From the NCBI GenBank assembly GCA_001509375.1, contig LGFT01000025.1:1-48638 (forward strand): 48,638 bases of DNA. Direction: 5' to 3'. This stretch comes from Methanothrix harundinacea. Lineage in GTDB: Archaea; Halobacteriota; Methanosarcinia; Methanotrichales; Methanotrichaceae. The notes below the pieces were generated by a model. That model was not told the DNA's origin, made no database searches, and saw only the letters and a program-made list of their open reading frames with translations. Numbering within the stretch: the stretch's first letter is position 1; each line of letters begins with the position of its first letter. Made by a program: the position numbers and the translations under genes. This document shows positions 1 through 48,638 of the stretch, piece by piece.

Positions 1-418
1 GCTTGCTGCGGGGTGCGCCGCCGCCAGTTTGACTCATGATCTGGAACTCAAACGCAGGAGGAACAACCAGAACCTGGAACAAAGACCGCATCATGATGCT
101 AAAAATAATTTTAATCACTTAATGAGCAGAATAGACTCTTTCGAGATAGCTGTGAGAAAAAGACTGATGAAAATCAAAGAGCTATGGCCGAATCTTACAG
201 CGTTTTACTTTGTGGATGGTGCCCCAGCTACGAACAATGCCATAGAAAATTATTATTCTACAAGCCTCAAGACCCACAGGAAGAGACAGCTAAAGACCAG
301 AGAAATTGAAGATCAAATGAGGCTGTCTGCTCTGAAAAGGGCGGGGATGTTCGGAAAACCTGAAAAAACGTTACTCGAAGCGTTCCTCATGTTCATTCCT
401 TTCCTGGATCCAGGGTAA
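1..418 (+). mobile_element. transposase C-terminal fragment (partial at window edge)
   Basis: The reading frame is open to the left edge of the window and ends at a stop at 416-418. Its C-terminal part contains a block with the residues TNNAIENYYS followed by a basic stretch (KTHRKRQLKTR). This resembles the conserved end of DDE transposases in which the final catalytic Glu sits in an N-x-x-E context. The usual N-terminal catalytic Asp residues are not in the window, so only the tail of the gene is seen, or the element is truncated. No terminal inverted repeat could be paired because the left end is missing. Family assignment (IS type) is not possible; the transposase reading itself is an inference from this one motif. 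Confidence 0.55.
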
Positions 419-634
419 TGGAATTTTAATATAAATGTACATTATAGTTAATTAATTAGCCTGAGCTATCGGATTTTAGTTTAATTCTATAACTAATATC
501 TTTTCTTGAAAAACTATGTTAAAGAATAAATTTGAATTCACTAATATTCGTAAACACATTAAAGATAAAAGGGGAAAATGGGAGACTGTTTTGTTCTTAA
601 CAACCGAATATCACTCGATTTTTAGATTGTGCCC
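419..634. other. AT-rich intergenic stretch
   Basis: This 216-base stretch between the transposase tail and the convergent hydrolase gene is very AT-rich and has no ORF with coding character. It may contain the right end of the insertion element, but no clear inverted repeat or target duplication can be recognised without the left end. Confidence 0.5.
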
Positions 635-1951
635 TCAGCTGCCCTTCTGGCATCCCTCCAGGGTCTCATCAAGCCAGTCGAAGATTCGCTGATTGGAGAG
701 CCGACGGGCACCCATCTGGCAGTGCTCCCCAGCGCCCTCCTCGATGGTGAAAAGCATGTACTCCTTGGGGCTCTCGAGAGCGTCGTAGAGCTGCATGGCT
801 CTTCCCGGCATCATCCAATCGTCCTCAGAATCCACCACCAGCACGGGGCAGCTGATCTGCTGGACGCAGTCTTTGAGGTTGTACTCCTGGCTCTTGATCA
901 AAAACTCGTGAGGGGTGTCAACGCCGAAGGAATACATGCCGTGCTCTATGCTCCACCTCAGGCTGGTATCGTTCTTCATCGCCTCCCGGGTTCCTGCGTC
1001 AAACTCATCCGGGTAGTTGATGAGGGCGTACATCTCCTCAGGGCTGAAGTCTCTGGTATAGTTCAGCTCGTAGACCCCACCGTTGGCCACGCAGGCTGCG
1101 ATTCTATGCTCATAGGCCGCAGCCCTCGGAGCCATGTATCCGCCCATGCTTATGCCCATCAAGGCTATGCCCCCTGGATCCGTTTCGTTTCGGGTGAGGA
1201 CGTAGTCCACCACCGGCGTGACCACATTTTCCCAGTCCGGCCTGAAATGGAGCCCCTGCTCTCTGAGCACCCCACCCTGTCCGGGCCCTTCGAAGATCAG
1301 GCAGTTGTACCCCCTCTCCACTGCAGCCGTTCCTTGGCTGAAGTAGAGCTCCTCTGCGGTGCCATCAAAGCCGGTCTGGAGGATCAACGTCTTCCGGGGC
1401 TGATCAGAAGGGTCTGGCTTCAGGAAGTAACCGGGAAGCGTCGTATTCTCGTAAGGTATCTCCACCATCTCCACCGGGTGCGGCACGAGATCGATGGCCT
1501 TTCGGAAGCATTCGCGACTCTTTCCCCAGGTCTGAAGGATGCGGGGATCAACGGGATTTCCATGCAAGAAGAACTCTGCTGCGCGGTAGTATCCCGAGGC
1601 CCGCTGGTAGGCGTCCCGAGCGCTGACATTGTGTCCCTTCTCCAGAGACTCGTCTGCGATTTGATGAACGCTCTCTGCGGCGGCAAACCACTCCAGATAC
1701 CAGCTCTCAAAATCTCCCGGATCGATTCGAGACGCAGTGATCAGGCATTCATTGATGTCCGCGCCACCATAAGACGTGACGCTCAGCTGTCTGAGCAGTT
1801 GAAAATGGAACTCATCATCCTGGAAGACGCGATAGACCGCAGCGCTAGAGCAGAACATTTTTTCCCTCGAATCGCCATTCTCTGAAGCAGAGGACAACTG
1901 AGCACCAAGAACCAAGATGCCCACTAAAAATGCTGTTGCAGTTCCTTTCAT
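635..1951 (-). CDS. exported alpha/beta-hydrolase (dienelactone hydrolase/FrsA-like esterase)
   Basis: A protein of about 438 residues with an N-terminal signal peptide (MKGTATAFLVGILVLGAQLSSAS), so it probably acts outside the cytoplasmic membrane. The nucleophile elbow GISMGG (Ser about residue 268) is clear. An Asp in the context VVDSEDDWMMPG and a His in GAGEHCQMGAR follow at the expected places for a catalytic triad. The ~160 residues before the hydrolase core are helical, as in DUF1100/FrsA-like and related large esterases. I chose the ATG at 1951 because a GGAG lies nine bases upstream; an in-frame ATG at 1966 would add MELER and lacks a ribosome site. The substrate cannot be deduced. 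It is a single gene facing the transposase remnant. Confidence 0.75.
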   Translation of the reverse strand: MKGTATAFLVGILVLGAQLSSASENGDSREKMFCSSAAVYRVFQDDEFHFQLLRQLSVTSYGGADINECLITASRIDPGDFESWYLEWFAAAESVHQIADESLEKGHNVSARDAYQRASGYYRAAEFFLHGNPVDPRILQTWGKSRECFRKAIDLVPHPVEMVEIPYENTTLPGYFLKPDPSDQPRKTLILQTGFDGTAEELYFSQGTAAVERGYNCLIFEGPGQGGVLREQGLHFRPDWENVVTPVVDYVLTRNETDPGGIALMGISMGGYMAPRAAAYEHRIAACVANGGVYELNYTRDFSPEEMYALINYPDEFDAGTREAMKNDTSLRWSIEHGMYSFGVDTPHEFLIKSQEYNLKDCVQQISCPVLVVDSEDDWMMPGRAMQLYDALESPKEYMLFTIEEGAGEHCQMGARRLSNQRIFDWLDETLEGCQKGS

Positions 1952-2112
1952 CCTTTCTAACTCCATATTTAAAGAAATATTTAATTTTTCATGAGGCTCT
2001 TCTAGGTGGGCTCTTCTTCTATTCTACCCCAACAAATATCTCTTGTCGAGTTAAAATATGTTACTAATCTGTAACGAAGTCGAACCGTCTCCTAGGCTCC
2101 TCCCAGGTTACG

Positions 2113-2613
2113 TCACCGTCGACGTCCTTTTTGTCTCGCCCCGAAGTAGACCCAGGCCACCAGGATCAGGGCCAGAACGGCGGCCAGCCCCCAGTTGAGG
2201 AAGGACGAGTCCCCCGTTGGGCCATCTCGGTCGCGATTTCCATCTGTGCCATTGGGCGGCCTTTGGACTGGCCCCCTGACCACCTCGCCGGAGACGAGCT
2301 CCAGGTCCACCAGATCCTTCTCCCCTCCAGCGTAGATCCTGGCGATAGTCAGGTTCAGCCCCTCTCCCCTCTCCTCGTAGACGAAGCTCTCCCCGGCCCT
2401 GAGGACCGAGGACTTGAGGTGGCCGCGCCCGTCTCTCAGTTCAAGCCAAACGACACCCTCCCCGGCGCCCGCCCACGGCTCGACATCCATCACCACCAGG
2501 GTCAGGTTATCGGCGAAGGTGAGGCTATCTCGCGTCGACATGAAGACTTCTACTCCACCAGCAGTCTGCATAACTAAGAGAACTGAGGCCAGAAGATACG
2601 CTATGCGGCTCAT
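2113..2613 (-). CDS. small membrane-anchored surface protein, S-layer-domain-like
   Basis: The 166-residue product starts with a signal peptide (LLASVLLVMQTAGG). It has a middle beta-rich domain, then a low-complexity Pro/Gly/Asp linker (about residues 117-138), and ends with one transmembrane helix (LNWGLAAVLALILVAWVYFG) followed by a basic tail. This order is that of an externally exposed domain tethered by a C-terminal anchor. The middle part (LTLVVMDVEPWAGAGEGVVWLELRDG) resembles the repeated domain of Methanosarcinales S-layer proteins, but it is short and the match is by eye. It is divergent from cfbA and not obviously connected to it. Function is unknown. Confidence 0.6.
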   Translation of the reverse strand: MSRIAYLLASVLLVMQTAGGVEVFMSTRDSLTFADNLTLVVMDVEPWAGAGEGVVWLELRDGRGHLKSSVLRAGESFVYEERGEGLNLTIARIYAGGEKDLVDLELVSGEVVRGPVQRPPNGTDGNRDRDGPTGDSSFLNWGLAAVLALILVAWVYFGARQKGRRR

Positions 2614-2783
2614 GTCTACTTATCCCATTTATTATCTCCTCCGCCCGAAGCGAAGGCTTTGACCACCGAAGAAGGTTCGTGGGGGTGGGAGGCCAGAGTC
2701 ACTTTACGTCGGGAAAGGATTTATTAGTTATTAATCCCATCTGGTTAATACAAATATGCAAAAACGTAGCATCGGTGAGATTT

Positions 2784-3179
2784 ATGGTAGACGATGTAGG
2801 GATTCTTGTTCTCGGACATGGCAGCACCAAGCCGTACAACAGAGAAATGGTGGAAAAGTGCGCGGAGCTTATAGGAAAAAGCCATACAGGCCCCGTGAGG
2901 ATCGCCTTTTTGAACATGGACGAGCCGAACATCGCCACGGGCCTTGAGAGCTTCTCGGGAACCAACGTCAAGACGATCGTCGCCCTCCCCATCTTCCTAG
3001 CCCACGGAGTACACACCCTGGAGGATATACCAAATGAGCTCTCCGTGGACCCGAGCTCTCGGAAAGGGAAGTGCAAACTGAACGGAAACGAGGTGGAGAT
3101 CAGGTGCGCAGAGCCCCTGGGCGTGGACGAATGCATCGCCTCCCTCGCATACCGGAGAGCAACGGAAGCCCTGAAGTAG
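2784..3179 (+). CDS. cfbA: sirohydrochlorin nickelochelatase CfbA
   Basis: CfbA inserts Ni2+ into sirohydrochlorin, the first dedicated step of coenzyme F430 synthesis. The 131-residue length fits the short, single-domain archaeal chelatase (CbiX-S/CfbA) rather than the two-domain bacterial enzymes. The N-terminal GILVLGHGS block (His12) and the FLAHGVHTLEDIP block (His74, His77) are the metal-binding signatures of the family. The frame is open further upstream, but the ATG at 2784 has a GGTGAG ribosome site seven bases ahead and begins exactly at the family's first strand, so I take that start. The gene overlaps cfbE by 49 bases, and cfbD follows. A weak AT-rich TATA-like element (around 2712-2724) lies upstream. 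Confidence 0.88.
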   Translation: MVDDVGILVLGHGSTKPYNREMVEKCAELIGKSHTGPVRIAFLNMDEPNIATGLESFSGTNVKTIVALPIFLAHGVHTLEDIPNELSVDPSSRKGKCKLNGNEVEIRCAEPLGVDECIASLAYRRATEALK

Positions 3180-4408
3180 CTCCGAGGTCAGCGGTCCTCG
3201 ACACCATCCACGGCGCAGGGCTGATCGCAGATAGGATGAGGGAGGCTGGGATCGAGGCCGAGGCCTTCGAGGTCTACCACAATGTGCCGGACCTCTCGGG
3301 CTTCGACCTCGTCGTCGCCCCGATCCACCTTTCGCCAAGAAACCCCGCCCACAGAGAGGCGATCCGTCTCAAAAAAAAAGTGATCTCTCACCATCGGGCC
3401 GTCGGCGATCTTCTGGCGGGCGTTGGGGACCTTAGGGCCTTCGAGGTGACGGGGACGAGGGGCAAAACCACTACGGCCCTAATCCTGGCTCAGATTCTCT
3501 CGACCAGGGGAACGGTCACGTCCCACACCACCCGCGGGATCGAGGTCTGGAGGGAGGGCAAAAGCGAGGTCGCGGCTTCAGGGCTCAGCATCACCCCCGC
3601 CAACGTGATCCGAGCCTTCGAAGCTGCCTTGGAAACCGGCGCGACAGATCTGGTCTGCGAGGTGTCCCTAGGAGGGACGGGCCTCGCTGACTTCGGCGTC
3701 CTGACGAGCTTTGCCGGCGACTATAAGGTGGCGGGAGGGTCCCTCTGGGCCAGCACCGCCAAGCTCCAGATGGTCACCCTATCGAAGGGGGGCTCTAAGC
3801 TGATCGCGGGCGAGGACGTAGGGATCTCGGCCGATTTGACCTTCGGCCCGGGGCCGAGGGGGCAGGTCTGGTGCGATGGAAGGGAGATTCGGGCGGAGGG
3901 TGAGAGGGTGACTCTCGACCTCGGCGAGGGTCTCGATCCCGAAAGCTACGCGGAGGCCATCTCCGGGGCCGCGGCCGCGGCCCTGGTAGCTGGTTTGAGC
4001 CTCACTGAGATTGCTTCCGCCCTGGAAGGCTTCGAGGGGCTCGGCGGCAGGATGAAGAGCGTGGAGGAGGACGGAATTTCGGTCCTCGACAACTCCAACT
4101 CCGGCCTCCGGGCCACGGGGGTCGAGGCGGCTATGGACCGGATCGGCGGTGGCGGGAGGGTCGCCCTCGTCGTCGGAGAGGAGGCTGAGACGGTCTGTGA
4201 GGGGATGGAGATTCCGGCCTTGATAGAGATTCTGGTCCGCCGGCGCAGGGAGGTCGACATCCTGATCTTGGTGGGGGATAGGCTGGCGCCTCATGCATCC
4301 AGCCTTTCGGCCTTTACAGCTTCCGACCTCAACTCTGGTCTATCCCTGGCGAAGACCGGACTTGTGAAAGGCGACAGGCTAATATCATGCGTTAAATGTT
4401 TCAGGTGA
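3131..4408 (+). CDS. cfbE: coenzyme F430 synthetase CfbE (Mur ligase family)
   Basis: CfbE is the ATP-dependent Mur-ligase homolog that closes the carbocyclic ring in the last step of F430 biosynthesis. The sequence has the family's N-terminal block VLDTIHGAG, the P-loop GTRGKTTTA (about residues 108-116), and long central and C-terminal Mur-like domains ending at about 425 residues. The only canonical start codons lie inside cfbA. I use ATG 3131, which gives a 49-base overlap and about 20 residues before the conserved VLDTIHG; 3071 is the next upstream option. No good ribosome site precedes 3131, so translation is probably coupled to cfbA. The stop is five bases before the cfbD start, consistent with one transcript. 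Confidence 0.85.
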
Positions 4409-4413
4409 TATCC

Positions 4414-5517
4414 ATGGTGGCAAGCGAAGTTCAGATACTGCATCCAAGGCCCAGCTCGATCGTGGCGGCCCTTTACACCCTGAGAGACCTGGGCGTCGAC
4501 GTCGTCATAATGCATGGCCCCAGCGGCTGCTGCTTCAAGCACGCCCGCCTCCTGGAGGAGGACGGCGTCCACACCCTCACCACCGCCCTCGACGAGGCGG
4601 GCTTCGTCTTCGGCGGTCAGGAGCAGCTCACACGGCTTCTCCAGAGGGCGAGGGAGCTCTTCGACCCGAAGCTCATAGGCGTCGTGGGAACCTGCAGCAG
4701 CATGATCATCGGTGAAGACCTCCACCAGTCCGTCGTCGACGCCGACCTCGATGTGCCGGTCATCGAGGTGGAGGTTCACGCCGGATACCGGGACAACACC
4801 AAAGGCGTCATCATCACCCTGGAGGCGGCCCTGGAGAAGGGGATCATTGACCGGGCTGAGTTTGACCGGCAAAAGTTCCTCCTGGAGAAGGCGACGGAGG
4901 TCGAGAGGCTCTACGGAGCCGCAAGCCAAGAGTACCTGGCACCCGAGAGGGGCGAGATCAAGTACAAGGCCGCAGAAAGGCTTCTCAGTCTCATGAGCGA
5001 GGGGAAGAGGGGGATAAACGTCCTCAACGCCAAGAAGGAGACTGCCTACATGTTCGCCGACATCAACGCCGCCGTGGCCCAGGTGGCAAAGGATCGAGGC
5101 TCTGAGGTCAAGACCCTCGCAAACCTCGACGAGAATAAGGGGCTCGCGAAGGTTAAGAGGGATGCGAAGAACATCCTTTCGGGGCTTCTTGAGAGGGGCG
5201 TTGTGATCGACCGGATCATCGGCGGCCTCGATGAGTACCCCATCGCCGGAAAAGAGGTAGCAGAATGGCTGGCCGGAGAGGAAGGCTACGACTTTGCCGT
5301 CATCTCTGGGGTCCCCCATGCGGTACCGATGGCCGCGCTGGAAGGGGTGGAAGTCTTCTCCATCACCAACGGCCCGCGGCAGGTCCGGCCCCTGCGAGAG
5401 CTCGGCCACCAGCACGTGATGGTGGAGATCGACCTTCACCCCAAGACGATGGGCGTCTCGAGCATCGTCGAGTCGGAGTTCGGCGCCACCTTGCGGGGGC
5501 TGAACGAAGTGGGATAA
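4414..5517 (+). CDS. cfbD: Ni-sirohydrochlorin a,c-diamide reductive cyclase, catalytic subunit CfbD
   Basis: This is the nitrogenase component-1 homolog that, with the NifH-like CfbC, reduces and cyclises Ni-sirohydrochlorin a,c-diamide on the way to F430. The 367-residue product carries the motif [19 protein letters not shown] (Cys39, Cys40) and [11 protein letters not shown] (Cys94), which match the cluster-ligand positions of the NifD superfamily. The frame extends upstream, but ATG 4414 has a GGTGAT ribosome site and starts at the conserved beginning, so I use it. It is the third gene of the cfbA-cfbE-cfbD operon and is followed by a strong hairpin terminator. The partner genes cfbC and cfbB are not adjacent; the NifH-like gene at 47805 belongs to another operon. 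Confidence 0.88.
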
Positions 5518-5534
5518 AATAGAAAATCCAATGG

Positions 5535-5567
5535 ACGGGGCCAGCGGCCCCGTTTTTAGACTTTTTT
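5535..5567 (+). terminator. intrinsic-type terminator after cfbD
   Basis: A perfect 8-bp stem (ACGGGGCC at 5535-5542 paired with GGCCCCGT at 5546-5553, loop AGC) is followed at once by TTTTT and, three bases later, by seven more T. It sits between the convergent cfbD and secE genes and most likely ends the cfb transcript. Confidence 0.75.
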
Positions 5568-5572
5568 TAAAT

Positions 5573-5839
5573 TCAGATCGCCTTCGGCAGCTCTGTGAGG
5601 AAGACGTAGATGATGAAGCCCAAAATTCCGATGAGGGCTATCCCCAGGATGGAGATCTTGGAGATCAAAAGGAACTCCTCCCGGGTGGGCTTTCTCGCCA
5701 GCTTCAGCACCCTGATGTACTCCCTGTAGTTGAACTTCGGGGCGCTTATGTTCACGTTCATATCGCCCAGCTTCTCCGACAGCTCGCCTTTGCGGCCGTT
5801 GGAGTTTTTCTTGCGGGTCTGAGCCTTCTCTTCTGACAT
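5573..5839 (-). CDS. secE: preprotein translocase subunit SecE/Sec61 gamma
   Basis: SecE clamps the SecY channel in the cytoplasmic membrane. The 88-residue protein has a charged, low-complexity N-terminus and then the conserved amphipathic segment YIRVLKLARKPTREEF. It ends with a single transmembrane helix (ISILGIALIGILGFIIYVF), the plan of archaeal SecE/Sec61 gamma. The N-terminal extension of about 30 residues is longer than in many archaea. SecE is often found with spt5/nusG and ribosomal protein genes; here it stands alone, convergent with cfbD and divergent from the phosphate symporter gene. A CGAAATCTTTTT element about 30 bases before the start could be its BRE/TATA. Confidence 0.85.
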   Translation of the reverse strand: MSEEKAQTRKKNSNGRKGELSEKLGDMNVNISAPKFNYREYIRVLKLARKPTREEFLLISKISILGIALIGILGFIIYVFLTELPKAI

Positions 5840-5967
5840 TCAGGGGGCGAAGGGGGCTCCCTGGTGAAAAAGATTTCGATCAGGAGGGGCGTGGCCTTCT
5901 CTTAATCGAAGTCGGAAGATTTTTAACCGCCGAACCCCTGCAAAATGCGTCGATTTGGGATGTCTTT

Positions 5968-7608
5968 ATGAACTGGAGCCTCCTCCTTGCCATAGTCCCC
6001 GTTGTCGTCCTCTTCCTCTACGGCATCGACCGTTTCTCCGAAGAGGTCCGCCACGCGGCTGGAGAGCGGTTCTGGACCCTTCTTCAGAATGCGACCCGCA
6101 CCCCCGCCCGAGGCGCCCTGGCGGGGGCCGCCGTATCAGCTATCACCCAGTCCAGCACCGCCACCACCGTCATAGCTGTGGGGCTTGTGAACGCCGGAGC
6201 CATCTCCTTCCTGGGGTCGATAGGCCTCGTCATCGGGGCGAATGTTGGGACGACCCTCACGGCGCAGCTCGTCGCCTTCAAGCTGACCGCCTTCGCCCCC
6301 CTCTTCGTCGTCGCCGGTTTCCTCCTGGGCCTCGTCCGGGGACCTTACAGGGTCTTCGGAAAGCCGATCTTCTACTTCGGCCTCGTCTTCTTCAGCCTAA
6401 ACCTCATCTCCGCCGAGATCGCCCCTCTCCAGGACGATCCGGAGGTCATCGCCCTTCTGGCGATGGCCGATGACGTTCTGATAGGGATCCTCATCGGCTT
6501 CGTCATCACCAACTTATTCCAGTCGAGCTCGGTGACGGCGGGGCTTATAGTCGTAATGGCTCAGAGCGGGCTTTTAACGCCGGCCGAGGCGGTCCCCATC
6601 ATCCTCGGGGCGAACATCGGGACTACGACGACGGGACTCATCGTTGCCATCCGGATGAACTCCGCAGCCAGGAGGACGGCGGTGGCCCAGTTCCTCTTCA
6701 ACCTCCTGGGGGTCGTCCTGATCCTCCCCCTTCTCGGGCCCTTCTCAGAGCTGATCCGAGAGATCGGGGGGAGCCCCGCCCAGCAGGTGGCCAACTCTCA
6801 CCTTATATTCAACCTCTCCACCTCCCTCGTCTTCCTGGCCGGGATAAAGCCCTTCGGGAGTCTGGTCATGCGGATAGTCCCTGAGAAGGACGCGGAGGTC
6901 GTCTTCGTAACGCGGCACCTGAGAGACCCTCTCCCCGAGGACTCCTCCACTGCGACCGGGCAGGTCGAAATGGAGATCGTCCATATGATGGAGGTGTCGA
7001 GGGAAGTCTTCGAGAAGAGCCTGGAGGTGGGGGCGGGCAAGACGGAGGCCTGCGCGAGGATCGAGCACCTCCGAGATTATGTTGCCTTCCTCAACTCCGC
7101 TATCGAGGCGGCGGTCGTGGCCCTTTCGGATAGAGAGATGCACGTCGAAGATGCCGCCAGGATATCGATTTTGGCCCGGGTCTCCGACCTCGTGGCGTCG
7201 ATGGTGGAGCAGACGGTCGTCATGGCAAAGAAGTTCGAGCATATGAAGGAGAAAAGGATGATGCTATCGACCGAATCCCTAGGAAACCTGATGGAGATGG
7301 CCGCCCCCTGTCGGGAGAACCTGGATCATCTGGTGGAGGCCTTCCCCGAGATGCCGGCGGAGGTGGACGAAGCCATGCGATACAACGACGAGAAGCTCCG
7401 GCAGCTCCTAAACTGGTACTACAAGAGCCACGTCCGGAGGTTGGCCGGAGGGAACAAAGCTGACGGCATGTTCTCTGAGATGCTCTTCTCGATAGAGAGG
7501 ATCGGCTCTATCATCCGGGAGCTCCGAAAGACGACGATATCGATGGCGATACCCGTCTCACCGCTGGATATACCGGATCTGGTGGATCTCCCCGATGATG
7601 GCCGGTGA
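5968..7608 (+). CDS. Na+/phosphate symporter, NptA/PNaS family with PhoU-like tail
   Basis: The protein (546 residues) has about eight hydrophobic segments in its first 310 residues. It carries the two inverted QSS signature repeats of the Na/Pi cotransporter family: ITQSSTATT (Gln about 61) and FQSSSVTAG (about 185), each followed by a glycine-rich GANxGTT motif. Residues from about 330 to 540 are soluble and helical, like a PhoU domain, which in this family is thought to gate or regulate transport. It should import phosphate, or a related oxyanion, with sodium. A TTTTTAA element about 40 bases upstream is a plausible TATA box. The gene stands alone, divergent from secE. Confidence 0.85.
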   Translation: MNWSLLLAIVPVVVLFLYGIDRFSEEVRHAAGERFWTLLQNATRTPARGALAGAAVSAITQSSTATTVIAVGLVNAGAISFLGSIGLVIGANVGTTLTAQLVAFKLTAFAPLFVVAGFLLGLVRGPYRVFGKPIFYFGLVFFSLNLISAEIAPLQDDPEVIALLAMADDVLIGILIGFVITNLFQSSSVTAGLIVVMAQSGLLTPAEAVPIILGANIGTTTTGLIVAIRMNSAARRTAVAQFLFNLLGVVLILPLLGPFSELIREIGGSPAQQVANSHLIFNLSTSLVFLAGIKPFGSLVMRIVPEKDAEVVFVTRHLRDPLPEDSSTATGQVEMEIVHMMEVSREVFEKSLEVGAGKTEACARIEHLRDYVAFLNSAIEAAVVALSDREMHVEDAARISILARVSDLVASMVEQTVVMAKKFEHMKEKRMMLSTESLGNLMEMAAPCRENLDHLVEAFPEMPAEVDEAMRYNDEKLRQLLNWYYKSHVRRLAGGNKADGMFSEMLFSIERIGSIIRELRKTTISMAIPVSPLDIPDLVDLPDDGR

Positions 7609-7693
7609 GGAGCGGCCGTGCCCTTCCTCCCGTCCCCCTGAGGGGGATCATCAAGAGATATGCCTCATCAGAGGGGACGCTTGCGATGGCGGG

Positions 7694-8668
7694 CTATACA
7701 AGCCTCCCCGCTATCGCCTCTGCCACCTCTTTTGTAGAGCAGTTTCCTCCCAGGTCCGGAGTTACGATTCCGTGGGCTAGTGCCCACTCTACAGCCTCCA
7801 CGATCGTCTTCGCCTTTTCGGCCTCCCCAAACCACTCCAGCATCATGGCGGCGGACCTGATGGCGCCCACCGGGTTTGCGATCCCCTTTCCAGCGATGTC
7901 CGGGGCCGACCCGTGTATCGGTTCGAAGAGGGCGTACTTATCGCCAAGGTTTGCGCTGGGGCAGAGCCCCAGGCCCCCGACGATCCCTGCGGCCTCATCG
8001 CTGAGGATGTCTCCGAAGAGGTTTGTTGTCACGATCACGTCGAACTTTTTGGGGTTTATGATCAGGTTGTAGGCTGCGGCGTCGACGAGCATATCCTCGA
8101 AGGGGACGTCCCACCGGTGGGCCGTCTCACCGCAGATCCGAAGGAACAGGGTGTCGCTCTTGAGGACGTTGGACTTGTGGACGATGGTGAGCTTCTGTCT
8201 CTTGGAGGCTATGGCACATGCCCTCTCGGCGATCCGGAGAGATCCCCGGTGGGTTATCACCCTCAAGGTCGTAGCCTCCTCCTCGTCCAGCTTCTCGACC
8301 CCCGAGTACATCCCCTCGGTGTTCTCTCTCACTATCACGAAGTCCAGCCCAGGCGCCGAGAAGGGCCTGATGTTGGCGTAGAGGTCCAGCCCCTTCCTCA
8401 AGGCGAGGAGTACGCTTCTATACTCGGGGTCAGGCGGCGTGGTGATGGCGCCGAATAAGATGCAGTGGCAGGTCTTGATCAGGTCTAAATCCCCCTCTGC
8501 CATCGCCTTTCCCGTCCTCTTCCACCGGCCGTACCCCAGCTCCACGGGGACGAACTCCAGGTCCGCCCCCGCCGCCGCGAGGACGGCGAGAGCGCTGTCG
8601 ATGACCTCTGGACCCACGCCGTCTCCTTTGACCAAGGCTACTCTCTTTTCAGCTCCTCTGCAAGACAT
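7694..8668 (-). CDS. aksF: homoisocitrate/3-isopropylmalate dehydrogenase (AksF/LeuB type)
   Basis: A 324-residue NAD-dependent beta-decarboxylating dehydrogenase. Family marks include KGDGVGPEV at the N-terminus, the LRKGLDLYANIRP substrate-arginine segment, IVRENTEG, the TTNLFGDILSDEA metal-binding strand and the HGSAPDIAGKGIANP nucleotide site. The segment ILFGAITTPP next to LRK resembles the methanogen homoisocitrate dehydrogenase AksF (coenzyme B side chain) more than the leucine enzyme; this is a by-eye judgement. The neighbour at 9462 has a homoaconitase-like YLRT loop, which supports the same reading. Start ATG 8668 has a strong GGAGG seven bases upstream and overlaps the preceding gene by 31 bases. 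Last gene of a three-gene operon. Confidence 0.8.
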   Translation of the reverse strand: MSCRGAEKRVALVKGDGVGPEVIDSALAVLAAAGADLEFVPVELGYGRWKRTGKAMAEGDLDLIKTCHCILFGAITTPPDPEYRSVLLALRKGLDLYANIRPFSAPGLDFVIVRENTEGMYSGVEKLDEEEATTLRVITHRGSLRIAERACAIASKRQKLTIVHKSNVLKSDTLFLRICGETAHRWDVPFEDMLVDAAAYNLIINPKKFDVIVTTNLFGDILSDEAAGIVGGLGLCPSANLGDKYALFEPIHGSAPDIAGKGIANPVGAIRSAAMMLEWFGEAEKAKTIVEAVEWALAHGIVTPDLGGNCSTKEVAEAIAGRLV

Positions 8669-9465
8669 CTTATCGCCTCCGCGATTCTGGGGGCCCCGTC
8701 CCCCCAATGGACCACAACGCCTCGGTGGCCCCGCGAGGTGGTGATCCCCCTCCGCTCGGATCTGCAGCACCTGGTGATGAAGGGACCCGTCGGCACCAGA
8801 AGGTCGTTGGAGAGGGGGCAGGTGTTAAAAAACCGATGCTCTTTTCCAGGGTACATCCCCCTGAATACCTCCCTGGAGACCTCGCACCCCACGATCAGGG
8901 GGTCGTCGATCTCGACTTTGTCCGAGTCCAGGGACCTGCCCAGCCCCGAGGCGGTGCAGGGGAAGTAGACGTCGTCTGCGTCGTAGAGGCTCAGGTCGAG
9001 GACCCTCTCCTTAAACTTCAGGGCGAGATCGCCGAGAACACCGGCCTCTTCCAGGTTCTCGATGACGTAAACCAGCCATGACGGTCGGGGCGGTACCACG
9101 TCCAGGATCTCGATCTCTGTGATGGCCGAAAGGTCCGGCCTGTGGACGAAGGTGACGTGTTCGTCGGGGCCCCGAAATATCACCGTCGTCACACTCTCCT
9201 GGCACAGGTCGGTGGCGAGGTGGATCAGCCTCGTCCGGTTCCGGGTGTCGATCTTCTCCGGGTACTCCAGGATCTCGTCCCCGCTGGCGAAGGACTCCAT
9301 CGACCTCACCGGCCGCATGAACCCCTTCCCGGGCTCCGTCTCCACCGCGTAGATGGTGATCTCGCCACCGAAGTGGATGAGGTACTTCGTGGAGAAGTAG
9401 ATGGGGTCGCCAGGCCTCGCCTCGGTGGCAGTTCCTACATACTTGTAATCTTCAGGGAATATCAA
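8638..9465 (-). CDS. conserved hypothetical protein between AksE- and AksF-type genes (DUF7714-like), Cys-rich
   Basis: A soluble protein of 275 residues that I do not recognise functionally; I believe it belongs to a conserved methanogen family of unknown function. It has no signal peptide or membrane segment. Cysteines occur in the contexts LCQES, YFPCTAS, VGCEV, NTCPLS and TRCCRS, the last four in the C-terminal half. That could allow a metal or Fe-S site, or disulfide chemistry, but nothing proves this. Its ATG overlaps the stop of the upstream gene by four bases (ATGA) and its 3' end overlaps the downstream dehydrogenase by 31 bases, so it is translated as part of this operon. A role in 2-oxoacid chain elongation is an inference from position only. 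Confidence 0.6.
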
Positions 9466-9944
9466 GCTGCTCCTTCCTTCTCCTTTCTTCGATGGAGGAC
9501 GAGCCCACCGTCCTGGAGGATCGCCAGGAGGAAATCCGGAAGCATCGTCCCCGGAAAGATCCTCTCCCCTACGGTCACCGTTCCTTTCGCGAGGTCCACC
9601 TCCACCTCATCCCCCTCAAGGGCCTCGACATCAGCCTCCATCACCGCAAGGCCGACGTTGATGGCGTTTCGATAGAATATGCGAGCAAAGGATTTCGCCA
9701 CGACGCAGCCCACCCCTGCCTCTCTTAGGGCCAGTGGCGCCTGCTCCCGAGAGGAGCCGCAGCCGAAGTTCTTCCCGGCGACGATCACGTCCCCCGGCCT
9801 CACATTCTTCGCGAAGTCCGGGTCCAGTCCCTCCATGGCGTGGAGGGCCAGCTCCTTGATATTCTTCGTCCTGAGGTAGGGGCCGGGGATTATGACGTCG
9901 GTGTCCACGTCGTCCCCGAATACCCATGCCTTTCCCCTGATCAT
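9462..9944 (-). CDS. aksE: homoaconitase/3-isopropylmalate dehydratase small subunit (AksE/LeuD type)
   Basis: The 160-residue protein is the swivel-domain subunit of an aconitase-family hydro-lyase. It has the start [20 protein letters not shown], then [14 protein letters not shown], and the [15 protein letters not shown] block. The substrate loop reads YLRT. In the characterised Methanocaldococcus pair, YLRT marks the homoaconitase small subunit and YLV-type loops the isopropylmalate isomerase, so I favour homoaconitase of the 2-oxosuberate/coenzyme B pathway, possibly with broad specificity. The large Fe-S subunit is not in the window. ATG 9944 matches the family start; a TTG at 9965 would add seven residues. 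First gene of the operon. Confidence 0.8.
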
Positions 9945-10127
9945 GGTCGGGAGTTGGACCTGCAACGGTATATGGCTTTCCTATGGATTAGAGACGTGGA
10001 CGATTACGAGGGGCCCGAAAAGCCGGACTATCGCGTCCAACAGGACCTCGCCGCCAAAAGGGAAGAGGTTATTAGTGACAAGGTCAATTAGTTCAGGCGA
10101 GAATACAGACGGTTCCGATAATTTACG

Positions 10128-10874
10128 GTGCAAGGAGGCGGTCCGACGTTAGAGGTTGAAGATCTCTGGGTGAGCATAGCGGGAAAGCAGGTCCTCAAGG
10201 GGGTGAACGTGAAGGTGGGGCAGGGCGAGACCCACGCCCTCTTCGGCCCCAACGGCTGCGGCAAGACGACTCTGCTCAGCACTATAGCGGGAATCCCCCG
10301 GTACGTGGTGGATAGGGGGACGATCAGGTTCAAGGGGGAGGATATAACTCACATGCCGATCCACGAGCGGGCGAAGCTCGGCATAGGGATAGCCTTCCAG
10401 CACCCTCCCACCATACGGGGGTTGAAGGTGAGGGACATGATCCAGCTCTGTAACCCCCAGGCGAATGCGGAGAAGATCCTTGCGGACCTCGACTTCGAGG
10501 ATTTCGCCGACCGGGAGGTGAACAAAGGCTTCTCGGGGGGCGAGGTGAAGAGGTCGGAGATGGTCCAGCTCCTGGCCCAGGAGCCGGACTTCGTGATGCT
10601 CGACGAGCCCGACTCCGGGGTGGACCTGGAGAACATCAAGGTGATAGGGCGGGCGATAAACTCCCTCACCCAGAAGGATCTCAAGCCGAGCATGAGGACG
10701 AAGTCTGGGGTGATCATCACTCACTTCGGTCACATCCTAGACTACATGGCGACGGACAAGGCCCACGTCATGATCGATGGCACCATCGTCTGTTCGGGAA
10801 GCCCGAAGGAGATCCTGGAACAGATCAAGGTCAACGGATACGAGGGGTGTGCTGCATGTCTATGTCCCGTCTAG
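10128..10874 (+). CDS. sufC: Fe-S cluster assembly ATPase SufC
   Basis: SufC is the ABC-type ATPase that works with SufB on a scaffold for Fe-S clusters. Visible motifs are Walker A GPNGCGKTT, the Q-loop FQHPPT, the signature FSGGEVKRSEM, Walker B DFVMLDEPDSG and the H-loop VIITHFG. The C-terminus ends with a Cys-rich tail (CAACLCP). The start is uncertain: GTG 10128 is the only canonical codon before the first strand (LEVEDLWV), but the best ribosome-site-like sequence (AAGGAGG) lies just inside this start. The 3' end overlaps sufB by 19 bases. No SufD, SufE or SufS gene is present, as usual for the minimal archaeal SufBC system. Confidence 0.88.
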   Translation: MQGGGPTLEVEDLWVSIAGKQVLKGVNVKVGQGETHALFGPNGCGKTTLLSTIAGIPRYVVDRGTIRFKGEDITHMPIHERAKLGIGIAFQHPPTIRGLKVRDMIQLCNPQANAEKILADLDFEDFADREVNKGFSGGEVKRSEMVQLLAQEPDFVMLDEPDSGVDLENIKVIGRAINSLTQKDLKPSMRTKSGVIITHFGHILDYMATDKAHVMIDGTIVCSGSPKEILEQIKVNGYEGCAACLCPV

Positions 10875-12073
10875 AGGAGAAGGCGAAAAAAGCGCTGGAT
10901 AAGAAGGCTGCGCTGGGGACGGATATCGATATCGAGAGCTACGATTCCGAGTCGGAGGATTTCGGCGAGATCGAGGCCCTGGAGATGCTCCCCGAGGACA
11001 TCCAGACTGCAGCCGTCAACGCCGGGGTGAGCCTCTCGGGCGAGTCGGCGGGCGACTACTTCCAGGTGGACCAGTCGGCGGTCCACAGGGGCTCCTCGAT
11101 GGAGGGGATCGAGGTGATGGACATCGGCGCCGCCCTAAAAGAGCACAGCTATCTCGAAGACTACTTCTGGAAGCTCGTACCCATCGACACCGACAAGTAC
11201 ACCGCCGACGTCGGGATGCATCCCCAGGCAGGCTACTTCATCCGGGCGAAGCCAGGGACGAAGACCATCTTTCCCCTCAAGACGTGCCTCTTCATGGGAG
11301 GCAAAAACAAGCGTCAGAGGGTCCACAACGTCGTCATCGCCGAGGAGGGGTCCGACCTTCATATCATCACCGGCTGCACTACCCCTTCTCATGCGGGGAA
11401 GGGCCTCCACCTGGGGGTCTCTGAGGTCTATGTCAAGAAGAACGCTCACGTCACCTTCACCATGGTCCACAACTGGGGCGAGGAGGTGGAGGTGAGGCCC
11501 CGGGGCGCAAGCCGCATAGATGCGGGAGGGTCCATCTCCGAGAACTACATCACCCTCACCCCCGTCAAGAGCCTCCAGGCCTTCCCCACCGCCACCCTCG
11601 TCGGCGAGGGGGCGGTCGCGAGCTTCAACACCATTATGTACGCCCGCAGGGGCAACATCGACATAGGAAACCAGACCGTCCTCGCCGCCCCCCACACCAG
11701 CGCAGAATCGATATCAAGGGTTGTCTCCACCGGCGGCGAGATCATCAACCGGGGCCGTATGGTGGGCAAAGTCCCAGACATAAGAGCCCACGTCGAGTGC
11801 GTCGGGTTGATCCTCACAGAGAAGGGGAGGATCTACTCGATCCCTGAGCTGGACGGCTGGTGCGGAGGTCTGGACATGTCTCACGAGGCGGCCGTCGGAA
11901 AGATCTCCCAGGTGGAGCTGGAGTACCTGATGGCTCGGGGATTGTCCACCGACGAGGCCACCAGCGTCATCGTCCGGGGCTTTCTCGACGTCGAGATCAA
12001 GGGTCTTCCCCCGGCTCTCAAAGAGGAGATCCAGAAGATCACAAAGCTCGAGGAGATCTACGGAGGATCCTGA
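10856..12073 (+). CDS. sufB: Fe-S cluster assembly scaffold SufB
   Basis: A 405-residue SufB/SufD-family protein, the scaffold partner of SufC. The N-terminal ~100 residues are helical and charged. The rest is a beta-helix with the family blocks VHNVVIAEEGSDLHIITGC, AHVTFTMVHNWG and HTSAESISRVVSTGGE, and a C-terminal helical part (SHEAAVGKISQVELEYLMARGL) that forms the dimer and SufC contact. ATG 10856 follows a GAGGGGT ribosome site; ATG 10862 is a close alternative. The overlap with sufC indicates coupled translation. It is annotated as SufB rather than SufD because archaeal minimal systems use one SufB-like scaffold. Confidence 0.87.
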   Translation: MSMSRLEEKAKKALDKKAALGTDIDIESYDSESEDFGEIEALEMLPEDIQTAAVNAGVSLSGESAGDYFQVDQSAVHRGSSMEGIEVMDIGAALKEHSYLEDYFWKLVPIDTDKYTADVGMHPQAGYFIRAKPGTKTIFPLKTCLFMGGKNKRQRVHNVVIAEEGSDLHIITGCTTPSHAGKGLHLGVSEVYVKKNAHVTFTMVHNWGEEVEVRPRGASRIDAGGSISENYITLTPVKSLQAFPTATLVGEGAVASFNTIMYARRGNIDIGNQTVLAAPHTSAESISRVVSTGGEIINRGRMVGKVPDIRAHVECVGLILTEKGRIYSIPELDGWCGGLDMSHEAAVGKISQVELEYLMARGLSTDEATSVIVRGFLDVEIKGLPPALKEEIQKITKLEEIYGGS

Positions 12074-12094
12074 GCCAAAAGCCCCAAGAGCGCT

Positions 12095-12614
12095 TCAGAT
12101 CTGGAGGGCAAAATCGGAGACGATCTCGTCGACGAGGTCGTCTCTGTTATTCTCGGTGATGGTGTAAAGCGCGAACTCCTCTCTGATCCTCTTTACGAGG
12201 GGGTCGCGGGACTTGGCGTGGACGACGACGAGCATCGGTTCATCGGATTCGAGAGCCAACTCCGCCGCTTTGGCGAACCTCCCGGAGAATAGCTCCATCG
12301 GCCCGGCCTCCGTCGATCACCACCCCCTCCGCCACCTCCACCGTTCTCTCTACCGCCTTCGCGCCGATATTTTCCAGATCCAGAGGGTGTATCCTGTATC
12401 TTCCGAGCCTCGACCCCACGCCTTCGATGGAGGCGAGGGTCCCAACCTCGCCACCTATTAGGTCCAGAAGCTCGAAGCCCCCCTCTCTCCATCGCGCCGG
12501 AGCCTCCTGGGTGAGGAGGCCGCCCGCCCGGCAGCCGAGTCGGGCAAGGATTTTTATGAGAAGCGTAGACTTCCCCAACCTCGGGGTGCCGGTTATGGCA
12601 ATTCTTTTGGACAT
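12095..12614 (-). pseudogene. nucleoside-triphosphatase THEP1 family, frameshifted
   Basis: Two overlapping reading frames together give one THEP1-type P-loop NTPase of about 172 residues, the normal family length. The first frame has ITGTPRLGKSTLL (Walker A) and runs to VVIDGGRADG; the second resumes at MELFSGRFAKAAELAL. The family's Walker B region reads roughly V-x-D-E-x-G-P-M-E-L. Removing one C at 12310/12311 restores D-E-A-G-P-M-E-L-F exactly, so a single inserted base breaks the gene. This may be a real mutation or an assembly error. It is the last gene of an operon with the Toprim and DUF167 genes and overlaps the former by 22 bases. Confidence 0.75.
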
Positions 12615-13051
12615 ATGTTCGTCCTCACCCTTTCTACGAACCTGCTGAGGCTCTCGACGTCTTTTATCTCCCGGCGGACCATCCGTTTCAGCCGCTTCCT
12701 CGTCTCGAGGTCGACCCTCGCCCCCGTGCCCTGGAGGTGCCGTTCCATCTTCCTCGCTAGCTCCTCTCCGGTTCTGTCCCAGTCGGTGAGGACTATCACC
12801 ACATCGAACTCTCGCGCCGCCTCCTCAGCCACATCCAAGGCTGGCCTTCGGGCCGCCCTGACGATGGGCCCCTCGACTCCCAGGTCCCGAAGGGACTTTT
12901 CGTCTCTCTCCCCCTCCACGATCATTGCGGCACCATCTTCTGATGCCTCCACCAGGGATGATACCAGCATCTCCAGAGACTCGGGATCAAGGCTGGGCTT
13001 TCTTGTCCGGGGCTCGCGCCCTTTCCGGCAGCCACCACGTCTTCTGCTCAT
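12593..13051 (-). CDS. small Toprim-domain protein
   Basis: The 152-residue protein has a Toprim fold like that of DnaG primase, topoisomerases and RNase M5. The catalytic Glu lies in IVEGERDEKSL and the DxD pair in LTDWDRTGEE. Before the domain is a basic stretch (RRRGGCRKGREPRTRKP) that could bind nucleic acid. Small archaeal proteins of this kind are mostly uncharacterised; an RNase M5-like or DNA-repair role is possible. The start ATG 13051 overlaps the DUF167 stop by four bases and the gene overlaps THEP1 downstream, so the three form one transcript. Confidence 0.75.
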   Translation of the reverse strand: MSRRRGGCRKGREPRTRKPSLDPESLEMLVSSLVEASEDGAAMIVEGERDEKSLRDLGVEGPIVRAARRPALDVAEEAAREFDVVIVLTDWDRTGEELARKMERHLQGTGARVDLETRKRLKRMVRREIKDVESLSRFVERVRTNICPKELP

Positions 13052-13383
13052 GGGATCGGGCTTATCCCTCCGGCCAGCATCTTCTCTGCCTCGTCGGCGT
13101 CGATTCCCAGGACCAATACGACCTTTCTGGAGCTCTTCTGACCGGTCGTCACAGAGACCCTCTCGGCGGGTACCCCGAATAGATCGGCGATGGCCTCCTC
13201 GAGCTGATGGTTCGCCCTGCCTTTCGTTGGCCTCTCGGTGAGCTTCGCCTCAATGGACCTCCGCCAGGGGTTATAGCCCGAGGGGACGAGAAGTCTGCTG
13301 GACCCCGGCGCCACCTCGAACCTGATGAGAACCCCCCGGGGGTGGGGGTCGATGGCGTCGCGGATTTGGTCGGGGCGGTTCAT
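13048..13383 (-). CDS. DUF167 (UPF0235/YggU) family protein
   Basis: A 111-residue protein with the compact DUF167 plan: an N-terminal strand region (GVLIRFEVAPGSSR), the motif LTERPTKGRANHQLEEAIADLFGVP and a closing strand with SSRKVVLVLGI. The family is widespread and of unknown function. The frame is open to 13446, but ATG 13383 begins at the expected place and has a GGAGGTG upstream, so I use it. It is the first gene of a minus-strand operon with the Toprim and THEP1 genes. Confidence 0.75.
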   Translation of the reverse strand: MNRPDQIRDAIDPHPRGVLIRFEVAPGSSRLLVPSGYNPWRRSIEAKLTERPTKGRANHQLEEAIADLFGVPAERVSVTTGQKSSRKVVLVLGIDADEAEKMLAGGISPIP

Positions 13384-13545
13384 AAAGGGAAAAACACCTC
13401 CAGGGCGACTTAAGGTTTTGCTCCCGGAATCTGGGCTATTCGACAATTCACAGAATGCGATTTAAATCCAGAATAAAACGCCGAATCTGCCTCAAGTTCC
13501 CTCAAAACCGCAAAAGGGGGGCAATGTTAAAATAACCTGAGGACC

Positions 13546-14940
13546 ATGACGATCAAGGTTTTCATGCAGATTAGGCAAGTTGTCGTCCTGGCTGATGAGT
13601 CTTCAGAGGTGAACGATTTTCTTCTCGATCTGGAGCAGAGGGGGCTTGAGATCCAGAGATCCGACCCTGCCAAGATCCTGAGCGAGATCGTCGCCGCTGA
13701 GGGAGGTAAGTGGGGTGGACCCGATCGCCTCATCCTGTGCGATCAAAACTTCGACTCCAAACCATTCGGATCAGTGATCGTCAGGGAGGCCGTGAAGAAT
13801 GGCTGCGGAGTCCTGATAGGTTCGAATCTGGTCGGGAAGGTCGGCCAGGAGATGAAGGCGGATGTGTCCCTCTCCGAGGAGACGAGGAAGGAGCTCGCCT
13901 CCGAGGCGATGTACAAATACATATCGAATGAGGCGGAGAGGCTTTCGACGCTTCAGGGAAACTGCCCCCGCTATCTCGTCTCGACCTATGAGAAGGTGCA
14001 GGACCTGAGGTACGGAGAGAACTGGCACCAGAAGGCCTCACTATATCAGAAGCCCAACGGGCTCGGCCTCCATAGGGCCGAGAAGCTCTGCGGAAAGGAG
14101 ATGTCCTATAATAACGTCGTCGACTCCGAGGCTACCCTTGAGATGCTGATCGACCTGATGGAGTACGACGGCATGAGGGAAGATAGGACTTTAGCCGTGA
14201 TAGTGAAGCACGCAAACCCTTGCGGCGTCGCCTACGGCCAGAACGAGGTGGAGGCCTACGGCAGGGCTCTGGCCACCGACCCCAAGAGTGCCTTCGGCGG
14301 CGTGATCGGCTTCTCTGAGCCGGTGGAAGCAGAGCTGGCAGAGAAGATGCGCGACCACTTCATTGAGGTGCTGCTCGCTCCGGGCTACGACCCAGAAGCT
14401 CTCGAGATCCTTCGGGAGAAGCCAAATCGGCGCATCCTGGACGTAAGCGAGCTTCTCGTGAGACGGGACCGGCTTTACGAGGGGCGCCAATCCAGAAGCG
14501 TCTTCGGTGGCCTTTTGGTCCAAGACTACGACACCGAAGACATATTGGAATGGAAGGTGGTGACAGAACGAGGACCCACCCCCACCGAGACGATGGCCCT
14601 GCGGTTCGCCTGGAAGGTGACCAAGTACGTCAAGTCCAACGCCCTCGTCTACGCCACCGCAAACCAGATAATAGGAATTGGCTCGGGTCAGGTCTCCAGA
14701 GTGGACTCAGCCAGGTTCGGGGCTGAGAAAGCCGAAGAGCACGGTCTTGAGACGAAGGGCACCGTCGCCGCCACCGACTCTTTCTTCCCCTTCAGGGACG
14801 GCCTCGACAGAACCTTTGAGGCCGGAGCCACTGCCGTCGTCCACCCGGGCGGGTCCATCAGGGACGGTGAGGTGATTGAAGCTGCAAATGAACACGGTAT
14901 GGCCATGGTCTTCACCGGCATGCGCCACTTCAGACATTGA
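13546..14940 (+). CDS. purH: PurH-type AICAR formyltransferase with degenerate N-terminal domain
   Basis: The C-terminal ~330 residues are a full AICAR transformylase, which formylates AICAR in purine synthesis: LRYGENWHQKASLY, VKHANPCGVA, KSAFGGVIGFS, YVKSNALVYA, GSGQVSRVDS and a final HPGGSIRD block. The first ~130 residues replace the IMP cyclohydrolase/MGS-like domain. Only its tail (LSEETRKELASEAMYKYISNEAE) still resembles bacterial PurH, and the usual N-terminal SVSDK motif is absent. The protein is therefore probably monofunctional, with ring closure done by another enzyme such as PurO. ATG 13546 has a GAGGA ribosome site; an in-frame ATG lies at 13564. A TTTAAAT element near 13461 may be the TATA box. 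Confidence 0.85.
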   Translation: MTIKVFMQIRQVVVLADESSEVNDFLLDLEQRGLEIQRSDPAKILSEIVAAEGGKWGGPDRLILCDQNFDSKPFGSVIVREAVKNGCGVLIGSNLVGKVGQEMKADVSLSEETRKELASEAMYKYISNEAERLSTLQGNCPRYLVSTYEKVQDLRYGENWHQKASLYQKPNGLGLHRAEKLCGKEMSYNNVVDSEATLEMLIDLMEYDGMREDRTLAVIVKHANPCGVAYGQNEVEAYGRALATDPKSAFGGVIGFSEPVEAELAEKMRDHFIEVLLAPGYDPEALEILREKPNRRILDVSELLVRRDRLYEGRQSRSVFGGLLVQDYDTEDILEWKVVTERGPTPTETMALRFAWKVTKYVKSNALVYATANQIIGIGSGQVSRVDSARFGAEKAEEHGLETKGTVAATDSFFPFRDGLDRTFEAGATAVVHPGGSIRDGEVIEAANEHGMAMVFTGMRHFRH

Positions 14941-15010
14941 AAATGAATCGTATCGCAAACGGTCCAGAAGTGTCGGGCCCCAACGAGTTCAAGTGATATA
15001 TCCAGTTCAA

Positions 15011-16372
15011 ATGATATATCTATTAATATTTATACTATCTCTGGCGTGGACCGGCTCTTGCAGCTCGATCGTCGCCTCGGGCGACATCCAGGAGGCCATC
15101 GACGGGGCGATTCCAGGGGATACAGTGATGGTCTACGCTGGCGATTATGATCCATTCACCGTCGACAAACCCCTCACCATCCAGGGAATAGGCTCTCCCT
15201 CGGCTTGTGCCCGGATCCAAGAGCCAGCCATCTCCATCAGGGCGGACGGAGTCAAGCTCATCGGCTTCGAGGTGGTGGGGGTCCCGAGAAATCAGGACGA
15301 CAAGTTCAGCTACTACATGGACCAGTCTAGTCGAAAGCCCCATTACGCCCTCAATAGGCCTAACTCGGGGATCCTGGTGAATGGCGACGACGTCGTCATT
15401 GAGGATTTGGATTTGCAGGGATCGGAGGCCGGCATTCTGGTCGAAGGATCCAGGAACTTCACCGTACGAAATTCGTCTTTTGTGAGATGTGAGAGGGGCC
15501 TTCTGCTCCAAGAATGCCGCGGCGGCAAGATTGAGGGGTGCTCCTTTCTGGAATGCGAGAAATACGGGGCATATCTCGAAGGGTGCGATGGAATCACGAT
15601 CGAGAAGAACGAGGCGATAGAAAACTCAGCCAATGGAATGATGCTGAAGGAGTCCTCCGAGTGCTTCATATCGGATAACGAGTTCGTCGGGAACTGGAAT
15701 GGCCTATTCCTCTGGAACTCCACCCTATGCGAGATCCAGGAGAACAGGGCGGATCGGAACAGCTATTACGGGATGGTCGTATCCTCGGGGTCCAACAACT
15801 CGATAGTGAATAACCTGGCCAGAAATAATGGAGGTGGCGAGTTCGGCCTCCTCGGGATAGGGATCAGCATCCAGGAGAACAGCAGCCGCAACCTGGTGGC
15901 GGGAAACATCCTGGAAGAGAATTTCAATGGTTTGGATATGACGAGAGGCTGCAGGTTCAACCTTATATTCTGCAACGAATTTTCCGAGAACAGTAACGGC
16001 CTCCGGCTGGACAAAAACGAGAATAACCTCGTATATAAAAACAACTTCAAGCGAAACCTCATCTCAGGCTACGACAACGCCAGCCACAACTTCTGGAACG
16101 CCACCGTCGGCAACTACTACGACGACTACAGCGGCCGCGACCGAGACGGCGACGGAACGGGAGACGACCCCTACTGGATACCCAAGGGGAGCAGCTGCGC
16201 CGTGGACTGGCGGCCTTTGATGCAGCCCGCTGAGAAGGTGATCGACCCCGAGAATGCCTGGGAGGACCTCGCCCGCTACGCCACCTATGAGCCCGCCGAC
16301 GACCTCCCCTACAAGGTGGAGAACCAGACGATAATGATCGGGAAAAAGGAGCCCGGCAAGTGGTGGATCTAA
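15011..16372 (+). CDS. exported NosD-like right-handed beta-helix protein
   Basis: A 453-residue surface protein. It begins with a signal peptide (MIYLLIFILSLAWTGSCSS) and then has an entry segment IQEAIDGAIPGDTVMV typical of NosD/pectate-lyase-like beta helices. A long array of short CASH/PbH1-type turns follows (for example CEKYGAYLEGCDGITIEKNEA and further N-x-x-x-L-x-x-N rungs, about residues 150-370). The end contains a DYSGRDRDGDGTGDDPYWI motif, as in archaeal NosD proteins and possibly calcium-binding. No C-terminal anchor is visible. ATG 15011 starts the signal peptide directly; the longer frame from 14876 runs back into purH. The stop overlaps the convergent nadX stop by four bases. 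Ligand or glycan specificity is unknown. Confidence 0.78.
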   Translation: MIYLLIFILSLAWTGSCSSIVASGDIQEAIDGAIPGDTVMVYAGDYDPFTVDKPLTIQGIGSPSACARIQEPAISIRADGVKLIGFEVVGVPRNQDDKFSYYMDQSSRKPHYALNRPNSGILVNGDDVVIEDLDLQGSEAGILVEGSRNFTVRNSSFVRCERGLLLQECRGGKIEGCSFLECEKYGAYLEGCDGITIEKNEAIENSANGMMLKESSECFISDNEFVGNWNGLFLWNSTLCEIQENRADRNSYYGMVVSSGSNNSIVNNLARNNGGGEFGLLGIGISIQENSSRNLVAGNILEENFNGLDMTRGCRFNLIFCNEFSENSNGLRLDKNENNLVYKNNFKRNLISGYDNASHNFWNATVGNYYDDYSGRDRDGDGTGDDPYWIPKGSSCAVDWRPLMQPAEKVIDPENAWEDLARYATYEPADDLPYKVENQTIMIGKKEPGKWWI

Positions 16373-17181
16373 GTCCCGATCTTGATGGGCTCCGCCATCG
16401 ACCGCAGAGTGGCGATGGCTGAGAGGGCTGCCAGATAGCTGGTCTTTGGGTTTCGCGGGGATGGGACGTTCTCGACCCTGGTGGTAATCCGCCCGAAATC
16501 CCCCTCAGCCGATATCTGGTGGACGTTGACATCGATCTTTGGATCTGCCACTATTTTGACCATCACCCTCAACCCCCGCGCTGTGAGACTCAAGGTCGCC
16601 GCCACGTTGACGTTGGCGGGAAAGGCCTTAACAGCCTCTTCAGCTGGACCCTCGAATATCACAGTGGGCTCGGATATTGCGTCAAGATCGATCTTCATGT
16701 CTTCGACGTAAGGCGCCCCCTTGAAACCCTTCGGATTCTTGGTGGTGGTGAGGGTGACGATGTCGATCTTGCCCGCGCCCGCGGACTTCAGGCCGTCAAG
16801 GCCCGATATCGCCCCCGAGGGGATGTAGACTCTGCACCCGTTTTCTCTAGCGAGGTTTTCCACCATACGATAGACGTATCTGTCCAGAAGGGCACCAACG
16901 CTCATTATCATGAGATCTCGTCCCCTCTCAAGGGTGGCCTTCGCCACCTCCATAACCGCCCTCTGAGACGCCGCCTCCACCACGATCTCGGACCTTTCCA
17001 CCAGATCTTCCAGATCCGAGAGCATCGGTTGGGCCTTCAGGCACTTTATCAACTCCCCCGCCCTGTCCTCGTTACGATCGAAGACCGCCACCAGTTCAGC
17101 CCCGATATCGCCGCGGTCTATGGCCATTGCGATCTCGGTCCCGATCGCGCCGCAGCCAACAAGCCCTATTTTCAGAACCAT
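16369..17181 (-). CDS. nadX: L-aspartate dehydrogenase NadX
   Basis: NadX oxidises L-aspartate to iminoaspartate, the first step of de novo NAD synthesis in many archaea, using NAD(P). The 270-residue protein opens with a Rossmann motif (KIGLVGCGAIGTEIA). It carries ASQRAVMEVAKATLERG, MSVGALLD, IPSGAISGLDGL and the ANVNVAATLSLTARG block with the catalytic His region (VNVHQISAEGDFG). Length and motif order match the family. It is divergent from nadC, which uses the downstream product quinolinate, with only 40 bases between the two start codons; nadA is not in the window. No ribosome site is seen, so the mRNA may be leaderless. Confidence 0.87.
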   Translation of the reverse strand: MVLKIGLVGCGAIGTEIAMAIDRGDIGAELVAVFDRNEDRAGELIKCLKAQPMLSDLEDLVERSEIVVEAASQRAVMEVAKATLERGRDLMIMSVGALLDRYVYRMVENLARENGCRVYIPSGAISGLDGLKSAGAGKIDIVTLTTTKNPKGFKGAPYVEDMKIDLDAISEPTVIFEGPAEEAVKAFPANVNVAATLSLTARGLRVMVKIVADPKIDVNVHQISAEGDFGRITTRVENVPSPRNPKTSYLAALSAIATLRSMAEPIKIGT

Positions 17182-17188
17182 CGCAGCC

Positions 17189-17195
17189 TATAAAT
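17189..17195 (+). promoter_or_regulatory. TATA box for leaderless nadC
   Basis: TATAAAT is centred 30 bases before the ATG at 17222, which has no ribosome site. That is the distance expected between an archaeal TATA box and a transcription start, so nadC is probably a leaderless message and 17222 its start. Confidence 0.55.
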
Positions 17196-17221
17196 CGATG
17201 GGACAACAAAACTTTTGCGGT

Positions 17222-18037
17222 ATGCTATCGTCTGAGCTGGAACGGTTCGTGCGGGAGGACCTGGGAGAATGGGACGACTCGAGCCCGATAGTTCCAGAAA
17301 TTGATGCAAAAGCTGTGATTATCGTCAAGGAGGAGTGCGTCGTTTCAGGCCTCGAAGAGGCAGATCAGATCCTCAATTATTTCGGTCTCAAAGGCGAGCG
17401 TCTCGTCCAAGAGGGTGCTTCAGTCGGCGCGGGATCGAAGGTTTTGGCCATAAGAGGGAGGGCGAGGGCCATCCTCCAGGCTGAGAGGCTTCTCTTGAAC
17501 TTCATGAGCAGGATGAGCGGAATCTCGACTTTGACCCGCGAATGCGCCAGAAAGGCGGGGAGAGTGAGGGTTGCGGGCACCCGGAAGACGACCCCAGGCT
17601 TTCGATCCTTTGAAAAGAGGGCGGTAATAATGGGAGGGGGCGACCCCCATCGGTTCGATCTCTCAAGCTCCGTGATCATCAAGGACAACCACCTAAAGCT
17701 GATGAGCCTCGAAGAGGCGCTTTCTGTCGCCAAAGCCAGGGCCAGCTTCACCAAGAAGGTGGAGGTGGAGGTGGAGAGCCTGGAAGATATGCTGATGGCG
17801 GCATCCTTGGGGGCCGATATAATAATGTTTGACAACATGCGACCAGAGATGATCCGGGAGGGCGTCGAGCTTCTAAGAAGAGAGGGGTTGAGGGATCGGA
17901 TGATTCTGGAGGCTTCGGGGGGGATAACTCCCGAGAACGTCGCCGACTACGCCGCCGCAGGGGTGGATGTGGTATCCCTGGGAGCCCTCACCAGGTCTGC
18001 TAAATGGATCGATTTCAGCCTGGAGATAGAAGGGTGA
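17222..18037 (+). CDS. nadC: nicotinate-nucleotide pyrophosphorylase (quinolinate phosphoribosyltransferase) NadC
   Basis: NadC converts quinolinate and PRPP to nicotinate mononucleotide. The 271-residue protein shows the hallmark blocks: LNFMSRMSGISTLTREC, VAGTRKTTPGFRSFEKRAV, GGGDPHRFDLSSSVIIKDNH, the KVEVEVESLEDM strand with acidic metal ligands, DIIMFDNM and LEASGGITPENVADYAAAGVDVVSLGALT. It pairs with the divergent nadX. The frame runs upstream into nadX; I take ATG 17222 because it fits the family start and lies at the predicted transcription start below a TATAAAT box. ATG 17198 is a less likely alternative. Confidence 0.9.
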   Translation: MLSSELERFVREDLGEWDDSSPIVPEIDAKAVIIVKEECVVSGLEEADQILNYFGLKGERLVQEGASVGAGSKVLAIRGRARAILQAERLLLNFMSRMSGISTLTRECARKAGRVRVAGTRKTTPGFRSFEKRAVIMGGGDPHRFDLSSSVIIKDNHLKLMSLEEALSVAKARASFTKKVEVEVESLEDMLMAASLGADIIMFDNMRPEMIREGVELLRREGLRDRMILEASGGITPENVADYAAAGVDVVSLGALTRSAKWIDFSLEIEG

Positions 18038-18079
18038 TTCTGGGAGGAGTTTTTATGAGTATCCCAACGATGTATAGAC

Positions 18080-18131
18080 CATAAACGTTATATCTGTCGT
18101 TTAATGTCGTAGGGATCATAAACGTTATATC
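18080..18131 (+). repeat. two 15-bp direct repeats upstream of the CARDB protein gene (possible tandem promoters/operators)
   Basis: CATAAACGTTATATC occurs at 18080-18094 and again, identical, at 18117-18131, a 37-base period. Each copy is followed by a similar TCGTT(T/C)A segment. The repeats contain TATA-like cores (TTATAT) and lie 41 and 78 bases before the gene start at 18172, so they may be tandem promoters or binding sites of one regulator. Confidence 0.5.
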
Positions 18132-18171
18132 GTTCGTTCATGTTATTCGTATCTAACTCCGGTGGGTGGGA

Positions 18172-19365
18172 ATGCGTCTGATCTATCTTGCGGTGCTCGT
18201 GCTCTTAGTTTTGTCCATGCAGCTGACGCTGATGGCGGCAGCTGCCTCTGATGAGGAAGATATTGAGAACGAGATCACGTCTCGGCAGTTCTCCTTGAAA
18301 GTGGGCGAAGGCGTCAAGATCGGAGACTACCGGGTGGAGTTGATAAGCGTCGTCTCGGTCATGGACGGGCTGATAGAGGTGAAGGTCTGGAAGAGAGTTA
18401 GCGAGTTCGAGGACTGGAGGGTGATGGAAGACCACAGAGATGCGAACTTCGACGAGGGGGCAGAACGCGGCGGCCTTACCCTCACGGTGATTGATATCTT
18501 CGATGAGGAGGCGGTCAGGATGAGGGCCGAGTATCGGACGAATTTCGGCTACCCTCAAAAGTACGTGACCGAGAGGGCGTTGGCTCCCAAAAACCTGCCG
18601 AAGCTCGAAGTTTCTACGACGGTGGACAAAACTGAGATCAGCGTCGGAGACGAGGTGAAGGCGACCGTCACAGTGAAGAACGTCGGGAACGATACCGCCA
18701 GAGATGTAACCATCCAGGATTCACCGCCTCTGCCCCAGTTCAGGTACCTGGCGGGATACCCCCCCAAGATCAAAAATCAGCTACAACCCGGCGAGTCCGA
18801 CCTCGCCGTATACTCAATGGTGGCGGCCACAGAAGGTGAGGTGAAGATGCCGGCGACGGTGGCCAGGTACGCCGACTCCAAGTCGACGATCTACTCTGCG
18901 ACATCCCCCTCCATCAAAATCGATATCAACCCCAAGAGAAGACCGAACCTGGTTCTGAATGTCGACCCGCCAGCGCCGATCAAGCACGGTGGTCAGGGGA
19001 CGATAAACGTCACCGTCAAAAACGATGGTGATGCCAGCGCTTATCGGGTAGTGGTGAAGGCAGAGGTCGAATCCCAAGGTGACGGCCTCGAGCTTTTAAA
19101 GGGGAGCCTCGATGAGAGCTTCTTTGAGATCCCACAGGGGGAGTTGGAGACCTACTCTGCAACGTTCAAGGGGTCTCGGAGCGGAATCTACGACGTCAAC
19201 CTTAAGGCCAGCTATCAGGGCGATGGAGAGATGATGCAGAAGGAGACGGCTTTCGAGGTGGCGGTCCTGGAGAGGGAGTACAAGTACCTCTACTACCTGC
19301 CGATTGTGCCCGTCCTGATAATGAGTGTATGGCTCTTCAGGCGGTACAGAGAATATAAATATTAA
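18172..19365 (+). CDS. exported CARDB/DUF11-type surface protein with C-terminal anchor
   Basis: The protein (397 residues) has a signal peptide (LIYLAVLVLLVLSMQLTLMA), then an N-terminal domain of unknown type (residues about 30-135). Two CARDB-like immunoglobulin-fold repeats follow, recognisable by ISVGDEVKATVTVKNVGNDT and HGGQGTINVTVKNDGDASA. It ends with a membrane helix (YYLPIVPVLIMSVWLFRRY) and basic residues. Thus it is held on the outer face of the membrane. Such proteins usually mediate adhesion or support the S-layer; no enzyme motif is seen. ATG 18172 follows GGTGGGTGGG; GTG 18166 is an alternative. It is a single gene after a repeat-bearing upstream region. Confidence 0.75.
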   Translation: MRLIYLAVLVLLVLSMQLTLMAAAASDEEDIENEITSRQFSLKVGEGVKIGDYRVELISVVSVMDGLIEVKVWKRVSEFEDWRVMEDHRDANFDEGAERGGLTLTVIDIFDEEAVRMRAEYRTNFGYPQKYVTERALAPKNLPKLEVSTTVDKTEISVGDEVKATVTVKNVGNDTARDVTIQDSPPLPQFRYLAGYPPKIKNQLQPGESDLAVYSMVAATEGEVKMPATVARYADSKSTIYSATSPSIKIDINPKRRPNLVLNVDPPAPIKHGGQGTINVTVKNDGDASAYRVVVKAEVESQGDGLELLKGSLDESFFEIPQGELETYSATFKGSRSGIYDVNLKASYQGDGEMMQKETAFEVAVLEREYKYLYYLPIVPVLIMSVWLFRRYREYKY

Positions 19366-19500
19366 GTCGGAGTTTGAGGATAGAGAGAAGATTGAAACGA
19401 GCGAGATGACCAAAAAACGAAAGTTTCGAGGAGACCCTCGAAGGGCGTTAAAGTTGCATTTGAAAGTCGCTCTAAATCAAGAAGGCTAGGACTGATATCT

Positions 19501-20604
19501 ATGTTGAACGTATTAATGCTGGGGATCGGCCAATGTGGGAACAGGATACTCGACGCGGTCAACAGGGAGTCTTTCGGCGGATCCTCCAAGCTCTCCAAAT
19601 ATTATTCAAGACAGAAGTTTCCCAGCAGGGTTGAAACCCTCGCGATCAACACCGCTGTCAACGACCTGAAGGAGCTGAAGTTCACCACCGCCAAAAATAG
19701 GCTCCACGTCCCAAACCTTCATGGGGTCGGAGCCAATCGGAGCATAGGAAAACAGGGCTTCTGGGACAACCGCGAGATGATCATGGAGGAGATCGAGAGA
19801 AGAGGCGACTTCGACATCGCCTTCGTGATGACCTCCGCTTCCGGTGGTACCGGGTCCTCCTTCGCCCCCCTCGTCGTCCACGAGCTTAAAGAGCGATACA
19901 AGAACATAACTGTCGTCGCCGTCATGGTCCTCCCCTTCAGGGAGGAGGGGTCGATATACCTCCAGAACGCTGCCTTCAGCATGAGGGACATCAAGGAGGT
20001 GGATTCCGACGGCATAATCCTTGTGGACAACCAGTACCTAAAGAGGCTGAGCGGCGACATCAAGACCGCCTACGACAAGATCAACGACATGGTGGCTGAG
20101 AGGATCTTGTTCCTCATCGAGTCCTTGGATAGCGAGATGCTATCAGTCACCGACCTCGGCGACTTCAAAACGGTGATGCGAGGAGGCCTGGGGATGGGGA
20201 CCCTCGGCTTCTACGAGTCGGACAAGAAGACGACCTCCCTCACCTCGGCGATCGAGGGGAGCCTCAAGCCTGGCGGCCTCCTCTATCCCGCCGACGTCTA
20301 CGAGGACGCTGCGAGAGCGATGATCATCATCCAGGGGTCGAGAGATTCCCTCGACGTCGACGAGATCACAAAGTCCGTCGAGAAGCTCTCGACCAAGATC
20401 GGACAGGTCTTCAAAGGGATCGTGATAAAGAAGGGGAGGCCGAAGGTCCTCTCGGTCTTCACTCTCGGTCAGGTCCCTGACCTTGAGATGCTCTACGCCC
20501 AGGCCGCCCAGGCGATCCAAGACGAGAAGAGCCGGAAGACGAGGGCCAAAAAACAGCTCGACGATGCCTTCGCCTACATCGAAGACCTGGAGGAGATCTA
20601 CTGA
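19501..20604 (+). CDS. tubulin/FtsZ superfamily GTPase, CetZ-like
   Basis: The 367-residue product begins with the nucleotide-binding motif GIGQCGNRI, closer to tubulin's GQxGN than to FtsZ. It has the T4 glycine loop as SASGGTGSSFAPLV, followed by a long C-terminal half ending in an acidic segment (YIEDLEEIY). CetZ proteins control cell shape in haloarchaea and occur in several euryarchaeal orders, alongside FtsZ, which does division. The glycine loop lacks the third Gly of the classic GGGTGS signature, so GTPase kinetics may differ. In a filamentous methanogen a role in cell shape or sheath organisation is plausible but is inference. It is a single gene with no cytoskeletal neighbour. Confidence 0.75.
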   Translation: MLNVLMLGIGQCGNRILDAVNRESFGGSSKLSKYYSRQKFPSRVETLAINTAVNDLKELKFTTAKNRLHVPNLHGVGANRSIGKQGFWDNREMIMEEIERRGDFDIAFVMTSASGGTGSSFAPLVVHELKERYKNITVVAVMVLPFREEGSIYLQNAAFSMRDIKEVDSDGIILVDNQYLKRLSGDIKTAYDKINDMVAERILFLIESLDSEMLSVTDLGDFKTVMRGGLGMGTLGFYESDKKTTSLTSAIEGSLKPGGLLYPADVYEDAARAMIIIQGSRDSLDVDEITKSVEKLSTKIGQVFKGIVIKKGRPKVLSVFTLGQVPDLEMLYAQAAQAIQDEKSRKTRAKKQLDDAFAYIEDLEEIY

Positions 20605-20673
20605 TCTCCCCAGTTCAAGACGTTTTTAAGGTTATACGATTGAGTCGGGCTTCCGCAGACTTTCAGTTCAGAA

Positions 20674-21561
20674 TCACGGGCAGAACTTCTTGTACATCAT
20701 CGCCTGAAAGGAGTTGACGCCCACGACTTTTGAGACGAGGGCAAATTCATCACCCTTTAGAGGCTGAGCCTTGGCCGGTGAGATCGGCTTTCCCTTCGGC
20801 GCATAGACCGCGCCGCCGGTCATCTTGGCGCAGATGTAGCCACCGGCATGCCCTGCCACAAAGATCTCCCCGCCCCTCATTTCGGCAGCTGTAAAGTCGC
20901 CACAATCTCCAGAGACAACGAGCCTCCCCCCCCTCATAAGAACTCCCGCGTTCCTGCTGGCATCTCCCCTAATCTCCAAAAGGCCCGCACTCATCAATAT
21001 ACCCGCGCTCATCCCGGTGTCCCCTTCGACCCTCAGAGCCCTCTTTGATCTGTTCCTCGCCGCCAGGGTCTCTCGGAGAAGGCCGTCATTCAGGACGAGT
21101 CCCCTCTCAACGTGTCTGTTCGGCGAAATAACCTGACCGCTTCGTTCCAGAACTTCCGTTATGGAGACGTACTTCCGATAGCCGGTCCTATCCGACTCCA
21201 CCTCGACCACGTTTCCGAGGGGCTCGGCAACCTTCCCGCTGACGTAGATCGAGCCCCGGATCATGCTGATCCCCATCCGAGGCCCAACGTCCCCGTCGAC
21301 GGCGATGGAGCCTGTGGACTCGATGGGGCCGCCGGTCCCACCGAAACTGGCGAGGTCCACCCCGAGGCTAGACCCAAGACGACCTCCGACGTCGCCCCGA
21401 ATCGTTACGGCGTCGCCCCGCCGCAGCGCCTCCACCATATCCCGGCGGGTGAAAGAGCCGGTGATAACCGTGTCGGGATCGAGACGGGAACCCTGATGCT
21501 GCCAGTAGAAGTCGAAGGTGAAGTCGCAGAGGCAGCTTTCGCCCTCCGCGTTGATCACCAT
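20674..21561 (-). CDS. GXGXG-domain protein (FwdC / glutamate synthase domain-3 like)
   Basis: This 295-residue protein is built from a right-handed beta-helix with G-x-x-G-x-x-x-G turns (for example IRGDVGGRLGSSLG, VDGDVGPRMG, VSGKVAEPLG, VEGDTGMSAGILM, IRGDASRNAGVLM, VSGDCGDFTAAEM). This is the GXGXG family of formylmethanofuran dehydrogenase subunit C and the alpha-subunit tail of glutamate synthase. In FwdC this domain is structural. Here it stands apart from any fwd/fmd or gltB gene, next to a DUF373 gene. Such stand-alone proteins have been labelled tributyrin esterase in some databases, which I do not accept. Cysteines cluster at the N-terminus (CLCD) and near the end (CAK, KKFCP). The ATG at 21561 is assumed, as upstream in-frame sequence is acidic and lacks a clear start. 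Confidence 0.7.
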   Translation of the reverse strand: MVINAEGESCLCDFTFDFYWQHQGSRLDPDTVITGSFTRRDMVEALRRGDAVTIRGDVGGRLGSSLGVDLASFGGTGGPIESTGSIAVDGDVGPRMGISMIRGSIYVSGKVAEPLGNVVEVESDRTGYRKYVSITEVLERSGQVISPNRHVERGLVLNDGLLRETLAARNRSKRALRVEGDTGMSAGILMSAGLLEIRGDASRNAGVLMRGGRLVVSGDCGDFTAAEMRGGEIFVAGHAGGYICAKMTGGAVYAPKGKPISPAKAQPLKGDEFALVSKVVGVNSFQAMMYKKFCP

Positions 21562-21610
21562 CAGTATAAGGTCCCCCTGAGCGCCGGAGTCATCTCCGTC
21601 CTCATCGTCA

Positions 21611-22696
21611 TCATCTCCTGCCCACCATCTTCCGGGAGATCTTCACACCTACTAGAGCTATCGTTATCGCCAGAGCTGCCGATACTGCCAGGTACTCGGT
21701 GCTGGAGCCTGAGATGAGGGGGAAGGCCATGCCGGCGCTGCTAGCCAGGATGAAGACGCTGGCGCTCCAGAAGATGAGCCCTGTGGCGAAGATGAAGAAG
21801 GGGTAAGAGTAGGCCCTCTCGTCCCCCGCCCCCTCGATGTAGAAGTCCAGGATCTTGCCCAAATTTACGCAGATCCCGGCGGCCACATACCACCAGATGC
21901 TGTAGTAGACGAAGACCATGACCAAGACGATATACCCGTACCAGATCTCGCCGGTATAGTAGTCCCAGAACCTGGTGGACCCCTGGATCGTGGCGATGAG
22001 GACCAGGACTGCGGCCAGAACATAGGTTACGAAGGCAACCTTCCCCCGGCGGAGGTTGCCCTTGAAGGTTTGCTTGGTGCTCTCGATGAAATCGTCGAGG
22101 CCGAGGCCCCGAAAGAGAAGGTAGACTCCAACGGCGGCGAGGATGGCGATGACGGCAAAGTCCGACCGTCCCAAAAAGCTGAAGGTAGAGTATATGAGAA
22201 GAGCTAGGCCGAGAGGGATGAAGAAAGTGTGGCTGATCTTTGGGTCCCTGAAGACCTGTTTGAGGAGATAATAGGTGCTCTCCAGGTTGTGGCTCTGCTT
22301 CACGAGAATCCTTTTCACAGCATCGACTTTGACCCTCGACTGGATTATCGGGAGGATCGCCTCGTCTTCTGCGCCGTCGGAGACGACCACTACCCCCGCC
22401 GGGCGGAACCTCTCGATGAGGGCGTCGATCTGATGGGCGATCTTCCCGTCGGATACGAGGCCCACATTGGGGTCTCCCGCCACCGATGCGATCTCAACGG
22501 CCTTTCCCTGAGATGCGAGGTCGTCGTAGACCTTGATCCCTCCGAGGATTGTGTTCACGTCCGAGTCCTCGGGGTCGGCAAGGCCGAGCTTGAGGGTGGC
22601 TTCGACGTTGGCGTCCCTCCCGACGACAGGGCTCTCGACCCTGGCCTTCCTGCCTAGGTCGTCGTCTCTATCGATGCAGAGCACCAGGATGTCCAT
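21611..22696 (-). CDS. DUF373 family integral membrane protein
   Basis: A 361-residue archaeal protein. Residues 1-150 form a soluble alpha/beta domain starting MDILVLCIDRDDDLGRKA, with VIEIA-like strands and VVVVSDGAEDEAILP. The remainder has about seven transmembrane segments (FFIPLGLALLIYSTF through ALAITIALVGVKI). DUF373 is restricted to archaea and has no known function; the N-terminal part looks like a ligand- or nucleotide-binding domain. The start ATG 22696 fits the family start. Its stop is 49 bases from the start of the GXGXG gene, so the two probably share a transcript. Confidence 0.8.
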   Translation of the reverse strand: MDILVLCIDRDDDLGRKARVESPVVGRDANVEATLKLGLADPEDSDVNTILGGIKVYDDLASQGKAVEIASVAGDPNVGLVSDGKIAHQIDALIERFRPAGVVVVSDGAEDEAILPIIQSRVKVDAVKRILVKQSHNLESTYYLLKQVFRDPKISHTFFIPLGLALLIYSTFSFLGRSDFAVIAILAAVGVYLLFRGLGLDDFIESTKQTFKGNLRRGKVAFVTYVLAAVLVLIATIQGSTRFWDYYTGEIWYGYIVLVMVFVYYSIWWYVAAGICVNLGKILDFYIEGAGDERAYSYPFFIFATGLIFWSASVFILASSAGMAFPLISGSSTEYLAVSAALAITIALVGVKISRKMVGRR

Positions 22697-22847
22697 ACTA
22701 GAAATACTATCGGTGAAGAATGTACTTAAAGATTCGCCGAAAATAGAGGTGCGAGCCTCTCAATTGCCGTATCTCGTTTTATTCCAGCACAACATCGGCA
22801 GGGGGCTCACAAGTCGCATTAGTTGAGCTTGCCCAGAATCAACAAAA

Positions 22848-22858
22848 GATATTTATCT
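22848..22858 (+). promoter_or_regulatory. TATA element for a probably leaderless gene
   Basis: AGATATTTATC, with a TATA core around 22851-22857, is centred about 28 bases before the ATG at 22882, and no ribosome site is present. That geometry suggests a leaderless transcript. Confidence 0.45.
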
Positions 22859-22881
22859 ACAGCATCGTAATATGACGATAT

Positions 22882-23340
22882 ATGTTGCCTTTCAAATTAG
22901 TCCTCATATTGACGCTGGCGCTGGTGGCTCCAGCCTCAGCCTTTACCTTCGACAACATCCAACAAGGTGTCGACCTTTACAACTCTGGGGTGGAGAGCGC
23001 TCCGGGGGTTGTTAAGGCCCTTCTCGGAGACGAGAGGATCCAGATAGAGATCACAGGGGCGAACGGGACGGTCCTGATGGCAGGCCTTGAGACTAAGAAC
23101 GCCGTGATCGTGAACACGATGGAGGGGGAGGTCGAGGACCCGACGATCGTGCTGGAGGCTTCTGAAGAGGCGGTGACGAGGCTCTATCAGGCGGACGACC
23201 CGGTGACTGCCTTCGAAGAAGCCAAAAAAGAGGGCGAGATCTCCATCAGAGGCACCACCTTCACCTCTAAGCTGAAGGTCTCTGCGGCCTTGGCCAGCAC
23301 CCCGGCCCTCAGGTTCTTTGCGAGCCTCATGGGAAAGTGA
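22882..23340 (+). CDS. small exported protein, possibly SCP2-like
   Basis: The 152-residue protein has a clear signal peptide (LVLILTLALVAPASAF). The mature part has alternating strands and helices with segments IQIEITGANGTVLMAG, DPTIVLEASEEAVTRL and GEISIRGTTF. The pattern of a strand-rich half followed by ASEEA...L and an acidic helix recalls SCP2-type lipid-binding domains, but the match is weak. There is no membrane anchor. It is a single gene between the divergent DUF373 gene and the repeat region. The function is unknown. Confidence 0.55.
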   Translation: MLPFKLVLILTLALVAPASAFTFDNIQQGVDLYNSGVESAPGVVKALLGDERIQIEITGANGTVLMAGLETKNAVIVNTMEGEVEDPTIVLEASEEAVTRLYQADDPVTAFEEAKKEGEISIRGTTFTSKLKVSAALASTPALRFFASLMGK

Positions 23341-23510
23341 TCTTCACTTGCGGAGATCTAAGTTCTCCGCCACAATTTTGTGGGAGCAGAAGTCGCCGCA
23401 CATGGTCAGACCTTGCCGTCGACCGGCGCCTTATCGAGCTTTTATCTATTTCTCTCCTAAAGATGCCATCTTATCTAGCGCAAAGTAGATAAAATTGGTT
23501 TGTCTTAACT

Positions 23511-23531
23511 CAACCAAAACTTATTTAACTG
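23511..23531 (+). promoter_or_regulatory. promoter of RNA repeat unit 1
   Basis: CAACCAAAACTTATTTAACTG contains a purine-rich BRE-like stretch followed by the TATA core TTATTTAA (23521-23528). The same sequence recurs before units 2 and 4 and, slightly changed, unit 3. The conserved ATGCCGG begins 30 bases after the TATA start, at the expected transcription start. Confidence 0.6.
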
Positions 23532-23549
23532 CGGGCCGATATGGCATTA

Positions 23550-23860
23550 AATGCCGGTTCTTCCTTCAGACCTCCTGAAGAACCAGAGCTGAAACCGAGC
23601 ACAGGCAGCTTGGACAGCAGCAACCCATAGACCGAAGAAAGAGGGAACGCCCCAGAGCACGACCAGCGACTGGTTTGCCCTCCTCCTGGAAAGCAATCCA
23701 TCGTGCGAGGGGTTTTTACCTCGACCGGATGGTGTCTCGCGCGCAAGGTCAGATTCGACGGCCCTCGTGGATGTTCACAACTCTCCCGCCGCGGCTGGCC
23801 GCGCGAGCCTTCCATTCGCCATCCTCGATTTATCCTTCTTCGATGGCGAGTCAGACTTTG
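23550..23860 (+). ncRNA. putative structured RNA, repeat unit 1
   Basis: First of four related tandem units, each behind the same promoter. The 5' end (ATGCCGG) is followed by a small hairpin (CTTCAG 23564-23569 with CTGAAG 23575-23580). A conserved middle contains GAGCTGAAACCGAGCACAGG and TTTGCCCTCCTCCTGG. A long-range stem follows: CTCGCGC at 23736-23742 can pair with GCGCGAG at 23801-23807. All frames contain stops or change frame relative to the other units, so I read it as RNA. An alternative is a decayed leaderless short ORF starting at the same ATG (13 codons here). The 3' end is approximate. No known archaeal RNA (SRP, RNase P) matches by eye. Confidence 0.5.
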
Positions 23861-23890
23861 CCGTCTTAATCAAATTAAGTTGTCTTAATT

Positions 23891-23911
23891 CAACCAAAAC
23901 TTATTTAACTG
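23891..23911 (+). promoter_or_regulatory. promoter of RNA repeat unit 2
   Basis: This is identical to the unit 1 element (CAACCAAAACTTATTTAACTG), with the TATA core at 23901-23908. It is preceded by GTTGTCTTAATT, also present in similar form before unit 1, which may be part of an upstream control site. Confidence 0.6.
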
Positions 23912-23929
23912 AGGTCCAATATAGTGTGG

Positions 23930-24180
23930 TATGCCAGTGCTTCCCTTCAGACCTCCTGAAGAACCAGAGCTGAAACCGAGCACAGGCATCTTGGACGGCA
24001 ACAACTCATAGACCGAAAAGGCTCGGACGCATCTCAAAAGACAGGTTTGCCCTCCTCCTGGCGTGCCCTCATTGCGCCCGGGCTTTCAACTGACCCCGCG
24101 GGGGTCTCGCGCAAAATCTGAGTATCTCGCCTCATGTTGGTGCGCGCGATCCCCGTTCGCTATTTTTTGATGATCGTCTT
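23930..24180 (+). ncRNA. putative structured RNA, repeat unit 2
   Basis: Second unit, about 380 bases after the first. It keeps the 5' hairpin (CTTCAG 23945-23950 with CTGAAG 23956-23961), the GAGCTGAAACCGAGCACAGG block and the TTTGCCCTCCTCCTGG box. The long-range stem is GGGG + CGCGC (24101-24112) with GCGCG + CCCC (24044-24054 of the following hundred, i.e. 24144-24154). A run of six T (24163-24168) follows and may end the transcript. An extra C in the 5' part relative to units 1 and 4 would shift a reading frame, which speaks against coding. Confidence 0.5.
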
Positions 24181-24234
24181 TTGAGCGTCGTTTCGCTTTT
24201 ACCCCTGCTTTAATCAATTTAATTTGTCTTTACT

Positions 24235-24257
24235 CCAGCAAAACTTATTTAAACTAT
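24235..24257 (+). promoter_or_regulatory. promoter of RNA repeat unit 3
   Basis: CCAGCAAAACTTATTTAAACTAT is a diverged copy of the unit 1/2 promoter, with the TATA core at 24245-24252; ATGCCGG starts 29 bases after the TATA start. Confidence 0.55.
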
Positions 24258-24273
24258 GACCCACATGCCAAAT

Positions 24274-24560
24274 ATGCCGGCGCACTCCAGGCCCGGACTG
24301 CCGGACAGACAGCATCCGAGTAGGATGCGAGAGTCTCAAAAAGTGCATGGAAAACCCTATAGACCGATAAGCTCCCGGCGCATCGCCAAAGGCTCATTTC
24401 CCTCATGTGAGCGAACTTCGACGCGCCGGAGCTTTCACCTCCAACGAACGGGGACCTCGCGCAAGGCTGCATATCACATCCTCCTTGGATCCTCTACTCT
24501 CTCTTCCGCCATTAAGGGCTGCGCGAGGTCTCCATTCGACATATTCAACCATCGTCTTTG
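24274..24560 (+). ncRNA. putative structured RNA, repeat unit 3 (diverged)
   Basis: The most divergent unit. The 5' hairpin and the CCTCCTCCTGG box are not preserved, but the long-range stem is the best of the four: GGGGACCTCGCGC (24450-24462) can pair with GCGCGAGGTCTCC (24521-24533) over 13 positions with one G-U. Relative to unit 4 this includes a compensating T-A to C-G change. This unit also has an uninterrupted frame of about 99 codons from the predicted start to 24573, so a small basic protein is a real alternative here. Confidence 0.45.
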
Positions 24561-24609
24561 TAACAACTGTTAGCCATCCCCAACGTAATCAAATTATGTT
24601 TACTTTATT

Positions 24610-24630
24610 CAATCAAAACTTATTTAACTG
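24610..24630 (+). promoter_or_regulatory. promoter of RNA repeat unit 4
   Basis: CAATCAAAACTTATTTAACTG differs by one base from the unit 1 element, with the TATA core at 24620-24627; ATGCCGG starts 29 bases after the TATA start. Confidence 0.6.
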
Positions 24631-24648
24631 GCGCTGCCATGGCATTGT

Positions 24649-24885
24649 ATGCCGGTGCTTCCTTCAGACCTTCTGGAGAATCCGAACCGAGTACAGGCAG
24701 CTTGAACAGAACAACCTCATGGGCCGAAATGCTCAGATGTATCATTGAAGATCGGTTTGCCCTCCTCCTGGTGCAAACCTTGGCGCGTCGGGGCATTCAC
24801 CTCAACCGGATGGGGATCCCGCGCGAGTCCCGATCTTGTTGCCTCGAGTTGGTGCGCACGATCCCCGTTTGCTACATTCTATCAT
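24649..24885 (+). ncRNA. putative structured RNA, repeat unit 4
   Basis: Fourth unit. Its 5' hairpin has CTTCAG (24662-24667) opposite CTGGAG (24673-24678); the A-to-G change keeps pairing through a G-U pair. The TTTGCCCTCCTCCTGG box is intact. The long-range stem is GGGGATC + GCGC (24812-24824) with GCGC + GATCCCC (24854-24866). The 3' end is not defined. The following ~100 bases up to the next promoter are AT-rich and hold nothing recognisable. Confidence 0.5.
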
Positions 24886-24988
24886 CAAAATCATCATTCG
24901 AATTCATTATTATTTTGCTCCTATTATTGATAAATCCCTTCCAAATATCCAAATACAAATCATATTATTTGTCAATTAATTTTAATTT

Positions 24989-25006
24989 GGGCGAAATCTA
25001 TTTAAA
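24989..25006 (+). promoter_or_regulatory. promoter of the first dockerin-binding-protein run
   Basis: GGGCGAAATCTATTTAAA has a CGAAA BRE and the TATA core TATTTAAA (24999-25006), predicting a start near 25029. It resembles the promoter before 35594 and, less closely, the RNA repeat promoters. Confidence 0.55.
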
Positions 25007-25054
25007 GGAGATATTCAACAGAAATTTACTCAAATAAAGTTGTGTGGTGTTGAA

Positions 25055-26284
25055 GTGGATCGTAACCGAAGTCCCATCCCCATAATCGCGTTATGCATGT
25101 CGCTAGTCGTTATGCCCGCTGCAGATGCCGCTTATACCGCATTTGCCTGGGAGTACGGGGATACTCTCACAGTTTACGGAAACGCCAATTTGGACGACGT
25201 CGTAGACGAGGATGACATAGAATACGTTCGTGGGATCATCGACGGAACAGAAGGCGAAACTCAGTTTGCAGATGCCAACTACGATGGTCAGATCGATGTG
25301 GATGACGTCGCTCAAATTGAGCTTATCATAGCTGGAGAGGAGGATTACCTCTTCATCCTGGACATGTCCAATCGTACCGTAACTGTGCCCATGCCAGTAG
25401 AACGAATTGTAGCAGTGAGTTCGGACTCTTTACGAACGCTGGTAGTGCTTGGTGCCGAAGATAAAATCGTTGGATGTGGCTACCCAACTAGTTGGTCCCC
25501 AATATGGTATGCTGCACCCGAGCTGGAAGACCTTCTGGATATCAGTGGCGGAGGAGACGGCTTAAACGTTGAATTGGCGATGTCTTTAGAGCCGGACGTC
25601 ATATTTGTAGCGACTTCGGCCAAATTAAACGCCGATGAAATTCAGGAGAAGTCCCAGGTTCCCACCATAGCCGTTAGCAGTTATCCAAACGACCTCTGGA
25701 TCGTCGATATGTTCAGAATTGTTGGAGCCGTAACAGGAAAAGATGAGAAGGCAAGGGATCTGATCGCCTACGCCGAGGAGAAGGTCGATGGGATTACAGA
25801 AATCACCTCCGAAATCTCCGATGAAGATAAGCCCGTAGTTTACACTACTCATGGTGGCGGAAAGATAACTCAGTGCTGTGGTGCGATCTCTGGCGTAGAA
25901 TGGGCGGGTGGATTAAACGCCGCGGATTTTACTGGTAATGCTGAGGTTTCAAAGGAACAGGTCATCAAATGGAACCCCGATGTGATCCTCATCACTTTTG
26001 GAACCCCCGAGAAGATCGAGGCGGTGGTTTCAGACCCCGTTTTACAAGATGTAAACGCTGTAAAGAGCGGAAGGGTTTACTCGGTCTACATCAGCAAAGG
26101 CGGATGGGGGTCATTGGGATCCCAGCTAGCCGCATTGAATTATCTTGCAAAGCTCTTCCACCCGGAGAAGTTCGAGGATCTGGACGTGGAAGAAGAGGGC
26201 AACGAAATTATGGAACACCTCTATGGTGTTGACGGAATCTACACTGAGATGGCCGAAGAATATTACCTCCACAGGTGGGATTGA
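25055..26284 (+). CDS. exported dockerin-like / BtuF-FecB-type substrate-binding protein, copy 1
   Basis: A 409-residue exported protein in three parts. The signal peptide includes IIALCMSLVVMPAADA. A dockerin-like pair of Ca loops follows (GNANLDDVVDEDDIEYV and ADANYDGQIDVDDVAQI). The rest is a class III periplasmic-binding domain (from TVTVPMPVERIV; LEPDVIF; VGAVTGKDEKARDL; EWAGGLNAA; KWNPDVILI). Such domains bind Fe-siderophores, heme, corrinoids or other metal chelates for FecCD-type importers. The loop between DEDKPVVY and EWAGG holds CC (THGGGKITQCCGAIS). I chose GTG 25055, with GGTGT upstream; this matches the paralog at 35594 and the predicted transcription start, and excludes the TTG at 25040. 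The next copy starts 13 bases after the stop. Confidence 0.8.
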   Translation: MDRNRSPIPIIALCMSLVVMPAADAAYTAFAWEYGDTLTVYGNANLDDVVDEDDIEYVRGIIDGTEGETQFADANYDGQIDVDDVAQIELIIAGEEDYLFILDMSNRTVTVPMPVERIVAVSSDSLRTLVVLGAEDKIVGCGYPTSWSPIWYAAPELEDLLDISGGGDGLNVELAMSLEPDVIFVATSAKLNADEIQEKSQVPTIAVSSYPNDLWIVDMFRIVGAVTGKDEKARDLIAYAEEKVDGITEITSEISDEDKPVVYTTHGGGKITQCCGAISGVEWAGGLNAADFTGNAEVSKEQVIKWNPDVILITFGTPEKIEAVVSDPVLQDVNAVKSGRVYSVYISKGGWGSLGSQLAALNYLAKLFHPEKFEDLDVEEEGNEIMEHLYGVDGIYTEMAEEYYLHRWD

Positions 26285-26297
26285 GGAGGCGAAAACG

Positions 26298-27533
26298 ATG
26301 CGTGAGATATTCTCCGGCACGTTGATCCCCGTTCTGTTGTGCTTGTCGTTGGTCGTTATGCCCGCGGCTGCTGATGCAGACTCATTTAATCGGGCGTACA
26401 AAGACACGCTTACAGTTTACGGAAACGCCAATTTGGACGATGTCATAGACGAATATGACATAGAATACGTTCAAGGGATCATCAACGGAACAGAAGATGA
26501 GACTCAGTTTGCTGATGCGAATTACGATGGTCAGATTGATGACGATGACATAGCTCAAATTGAACTGATCATAGCTGATGAAGAGGACGAACTCACCATC
26601 CTGGACATGGACAATCGTACTGTGACCGTGCCCATGCCTGTGGAGAGAATTATAGCAACGGGTTATGGTTCCATCCACACGCTGATGCAGCTTGGAGCCG
26701 AAGACAAGATTATCGGATGCAGCCACCCGGATCAATGGTCTGCGTTGCCATATGCTGCCCCAGAGCTGGATGATCTCCCAGATACTGGTGGTCCATCAAA
26801 AACGAACTTCAACGTCGAATTGGCGGCATCATTAGAGCCTGATGTCATATTCTCCTGTTCATCAGGCGGCGGATTTGGCGATGTTGATATGATTTCGGAC
26901 AAAACCCAGGTGCCCACTATAGCCGTCTCCAGTGGTGAGGGTCTCTGGTTCGTTGATGAGCTCAGGATTATAGGAGCTATCACGGGAAACGACGATAGGG
27001 CGAGGGATATTATAGACTACACAAAGGAGAAGGTCGATGAGATTGCAGAAATCACTTCAAAAATTCCCGACGAAGATAAACCAGTCGTCTTCGCTTGTGG
27101 GTGCTGCAAGAGCCTCACCACCAGTTGTGGCACCACTCCTGAAATCGAACTGGCAGGCGGTCTATGCGTCCCAGGGGCTGCATGGGGTCAGCAGGTTTCA
27201 AAGGAACAGATCATCAAATGGAACCCCGACGTAATCGTCATCCAGTGGGCAAGCACCGAGTGGATTGAAGAGGTGCTTTCAGATCCAGTTTTACAAAATG
27301 TAAACGCTGTAAAGAACGGAAGGGTTTACTCTACCATCGGCGGATACTGGGGTGATGCGCCACTGGATCAATACATGGCCTCGGTGTATTATCTTGCAAA
27401 GCTTTTCTACCCGGATGAGTTTGAGGGTCTAGACGTGGAAGAAGAGGGCAACGAGATTTGGGAACACCTCTATGGCGTGGACGGATTGTACACGGAGATG
27501 GCCGAAGAATATAATTTCTACAGGTGGGATTGA
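26298..27533 (+). CDS. dockerin-like / substrate-binding protein, copy 2
   Basis: A 411-residue paralog of copy 1 with signal peptide (IPVLLCLSLVVMPAAADA), two Ca loops (GNANLDDVIDEYDIEYV, ADANYDGQIDDDDIAQI) and a binding domain. The cleft loop differs strongly from copy 1: it has CGCC and a further Cys (ACGCCKSLTTSCG) and leads into ELAGGL. The segment after LEPDVIF (SCSSGGGFGDV) also differs. ATG 26298 has GAGGAGG seven bases upstream. The longer upstream frame overlaps copy 1 and is rejected. The C-terminus (EEEGNEIWEHLYGVDGLY) is shared across the family. Confidence 0.8.
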   Translation: MREIFSGTLIPVLLCLSLVVMPAAADADSFNRAYKDTLTVYGNANLDDVIDEYDIEYVQGIINGTEDETQFADANYDGQIDDDDIAQIELIIADEEDELTILDMDNRTVTVPMPVERIIATGYGSIHTLMQLGAEDKIIGCSHPDQWSALPYAAPELDDLPDTGGPSKTNFNVELAASLEPDVIFSCSSGGGFGDVDMISDKTQVPTIAVSSGEGLWFVDELRIIGAITGNDDRARDIIDYTKEKVDEIAEITSKIPDEDKPVVFACGCCKSLTTSCGTTPEIELAGGLCVPGAAWGQQVSKEQIIKWNPDVIVIQWASTEWIEEVLSDPVLQNVNAVKNGRVYSTIGGYWGDAPLDQYMASVYYLAKLFYPDEFEGLDVEEEGNEIWEHLYGVDGLYTEMAEEYNFYRWD

Positions 27534-27544
27534 AGGAGGTTAAC

Positions 27545-28703
27545 ATGATGCTTGAGACCTTCTTTAGCATATTGGTTTCGTTTGCATTATGTTTGTCCCG
27601 ACGGCCAGATCAACGAAGCCGACGCTGCTCAGATCAGATCGATCATGAGGGGCGACGCGGAGGAGGTTACGGTTCTGGACCATGCCGGAAGGGCAGTAAC
27701 CGTCGATATGCCCCTCGAAAGGATAATTCCTCTGGGGGCGCTGAATATGCGGATCGTCGCCTCAGTGAATGCGACTGACAAAGTTATAGGGATAGACAAG
27801 GGCACCATCAATTCAGAGGTCCTGGTCTCCCGTGCCCACCCCGAACTTTTAGAACTGCCCGACGTAACCGGCAACCCAGAGATGATGCTGAAGCTTGAGC
27901 CCGACCTGATCTTCATGTCTTCTTGGATCGGTGGAGATGCAGAGAAGCTCCAGGAAAAGATCCAGGTTCCCGTAGTATGCATAGAGCCCACCCTCAACGG
28001 AAGCAGCTTCTATGGACCCGGCGGCGTCTTTGAAACATGGGAGCTTTTGAGTTTTCTTCTGGGAAGTGAAGAACACACGAGAGGATTGATCGGCTACTGT
28101 GAAGATGAGATCCATAAGCTGCAGAAAGTCACTTCCAACATCCCCGAAGAGGAGAAGCCCCGAGTTTACTACAGCGTGCACACCGTCCGCGCCATGACAA
28201 AGTACGATCCCATCCAGATAGCGGGGGGCAGGAACGTGGCCGAGGAGCTTGCAAATCCCGCTCCTGGACGGGTCGTATTCGAGGTGCCAAAAGAGCAGAT
28301 AATCGACTGGAATCCTGATATCATCATGGTTCATGCCTTTTCAGAACCCTCGCCATCTATCCAGGAGCTGTTATCTGAACCCTCCTTCCAATCGATAAAA
28401 GCCGTCAATGACGAGCGCGTCTACTATGTCAAGGGGCCAATAAGCGGGATTGATCCAGCCTCGTCCCTCACAGAGTGCTTCTACATGGCCAAGCTCTTCC
28501 ACCCTCAAGCCTTCGCGGATCTTGATGTAGAGGCCAAGGGCAATGAGATGCTAAAGAGGATGTACGGCGCCGATGGGCTGTATACGTGGATGGAGGACTA
28601 CTATCACCTCTACTCCTGGAACGGTTCGGTGAGCGAAGATGAAACCCTAGAGGAGGGTGGGACTCTCTCTCGACTCTCCTCCATAACTTCCAATATTTTT
28701 TAA
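27545..28703 (+). pseudogene. dockerin-like / substrate-binding protein, copy 3, deleted and frameshifted at the N-terminus
   Basis: The gene starts like its neighbours with a ribosome site and signal peptide (ATG 27545: MMLETFFSILVSFALCLS). It then jumps at about 27598 into the second Ca loop (DGQINEADAAQI) in another frame; roughly 170 bases of the first Ca loop are missing. From there the binding domain is complete and open to 28703, including FETWELLSFLLGSEEHTRG, VPKEQIIDWNPDII and a C-terminal extension. The cleft loop (YYSVHTVRAMTKYDP) lacks Cys, and the sequence is more distant from copies 1 and 2. A TTG at 27552 would open the long frame but gives no good signal peptide. So the exported product is probably lost, or an assembly error needs exclusion. 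Confidence 0.7.
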
Positions 28704-28999
28704 TATTTTTGTATATGCACTCGACTTGAACATTACGAAATATCGAGATTCTATTAAATCTAAAATATTTTTATTGTATTCATCACTTAAACTTATATGT
28801 AATATTAGTGCGATTTAGTACGATAATATGCCATTAAATATGAAAAATATATCGCAAAACGCAAATTTATTGCTAAAACAAATAGGAATGATTTAAGTAA
28901 ACTTAATTTGATTAGATCTAGAAAGCTTAAACGAATGCGTATGCGTTCTCTACAAGAGATCGGATATCGAGTCGAAGCGTTTCATCGACAAAGAACAAA
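28704..28999. other. AT-rich intergenic stretch
   Basis: No ORF or RNA is recognisable. T-rich runs just after 28703 (TTTTTTAATATTTTT) may end the upstream transcript. Several TATA-like stretches occur further on (for example CTTATATGTAAT near 28792), any of which could drive the small exported protein gene at 29009. Confidence 0.45.
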
Positions 29000-29008
29000 G
29001 TGATCGAT

Positions 29009-29559
29009 ATGAATATGAGAAGATTGTTGGTGCCCATCTCATGTTGCCTGCTGTGGTTATGCCTTGCCATCGGCGCGTCTGCTGAGGAAGTATCCATGGA
29101 CTCCGCCGAGATCTATCTGGATCTCAGCGAGATCGACGAGTACGAGATCAAGATCGGTGAGCCCTCAGAAGAGGTGCACGGACAGGAATGTGATCTCGGT
29201 TCATTTGGGTATTCCTCTCAGATTGCGACCGTAACCGGAGAAGGGGGGAGATAAAGATCGAGGTGCGCCAGTTGGCGGATGGCCCCGTTTCGATAGACTT
29301 GGACCTTTTGGAGCACAGCCTGGTGCGATCGGAGATCGTGCCGTCCCGCAACACCCACATGTGGAACATCTATGAAATCGAGATTTGCGGTCTTGAAGGA
29401 GTCATCGTGAGCTACGAAGGCGTTGAACCCCCGGTTTATGCGTTCAGCTTCTGCCCCGATGAGGACGATGGTGAGGGCGAGATCTTCTTTTTGATGAGCT
29501 CAAGCTTCCCCGAAGACGTCAGCTACGAGGTATTCGATTCTGTGGGGGTCGATCTATAA
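29009..29559 (+). pseudogene. small exported protein, frameshifted paralog of the gene at 30000
   Basis: The first frame (ATG 29009 or 29015) gives a signal peptide (LLVPISCCLLWLCLAIGASA) and a domain beginning AEIYLDLSEIDEYEIKIG. It ends at 29254, just after a run of six G (29243-29248). The second frame continues EIKIEVRQLADGPVSIDLDLL to 29559. The product joined across the G run aligns over its length with the protein at 30000: VSLDLSGIGEYTV, SYGSFDY, YAASFSPDEEDGWG and SDFPQEIT correspond to YLDLSEIDEYEI, DLGSFGY, YAFSFCPDEDDGEG and SSFPEDVS. One G added to the run restores the frame. It may be a pseudogene, a phase-variable homopolymer or a sequencing error. The function is unknown. Confidence 0.65.
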
Positions 29560-29582
29560 TCGAGGCGAGGATATCGTCCGTG

Positions 29583-29606
29583 GGAGGATTTCAAACCTCC
29601 ATTTTT
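29583..29606 (+). terminator. possible terminator after the 29009 gene
   Basis: GGAGG (29583-29587) can pair with CCTCC (29596-29600) around an 8-base loop, and ATTTTT follows. The stem is short but well placed, 24 bases after the stop. Confidence 0.4.
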
Positions 29607-29999
29607 GTCTTAATATTATATTTTTATTATCCTATTAAGGGGGGGGGGAGAACCGCGTCAATGGATTAAAACAAATTTAATTGTTTTAAGTAATTTTAAA
29701 TTTACTGTAAAGTTTATCGAATAATATATTCCAATTTGCCCCATATTCAGAATTGGATTAATACTATATATATCATAAATCCAATCAATACCACAAGACT
29801 TAAATCAAATTAACTTGTACAAAGGGCGGAAGCGCTTTAAGACCCAGTCAGACGCGTTCAAAATGAAGAGGTGATACTCAATTATCTTCTACTGTCTGCA
29901 GGTTACGCCCTATGTAAGCGCGGGTCCAAATCTACTTCGCACTTCATCGCAGGACCAGGTCTGCCGAGCGCTTCATTGCTGCATCGAGGTGAACTTGGC
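29607..29999. other. AT-rich intergenic stretch with a ten-G run
   Basis: No gene is recognisable. It contains a run of ten G (29639-29648) and long A/T-rich stretches with TATA-like sequence (for example ATACTATATATATC around 29760-29773). The last 130 bases are open in the frame of the next gene but lack coding character. Confidence 0.4.
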
Positions 30000-30635
30000 A
30001 TGAAAACAAGGACGTTGGGCGCATTGGGCTTCCTCTGCTTGCTGTGCATACTGGCGGCGAGCGTCTCGGCCGATAATGCAGCCGTTTCTGCTGACATGAC
30101 ATCTCCTGAAGGGGCGAAGGCCCCCACAGACGTGATCTCTCTCGGAGTTGCCGATGTCAGCCTGGATTTGAGCGGGATCGGGGAATATACCGTTGAAACG
30201 ACCAATCTCAGTGAGAGGGGTCACAGCAGCCAGTGCAGTTACGGTTCTTTCGACTACGATCGTTATCATGCGACCATAACCAGCGACTCGGGTCAGGTTT
30301 TGATGGAGCTGCAGATCCTGCCCTCTGGCGATATAGATCTTGGCACAAGTATCAACCACTGGACGTTAAGACACGCCCTCGAACGCTGGGATGGGGTTCC
30401 CAGCCGAGTTGAGGCCACCACCAATTGCACTGCAAATAGCACCGTAATAGACGGAAAACATGCCGCCACTCGGACCTATGTCAGCGAAGATCCCGTAATT
30501 TACGCTGCCTCCTTCAGTCCGGATGAAGAAGACGGCTGGGGTGCGGCCTTCTTCTACATAAAGTCCGACTTCCCCCAGGAGATCACTGAAGAACTCTTCC
30601 AATCGATAGACGTCGAGATGTTGACTTGTGATTGA
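30000..30635 (+). CDS. small exported protein of unknown function
   Basis: The 211-residue protein has a signal peptide (LGALGFLCLLCILAASVSA) and a mature domain of about 185 residues without membrane anchor. Features are VSLDLSGIGEYTVET, a strand-rich middle (ATITSDSGQVLMELQILPSG) and a C-terminal YAASFSPDEEDGWGAAFFY. It has a broken paralog just upstream. ATG 30000 has GAGGTGA seven bases ahead; the longer frame from 29871 is unlikely. The gene lies 24 bases before a substrate-binding protein gene and may be co-transcribed with the importer genes. I do not recognise the family. Confidence 0.65.
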   Translation: MKTRTLGALGFLCLLCILAASVSADNAAVSADMTSPEGAKAPTDVISLGVADVSLDLSGIGEYTVETTNLSERGHSSQCSYGSFDYDRYHATITSDSGQVLMELQILPSGDIDLGTSINHWTLRHALERWDGVPSRVEATTNCTANSTVIDGKHAATRTYVSEDPVIYAASFSPDEEDGWGAAFFYIKSDFPQEITEELFQSIDVEMLTCD

Positions 30636-30659
30636 GGAATCTGAGAAAAGGTGAGATCG

Positions 30660-31772
30660 ATGAGATCAAGATTTGAGCTAGGACTGGTCATAGGCTGCCT
30701 ATTCTTCGCCGCCTTCGTTGCGACTTGTGCCGCAGACGGCGGAGTGCCGGTCACCATCACCGACCAAGCAGGAAGAACCGTCACCGTCGTTCCCGACGAG
30801 ATCGAGAGGATCATTTCATTCGGGTCCCTCCCCTCGACGGCGGTGATCATCGCCATCGAGGGATCGGGCGAGAGGATAGTGGGAATGTCGGACATGGCCA
30901 TGCAGGCGATCGAGGACGGAATCATGGGCGAGATGTATCCAGAGCTTCTGGATGTCCAGAGCAATGGAAGCTTCACCCAGGGTCCCGCCGGCGTGAACAT
31001 TGAAGAGGTCCTGAGGTTAGACCCCGACATCGTTTTCACAAAAAATGACGAAGATAAGCTAAAGATCTTCGACGAGTTGGGAATCCCTGCCGTGGTCGTG
31101 AGCCACGGCAGGGATTTGGATACATATTGTACCATGATGACCAACATCGGCTGCGTTTTGGGGAAGGACGACCGAGCCGCCAGGTTCGTCGAATACTACC
31201 AGGAGATGTTCGAAGAGCTGACGGCCATAACCGAGGACCTGCCAGATGAAGAGAGGACTTCGGTCATGTTCATACCCTTTGCAAAATCCTTGAGGACTGT
31301 GCCCGCAACCGTCCTCCCTGCCGTGTACATTGATATCGCTGGAGGGTTCATGAGCACCAAAGAGCTGACCCGAGGTGGCAATCAGGCGGTAGCGATGGAG
31401 CAGGTCATAAAGTGGAACCCCGACGTTGTCCTTCTGGGCAACTTCGAGTACGTCAACCCCCAGGACCTCTACGACAACAACCTGGAGGGGCAGGATTGGA
31501 CCTCAGTTAAGGCCGCTCAGAACAAGCGGGTTTACCTGGAACCCCTGGGCGTTTACAGGTGGGGTCCACCCAACCACGAGGCGCCGTTGCAGATAATGTG
31601 GCTCGGAGAGCTTCTCCACCCCGATCTGTTTGACTACGATCTCCGCCAGGAGATGAAGGACTTTTACAAGGAGATGTACGACTACGACCTGAGCGAGGAG
31701 CAGATCGACGACATCCTGCACTGCGACGTAAACTCGGTGAGCGCGGGATATGAGGCCTTCTGCAGAGCTTGA
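30660..31772 (+). CDS. FecB/BtuF-type substrate-binding protein of an ABC importer, copy A
   Basis: A 370-residue exported binding protein without a dockerin part. The signal peptide (LGLVIGCLFFAAFVATCAADG) ends in a Cys-containing stretch. The domain opens VTITDQAGRTVTVVPDEIERIISFG and has LRLDPDIVFT, YIDIAGGFMSTKEL, QVIKWNPDVVLLG and QNKRVYL. The C-terminal ~45 residues (DLRQEMKDFYKEMYDYDLSE and on, with two Cys) are nearly identical to copy B. It should deliver a metal chelate, corrinoid or similar ligand to the FecCD permease downstream. ATG 30660 lies after AAAGGTGA; GTG 30651 is an alternative. Confidence 0.8.
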   Translation: MRSRFELGLVIGCLFFAAFVATCAADGGVPVTITDQAGRTVTVVPDEIERIISFGSLPSTAVIIAIEGSGERIVGMSDMAMQAIEDGIMGEMYPELLDVQSNGSFTQGPAGVNIEEVLRLDPDIVFTKNDEDKLKIFDELGIPAVVVSHGRDLDTYCTMMTNIGCVLGKDDRAARFVEYYQEMFEELTAITEDLPDEERTSVMFIPFAKSLRTVPATVLPAVYIDIAGGFMSTKELTRGGNQAVAMEQVIKWNPDVVLLGNFEYVNPQDLYDNNLEGQDWTSVKAAQNKRVYLEPLGVYRWGPPNHEAPLQIMWLGELLHPDLFDYDLRQEMKDFYKEMYDYDLSEEQIDDILHCDVNSVSAGYEAFCRA

Positions 31773-31852
31773 TGTCGGATACGAGGAAGGAAGTTGCAAT
31801 CAACTTCCAACCTTTTAAATTTAGTTGTTATTGCCTTAAAAAGGTGAAATTG

Positions 31853-32938
31853 ATGAGATCGAGATTTAAGTTTGGCCTGGTCGTAGGTTGCCTCCTCTTC
31901 GCCGCCGTTGTCGCCACCTGTGTGGCAGACGGAGGAGAGCCGGTCACCATCGTCGACCAGATGGGACGAAACGTCACCGTCGTTCCGGACGAGATCGAGA
32001 GGATCGTGATATTCGCCCCACCACCGGCAGCGATGATCTATGCTATCGAGGGGACGGGCGAGCGGATAAAGGGAATGAACCCCCTATCATTGCAGGCGAT
32101 CGAGGACGGAATATTGGGTGAGATGGCGCCAGAACTCTTGGGTGCCAACACAAGCCAGAGCATGGAAGAGATCCTGAAGATAGACCCGGACATAATTTTC
32201 ATGCCTGCACCGCCCCTGGGAACTGTAGAGGCGATACAGTTCGTAGAAAATTTTGGAGTTCCGGTCATGGCGATGAGCTGGAAAAATCAGTCCGATTATG
32301 AGACTCTGATGCTCAACGTTGGTCGGGTTTTGGGAAAGGACGATCGGGCCAATATGTTCGTCAACTACCACCGGGCAGCGCATGAAGATATATCGGCCAT
32401 AACCGAAGACCTGCCGGAAGAGGAGAGGCCCTCAGTCCTGTTCTTACCTTTTCCAAAGTCCTTGACTACTGTGCCCGGCACCATTGTCACCGCCGATTAT
32501 ATCGATATTGCGGGAGGAGTTATAACCACCAAGGAGCTGACCGCGGGGACCTCTCAGGCGGTTACGATGGAGCAGGTCATAAAGTGGAACCCCGATGTGA
32601 TCCTTCTGGGGAACTTCGAGTACGTCAGTCCTCAGGACCTCTACGACAACAACCTGGATGGGCAGGATTGGAGCTCCGTCAAGGCGGTGCAGAACAGACA
32701 GGTCTACCTGGTGCCCCTGGGCGTTTACAGGTGGGGTCCACCAAACCACGAGTCTCCTTTGATGTGGATGTGGCTGGGCGAGATCCTCCACCCCGATCTG
32801 TTTGACTACGACCTGCGCCAGGAGATGAAGGACTTTTACAAGGAGATGTACGACTACGACCTGAGCGAGGAGCAGATCGACGATATCTTGCACTGCGACG
32901 TAAACTCGGTGAGCGCGGGATACGAGGCCTTCTGTTGA
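31853..32938 (+). CDS. FecB/BtuF-type substrate-binding protein of an ABC importer, copy B
   Basis: A 361-residue tandem paralog of copy A with the same signal peptide type, VTIVDQMGRNVTVVPDEIERI, LKIDPDIIFM, YIDIAGGVITTKEL and the same C-terminal extension. The N-lobe differs clearly (for example APPPAAMIYAIEG and MSWKNQSDYETLMLN), so the two copies probably recognise different forms of a ligand or have divided roles. ATG 31853 follows AAGGTGAA; the upstream-extended frame from 31769 overlaps copy A and is rejected. It is followed by a hairpin and a new promoter for the permease. Confidence 0.8.
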   Translation: MRSRFKFGLVVGCLLFAAVVATCVADGGEPVTIVDQMGRNVTVVPDEIERIVIFAPPPAAMIYAIEGTGERIKGMNPLSLQAIEDGILGEMAPELLGANTSQSMEEILKIDPDIIFMPAPPLGTVEAIQFVENFGVPVMAMSWKNQSDYETLMLNVGRVLGKDDRANMFVNYHRAAHEDISAITEDLPEEERPSVLFLPFPKSLTTVPGTIVTADYIDIAGGVITTKELTAGTSQAVTMEQVIKWNPDVILLGNFEYVSPQDLYDNNLDGQDWSSVKAVQNRQVYLVPLGVYRWGPPNHESPLMWMWLGEILHPDLFDYDLRQEMKDFYKEMYDYDLSEEQIDDILHCDVNSVSAGYEAFC

Positions 32939-32954
32939 GGGATGCGCCTTTCGA

Positions 32955-32976
32955 TGGTGGGGTTTTCACCCCACCA
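32955..32976 (+). terminator. hairpin between binding protein and permease genes
   Basis: A perfect 8-bp stem TGGTGGGG (32955-32962) / CCCCACCA (32969-32976) with a TTTTCA loop lies 17 bases after the binding-protein stop. It has no T-run, so it may be an attenuating or mRNA-protecting hairpin rather than a full terminator. A TATA-like TATTTATCTAAA follows at about 32979, 40 bases before the permease start. Confidence 0.5.
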
Positions 32977-33018
32977 AATATTTATCTAAAACTATAGTTA
33001 AAGTGATTTGAGGAGTTT

Positions 33019-34086
33019 ATGTACGAGAGCTCGACGAAGAAGTCAAGGATATCGATATCATCATTCTGCAACAAAAAAAACTTATTGGCGGCAGTATTGA
33101 TCATATCGCCCCCTTTGGCGTTCTTCTTTTCGCTAACCATTGGCCGATACGACTACATACCATTTAGGACGGTCGTCGACGTAGTACTATCTCGATACTT
33201 CGATATAGAGCCCTACTGGGATCCGATATACGATATCGTGGTCTTCAGGCTGAGGATACCGAGGGCGTTGTTGGCCATGTTGATCGGAGCGGGCCTTTCG
33301 GTCTCCGGCGCATCCTTCCAGGGGATCTTCAGAAATCCGCTCGTCAGCCCCCACATCCTCGGCGTGGCCACGGGATCCGCCTTCGGTGGCCTCTTTGCCA
33401 TGATCCTGTTCAACCATCCGTCCCTCGATCTCCTCTTCGCCATCATATTTGGATTTGTGGCCCTCATTCTCGCGCACCTCATGAGCAGAGTTCGAGGGGG
33501 AACCCCCATACTAATGTTGGTCCTGGCAGGCGTGGTGGTGAACGCCTTCTTCTCGGCCATGATCGCCCTGGTGACCTATACCGCAGATCCGCTCTACGAG
33601 CTTCCTGAAGTGGTCTTCTGGCTCATGGGGAGCCTTGCGGATGCCAGCTACGAAAAGCTGGACGTAGTGACTGTGCCGATCCTGGTTTGCATCTTTGTTC
33701 TGTACCTTTTAAGGTGGAGGATCAACCTTCTGTCCTTGGGTGATGAAGACGCTCAGGCCTTGGGCGTTCGGGTGGAGCGGGTAAAATGGCTCATCATAAC
33801 CTGCGTTACCGTTATCGTAGCTCTCTGCGTCTCTGTGAGCGGCGTGATCGGATGGGTGGGGCTTGCCTTGCCTCACATAGCCAGGATGTTGGTGGGGCCG
33901 GATCACAGGGTTCTGATACCCACCTCGATCTCTCTTGGCGCAGTCTACCTCGTCATCATGGACGATATCGCAAGAACTTTGACCCCGGCAGAGATCCCTC
34001 TGGGCATATTGACGGCGATAATAGGAGCCATAATATTTGGATATCTCTTGAAGAGGACGCAAGGGAGGGGTTGGGTTGACAGTTGA
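33019..34086 (+). CDS. FecCD/BtuC-type ABC transporter permease (importer 1)
   Basis: A 355-residue integral membrane protein with about ten hydrophobic helices. The family motifs are FRLRIPRALLAMLIGAGLSVSGASFQGIFRNPLVSPHILGVATG near the N-terminal third, GVVVNAFFSAMIAL, and GVIGWVGLALPHIARMLVGPDHR before the last helices. This is the permease type for Fe-siderophores, heme and vitamin B12. It follows two binding proteins and overlaps the ATPase gene by 11 bases, giving a complete importer (two binding proteins, permease, ATPase). A TATA-like element lies about 40 bases upstream. Confidence 0.87.
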   Translation: MYESSTKKSRISISSFCNKKNLLAAVLIISPPLAFFFSLTIGRYDYIPFRTVVDVVLSRYFDIEPYWDPIYDIVVFRLRIPRALLAMLIGAGLSVSGASFQGIFRNPLVSPHILGVATGSAFGGLFAMILFNHPSLDLLFAIIFGFVALILAHLMSRVRGGTPILMLVLAGVVVNAFFSAMIALVTYTADPLYELPEVVFWLMGSLADASYEKLDVVTVPILVCIFVLYLLRWRINLLSLGDEDAQALGVRVERVKWLIITCVTVIVALCVSVSGVIGWVGLALPHIARMLVGPDHRVLIPTSISLGAVYLVIMDDIARTLTPAEIPLGILTAIIGAIIFGYLLKRTQGRGWVDS

Positions 34087-34873
34087 GGTCGTGAATGGTC
34101 GGTTTGGGTATTCAAAAAGTTCAGCGGTCTTTGAGGATATAAATTTCAAGGTCGGACGGGGCGAGATCCTCTCCATATTGGGGCCCAACGGATGCGGGAA
34201 GACCACCCTGCTGAAGTGTCTTTTGGGCCTCTTGAACCTCACCGGAGGCGAGATCCGCATCGGAGGCCGTGAGCCAGGAGAGGCCAAAAGAGATAATGGC
34301 GGGTCTCACATCGGGTACGTACCTCAGAATCATCATACGGCCTTTCCCTACTCGGTGGTGGAGATGGTTCTCATGGGCAGGGCCCGCTTCATCGGCACCT
34401 TTTCTGCCCCCTCTGAAAGGGACGTCAAGATAGCCAAAGACTGCCTGGAGATGTTGAAGATCGGCCATTATGGGGAGAGGGACTTTCCAGAGCTTAGCGG
34501 CGGAGAAAAGCAGCTCGTACTGATCGCCAGAGCCCTAGCGTCCAACGCCGACGTGCTCCTCTTCGATGAGCCGACTTCAGCCCTCGATTACAAGAATCAG
34601 TACGCTATCTTGCAGGCGCTTCACAGTTTGACCCGAGAGAGGAGCCTTACCATAATCATGACCACTCACCATCCCGAGCACGCCCTTTACATCTCAGACA
34701 AGATGCTGCTGATGGGAGAGGGAAGAAGCATCTTCGGGGAAGTGAGCGAAGCCTTCACCGAGGAAAACCTCAAACAGGTATATGGGATGGAGATGAAGGT
34801 GGTCTCCATCCCCCATGGCGAAGATCAGCTTAAGAGCGTCGTCCCCATAATCGATCTGTGTAAAGAAAAATAA
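34076..34873 (+). CDS. ABC transporter ATPase of importer 1 (FepC/BtuD type)
   Basis: A 265-residue ATPase with Walker A GPNGCGKTTLL, Q-loop YVPQNHH, signature LSGGEKQLVLIARAL, Walker B DVLLFDEPTSALD and H-loop TTHHPEH. It powers the adjacent FecCD permease. The start is TTG 34076, behind AGGGAGGGG, inside the permease gene. GTG 34091 is the alternative but would cut the first strand. The C-terminal ~50 residues (YGMEMKVVSIPHGEDQLKS) are typical for this ATPase group. Confidence 0.87.
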   Translation: MTVEVVNGRFGYSKSSAVFEDINFKVGRGEILSILGPNGCGKTTLLKCLLGLLNLTGGEIRIGGREPGEAKRDNGGSHIGYVPQNHHTAFPYSVVEMVLMGRARFIGTFSAPSERDVKIAKDCLEMLKIGHYGERDFPELSGGEKQLVLIARALASNADVLLFDEPTSALDYKNQYAILQALHSLTRERSLTIIMTTHHPEHALYISDKMLLMGEGRSIFGEVSEAFTEENLKQVYGMEMKVVSIPHGEDQLKSVVPIIDLCKEK

Positions 34874-34933
34874 GGCAGGAATGATAAAAATAGTTTCGAG
34901 GGAATTCGAGAGGGATACCTCCGTTCCGACCGA

Positions 34934-35320
34934 TCAGATCTCCGATTCTCCCCTTATAGAGTAATCGGTGGATCCGTGCAGGGATATCCAGCAGCCGTCT
35001 TCGTCCTCGAAGTACGCTGCGTTAATCATCACCTTCTCGCCCGGCGAGATGTACTTGTCTACAAAACCCCAGGGCGGGGCGAGGGCTTGGGAAACGATCA
35101 CATTGATGATGTCGCTGCAAGGTTCGGGGCCTGCGTATACCTTCGTCACCTCGACCACCCAGTAAGAGGGCGCGCCAGGAACTTCGCCTTCTACAAACTG
35201 GAGGGCTGTAGCATCGAGGTCGATCAAAGTTGGTTCTTCTCCGGGGTCGTCTTCGAATATGGCAAGTCCAACAATCAGCAGGAATGCCAAGATTCCAATC
35301 GCAAAAGCGCATTTTTTCAT
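34934..35320 (-). CDS. small exported protein of unknown function
   Basis: A 128-residue protein with a lysine start and one hydrophobic segment (FAIGILAFLLIVGLAIF) that acts as signal peptide or N-terminal anchor. An acidic linker (EDDPGEEPTLIDLD) and a small strand-rich domain with two Cys (PEPCSDI, DGCWISL), likely a disulfide outside the cell, complete it. ATG 35320 has GGAGAGATT upstream. It is convergent with the ATPase gene and flanked by binding-protein genes, but a link to uptake is only positional. Confidence 0.6.
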   Translation of the reverse strand: MKKCAFAIGILAFLLIVGLAIFEDDPGEEPTLIDLDATALQFVEGEVPGAPSYWVVEVTKVYAGPEPCSDIINVIVSQALAPPWGFVDKYISPGEKVMINAAYFEDEDGCWISLHGSTDYSIRGESEI

Positions 35321-35525
35321 CTTGTCAATCTCTCCAGACGAATGATGCGCCCTAGGGGCAGAACTGATATAGAAGTGTTTCGGAACTTGTCTTTTATCAA
35401 ATTCATTTGATTTAAGACATTTTTGAGAATTAATTGTCACAATAATTGACATTTAATCCGTACAAATCATACATATCAAATAATCAATCAAATATAATTC
35501 ATTTTAGTTGTCAATTGAATTTAAA

Positions 35526-35546
35526 CCAACCAAAACCTATTTAAAT
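35526..35546 (+). promoter_or_regulatory. promoter of the second dockerin-binding-protein run
   Basis: CCAACCAAAACCTATTTAAAT contains AACCAAAAC followed by TATTTAAAT (TATA, 35538-35546). AACCAAAACxTATTTAA is the same element found before RNA units 1, 2 and 4. The predicted start near 35568 lies after the GTG at 35558, which rules that codon out as the gene start. Confidence 0.6.
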
Positions 35547-35593
35547 ACCCTAATCAAGTGGACTTTAAACGAGTCAAATTATGTGGTGTTAGT

Positions 35594-36540
35594 TTGGATC
35601 TTAAACGAGGCCATATCCCATTAATCGCGTTGTGCTTGTCGCTGGTCGTCATGCCTGCTGTTGCAGATGGCGACTCATTTTCCGAGGCGTACAAAGACAC
35701 GCTCACGGTTTACGGAAACGCCAACTTAGATGACATCATCGACGAAGATGATGTAGAATACGTTCAAGGGATAATCGACGGAACTGAAGAAGAAACCCAG
35801 TTTGCAGATGCAGATTACGATGGCCAGATCGATGAAAGTGACATCGCTCAAATCGAACTGATCATAGCCGGAGAAGAGGATTATCTCGTCATCCTGGACA
35901 TGGACAATCGTACTGTGACCGTGGTTCTGCAGATAATCTTTGGGTTGTCGATATGCTCAGGGTTACAGGAGCCACCACGGGAAATGATGAACGAGCAAAG
36001 GATTTGATCGCCTTCACCAAGGATAAGGTCGATGAGATCGCAGAAATCACTTCAGAAATCCCAGACGAAGATAAGCCCGTCGTTTACTGTTGTGGATGCG
36101 GTTCAGGAGGTGGACCGTCAATTTGCAGGTATTGTGGCAGTGGTTCTGACATAGAATTTGCAGGTGGCTTAAACGTCATAGACTCCACCGGCAATTCTCA
36201 GGTTTCAAAGGAACAGATCATCGAATGGAACCCCGATATAATCCTAGTCCATATGGGAAGCCCCGAGAAGATCGGAGAGGTACTTTCAGATCCCGTTTTA
36301 CAAAGTGTAAACGCCGTAAAGAACGAACGGGTTTACTCTACCACGGTGGGCCACCAGGGTCGTGGAACACTGGGACAACACCTAATCCAGGTTTGTTATC
36401 TTGCAAAGCTCTTCCACCCGGATTTGTTCGAGGATCTGGACGTGGAAGAAGAGGGCAACGAGATTATGGAATACCTCTATGGCGTGGACGGAATTTACAC
36501 GGACCTGGCAGAAGAATATCACTTCTATAAGTGGGACTAA
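35594..36540 (+). pseudogene. dockerin-like / substrate-binding protein, copy 4, N-lobe deleted and frameshifted
   Basis: The first half has signal peptide (LIALCLSLVVMPAVADG) and both Ca loops (GNANLDDIIDEDDVEYV, ADADYDGQIDESDIAQI) and reaches the TVTV strand at about 35922. It then jumps in another frame to a segment equivalent to D-L-W-V-V-D-M-L-R, and the C-lobe is open from there to 36540. About 300 bases of the N-lobe are missing. The C-lobe loop is the richest in Cys of all copies (YCCGCGSGGGPSICRYCGSG). The ORF from GTG 35558 ends at 36007, so only the dockerin part could be exported. TTG 35594 is equivalent to GTG 25055 of copy 1. The copy is probably a pseudogene. Confidence 0.7.
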
Positions 36541-36554
36541 AGGAGTTGAACACG

Positions 36555-37796
36555 ATGCGTGAAATACTCTCGGGCATATTGGTTTCGTTTGCGTTATGCT
36601 TGTCGCTGGTCGTTATGCCCGCTGAGGCGGCAGGTTACACCTCATCTGCCTGGGCGTACGATGATACGCTTACAGTTTACGGAAATGCCAACTTGGACGA
36701 TGTCATAGATGAAACTGACATAGAATACGTTCGAGGGATCATCGACGGAACAAAAGATGAGACTCAGTTTGCAGATGCCAACTACGATGGCCAGATCGGC
36801 GAAGACGACATCGCTCAAATCGAACGGATCATAGCTGGTGAGGAGGATTACCTCGTCATCCTGGACATGGCCAATCGTATCGTGACCGTACCAATGCCAG
36901 TAGAGAGAATTGTATTAGCAGGTGGTGTTGACTCAATACGAACGCTGGTAATGCTTGGTGCCGAAGACAAAATCGTTGGATGTGGTTACCCGTCTCGTTG
37001 GGATCCAATATGGTATGCTGCACCCGAGCTGGAAGATCTTCCAGATACCAGTGGTGGGGGAAACAGCTTCAACGTTGAATTGGCAGTATCGTTAGAACCA
37101 GACGTCATATTTGTATGGACTTGGGATAATAGATACAATGCTGATGAGATTCAGGAGAAGTCCCAGGTTCCCACCATAGCTGTTTGCGGTTATCAAGACA
37201 GTCTATGGGTTGCCGACATGTTCAGAATTATAGGGGCCGTCACAGGAAATGATGAGAAGGCGAGGGATCTGATAACCTATACCAAGGAAAAGGTCGATGA
37301 GATAAAAAAAATTACCTCGGACATTCCTGATGAGGACAAGCCAGTCGTTTACTGTACTGCAGGTAGCGGAGAAATTACCAGCTGTTGTGGCGCTCTTTCT
37401 TGTATAGAATTCGCAGGTGGTTTAAACGCCGTAGAGTTTACTGGTAGTAGTTTTCAAATTTCAAAAGAACAGATCATCAAATGGAGCCCCGATGTAATCC
37501 TCATCCTTTTTGGAAGCCGCGAAATGATTAGTGAGGTGCTTTCAGATCCAGTTCTGCAAAATGTAAACGCTGTAAAGAACAGAAGGGTTTACTCGATCCG
37601 GATCGGCTTAAGCGGATGGGGAGCATTGGGAGCACAGCTATCCTCGTTGAATTATCTTGCAAAGCTCTTCCATCCGGACAAGTTCGAGAATCTAGACGTG
37701 GAAGAAGAGGGCAACGAGATTATGAAACACCTCTATGGCGTGGACGGATTGTACACCGAGATGGCCGAAGAATATAATTTCTACAGGTGGGATTGA
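36555..37796 (+). CDS. dockerin-like / substrate-binding protein, copy 5
   Basis: An intact 413-residue copy: signal peptide (ILVSFALCLSLVVMPAEA), Ca loops GNANLDDVIDETDIEYV and ADANYDGQIGEDDIAQI, then the binding domain with LEPDVIFVWTW, IGAVTGNDEKARDL and KWSPDVILI. It is closest to copy 1, sharing DKIVGCGYPSRWDPIWYAAPELEDL with small changes. The cleft loop is YCTAGSGEITSCCGALSCIEFAGG with four Cys. ATG 36555 has AAAGGAG upstream and lies 14 bases after the stop of copy 4. The next copy begins 13 bases after this stop. Confidence 0.8.
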   Translation: MREILSGILVSFALCLSLVVMPAEAAGYTSSAWAYDDTLTVYGNANLDDVIDETDIEYVRGIIDGTKDETQFADANYDGQIGEDDIAQIERIIAGEEDYLVILDMANRIVTVPMPVERIVLAGGVDSIRTLVMLGAEDKIVGCGYPSRWDPIWYAAPELEDLPDTSGGGNSFNVELAVSLEPDVIFVWTWDNRYNADEIQEKSQVPTIAVCGYQDSLWVADMFRIIGAVTGNDEKARDLITYTKEKVDEIKKITSDIPDEDKPVVYCTAGSGEITSCCGALSCIEFAGGLNAVEFTGSSFQISKEQIIKWSPDVILILFGSREMISEVLSDPVLQNVNAVKNRRVYSIRIGLSGWGALGAQLSSLNYLAKLFHPDKFENLDVEEEGNEIMKHLYGVDGLYTEMAEEYNFYRWD

Positions 37797-37809
37797 GGTG
37801 GTTGACAAC

Positions 37810-38885
37810 GTGCGTGAAATACTCTCAAGCATATTGATTTCTTTTGCGTTATGCTTGTCGCTGGTCGTCATGCCTGCTGGTGCAGATGGTGACTTATTTA
37901 GTCAGGCGTACAAAGACACGCTCACAGTTTATGGGAATGCCAACTTGGACGAGTGAACAACCGTACTGTGACCGTGCCCATGCCAGTGGAAAGGATCGTA
38001 TCCTCATCTCGTTTAGACTCCACACGAACCCTGGTACAACTTGGCGCTCAAGACAAAATCGTCGGATGCAGCTATCCTGCACCCAGTCGGTCGTGGAGTC
38101 CGATAAGGTATGCGGCACCTGAGCTGGAAGATCTCCCAGATCCAGGTAGCTACAACGATATCAACGTCGAATTGATGGCATCGTTGGAGCCAGACGTAAT
38201 ATTTGTAGTGACTACAGTAAACGCCGATGAGATTCAAGAAAAAACCCAGGTTCCGACCATAGCCCTTACTTCCGCGGGTGATTTCTGGGTAGTCGATATG
38301 CTCAGGATTATAGGAGCCGTCACAGGAAACGATGAAAAGGCGAGAGATCTGATAGCCTATTCCAAGGAGAAGGTCGATGAGATTGCGAAGATAACATCAG
38401 AAATCCCCGCCGAAGATAAGCCCGTCGTCTACTGTTGTGGTGGAGGATGGGCCAGCGGGGACATCATTTGCAAGTGTGATGGTAAGCAGCCTTTGATAGA
38501 ATGGGCTGGTGGTTTAAACGCTGCAGAGTCTACGAGTAGTATTGTGGTTTCAAAGGAGCAGGTCATCAAATGGAACCCGGATGTAATCCTAGTCCACGCG
38601 GGAAACTCAGCGGATATTGAAACGATACTTTCAGATCCCGCTTTACAAACTATAAACGCTGTAAAGAACGGAAGGGTTTACTTTATCCAAATCGCTTCCA
38701 GCGGTGCTGGTGTATTGGGAGCACAACTAGCCGAGGTAGGTTATCTTGCAAAGCTCTTCTACCCGGATAAGTTCGAGGATCTAGACGTGGAAAAAAGGGG
38801 CAACGAGATTAATGAACACCTTTACGGCGTGGACGGGCTTTACACAATCCTGGCCGAAGCACGTGGCTTTTACAGATGGGATTGA
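37810..38885 (+). pseudogene. dockerin-like / substrate-binding protein, copy 6, dockerin deleted and frameshifted
   Basis: Starts with GTG 37810 (GAGGTGG upstream), signal peptide (LISFALCLSLVVMPAGADG) and the beginning of the first Ca loop (GNANLDE), then stops at 37956. A deletion of roughly 150 bases has removed the rest of both Ca loops. The complete binding domain (NNRTVTVPMPVERIV onward) is open in another frame from GTG 37953 to 38885. Stop and new start overlap as GTGA, so re-initiation could make a cytoplasmic binding domain without a signal. The cleft loop is YCCGGGWASGDIICKCDGKQ (four Cys). The copy is probably a pseudogene; the junction should be checked for assembly error. Confidence 0.7.
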
Positions 38886-38898
38886 GGGGGTTTAAAAG

Positions 38899-40140
38899 AT
38901 GCGTGAAATATTATTAATTTCTTTTGCGTTATTCTTGTCGCTGGTCGTTATGCCAGCTAGTGCAGATGGAGACTCATTTGCCCAAGCATACGAAGATACG
39001 CTTACAGTTTACGGAAATGCCAATTCAGACGACATCATAGACGAAGATGACATAGAGTATGTTCGGGGGATCATCGACGGAACCGACGAGGAAACACAGT
39101 TTGCTGATGCCAACTACGATGGTCAGATCGATGAGGGAGACATTGCTCAAATCGAGCTGATCATAGCAGGAGAGGAGGAGGAACTCACCATCTTAGACAT
39201 GGCCAACCGTACTGTGACCGTAACAATGCCAGTAGAGAAAATTATACCCGCTGCTGGCTATGATGCCACACGAACGCTGCTCCAGCTTGGTGCCAAAGAC
39301 AAAATCGTTGGATGTGACTACCCGCCTAGTTGGTCCGTAATATGGTATGCTGCCCCCGAGTTGGAAGATCTCCCAAATCCCGGGGGTGCTAAAACAAAAA
39401 GCTTCAACGTTGAAGAAGCGGTGTCATTAGAGCCAGATGTCATATTTGTATGGCCTACGTCCAACGCCGATAAGATTCAAGAGAGGTCTCACGTTCCCAC
39501 CGTAGCCGTTACTTCTGCAGGCGATCTCTGGGTCGTCGATATGCTCAGGATTATTGGAGCCGTCACAGGAAAGGACGAGAAGGCAAGGGAGCTGATCAGC
39601 TACACCAAGGAAAATGTTGACGAGATTGCAAAAGTCACATCAGAAATCCCCGACGAAGATAAGCCAGTCGTTTACTGTTGTGGAAGTGGTGCAAACCTTG
39701 AAGGGGTGTCACTCATTTGCAGGTGTCTTAGCAGTGTGGCTTCTGAAATAGAATGGGCAGGTGGTTTAAACGTCATGGAGTCCACTGGTGATACTATTCA
39801 GGTTTCAAAGGAGCAGATTATCAAATGGAATCCTGATGTTATCCTCATCCATTTTGGATACCCCGAGAAGATCGAAGAGGTGCTTTCCGATCCCGATCTA
39901 CAAAATGTAAACGCTGTAAAGAACGCAAGGGTTTACTCTACTAGGGTCGGCTACTGCAAAGGAGGTGCATTGGGACAACGTCTAGTCCAAGTACGTTATT
40001 TTGCAAAGCTTTTCCACCCGGATAAGTTCGAGGATCTGGACATGGAAGAGGTGGGCAACGAGATTATGAAATATCTCTATGGCGTGGACGGAATTTACAC
40101 AGACTTCGCCGAAGAAAATAATCTCTATCGATGGGATTGA
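38899..40140 (+). CDS. dockerin-like / substrate-binding protein, copy 7
   Basis: An intact 413-residue copy with a short signal peptide (ILLISFALFLSLVVMPASA), Ca loops GNANSDDIIDEDDIEYV and ADANYDGQIDEGDIAQI and a full binding domain (LEPDVIFVWPTSNAD, IGAVTGKDEKARELI, KWNPDVILIHFG). The cleft loop is long, YCCGSGANLEGVSLICRCLS, with four Cys. The segment after LEPDVIF and the ERII region also differ from the other copies. ATG 38899 follows GAGGGGG, 13 bases after copy 6. C-terminus as in the family. Confidence 0.8.
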   Translation: MREILLISFALFLSLVVMPASADGDSFAQAYEDTLTVYGNANSDDIIDEDDIEYVRGIIDGTDEETQFADANYDGQIDEGDIAQIELIIAGEEEELTILDMANRTVTVTMPVEKIIPAAGYDATRTLLQLGAKDKIVGCDYPPSWSVIWYAAPELEDLPNPGGAKTKSFNVEEAVSLEPDVIFVWPTSNADKIQERSHVPTVAVTSAGDLWVVDMLRIIGAVTGKDEKARELISYTKENVDEIAKVTSEIPDEDKPVVYCCGSGANLEGVSLICRCLSSVASEIEWAGGLNVMESTGDTIQVSKEQIIKWNPDVILIHFGYPEKIEEVLSDPDLQNVNAVKNARVYSTRVGYCKGGALGQRLVQVRYFAKLFHPDKFEDLDMEEVGNEIMKYLYGVDGIYTDFAEENNLYRWD

Positions 40141-40153
40141 GGAGGTAAAAACG

Positions 40154-41389
40154 ATGCGTGAAATATTCTCTAGCATGTTGATTTCGTTTGCGTTATGCTT
40201 GTCGCTGGTCGTTATGCCCGCTGTTGCAGACGGCGAGTTATTTCACCGGGCGAGTGAAAATACGCTCACAGTTTACGGAAACGCCAATTTGGACAACGTC
40301 ATAGACGAAGATGACATAGAGTACGTTCAGGGGATATTAAACGGAACTGAAAATGAGACGCAGTTCGCGGATGCAAACTACGATAGCCAGATTGGCGAGG
40401 ACGACATCGCTCAAATCAGAGCGATAATCGAAAGGAACGAGGCCGAGCTGACCCTCCTCGATATGGCGGGACGAGCGGTTACAGTTCCAAGACCGGTAGA
40501 GCGGGTGGTATCGGCTGCGGGCCTTGACAGCACGAGAGCCCTAGTGTATCTTGAGGATGAAGACAAGATTGTGGGGTTAAGCAGTTACAGCACCTCCTGG
40601 TCTCCGATAAAGTATGCAGCACCTGAACTTGCAGAGGTGCCCGTCGTCGGCTCCGGCGAGCTGAACATAGAACAGATCGCAATATTGGAGCCTGACGTTA
40701 TATTTGCGGGAACGAGATCTAACCTCGACGCGATCCAAGAGAAGACCCACATCCCCACCGTTGGGGTCTTGTCGGGAATCGACAGCTGTTTGGCCTTCGA
40801 TATGCTCAGGACGATAGGCTGGACCATGAGAAGCGAAGGTAGGGCTGAAGAGCTGATCTCTTACGCCGACGGGAAACTCTCCGCGGTTACGGAGATCATG
40901 TCACAGATACCCGAAGATGAAAAGCCGAGGGTCTACTCTTGCAGCGGCCTTCATGAAGGGATTACGACAGCTCTCAGCTATAAGCTCGTCGTCGAAGCCT
41001 CCGGGGGGATCGACGTTGCTCCTGAGCTGGCAAATAGCAGCAAGACGAAGATCTCGAAAGAGAAGATCATCGATTGGAACCCCGATATCATCATCACTCA
41101 CAACGGAGATCCAGACCAGATGGATGCCGTTCTGTCAGATCCGGTTCTGCAAAGCGTTAACGCGGTGAATAACGGGAGCATATACCCGGTGATGATAGGC
41201 CTCAGCGGAAAGGGCATCCTCGCAGAATCCGTCACGCAGGTTCTTTACCTCGCCAAACTCTTCCATCCCGATAGATTCGAAGATTTAGACGTAGAAGAAG
41301 AGGGAAACGAGATTTTAAAGACCTTTTACGGAGTCGACGGGCTCTACACTGAGCTTGAAAACGAGTTTCAGCTTTACAGATGGGATTGA
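40154..41389 (+). CDS. dockerin-like / substrate-binding protein, copy 8 (mosaic)
   Basis: An intact 411-residue protein. Up to about residue 85 it matches its neighbours (signal peptide, GNANLDNVIDEDDIEYV, ADANYDSQIGEDDIAQI). From LLDMAGRAVTVPRPVERVV on, the binding domain is much more divergent (LEDEDKIVGLSSYST, DMLRTIGWTMRSEGRAEEL, EASGGIDVAPELAN) and resembles copy 3 more than the rest. The cleft loop is YSCSGLHEGITTALS with one Cys. The C-terminal 60 residues again look like the family. It is the last gene of the run; a 111-base gap separates it from the nitrogenase-like operon. ATG 40154 follows GGAGG. Confidence 0.8.
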   Translation: MREIFSSMLISFALCLSLVVMPAVADGELFHRASENTLTVYGNANLDNVIDEDDIEYVQGILNGTENETQFADANYDSQIGEDDIAQIRAIIERNEAELTLLDMAGRAVTVPRPVERVVSAAGLDSTRALVYLEDEDKIVGLSSYSTSWSPIKYAAPELAEVPVVGSGELNIEQIAILEPDVIFAGTRSNLDAIQEKTHIPTVGVLSGIDSCLAFDMLRTIGWTMRSEGRAEELISYADGKLSAVTEIMSQIPEDEKPRVYSCSGLHEGITTALSYKLVVEASGGIDVAPELANSSKTKISKEKIIDWNPDIIITHNGDPDQMDAVLSDPVLQSVNAVNNGSIYPVMIGLSGKGILAESVTQVLYLAKLFHPDRFEDLDVEEEGNEILKTFYGVDGLYTELENEFQLYRWD

Positions 41390-41500
41390 AGAAGATGATC
41401 CTGAGAGTGATGGCCGTCGGGATGCCGAGATTCGAGATAGTGAGCACTCGACCGCCATTCTCAGTTTTCAGGATAATTTCATTTATCTGGGGACGAGAAA

Positions 41501-42367
41501 ATGGCCGGAATAATAAATTGGAACGAGCTTCGAAAAATGGCAATGTCTGGCCTTCGTCATGGAAGGCGAGACGAAGATCCGATTAAGGCCTGGGACGAGA
41601 GGGCTAAAAAGTTCAACGAACGGGCAATGCGCCACAAGAAGCTGACCGAACTACAGATCGCCAAAATGCATCTGGATCCAGAATACTCGGTTCTGGACAT
41701 TGGCGCAGGCACCGGGAGGCTCTCAATTCCAATCGCCAAGAAGGTGAAGAAGGTAACCGCCATCGACCAATCAGGCGGGATGCTCGCCCTTTTAGAAGAG
41801 AACATGCAAAAAGAGGAGCTGGACAACATCACTTGCCTCCAAAAACGGTGGGAAGACGTCGTTATAGGCCGAGACGTCGAGCCTCACGACGTGGTAATAG
41901 CATCCCACTCACTTGGAATGCTCGATCTGCAAAAGGCTCTCGAGAAGATAGATGCCACTGCAAAAAGGTACGTCTACATTCTGGGATCGGCAGGCTTAGA
42001 CTCTTGGATGAACCGAGAAGATGATGACGCCAAATTCTGGAAAGATATCTTTGGCCAGAACGAACATCTTCATGGTTGGCATTGGGATTACATTCTGCTC
42101 TACAACATCCTGCACGACATGAAGATATACGCCAACGTGGAGATCGAGGATTCTAAATTTGAACATTGCTACGAAGATCTGGAAGATGCAGTTAAAAGCT
42201 GGTCTTTGATGCACAATATCCCCCCAGATAAAACGGATCTGCTAAAGGAACATCTCGTTAAAATCTTAAAAGAGAACGGAGAAGGAACGCTCTGTTACAG
42301 ACGCAAGTCCAAGAACGCGTTGATCTGGTGGCATAAAGGTGGGGAAACAAAGTCTGAATCGTGGTGA
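41501..42367 (+). CDS. SAM-dependent class I methyltransferase
   Basis: A 288-residue soluble Rossmann-fold methyltransferase. The SAM motif VLDIGAGTGRLSIPIA is at about residues 64-79, followed by VTAIDQSGGML (acidic ribose contact region) and a post-II segment HDVVIASHSLGML. The C-terminal half contains several aromatic and His residues (NEHLHGWHWDYILLYN), perhaps for substrate. It is the first gene of the seven-gene operon and overlaps the next gene by seven bases. It could modify the small-molecule ligand or cofactor handled by this operon; that is inference from position. ATG 41501 has GGGGA upstream, and AT-rich sequence 25 bases before it may be the promoter. Confidence 0.75.
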   Translation: MAGIINWNELRKMAMSGLRHGRRDEDPIKAWDERAKKFNERAMRHKKLTELQIAKMHLDPEYSVLDIGAGTGRLSIPIAKKVKKVTAIDQSGGMLALLEENMQKEELDNITCLQKRWEDVVIGRDVEPHDVVIASHSLGMLDLQKALEKIDATAKRYVYILGSAGLDSWMNREDDDAKFWKDIFGQNEHLHGWHWDYILLYNILHDMKIYANVEIEDSKFEHCYEDLEDAVKSWSLMHNIPPDKTDLLKEHLVKILKENGEGTLCYRRKSKNALIWWHKGGETKSESW

Positions 42368-43161
42368 TCGTTTTGGACTTGAACCCCACCTTAATTGCAG
42401 GAGCGCTTCTGGTGGCCTTGATCTTTTTTTTCTCAGTGAAGATCACCCGGCAATACGAACGAGCAGTCGTCTTCAGGTTCGGAAAGCTCCTCGGTGAGAG
42501 GGGTCCGGGACTTTTCTTCATCGTGCCCATCGCAGATCGGATCGTCAAGGTCGATCTCAGGGTGAGAGAGCTGGACGTTCCAAGGCAAACGGTGATTTCT
42601 CGCGACAACGTCAGCATCGACGTCGATGCTGTCATCTACTACAAGGTGACCGACTCGACGAGGGCGATCGTGGAGGTGGAGGACTACGGAGCAGCGACGG
42701 CGCTTCTCGCCCAGACGACCTTGAGGGACGTCCTCGGCCAAAACGAGCTCGACACCATCCTCTCCAACCGGGACGAGCTGAACACGGAGATTCAGGCGAT
42801 CCTGGACGCGATGACCGACCCCTGGGGGATCAGGGTGGTAACCGCCACCTTGAGGGACGTCTCCCTCCCTGAGAACATGCTCCGGGCCATCGCCAGGCAG
42901 GCGGAGGCGGAACGGGAGAAGAGAGCCCGGATCATCCTTGCCGAGGGCGAGTATCAGGCATCTCGACGGATGAACGATGCCGCCACCTTGTACGAGGAGA
43001 AGCCCTCCGCCTTGAAGCTTAGAGAGTTTCAGACCCTGACTGAGATCGCCAAGGAGAAGAATCTGATAGTGGTGTCCACCGGAGCTGAAAGCGCCAGAAC
43101 TCCGGGGGATATCTGTGCCACCGCCGGTTTGGCGAAGGCGGTCACTGAGAGGCGGGGATGA
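42361..43161 (+). CDS. SPFH/stomatin-like (slipin) membrane protein
   Basis: A 266-residue band 7 protein: one N-terminal membrane helix (LIAGALLVALIFFFSV), then the SPFH domain with YERAVVFRFGKLLGERGPGLFFIVP, VDLRVRELDVPRQTVISRDNVSIDVDAVIYYKV and LRDVLGQNELDTIL. A C-terminal helix (EREKRARIILAEGEYQAS) used for oligomer formation follows. Slipins scaffold membrane microdomains and can act with a membrane protease (NfeD), but no NfeD gene is present. GTG 42361 overlaps the methyltransferase stop; the 3' end overlaps the permease start by four bases. Its place inside a transporter/nitrogenase-like operon is unusual and suggests it organises the importer or the enzyme at the membrane. Confidence 0.85.
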   Translation: MVIVLDLNPTLIAGALLVALIFFFSVKITRQYERAVVFRFGKLLGERGPGLFFIVPIADRIVKVDLRVRELDVPRQTVISRDNVSIDVDAVIYYKVTDSTRAIVEVEDYGAATALLAQTTLRDVLGQNELDTILSNRDELNTEIQAILDAMTDPWGIRVVTATLRDVSLPENMLRAIARQAEAEREKRARIILAEGEYQASRRMNDAATLYEEKPSALKLREFQTLTEIAKEKNLIVVSTGAESARTPGDICATAGLAKAVTERRG

Positions 43162-44249
43162 CAAAGGTCGCCAGACGCCATTCGTCCCGCACCGGAAAGA
43201 AGTCGAATGTTCAGAGGGAGTTTGACAAATTTGTAGGAAGAAAAATATTGTTTATGTTCGCCCTCCTGGTCCTGGCCGCTATCCTGGTGGGGGTGAGCGT
43301 AACCTTCGGCCCGTTGGAGATCACCGTATTAGAGGTGTATAGGGCGATAATTCAGAGGATTTTATCCACGGACCTCGGCATGGACGAGCTTACAGAGCTC
43401 GTCATATGGAACATCAGGCTTCCCAGGATCATGTGGGGCCTCGCGGCAGGTTTCGGCCTGGGAGTTGCAGGATGTATCATGCAGGCTGTACTCAGAAATC
43501 CCCTGGCAAGCCCCTTCACGTTGGGTATATCGGCCGGCGCGAACTTCGGTGTCTCTCTTGCGATAATTCTGGATTTCGCCATCTTCGGCGGGATGTACGC
43601 AGTTATCGGAAACGCCTTCATCTTTGCCTTTTTGACCTCGATGATCATCATCGGCATCTCCGCCATTAAGGGGGGGACCGTCGAGATCCTGATCCTTGCC
43701 GGGATCGCATTGAACTACGTATTCCGCGCCGCAAGTGACCTTTTCAAGTACTTTGCGACCTATGAGCAGAAAGAGGCGACACAAGCGTTCGGTCAGGGTG
43801 ATCTTGGCACCTTCGGTTGGAGCGAGCTTTCTCTCGTCGCTTTGATCATCCTCGTCTGCATGATCCTGGTGGCACCAAAATTGAGGGACCTGAACATAAT
43901 GACCGCGGGCGATGAGACCGCCAAGAGCCTGGGGATAGATGCTGGAAATCTCAGGATGTTTGTGATGATGGTGGCCAGCTTTCTTGTAGCAAGCGTGGTC
44001 GCCTTCGTCGGGCCCATCGGATTTGTGGGGCTGGTGGGGCCCCACATGTCCCGCATGATAATCGGGTCAGACCACCGGTTCCAGCTTCCTGCCTCTGGCC
44101 TTCTTGGGGCCATAATACTGGTATCCTCAGACATCCTCGGAATGAATATAATCCCGCCCATAATCATCCCTGTTGGAATCATGACCTCCATTCTGGGAGT
44201 GCCGTTTTTCTTCTATCTGATAATGACGAGGAGGAGGGAGTACTGGTAA
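43158..44249 (+). CDS. FecCD/BtuC-type ABC transporter permease (importer 2)
   Basis: A 363-residue permease with about ten membrane helices after a basic N-terminus. Motifs: NIRLPRIMWGLAAGFGLGVAGCIMQAVLRNPLASPFTLGISAGANFG, ILAGIALNYVFRA and VGPIGFVGLVGPHMSRMIIGSDHR. It belongs to the same family as the permease at 33019 but is clearly different in sequence. ATG 43158 overlaps the slipin stop (ATGA). The ATPase starts one base after this stop. There is no binding-protein gene in this operon; the dockerin-type proteins just upstream are the obvious candidates to feed it. Confidence 0.87.
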   Translation: MTKVARRHSSRTGKKSNVQREFDKFVGRKILFMFALLVLAAILVGVSVTFGPLEITVLEVYRAIIQRILSTDLGMDELTELVIWNIRLPRIMWGLAAGFGLGVAGCIMQAVLRNPLASPFTLGISAGANFGVSLAIILDFAIFGGMYAVIGNAFIFAFLTSMIIIGISAIKGGTVEILILAGIALNYVFRAASDLFKYFATYEQKEATQAFGQGDLGTFGWSELSLVALIILVCMILVAPKLRDLNIMTAGDETAKSLGIDAGNLRMFVMMVASFLVASVVAFVGPIGFVGLVGPHMSRMIIGSDHRFQLPASGLLGAIILVSSDILGMNIIPPIIIPVGIMTSILGVPFFFYLIMTRRREYW

Positions 44250-44250
44250 A

Positions 44251-45147
44251 ATGATGATTAAGCTAGCGATCAACGGCCTGACCTTCAGCTACAACAGCGT
44301 TCCAATTCTGGATGATATCTGCATGGAGGTCGCCCCGGCAAAGTTGCTCAGCGTCGTCGGGCCAAACGGAACCGGAAAATCTACTTTGCTCAAGTGCGTC
44401 GATCGGGTGCTGAAACCTCAGCAAGGAAACATCTTGCTTGATCGCAAGGATATCATGAAGATGGACCGGATGGAGATCGCAAAACAGGTCGGGTACGTCC
44501 AACAGAATGTAAAACGGAGCTTTCCAACTACGGTCTTCGATACGGTGATCATGGGACGGAGACCTCATCAAGGCTGGCAGACGAGGGATGAAGATCACGA
44601 GATCGTCTGGGAGATCCTCGAGCTTCTGGACATCGATCAGTTCGCGTTGAAGTACTTCAACGAGCTCAGCGGGGGCCAGCAACAGAGGGTGCTGATAGCA
44701 CGTGCTCTCGCACAGGAGGCGAGCGTTCTGCTATTGGACGAGCCCACCTCCAACCTGGACATCAAACGCCAGCTAGAGGTCATGGACATAATACAGGACC
44801 TTGTGAGAACTAAGAGGATCACCGCCATGGTGGCCATCCACGACCTCAACCTGGCGTCGAGATACTCGGATCGGATGATCATGATGAAAAATGGGAGGAT
44901 CATTGTGGCTGGAGATCCAAGGGATGTTTTGACCGCTGAGAACATAGAGGCGATTTATGGCGTCGAAGTTGACATAAGAACCCAATCTGATGCGCCTTAC
45001 GTCGTCCCTTTGAAACCGATTAAGACGAAGAAAGTCTGGCACCACGAGAACGATTTTATAGCACGAAGTAAGAAAAAGGTCTCATCCATCGGCAGAATTT
45101 CAGATAACCTTTCAGAGCGGTTTGGTCAGGTAAAAGTTCTGAAGTGA
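44251..45147 (+). CDS. ABC transporter ATPase of importer 2 (FepC/BtuD type)
   Basis: A 298-residue ATPase with Walker A GPNGTGKSTLL, Q-loop YVQQNVK, signature LSGGQQQRVLIARAL, Walker B VLLLDEPTSNLD and H-loop AIHDLNLASRY. The core ends at about residue 255; a basic tail of some 40 residues (KTKKVWHHENDFIARSKKK and on) is longer than usual and could contact other proteins of the operon. ATG 44251 is one base after the permease stop (an ATG follows at 44254). A 59-base gap leads to the nitrogenase-like genes. Confidence 0.87.
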   Translation: MMIKLAINGLTFSYNSVPILDDICMEVAPAKLLSVVGPNGTGKSTLLKCVDRVLKPQQGNILLDRKDIMKMDRMEIAKQVGYVQQNVKRSFPTTVFDTVIMGRRPHQGWQTRDEDHEIVWEILELLDIDQFALKYFNELSGGQQQRVLIARALAQEASVLLLDEPTSNLDIKRQLEVMDIIQDLVRTKRITAMVAIHDLNLASRYSDRMIMMKNGRIIVAGDPRDVLTAENIEAIYGVEVDIRTQSDAPYVVPLKPIKTKKVWHHENDFIARSKKKVSSIGRISDNLSERFGQVKVLK

Positions 45148-45206
45148 GTGGGTTGTCCAACGCCAGATTCGCGACAATACATACCGTTTAAGTTGGGGCG
45201 AAACGA

Positions 45207-46535
45207 ATGAAGTTAGATGACATATCCTTGGAGGGAAAATGCCTCCGATTGAGCGAAGTCGTCGAAGATGTGGCCCTGCCCAAAACCGCCGATGCGAAGT
45301 ACCCAGGGTCACATTGCGCTTTCAGAACGGTGGCTGGCATCCTACCTCTCATCAAAAACTCCTATGGTTTGCTTTTGGGCCCTGCTATCTGTCTTTACAA
45401 CGCCAAGCTGACCGTGAACATAAGGTCTCTGACCTCTGACCCCCGGCCAAACAACCTCCTCTTTCTTACATACTCCCAGGAAGATATAATATTCGGATTT
45501 CACAAGAAGGTCCGAGAGGCCATTTTGGAGGTGGATCGTAGATACCATCCAGAGGTGTTGTTCTTGGTCACCACGTGTCTGCAAGAGATCGTCGGTGAAG
45601 ATTTCGACGCTTCAATAGAAGAGATCCAAAGGGAGGTGAAGGCCAAGATGCTGGTGATCCATACCGACAACTTCACCTGTGAAGATGCCTCACCCGGCAT
45701 AGAGAACGTCTTCTTATCCTTGTCGGAGCTGATGGAGCCCCAGGAAGCGGAGGAGGGGTCTGTCAACCTGTTGGGTTTTTGGACGCCGAAAGCGAAGAAG
45801 ACGGAGCTTGTTCGGCTGCTGGGATCTGAGGATATAATGATCAAGAACGCCATACCCTCTTACTGTAGCCCAGAAGATCTGAGTCGTGCGCCTGGAGTTT
45901 CGCTTAACATAGCATTGGACCATTTTGCTCTGAAACTTGCCAAAAAGATGAAGGAGATGTTCGGCACAGAGTACATCTATTGCGAAAGACCCTATCATCC
46001 GGATTCTATCGAGCTATGGTACCAGAAGATCGCCAACGCCTTGGGCATCGATCTGGATTTGAAGGTCGCAGACCTTAAGAGAGAGACCGAAGAGCTGGTC
46101 ACTCAGGCGAAGGGCAGTTTATCCGGCAAGAGCTGTGTCCTCTTTGGCCAGCCCGGAAGGACCCTAGACATGGCTTTTCTCCTTTCCGAGCTGGGGATCG
46201 AGCTGAAGGCGATCATGCTTCACCGCCTTCTCTCCGACGATCACACAGATGCTCAAAAGCTTCTGGCCGAGGGAATCGATCCTCTCGTCTTCAGAGGGGA
46301 CAACGCCCTTCAAACAGAGAAACTGCTCTCGACGTTGAGGCCAGATATCTGCGTCGGGTGCAGAGATTATAGGGTTCTTGCCAGGCAGGGAATCGAGCCA
46401 TGTATGCTGATTCCATCGCACTTCAAGCTGGGATTTGAGGCGACTAATGAAATCTTGCGTCTCATGCATCGAGAGCCTGCAGGCTTTGGGGCTCTGAGAT
46501 ACAAAGAACGACTTTTGAACAGTGGAGCGGTCTAG
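45207..46535 (+). CDS. nitrogenase component-1-like protein, NifD/NifE-type subunit
   Basis: A 442-residue member of the NifD/NifE/CfbD/BchN superfamily. All three P-cluster-type cysteines of a NifD-like subunit are present: Cys37 (YPGSHCAF), Cys62 (LGPAICLYN) and Cys124 (VTTCLQEIVGED). The C-terminal half has the usual second and third Rossmann-like domains (VLFGQPGRTLDMAFLLSELGIE) and an unusual CVGCRDY motif. It does not look like NifD (no recognisable cofactor-ligand regions), nor like the 370-residue CfbD encoded at 4414. It should form the reductase core with the next gene product. A possible internal promoter (CGTTTAAG) lies in the 59-base gap upstream. Confidence 0.82.
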   Translation: MKLDDISLEGKCLRLSEVVEDVALPKTADAKYPGSHCAFRTVAGILPLIKNSYGLLLGPAICLYNAKLTVNIRSLTSDPRPNNLLFLTYSQEDIIFGFHKKVREAILEVDRRYHPEVLFLVTTCLQEIVGEDFDASIEEIQREVKAKMLVIHTDNFTCEDASPGIENVFLSLSELMEPQEAEEGSVNLLGFWTPKAKKTELVRLLGSEDIMIKNAIPSYCSPEDLSRAPGVSLNIALDHFALKLAKKMKEMFGTEYIYCERPYHPDSIELWYQKIANALGIDLDLKVADLKRETEELVTQAKGSLSGKSCVLFGQPGRTLDMAFLLSELGIELKAIMLHRLLSDDHTDAQKLLAEGIDPLVFRGDNALQTEKLLSTLRPDICVGCRDYRVLARQGIEPCMLIPSHFKLGFEATNEILRLMHREPAGFGALRYKERLLNSGAV

Positions 46536-46536
46536 A

Positions 46537-47808
46537 ATGGATCTGAAGTTGAATAGCTATCCTGCGCCTTCCGATTATTTTGGGGTTTTGTGGGGCCTTT
46601 CTGGCGTCGATGATCTTTTGGTTCTGGAACACGGGTCCACTGGAACCTGCAGCTACAACGTCGTCAATTACATGATAATGAACAAACAGTCCCCAAAAGG
46701 GAAGCTATTCTCCTGCGGGATGGACGAAGATGACGTGGTGATGGGGCGAGAAGACAAGTTGAAACGGGCGGTGGAAGAGCTTGACCAGACCTTTCACCCC
46801 AAAATCATCGCGTTGGTCGCAACAGGAGTGACCTCCGTAATCGGCCTGGACCTCGATGGCGTAATCGAGGAGATTCAGCCTCGCACTAACGCAAAGCTTC
46901 TCTCCTTTGCCAGTGGGGGCTTTGCGGGAGACTACACTTGGGGAATAAAAGAGGTCTTCCGCACTTTGGCGATGGAGGTGGCAGAAGAGTCAAAAGATCG
47001 AAAGCCGTTTTCGGTCAACGTTATCGGACCCGCGATCGACTCCTTCAACAACGTCTCAGATCTGGCCGAGCTGAGACGGTTGCTGAAGCTCTTGGGAGCC
47101 GAAGTCAACACTGTCTTCACCTGCCACACGAGCGTCGGCGGGATAGAGAGCATGGCTTCAGCCTCTCTGAACCTGGTCACGAGAGATGTGGGGCTGGAGG
47201 CTGCCCAGATCCTTGAAGACCGTTTCGGGATTCCTTACGTTTATGGCCTTCCTTTCGGGATAAAAGGAACGGTTGAGTGGTTGGAAGAGGTGGGTGAGAG
47301 GCTGGACTTATACCTGGAGATGGGGACGTTGGCCTCTGAGCTGGAACGATACGGATTTTCCATCTTGGAGCTTACAACCCCTCTCCAGAGATGTGATCAC
47401 CTGAGGGCGGTGATATCGTGTCCTTATGATTACGCCCTGGGGTTTGCAAAGCTCATGCGGGACGAATGGGGCATGAACCCGCCTCTTGTGGTGTTGCCAA
47501 CAGAGCCGAATGATCCCAAATTCGAAGACGAACTCGGCAGGTTTGGCGTTTCCGACGTTTTGATCGGGCCGGATACCTCGATTCTGGAAGAGGAGGTATT
47601 CAGGATCGATCCTCACGTAATCTTCGGAAACTCCTACGACCTTCACATCGCAAAAGAGGTTCCCATCAAGATGCATGCTGCATTTCCGGCCTTCGATCGT
47701 CTCTATCGGTTCGATGGTACGCCCTTTGTCGGGTTCAGGGGGCATGCTTACCTCACCCAGACCTTCGTCAACCTGCTCAACCAGAATCCAGAGGTGTTCA
47801 GAAATTGA
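46537..47808 (+). CDS. nitrogenase component-1-like protein, NifK/NifN-type subunit with reduced Cys set
   Basis: A 423-residue partner subunit. The N-terminal block EHGSTGTCSYN (Cys38) aligns with the NifK motif HGxxGC, and FSCGMDEDDVVMGRE with the SxSMTED-x-FGG region. The segment VATGVTSVIGLDL corresponds to the motif that carries the third cluster Cys, but here Gly97 replaces Cys; the first NifK Cys is missing as well. An extra Cys60 could compensate. ATG 46537 begins one base after the preceding stop with GGAG nine bases upstream; the frame continues to GTG 46522. The stop overlaps the NifH-like start by four bases. Confidence 0.8.
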   Translation: MDLKLNSYPAPSDYFGVLWGLSGVDDLLVLEHGSTGTCSYNVVNYMIMNKQSPKGKLFSCGMDEDDVVMGREDKLKRAVEELDQTFHPKIIALVATGVTSVIGLDLDGVIEEIQPRTNAKLLSFASGGFAGDYTWGIKEVFRTLAMEVAEESKDRKPFSVNVIGPAIDSFNNVSDLAELRRLLKLLGAEVNTVFTCHTSVGGIESMASASLNLVTRDVGLEAAQILEDRFGIPYVYGLPFGIKGTVEWLEEVGERLDLYLEMGTLASELERYGFSILELTTPLQRCDHLRAVISCPYDYALGFAKLMRDEWGMNPPLVVLPTEPNDPKFEDELGRFGVSDVLIGPDTSILEEEVFRIDPHVIFGNSYDLHIAKEVPIKMHAAFPAFDRLYRFDGTPFVGFRGHAYLTQTFVNLLNQNPEVFRN

Positions 47809-48584
47809 AGAAAATCGCTATCTATGGCAAGGGGGGAATTGGAAAGTCTACCACCACCGCCAACATATCCGCAGCCTTGGGAGAGATGAGGTACAAAGTG
47901 ATGCAGATCGGATGCGACCCGAAAGCCGATTCGACCAGCATGCTGATGAACGGAAGGCCGGTGCCGACCATTCTGGACACCTTGAGAAACAGCGACGTGG
48001 AGGCATCCCTCGCTGATATGGTCTTTCGGGGCTTTGGAGGCGTGCTCTGCGCAGAATGTGGCGGCCCAACTCCGGGGGTAGGATGTGCCGGCAGGGGTAT
48101 AATAGCCTCTTTTGAGAAGTTGGAGGCTTTGAATGCTTACGAAATCTATAAGCCCGATGTCGTCTTTTACGACGTTTTAGGAGATGTCGTATGCGGCGGA
48201 TTTGCGATGCCCCTTCGGAGAGGATACGCAAAAGAGGTCTACATCGTGACCTCAGGGGAGAAGATGTCCCTCTTCGCCGCCCGAAACATCGCCAAAGCGG
48301 TGGAGCAGTTCAAAGGCCGGGGCTACGCCCAGCTGAAAGGCATAATTCTCAACGCCCGGGGAGTTGCAAACGAGTCCGAGATGGTGAAGAGAGCGGCCCA
48401 AGAGATGGGCATCGAAGTTGTCGCCGAAATCCCTCGCGACCCCACGATTCAGGCTTGTGAAGACGAGAACATGACCGTGATCGAAGGGGCGCCAGATTCA
48501 GATTTAGCGAAGACGTACAGAAAACTGGCCCAGAAGATCATGAATACCCCTCTCCTGATTTCACCAAGATGGAATAGCCCTTAA
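47805..48584 (+). CDS. NifH/CfbC/BchL-like ATP-dependent reductase (iron protein)
   Basis: A 259-residue NifH-superfamily protein that should be the ATP-driven electron donor to the two subunits before it. It has the P-loop YGKGGIGKSTTTANI, switch I region GCDPKADST, both Fe4S4 ligands Cys94 (GVGCAGRGI) and Cys130 (LGDVVCGGFAMPLR) and the Arg after the first ligand. The start is TTG 47805, overlapping the previous stop (TTGA), with GAGGTG eight bases upstream; the protein begins exactly at the family's first strand. Gene order (component 1 pair, then H) differs from nifHDK. It could also serve CfbD at 4414, whose own reductase gene is not in the window, but the tight operon argues for a dedicated role. 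Confidence 0.85.
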   Translation: MKKIAIYGKGGIGKSTTTANISAALGEMRYKVMQIGCDPKADSTSMLMNGRPVPTILDTLRNSDVEASLADMVFRGFGGVLCAECGGPTPGVGCAGRGIIASFEKLEALNAYEIYKPDVVFYDVLGDVVCGGFAMPLRRGYAKEVYIVTSGEKMSLFAARNIAKAVEQFKGRGYAQLKGIILNARGVANESEMVKRAAQEMGIEVVAEIPRDPTIQACEDENMTVIEGAPDSDLAKTYRKLAQKIMNTPLLISPRWNSP

Positions 48585-48638
48585 ATCGGTATAAATTGGA
48601 TTAAACATTGAAATAAGGTATTCAGTCAAAAACATTGA
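48585..48638. other. start of an AT-rich intergenic region at the window end
   Basis: Fifty-four AT-rich bases after the NifH-like gene; no terminator hairpin or gene start is visible before the edge. Confidence 0.4.

Follow-up and report, generated by a model that had tools for sequence, protein, structure and literature searches.

A seven-gene run in the archaeon Methanothrix harundinacea joins a complete nitrogenase-like H-D-K enzyme to a FecCD-type importer. We propose, with a probability of about 0.42, that the run takes up a metal-tetrapyrrole, most likely a B12-type corrinoid, and reduces it at the expense of ATP. The stretch of DNA analyzed, referred to here as the window, is contig LGFT01000025.1 (48,638 nt) from a Methanotrichaceae-type MAG. 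A preliminary description had placed seven genes on one strand, and we confirmed all seven ORFs at 41501-48584 on the + strand, with SAM methyltransferase, Band_7/SPFH, FecCD, ABC_tran, two Oxidored_nitro, and Fer4_NifH domains. It had also described most of the genes as overlapping or 1-2 bases apart. Spacing in the run ranges from -14 to +59 bp, with successive gaps from the methyltransferase to the H gene of -7, -4, +1, +59, -14, and -4 bp; the description thus holds for most junctions but not for the ATPase-D boundary, the sole wide gap at 59 bp. The contig ends 54 bp beyond the H gene.

The run starts ~6 kb upstream of the methyltransferase, with five tandem genes for substrate-binding proteins (SBP1-SBP5, ~35,564-41,389) that are spaced by 13-14 bp and of which two are broken. 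These five genes complete the importer of the run, and SBP5 has a 94% identical counterpart at the equivalent position in a relative (L033). The region 25,040-34,873 holds five more SBP genes and a second FecCD/ATPase pair.

Features of the window, with the best domain matches or other basis for each assignment.
Feature	Position	Strand	Basis
Earlier SBP array, three Peripla_BP_2 genes	25040..28703	+	65%, 64%, 38% identity to SBP4
Second importer: two SBPs, FecCD (33,019-34,086), ATPase (34,076-34,873)	30651..34873	+	
TATA-like box tatttaaata, candidate archaeal promoter of the run	35538..35547	+	sequence read
SBP1, Peripla_BP_2 gene disrupted by internal deletion/frame change	35564..36540	+	
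SBP2, N-terminal dockerin-like repeat	36555..37796	+	Peripla_BP_2 2e-25; Dockerin_1 weak, 0.035
SBP3, disrupted copy, stop/frame change near N-terminus	37810..38885	+	
SBP4, substrate-binding protein	38899..40140	+	Peripla_BP_2 2.5e-27
SBP5, substrate-binding protein	40154..41389	+	Peripla_BP_2 9e-24
Class-I SAM-dependent methyltransferase	41501..42367	+	Methyltransf_25 1e-13
SPFH/Band 7 slipin-like membrane protein	42361..43161	+	Band_7 6e-43
FecCD/BtuC-type importer permease	43158..44249	+	FecCD 5e-82
Importer ATPase	44251..45147	+	ABC_tran; NF007082 1e-73
D subunit, component-1-like	45207..46535	+	Oxidored_nitro 7e-56
K subunit, component-1-like	46522..47808	+	Oxidored_nitro 8e-76
H subunit, NifH/CfbC-like ATP-dependent reductase	47805..48584	+	Fer4_NifH 9e-97

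The three enzyme subunits are clear members of the nitrogenase superfamily, with Oxidored_nitro scores of 190 and 256 bits for the two component-1 ORFs, against a cut-off of 28.6, and a Fer4_NifH score of 324 bits for H. H carries a P-loop and the cluster ligands Cys94 and Cys130, in invariant alignment columns. By alignment, Cys37, Cys62, and Cys124 of D occupy the P/NB-cluster positions, and K has no cluster cysteine: Thr42 stands at the position of BchB Asp36 and NifK Cys95, and Asp18 adjoins the NifK Cys70 position. The FeMoco-type ligands Cys275 and His442 are missing from D in an alignment with two NifD sequences. NCBIfam models of named families matched below their cut-offs, H scoring 348 of 402 bits for CfbC and 334 of 394 for nifH, and K scoring 140 of 490 for BchB.

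Phylogenetic trees place each of D, K, and H in a single well-supported clade (100/100, 98/93, and 100/99, respectively) with members from Methanotrichaceae, Methanospirillum, one clostridium, and Negativicutes. These clades lie outside Nif, DPOR, CfbC/D, and Mar, with a Mar-type Chlorohelix pair as the Mar reference and IsrHDK left out. The joint D/K placement comes from a smaller tree without long branches, which supports the clades themselves rather than the deep order among group-IV clades; the H tree leaves out one mistranslated row (G036c_H). A class survey centered on Clostridia SM3 covered 46 genomes and turned up no second copy. Neither of the refuting conditions set in the preliminary description holds: the clade lies outside the characterized groups and, as described below, its importer-enzyme layout is kept in other genomes. 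This supports the earlier view of a complete H-D-K enzyme joined to a FecCD-type importer.

The cut-offs and trees together rule out filing the enzyme under CfbCD, DPOR, Nif, or Mar, although it shares features with several of them. DPOR (BchL-BchN-BchB) has the same H-D-K design, three cysteines in its N-like subunit, and no FeMoco; the closest structural match to the modelled K is BchB. The substrate that DPOR reduces is a tetrapyrrole. A similar gene mix, combining an H-D-K-type reductase, a CobN-family chelatase, and a methyltransferase, is found in the bchN-bchB-bchH-bchL-bchM cluster. However, the window proteins form their own clade apart from BchN/BchB, and the window has an importer and no photosynthesis genes. 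The DPOR cluster is held by three cysteines of the N subunit and one aspartate of the B subunit; the window enzyme has the three cysteines, with Thr42 at the Asp36 position of K and Asp18 nearby. CfbCD resembles the window enzyme in its H protein, CfbC being the nearest by NCBIfam score, in its tetrapyrrole chemistry, and in its type of organism, but CfbD is a homodimer of a single subunit, whereas the window encodes both D and K. The P cluster of Nif is bound by six cysteines, three each from D and K; window D has three and window K none. The preliminary description called this a second nitrogenase-like system. CfbD is indeed encoded separately (4,396-5,517), but the same genome also holds a separate CfbC, NifHDK accompanied by a third, truncated component-1 ORF (C55), and a further group-IV component-1 pair (C61), so the enzyme is not just the second of its kind.

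MarHDK and IsrHDK are also group-IV H-D-K enzymes, and as both are characterized and isr genes are found close to those for ABC transporters (PMC11423573), we considered whether a small imported sulfur compound is reduced in a Mar- or Isr-like manner. We regard this reading as very improbable: the clade is apart from Mar-type proteins (in the tree without Isr), Mar-type D keeps the cofactor Cys275 that window D lacks, the run contains no radical SAM gene of the MarB/IsrB or NifB type, and the importer is FecCD rather than SsuABC/TauABC. The preliminary description had listed a metal complex, corrinoid, tetrapyrrole, or thio compound as substrate. Of these, a tetrapyrrole or corrinoid is favored, since loci of relatives feature cobalamin riboswitches, CobN, and TonB receptors, and a thio compound is disfavored because the run lacks a MarB/NifB-type radical SAM gene and D lacks FeMoco-type ligands.

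The importer itself resembles BtuCDF- and HmuUV-type systems in combining SBPs, a FecCD permease, and an ATPase. The top NCBIfam model for the ATPase is the corrinoid ABC transporter ATPase NF007082 (249 of 537 bits), and BtuC is among the best models for the permease (191 of 461 bits); FhuB, FecC, and FepD models also appear among the matches. All of these scores are below cut-off, and the window importer differs further in sharing one run with a nitrogenase-like enzyme. Contrary to what the preliminary description had implied, that linkage has a precedent: Dos Santos et al. 2012 (PMC3464626) reported that, in Methanocorpusculum and clostridia, group-IV genes of unproven function adjoin those for ABC transporters. 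As described in that study, the NifEN-like proteins of Clostridium and Alkaliphilus (the group of CLM_0808/0809 and Clos_0313/0314) carry their cluster cysteines as the window enzyme does, three in the D/E-like subunit and none in the K/N-like subunit, and are encoded next to NifH and an ABC transporter gene; the window additionally has SBPs, a methyltransferase, and SPFH.

Dos Santos et al. 2012 (PMC3464626) suggested the general form of a NifEN-like role, in which the importer would supply a metal chelate (Co, Ni, or Fe, siderophore-like) and D-K, instead of acting on a tetrapyrrole, would help to release metal or assemble a cofactor, either as a scaffold or as a reductase. FecCD/Peripla_BP_2 importers do carry siderophores too, in line with the FhuB, FecC, and FepD matches, and the neighborhood in Methanospirillum stamsii includes a DUF364 metal-chelation protein. 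We nonetheless consider this role quite unlikely, as NifB, NifX, and other cofactor-assembly genes are absent from the window run, the FeMoco ligands are missing, and the links to CobN and B12 riboswitches would be left without explanation.

Genes of the clade adjoin SBP-FecCD-ATPase genes almost always, a linkage kept across Methanotrichaceae, Clostridia, Negativicutes, and one Treponema plasmid. Could a siderophore or B12 importer operon simply have come to lie beside an unrelated nitrogenase-like operon? Methanotrichaceae have many SBP and FecCD genes (8-17 FecCD matches per genome in three genomes), the 59-bp gap separates ATPase from D, and three Methanothrix copies lack a nearby FecCD, although the contigs of two end close by. 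However, a FecCD gene was present within 10 kb in 10 of 10 genomes, against a chance expectation of 0.03-0.08 per genome; the product over the ten is ~1e-13, a figure that ignores kinship, the genomes not being phylogenetically independent. Together with adjacency in four deep lineages, tight spacing, and shared riboswitches, this makes chance neighborhood very improbable.

Cobalamin riboswitches lie 80-120 nt upstream of three bacterial H-D-K operons, one in Clostridia SM3 and two in Phascolarctobacterium faecium, genomes with 6 and 15 such riboswitches overall. Two of these operons belong to the clade, and the third, the second of P. faecium, is a diverged H-D-K-SBP-FecCD-CobN operon. Elsewhere in Clostridia SM3, a riboswitch leads an SBP-FecCD-ATPase-CobN-AAA-VWA run. 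Four other Negativicute-type operons, the Treponema operon, and the window gave no cobalamin riboswitch in the scan, the last as expected for archaea. For the window genes, the three riboswitches support corrinoid binding or B12-responsive expression by analogy only. A riboswitch is evidence of regulation, not of substrate; B12 switches also govern B12-independent alternative enzymes. CobN adjoins Methanothrix copies and is absent from the window, whose tie to it is only via relatives. These relatives resemble CobN/HmuS/BtuS loci (PMC12583661, PMC6460266) in pairing a CobN-like protein with tetrapyrrole-type uptake genes, but the window lacks CobN, and neither paper mentions the combination with H-D-K.

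The same neighborhoods bear on anaerobic heme-iron acquisition, in which imported heme would be reduced for iron release with a CobN/HmuS-type de-chelatase as partner. HmuS, a CobN relative, strips iron from heme (PMC12583661), and the best SBP match is heme-binding IsdE (2e-24, below the curated cut-off). The clade operon of P. faecium encodes a ChaN heme-binding protein and TonB receptors, and three other Negativicute operons, without a B12 riboswitch, encode TonB receptors and/or TonB-ExbBD. The receptors often score best as heme type (TonB-hemin in L144 and L146). However, all heme scores are sub-cut-off, ChaN is a single case, the receptors score nearly as well or better as B12 type, and one of the three cobalamin riboswitches precedes the ChaN-bearing operon itself. 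Because of the riboswitch scan, we demoted a heme-first reading from lead to rival, and now consider it unlikely.

The importer pairing in unrelated bacteria and the three B12-switch operons, therefore, point to an enzyme that probably reduces an imported B12-like ring. We infer the substrate of the enzyme to be the ligand brought in by the importer, this ligand to be a corrinoid, and the chemical step to be reduction of Co(II) to Co(I), reduction of the ring, or metal loosening. For such corrinoid reduction, the SBPs would pass the ligand to the FecCD/ATPase importer, and H, spending ATP, would send low-potential electrons via its [4Fe-4S] cluster to D and K, assembled as a heterotetramer. 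Each D-K pair may hold one Fe-S cluster, bound in DPOR-like fashion by the three D cysteines and none from K. As there is no FeMoco-type cofactor, reduction of the bound ring compound or its metal would be direct. A CobN-type chelatase, in relatives sometimes of the same operon, could act before or after. More broadly, the clade might possibly represent nitrogenase-like enzymes of anaerobic archaea and bacteria that are devoted to corrinoid salvage, using ATP to reduce the metal center or the ring of imported B12-type compounds and working alongside a CobN-type chelatase.

Within the searchable literature, the clade as defined here, its links to riboswitches and CobN, and the proposed substrate all appear to be new; a search excluding preprints and most subscription papers found no prior proposal linking nitrogenase-like genes to heme degradation or CobN. 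Group IV subclusters B, C, and E have no assigned substrate (PMC9391474), and what archaeal CobN/HmuS homologs do has been described as unclear (PMC12583661). Through the clade, both are connected to cobalamin-regulated uptake, and a testable substrate class is offered, with P. faecium and M. stamsii as named strains for such work. If our reading is correct, this enzyme design would serve tetrapyrrole salvage in addition to nitrogen fixation and the chemistry of chlorophyll, F430, and sulfur, adding a reaction class to the nitrogenase superfamily and giving archaeal CobN homologs a role.

The methyltransferase and SPFH genes are not universal partners among relatives. We rejected them as essential partners, since L033 has SPFH (91% identical to that of the window) without the methyltransferase and bacterial loci lack both. 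The methyltransferase scored far below cut-off in every comparison with BchM or CbiT, and its equivalence to either is not supported. Relatives of the methyltransferase neighbor H-D-K paralogs in other archaea, and in one locus (L041) the order methyltransferase-SPFH-FecCD-ATPase is repeated near a paralogous D-K-H.

ORF and domain searches recovered the seven ORFs that the preliminary description had placed in one run, with the domains it had assigned: a SAM methyltransferase, a slipin-like SPFH protein, a FecCD permease, an ATPase, two nitrogenase component-1-like subunits (D and K) and a NifH-like reductase (H). The tight spacing claimed for them holds at five junctions (gaps of -7, -4, +1, -14 and -4 bp) and fails at one, between the ATPase and D, where the gap is +59 bp. 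Immediately before them come five Peripla_BP_2 genes in tandem, for substrate-binding proteins (SBPs), spaced by 13-14 bp and two of them broken. These genes complete the importer and put the plausible start of the run near 35.56 kb, next to a TATA-like tatttaaata. Across both SBP arrays of the window, 8 of 10 genes retain long frames; the two broken by deletions are both in the downstream array. Several of these SBPs have an N-terminal dockerin-like Ca-binding repeat (a weak Dockerin_1 match). The ten-SBP arrays possibly reflect expansion, or repeats collapsed in assembly.

Features of the window and of related loci
Locus	Coordinates	Strand	Content
Window	3,071-5,517		Mur-ligase-like gene, then CfbD
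Window	25-35 kb		second SBP/FecCD/ATPase set
Window	25,040-41,389		two tandem arrays, ten Peripla_BP_2 genes
Window	41,501-48,584	+	seven ORFs
L041 (relative)	14,455-18,001	opposite	MT-SPFH-FecCD-ATPase cassette (MT, methyltransferase) near paralogous SBPx5-D-K-H run
L093 (M. stamsii)	7,830-8,576		DUF364/DUF4213 putative heavy-metal-chelation protein
L137 (P. faecium)	388-9,809		second H-D-K operon behind cobalamin riboswitch
L138 (Clostridia SM3)	2,553-12,368		cobalamin riboswitch, then SBP-FecCD-ATPase-CobN-AAA (ChlI-like)-VWA (ChlD-like)

None of D, K and H reached an NCBIfam cut-off. H scored 348 bits against the CfbC model (cut-off 402) and 334 against nifH (394), and the best model for both K and D was BchB, far under its cut-off. 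In trees that included Nif, Bch, Cfb and Mar-type references, each protein formed one separate clade with its relatives (ultrafast bootstrap/SH-aLRT: D 100/100, K 98/93, H 100/99), placing the enzyme outside those groups, as had been supposed. Clade members come from Methanothrix MAGs, Methanospirillum stamsii, Clostridia SM3-B6.2, Phascolarctobacterium faecium and other Negativicutes; Treponema saccharophilum joins for H and also for D, but there on a long branch. Among 61 relatives and 393 phylum genomes, close orthologs were rare, limited to a few genomes of Methanotrichaceae and one that matches M. stamsii.

The predicted conservation of the layout was borne out: FecCD lies within 10 kb of H-D-K in 10/10 counted genomes, against an expected probability of 0.03-0.08 per genome. 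Clostridia SM3 has SBP-FecCD-ATPase-D-K-H and a Treponema plasmid has SBP-H-D-K-SBP-permease-ATPase; P. faecium shares H-SBP-FecCD-ATPase-D-K with two other Negativicutes, and these operons add TonB receptors, TonB-ExbBD or an exporter. Four larger Negativicutes have SBP/FecCD runs in divergent orientation, and three Methanothrix copies have no FecCD visible nearby, with SBPs or a contig end instead. The DUF364/DUF4213 gene of M. stamsii sits between importer and SBP, upstream of D-K-H. The arrangement, at first taken as unusual, is not unprecedented: Dos Santos et al. 2012 (PMC3464626) noted group-IV genes beside ABC transporters and, in clostridial proteins, the cysteine pattern of D and K, and suggested that metal transport is coupled to cofactor assembly. 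In the open-licence literature, preprints excluded, we found no paper giving a function, riboswitch link or CobN link. We conclude that the importer-linked H-D-K system is real, conserved and uncharacterised.

The other two partners are less constant. Locus L033 keeps SPFH (91%) and lacks the methyltransferase, whose relatives in other archaea lie next to paralogous H-D-K modules; at L041 the MT-SPFH-FecCD-ATPase order recurs ~4 kb from such a run. Several further H-D-K paralogs in Methanotrichaceae (L037, L038, L039, L041, L042 and L043) belong to another clade; they too have SBP arrays or genes for CobN, a methyltransferase or an ABC-2 exporter around them.

By alignment, the three positions that NifD and BchN use are filled in D by Cys37, Cys62 and Cys124, and D lacks equivalents of NifD Cys275 and His442. 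K has no cysteine at any NifK cluster position; its Asp18 adjoins the NifK Cys70 position, and its Thr42 occupies the site of the BchB Asp ligand. This pattern makes a FeMoco-like cofactor unlikely, and its simplest reading is that D-K would carry a single cluster of the type in dark-operative protochlorophyllide reductase (DPOR). The AlphaFold models of K (mean pLDDT 81) and D (84) both match the nitrogenase superfamily; D shows no clear preference within it, and K is closest to BchB of DPOR (TM-scores 0.80-0.84).

Cobalamin riboswitches (Rfam) lie immediately upstream of three operons. One is in Clostridia SM3 and two are in P. faecium, where the second has diverged and reads H-D-K-SBP-FecCD-CobN-radical SAM; past it come genes for CbiZ, an SBP and a TonB receptor, the last of these with a riboswitch of its own. 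Genome-wide there are 6 such riboswitches in Clostridia SM3 and 15 in P. faecium. Another riboswitch-led run in Clostridia SM3 joins an importer to a complete class-I chelatase. Scans found no cobalamin riboswitch at the other Negativicute operons or the Treponema operon, among which heme-type scores occur; the ligand may therefore differ from lineage to lineage. CobN-like chelatase genes are close downstream of two copies in a related Methanothrix genome (G036), and they also occur on the contig of the L107 copy.

The substrate class first suggested, an imported metal complex, corrinoid or tetrapyrrole, is plausible, and by analogy with the bacterial operons the archaeal ligand may be a corrinoid. 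In our proposed mechanism, the SBPs and the FecCD/ATPase pair would import the ligand, H would spend ATP to drive electrons into D-K, and D-K would reduce the ligand's metal or ring at a DPOR-like site. A CobN-family chelatase, encoded elsewhere in the window genome, may act before or after D-K.

That genome, a 2.38-Mb Methanotrichaceae-type MAG most closely related, among named genomes, to the MAG 'Methanosarcinales archaeon Methan_01', also encodes NifHDK, a separate component-1 pair, CfbC and CfbD. Its contig C55 (L009) reads NifH-PII-PII-NifD-NifK and then a third component-1 frame (251 aa, TAA-cut), after which the contig stops, limiting the view of NifE/NifN content. The Mur-ligase-like gene and CfbD, part of the F430 biosynthesis set, share a contig with the importer-linked run. 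Other archaeal families have single component-1-like proteins of ~395 aa with three cluster cysteines (L094, L095, L096, L098, L099 and L100), which form a clade of their own and mostly have no K partner; the L099 gene lies ~2.4 kb from CfbD.
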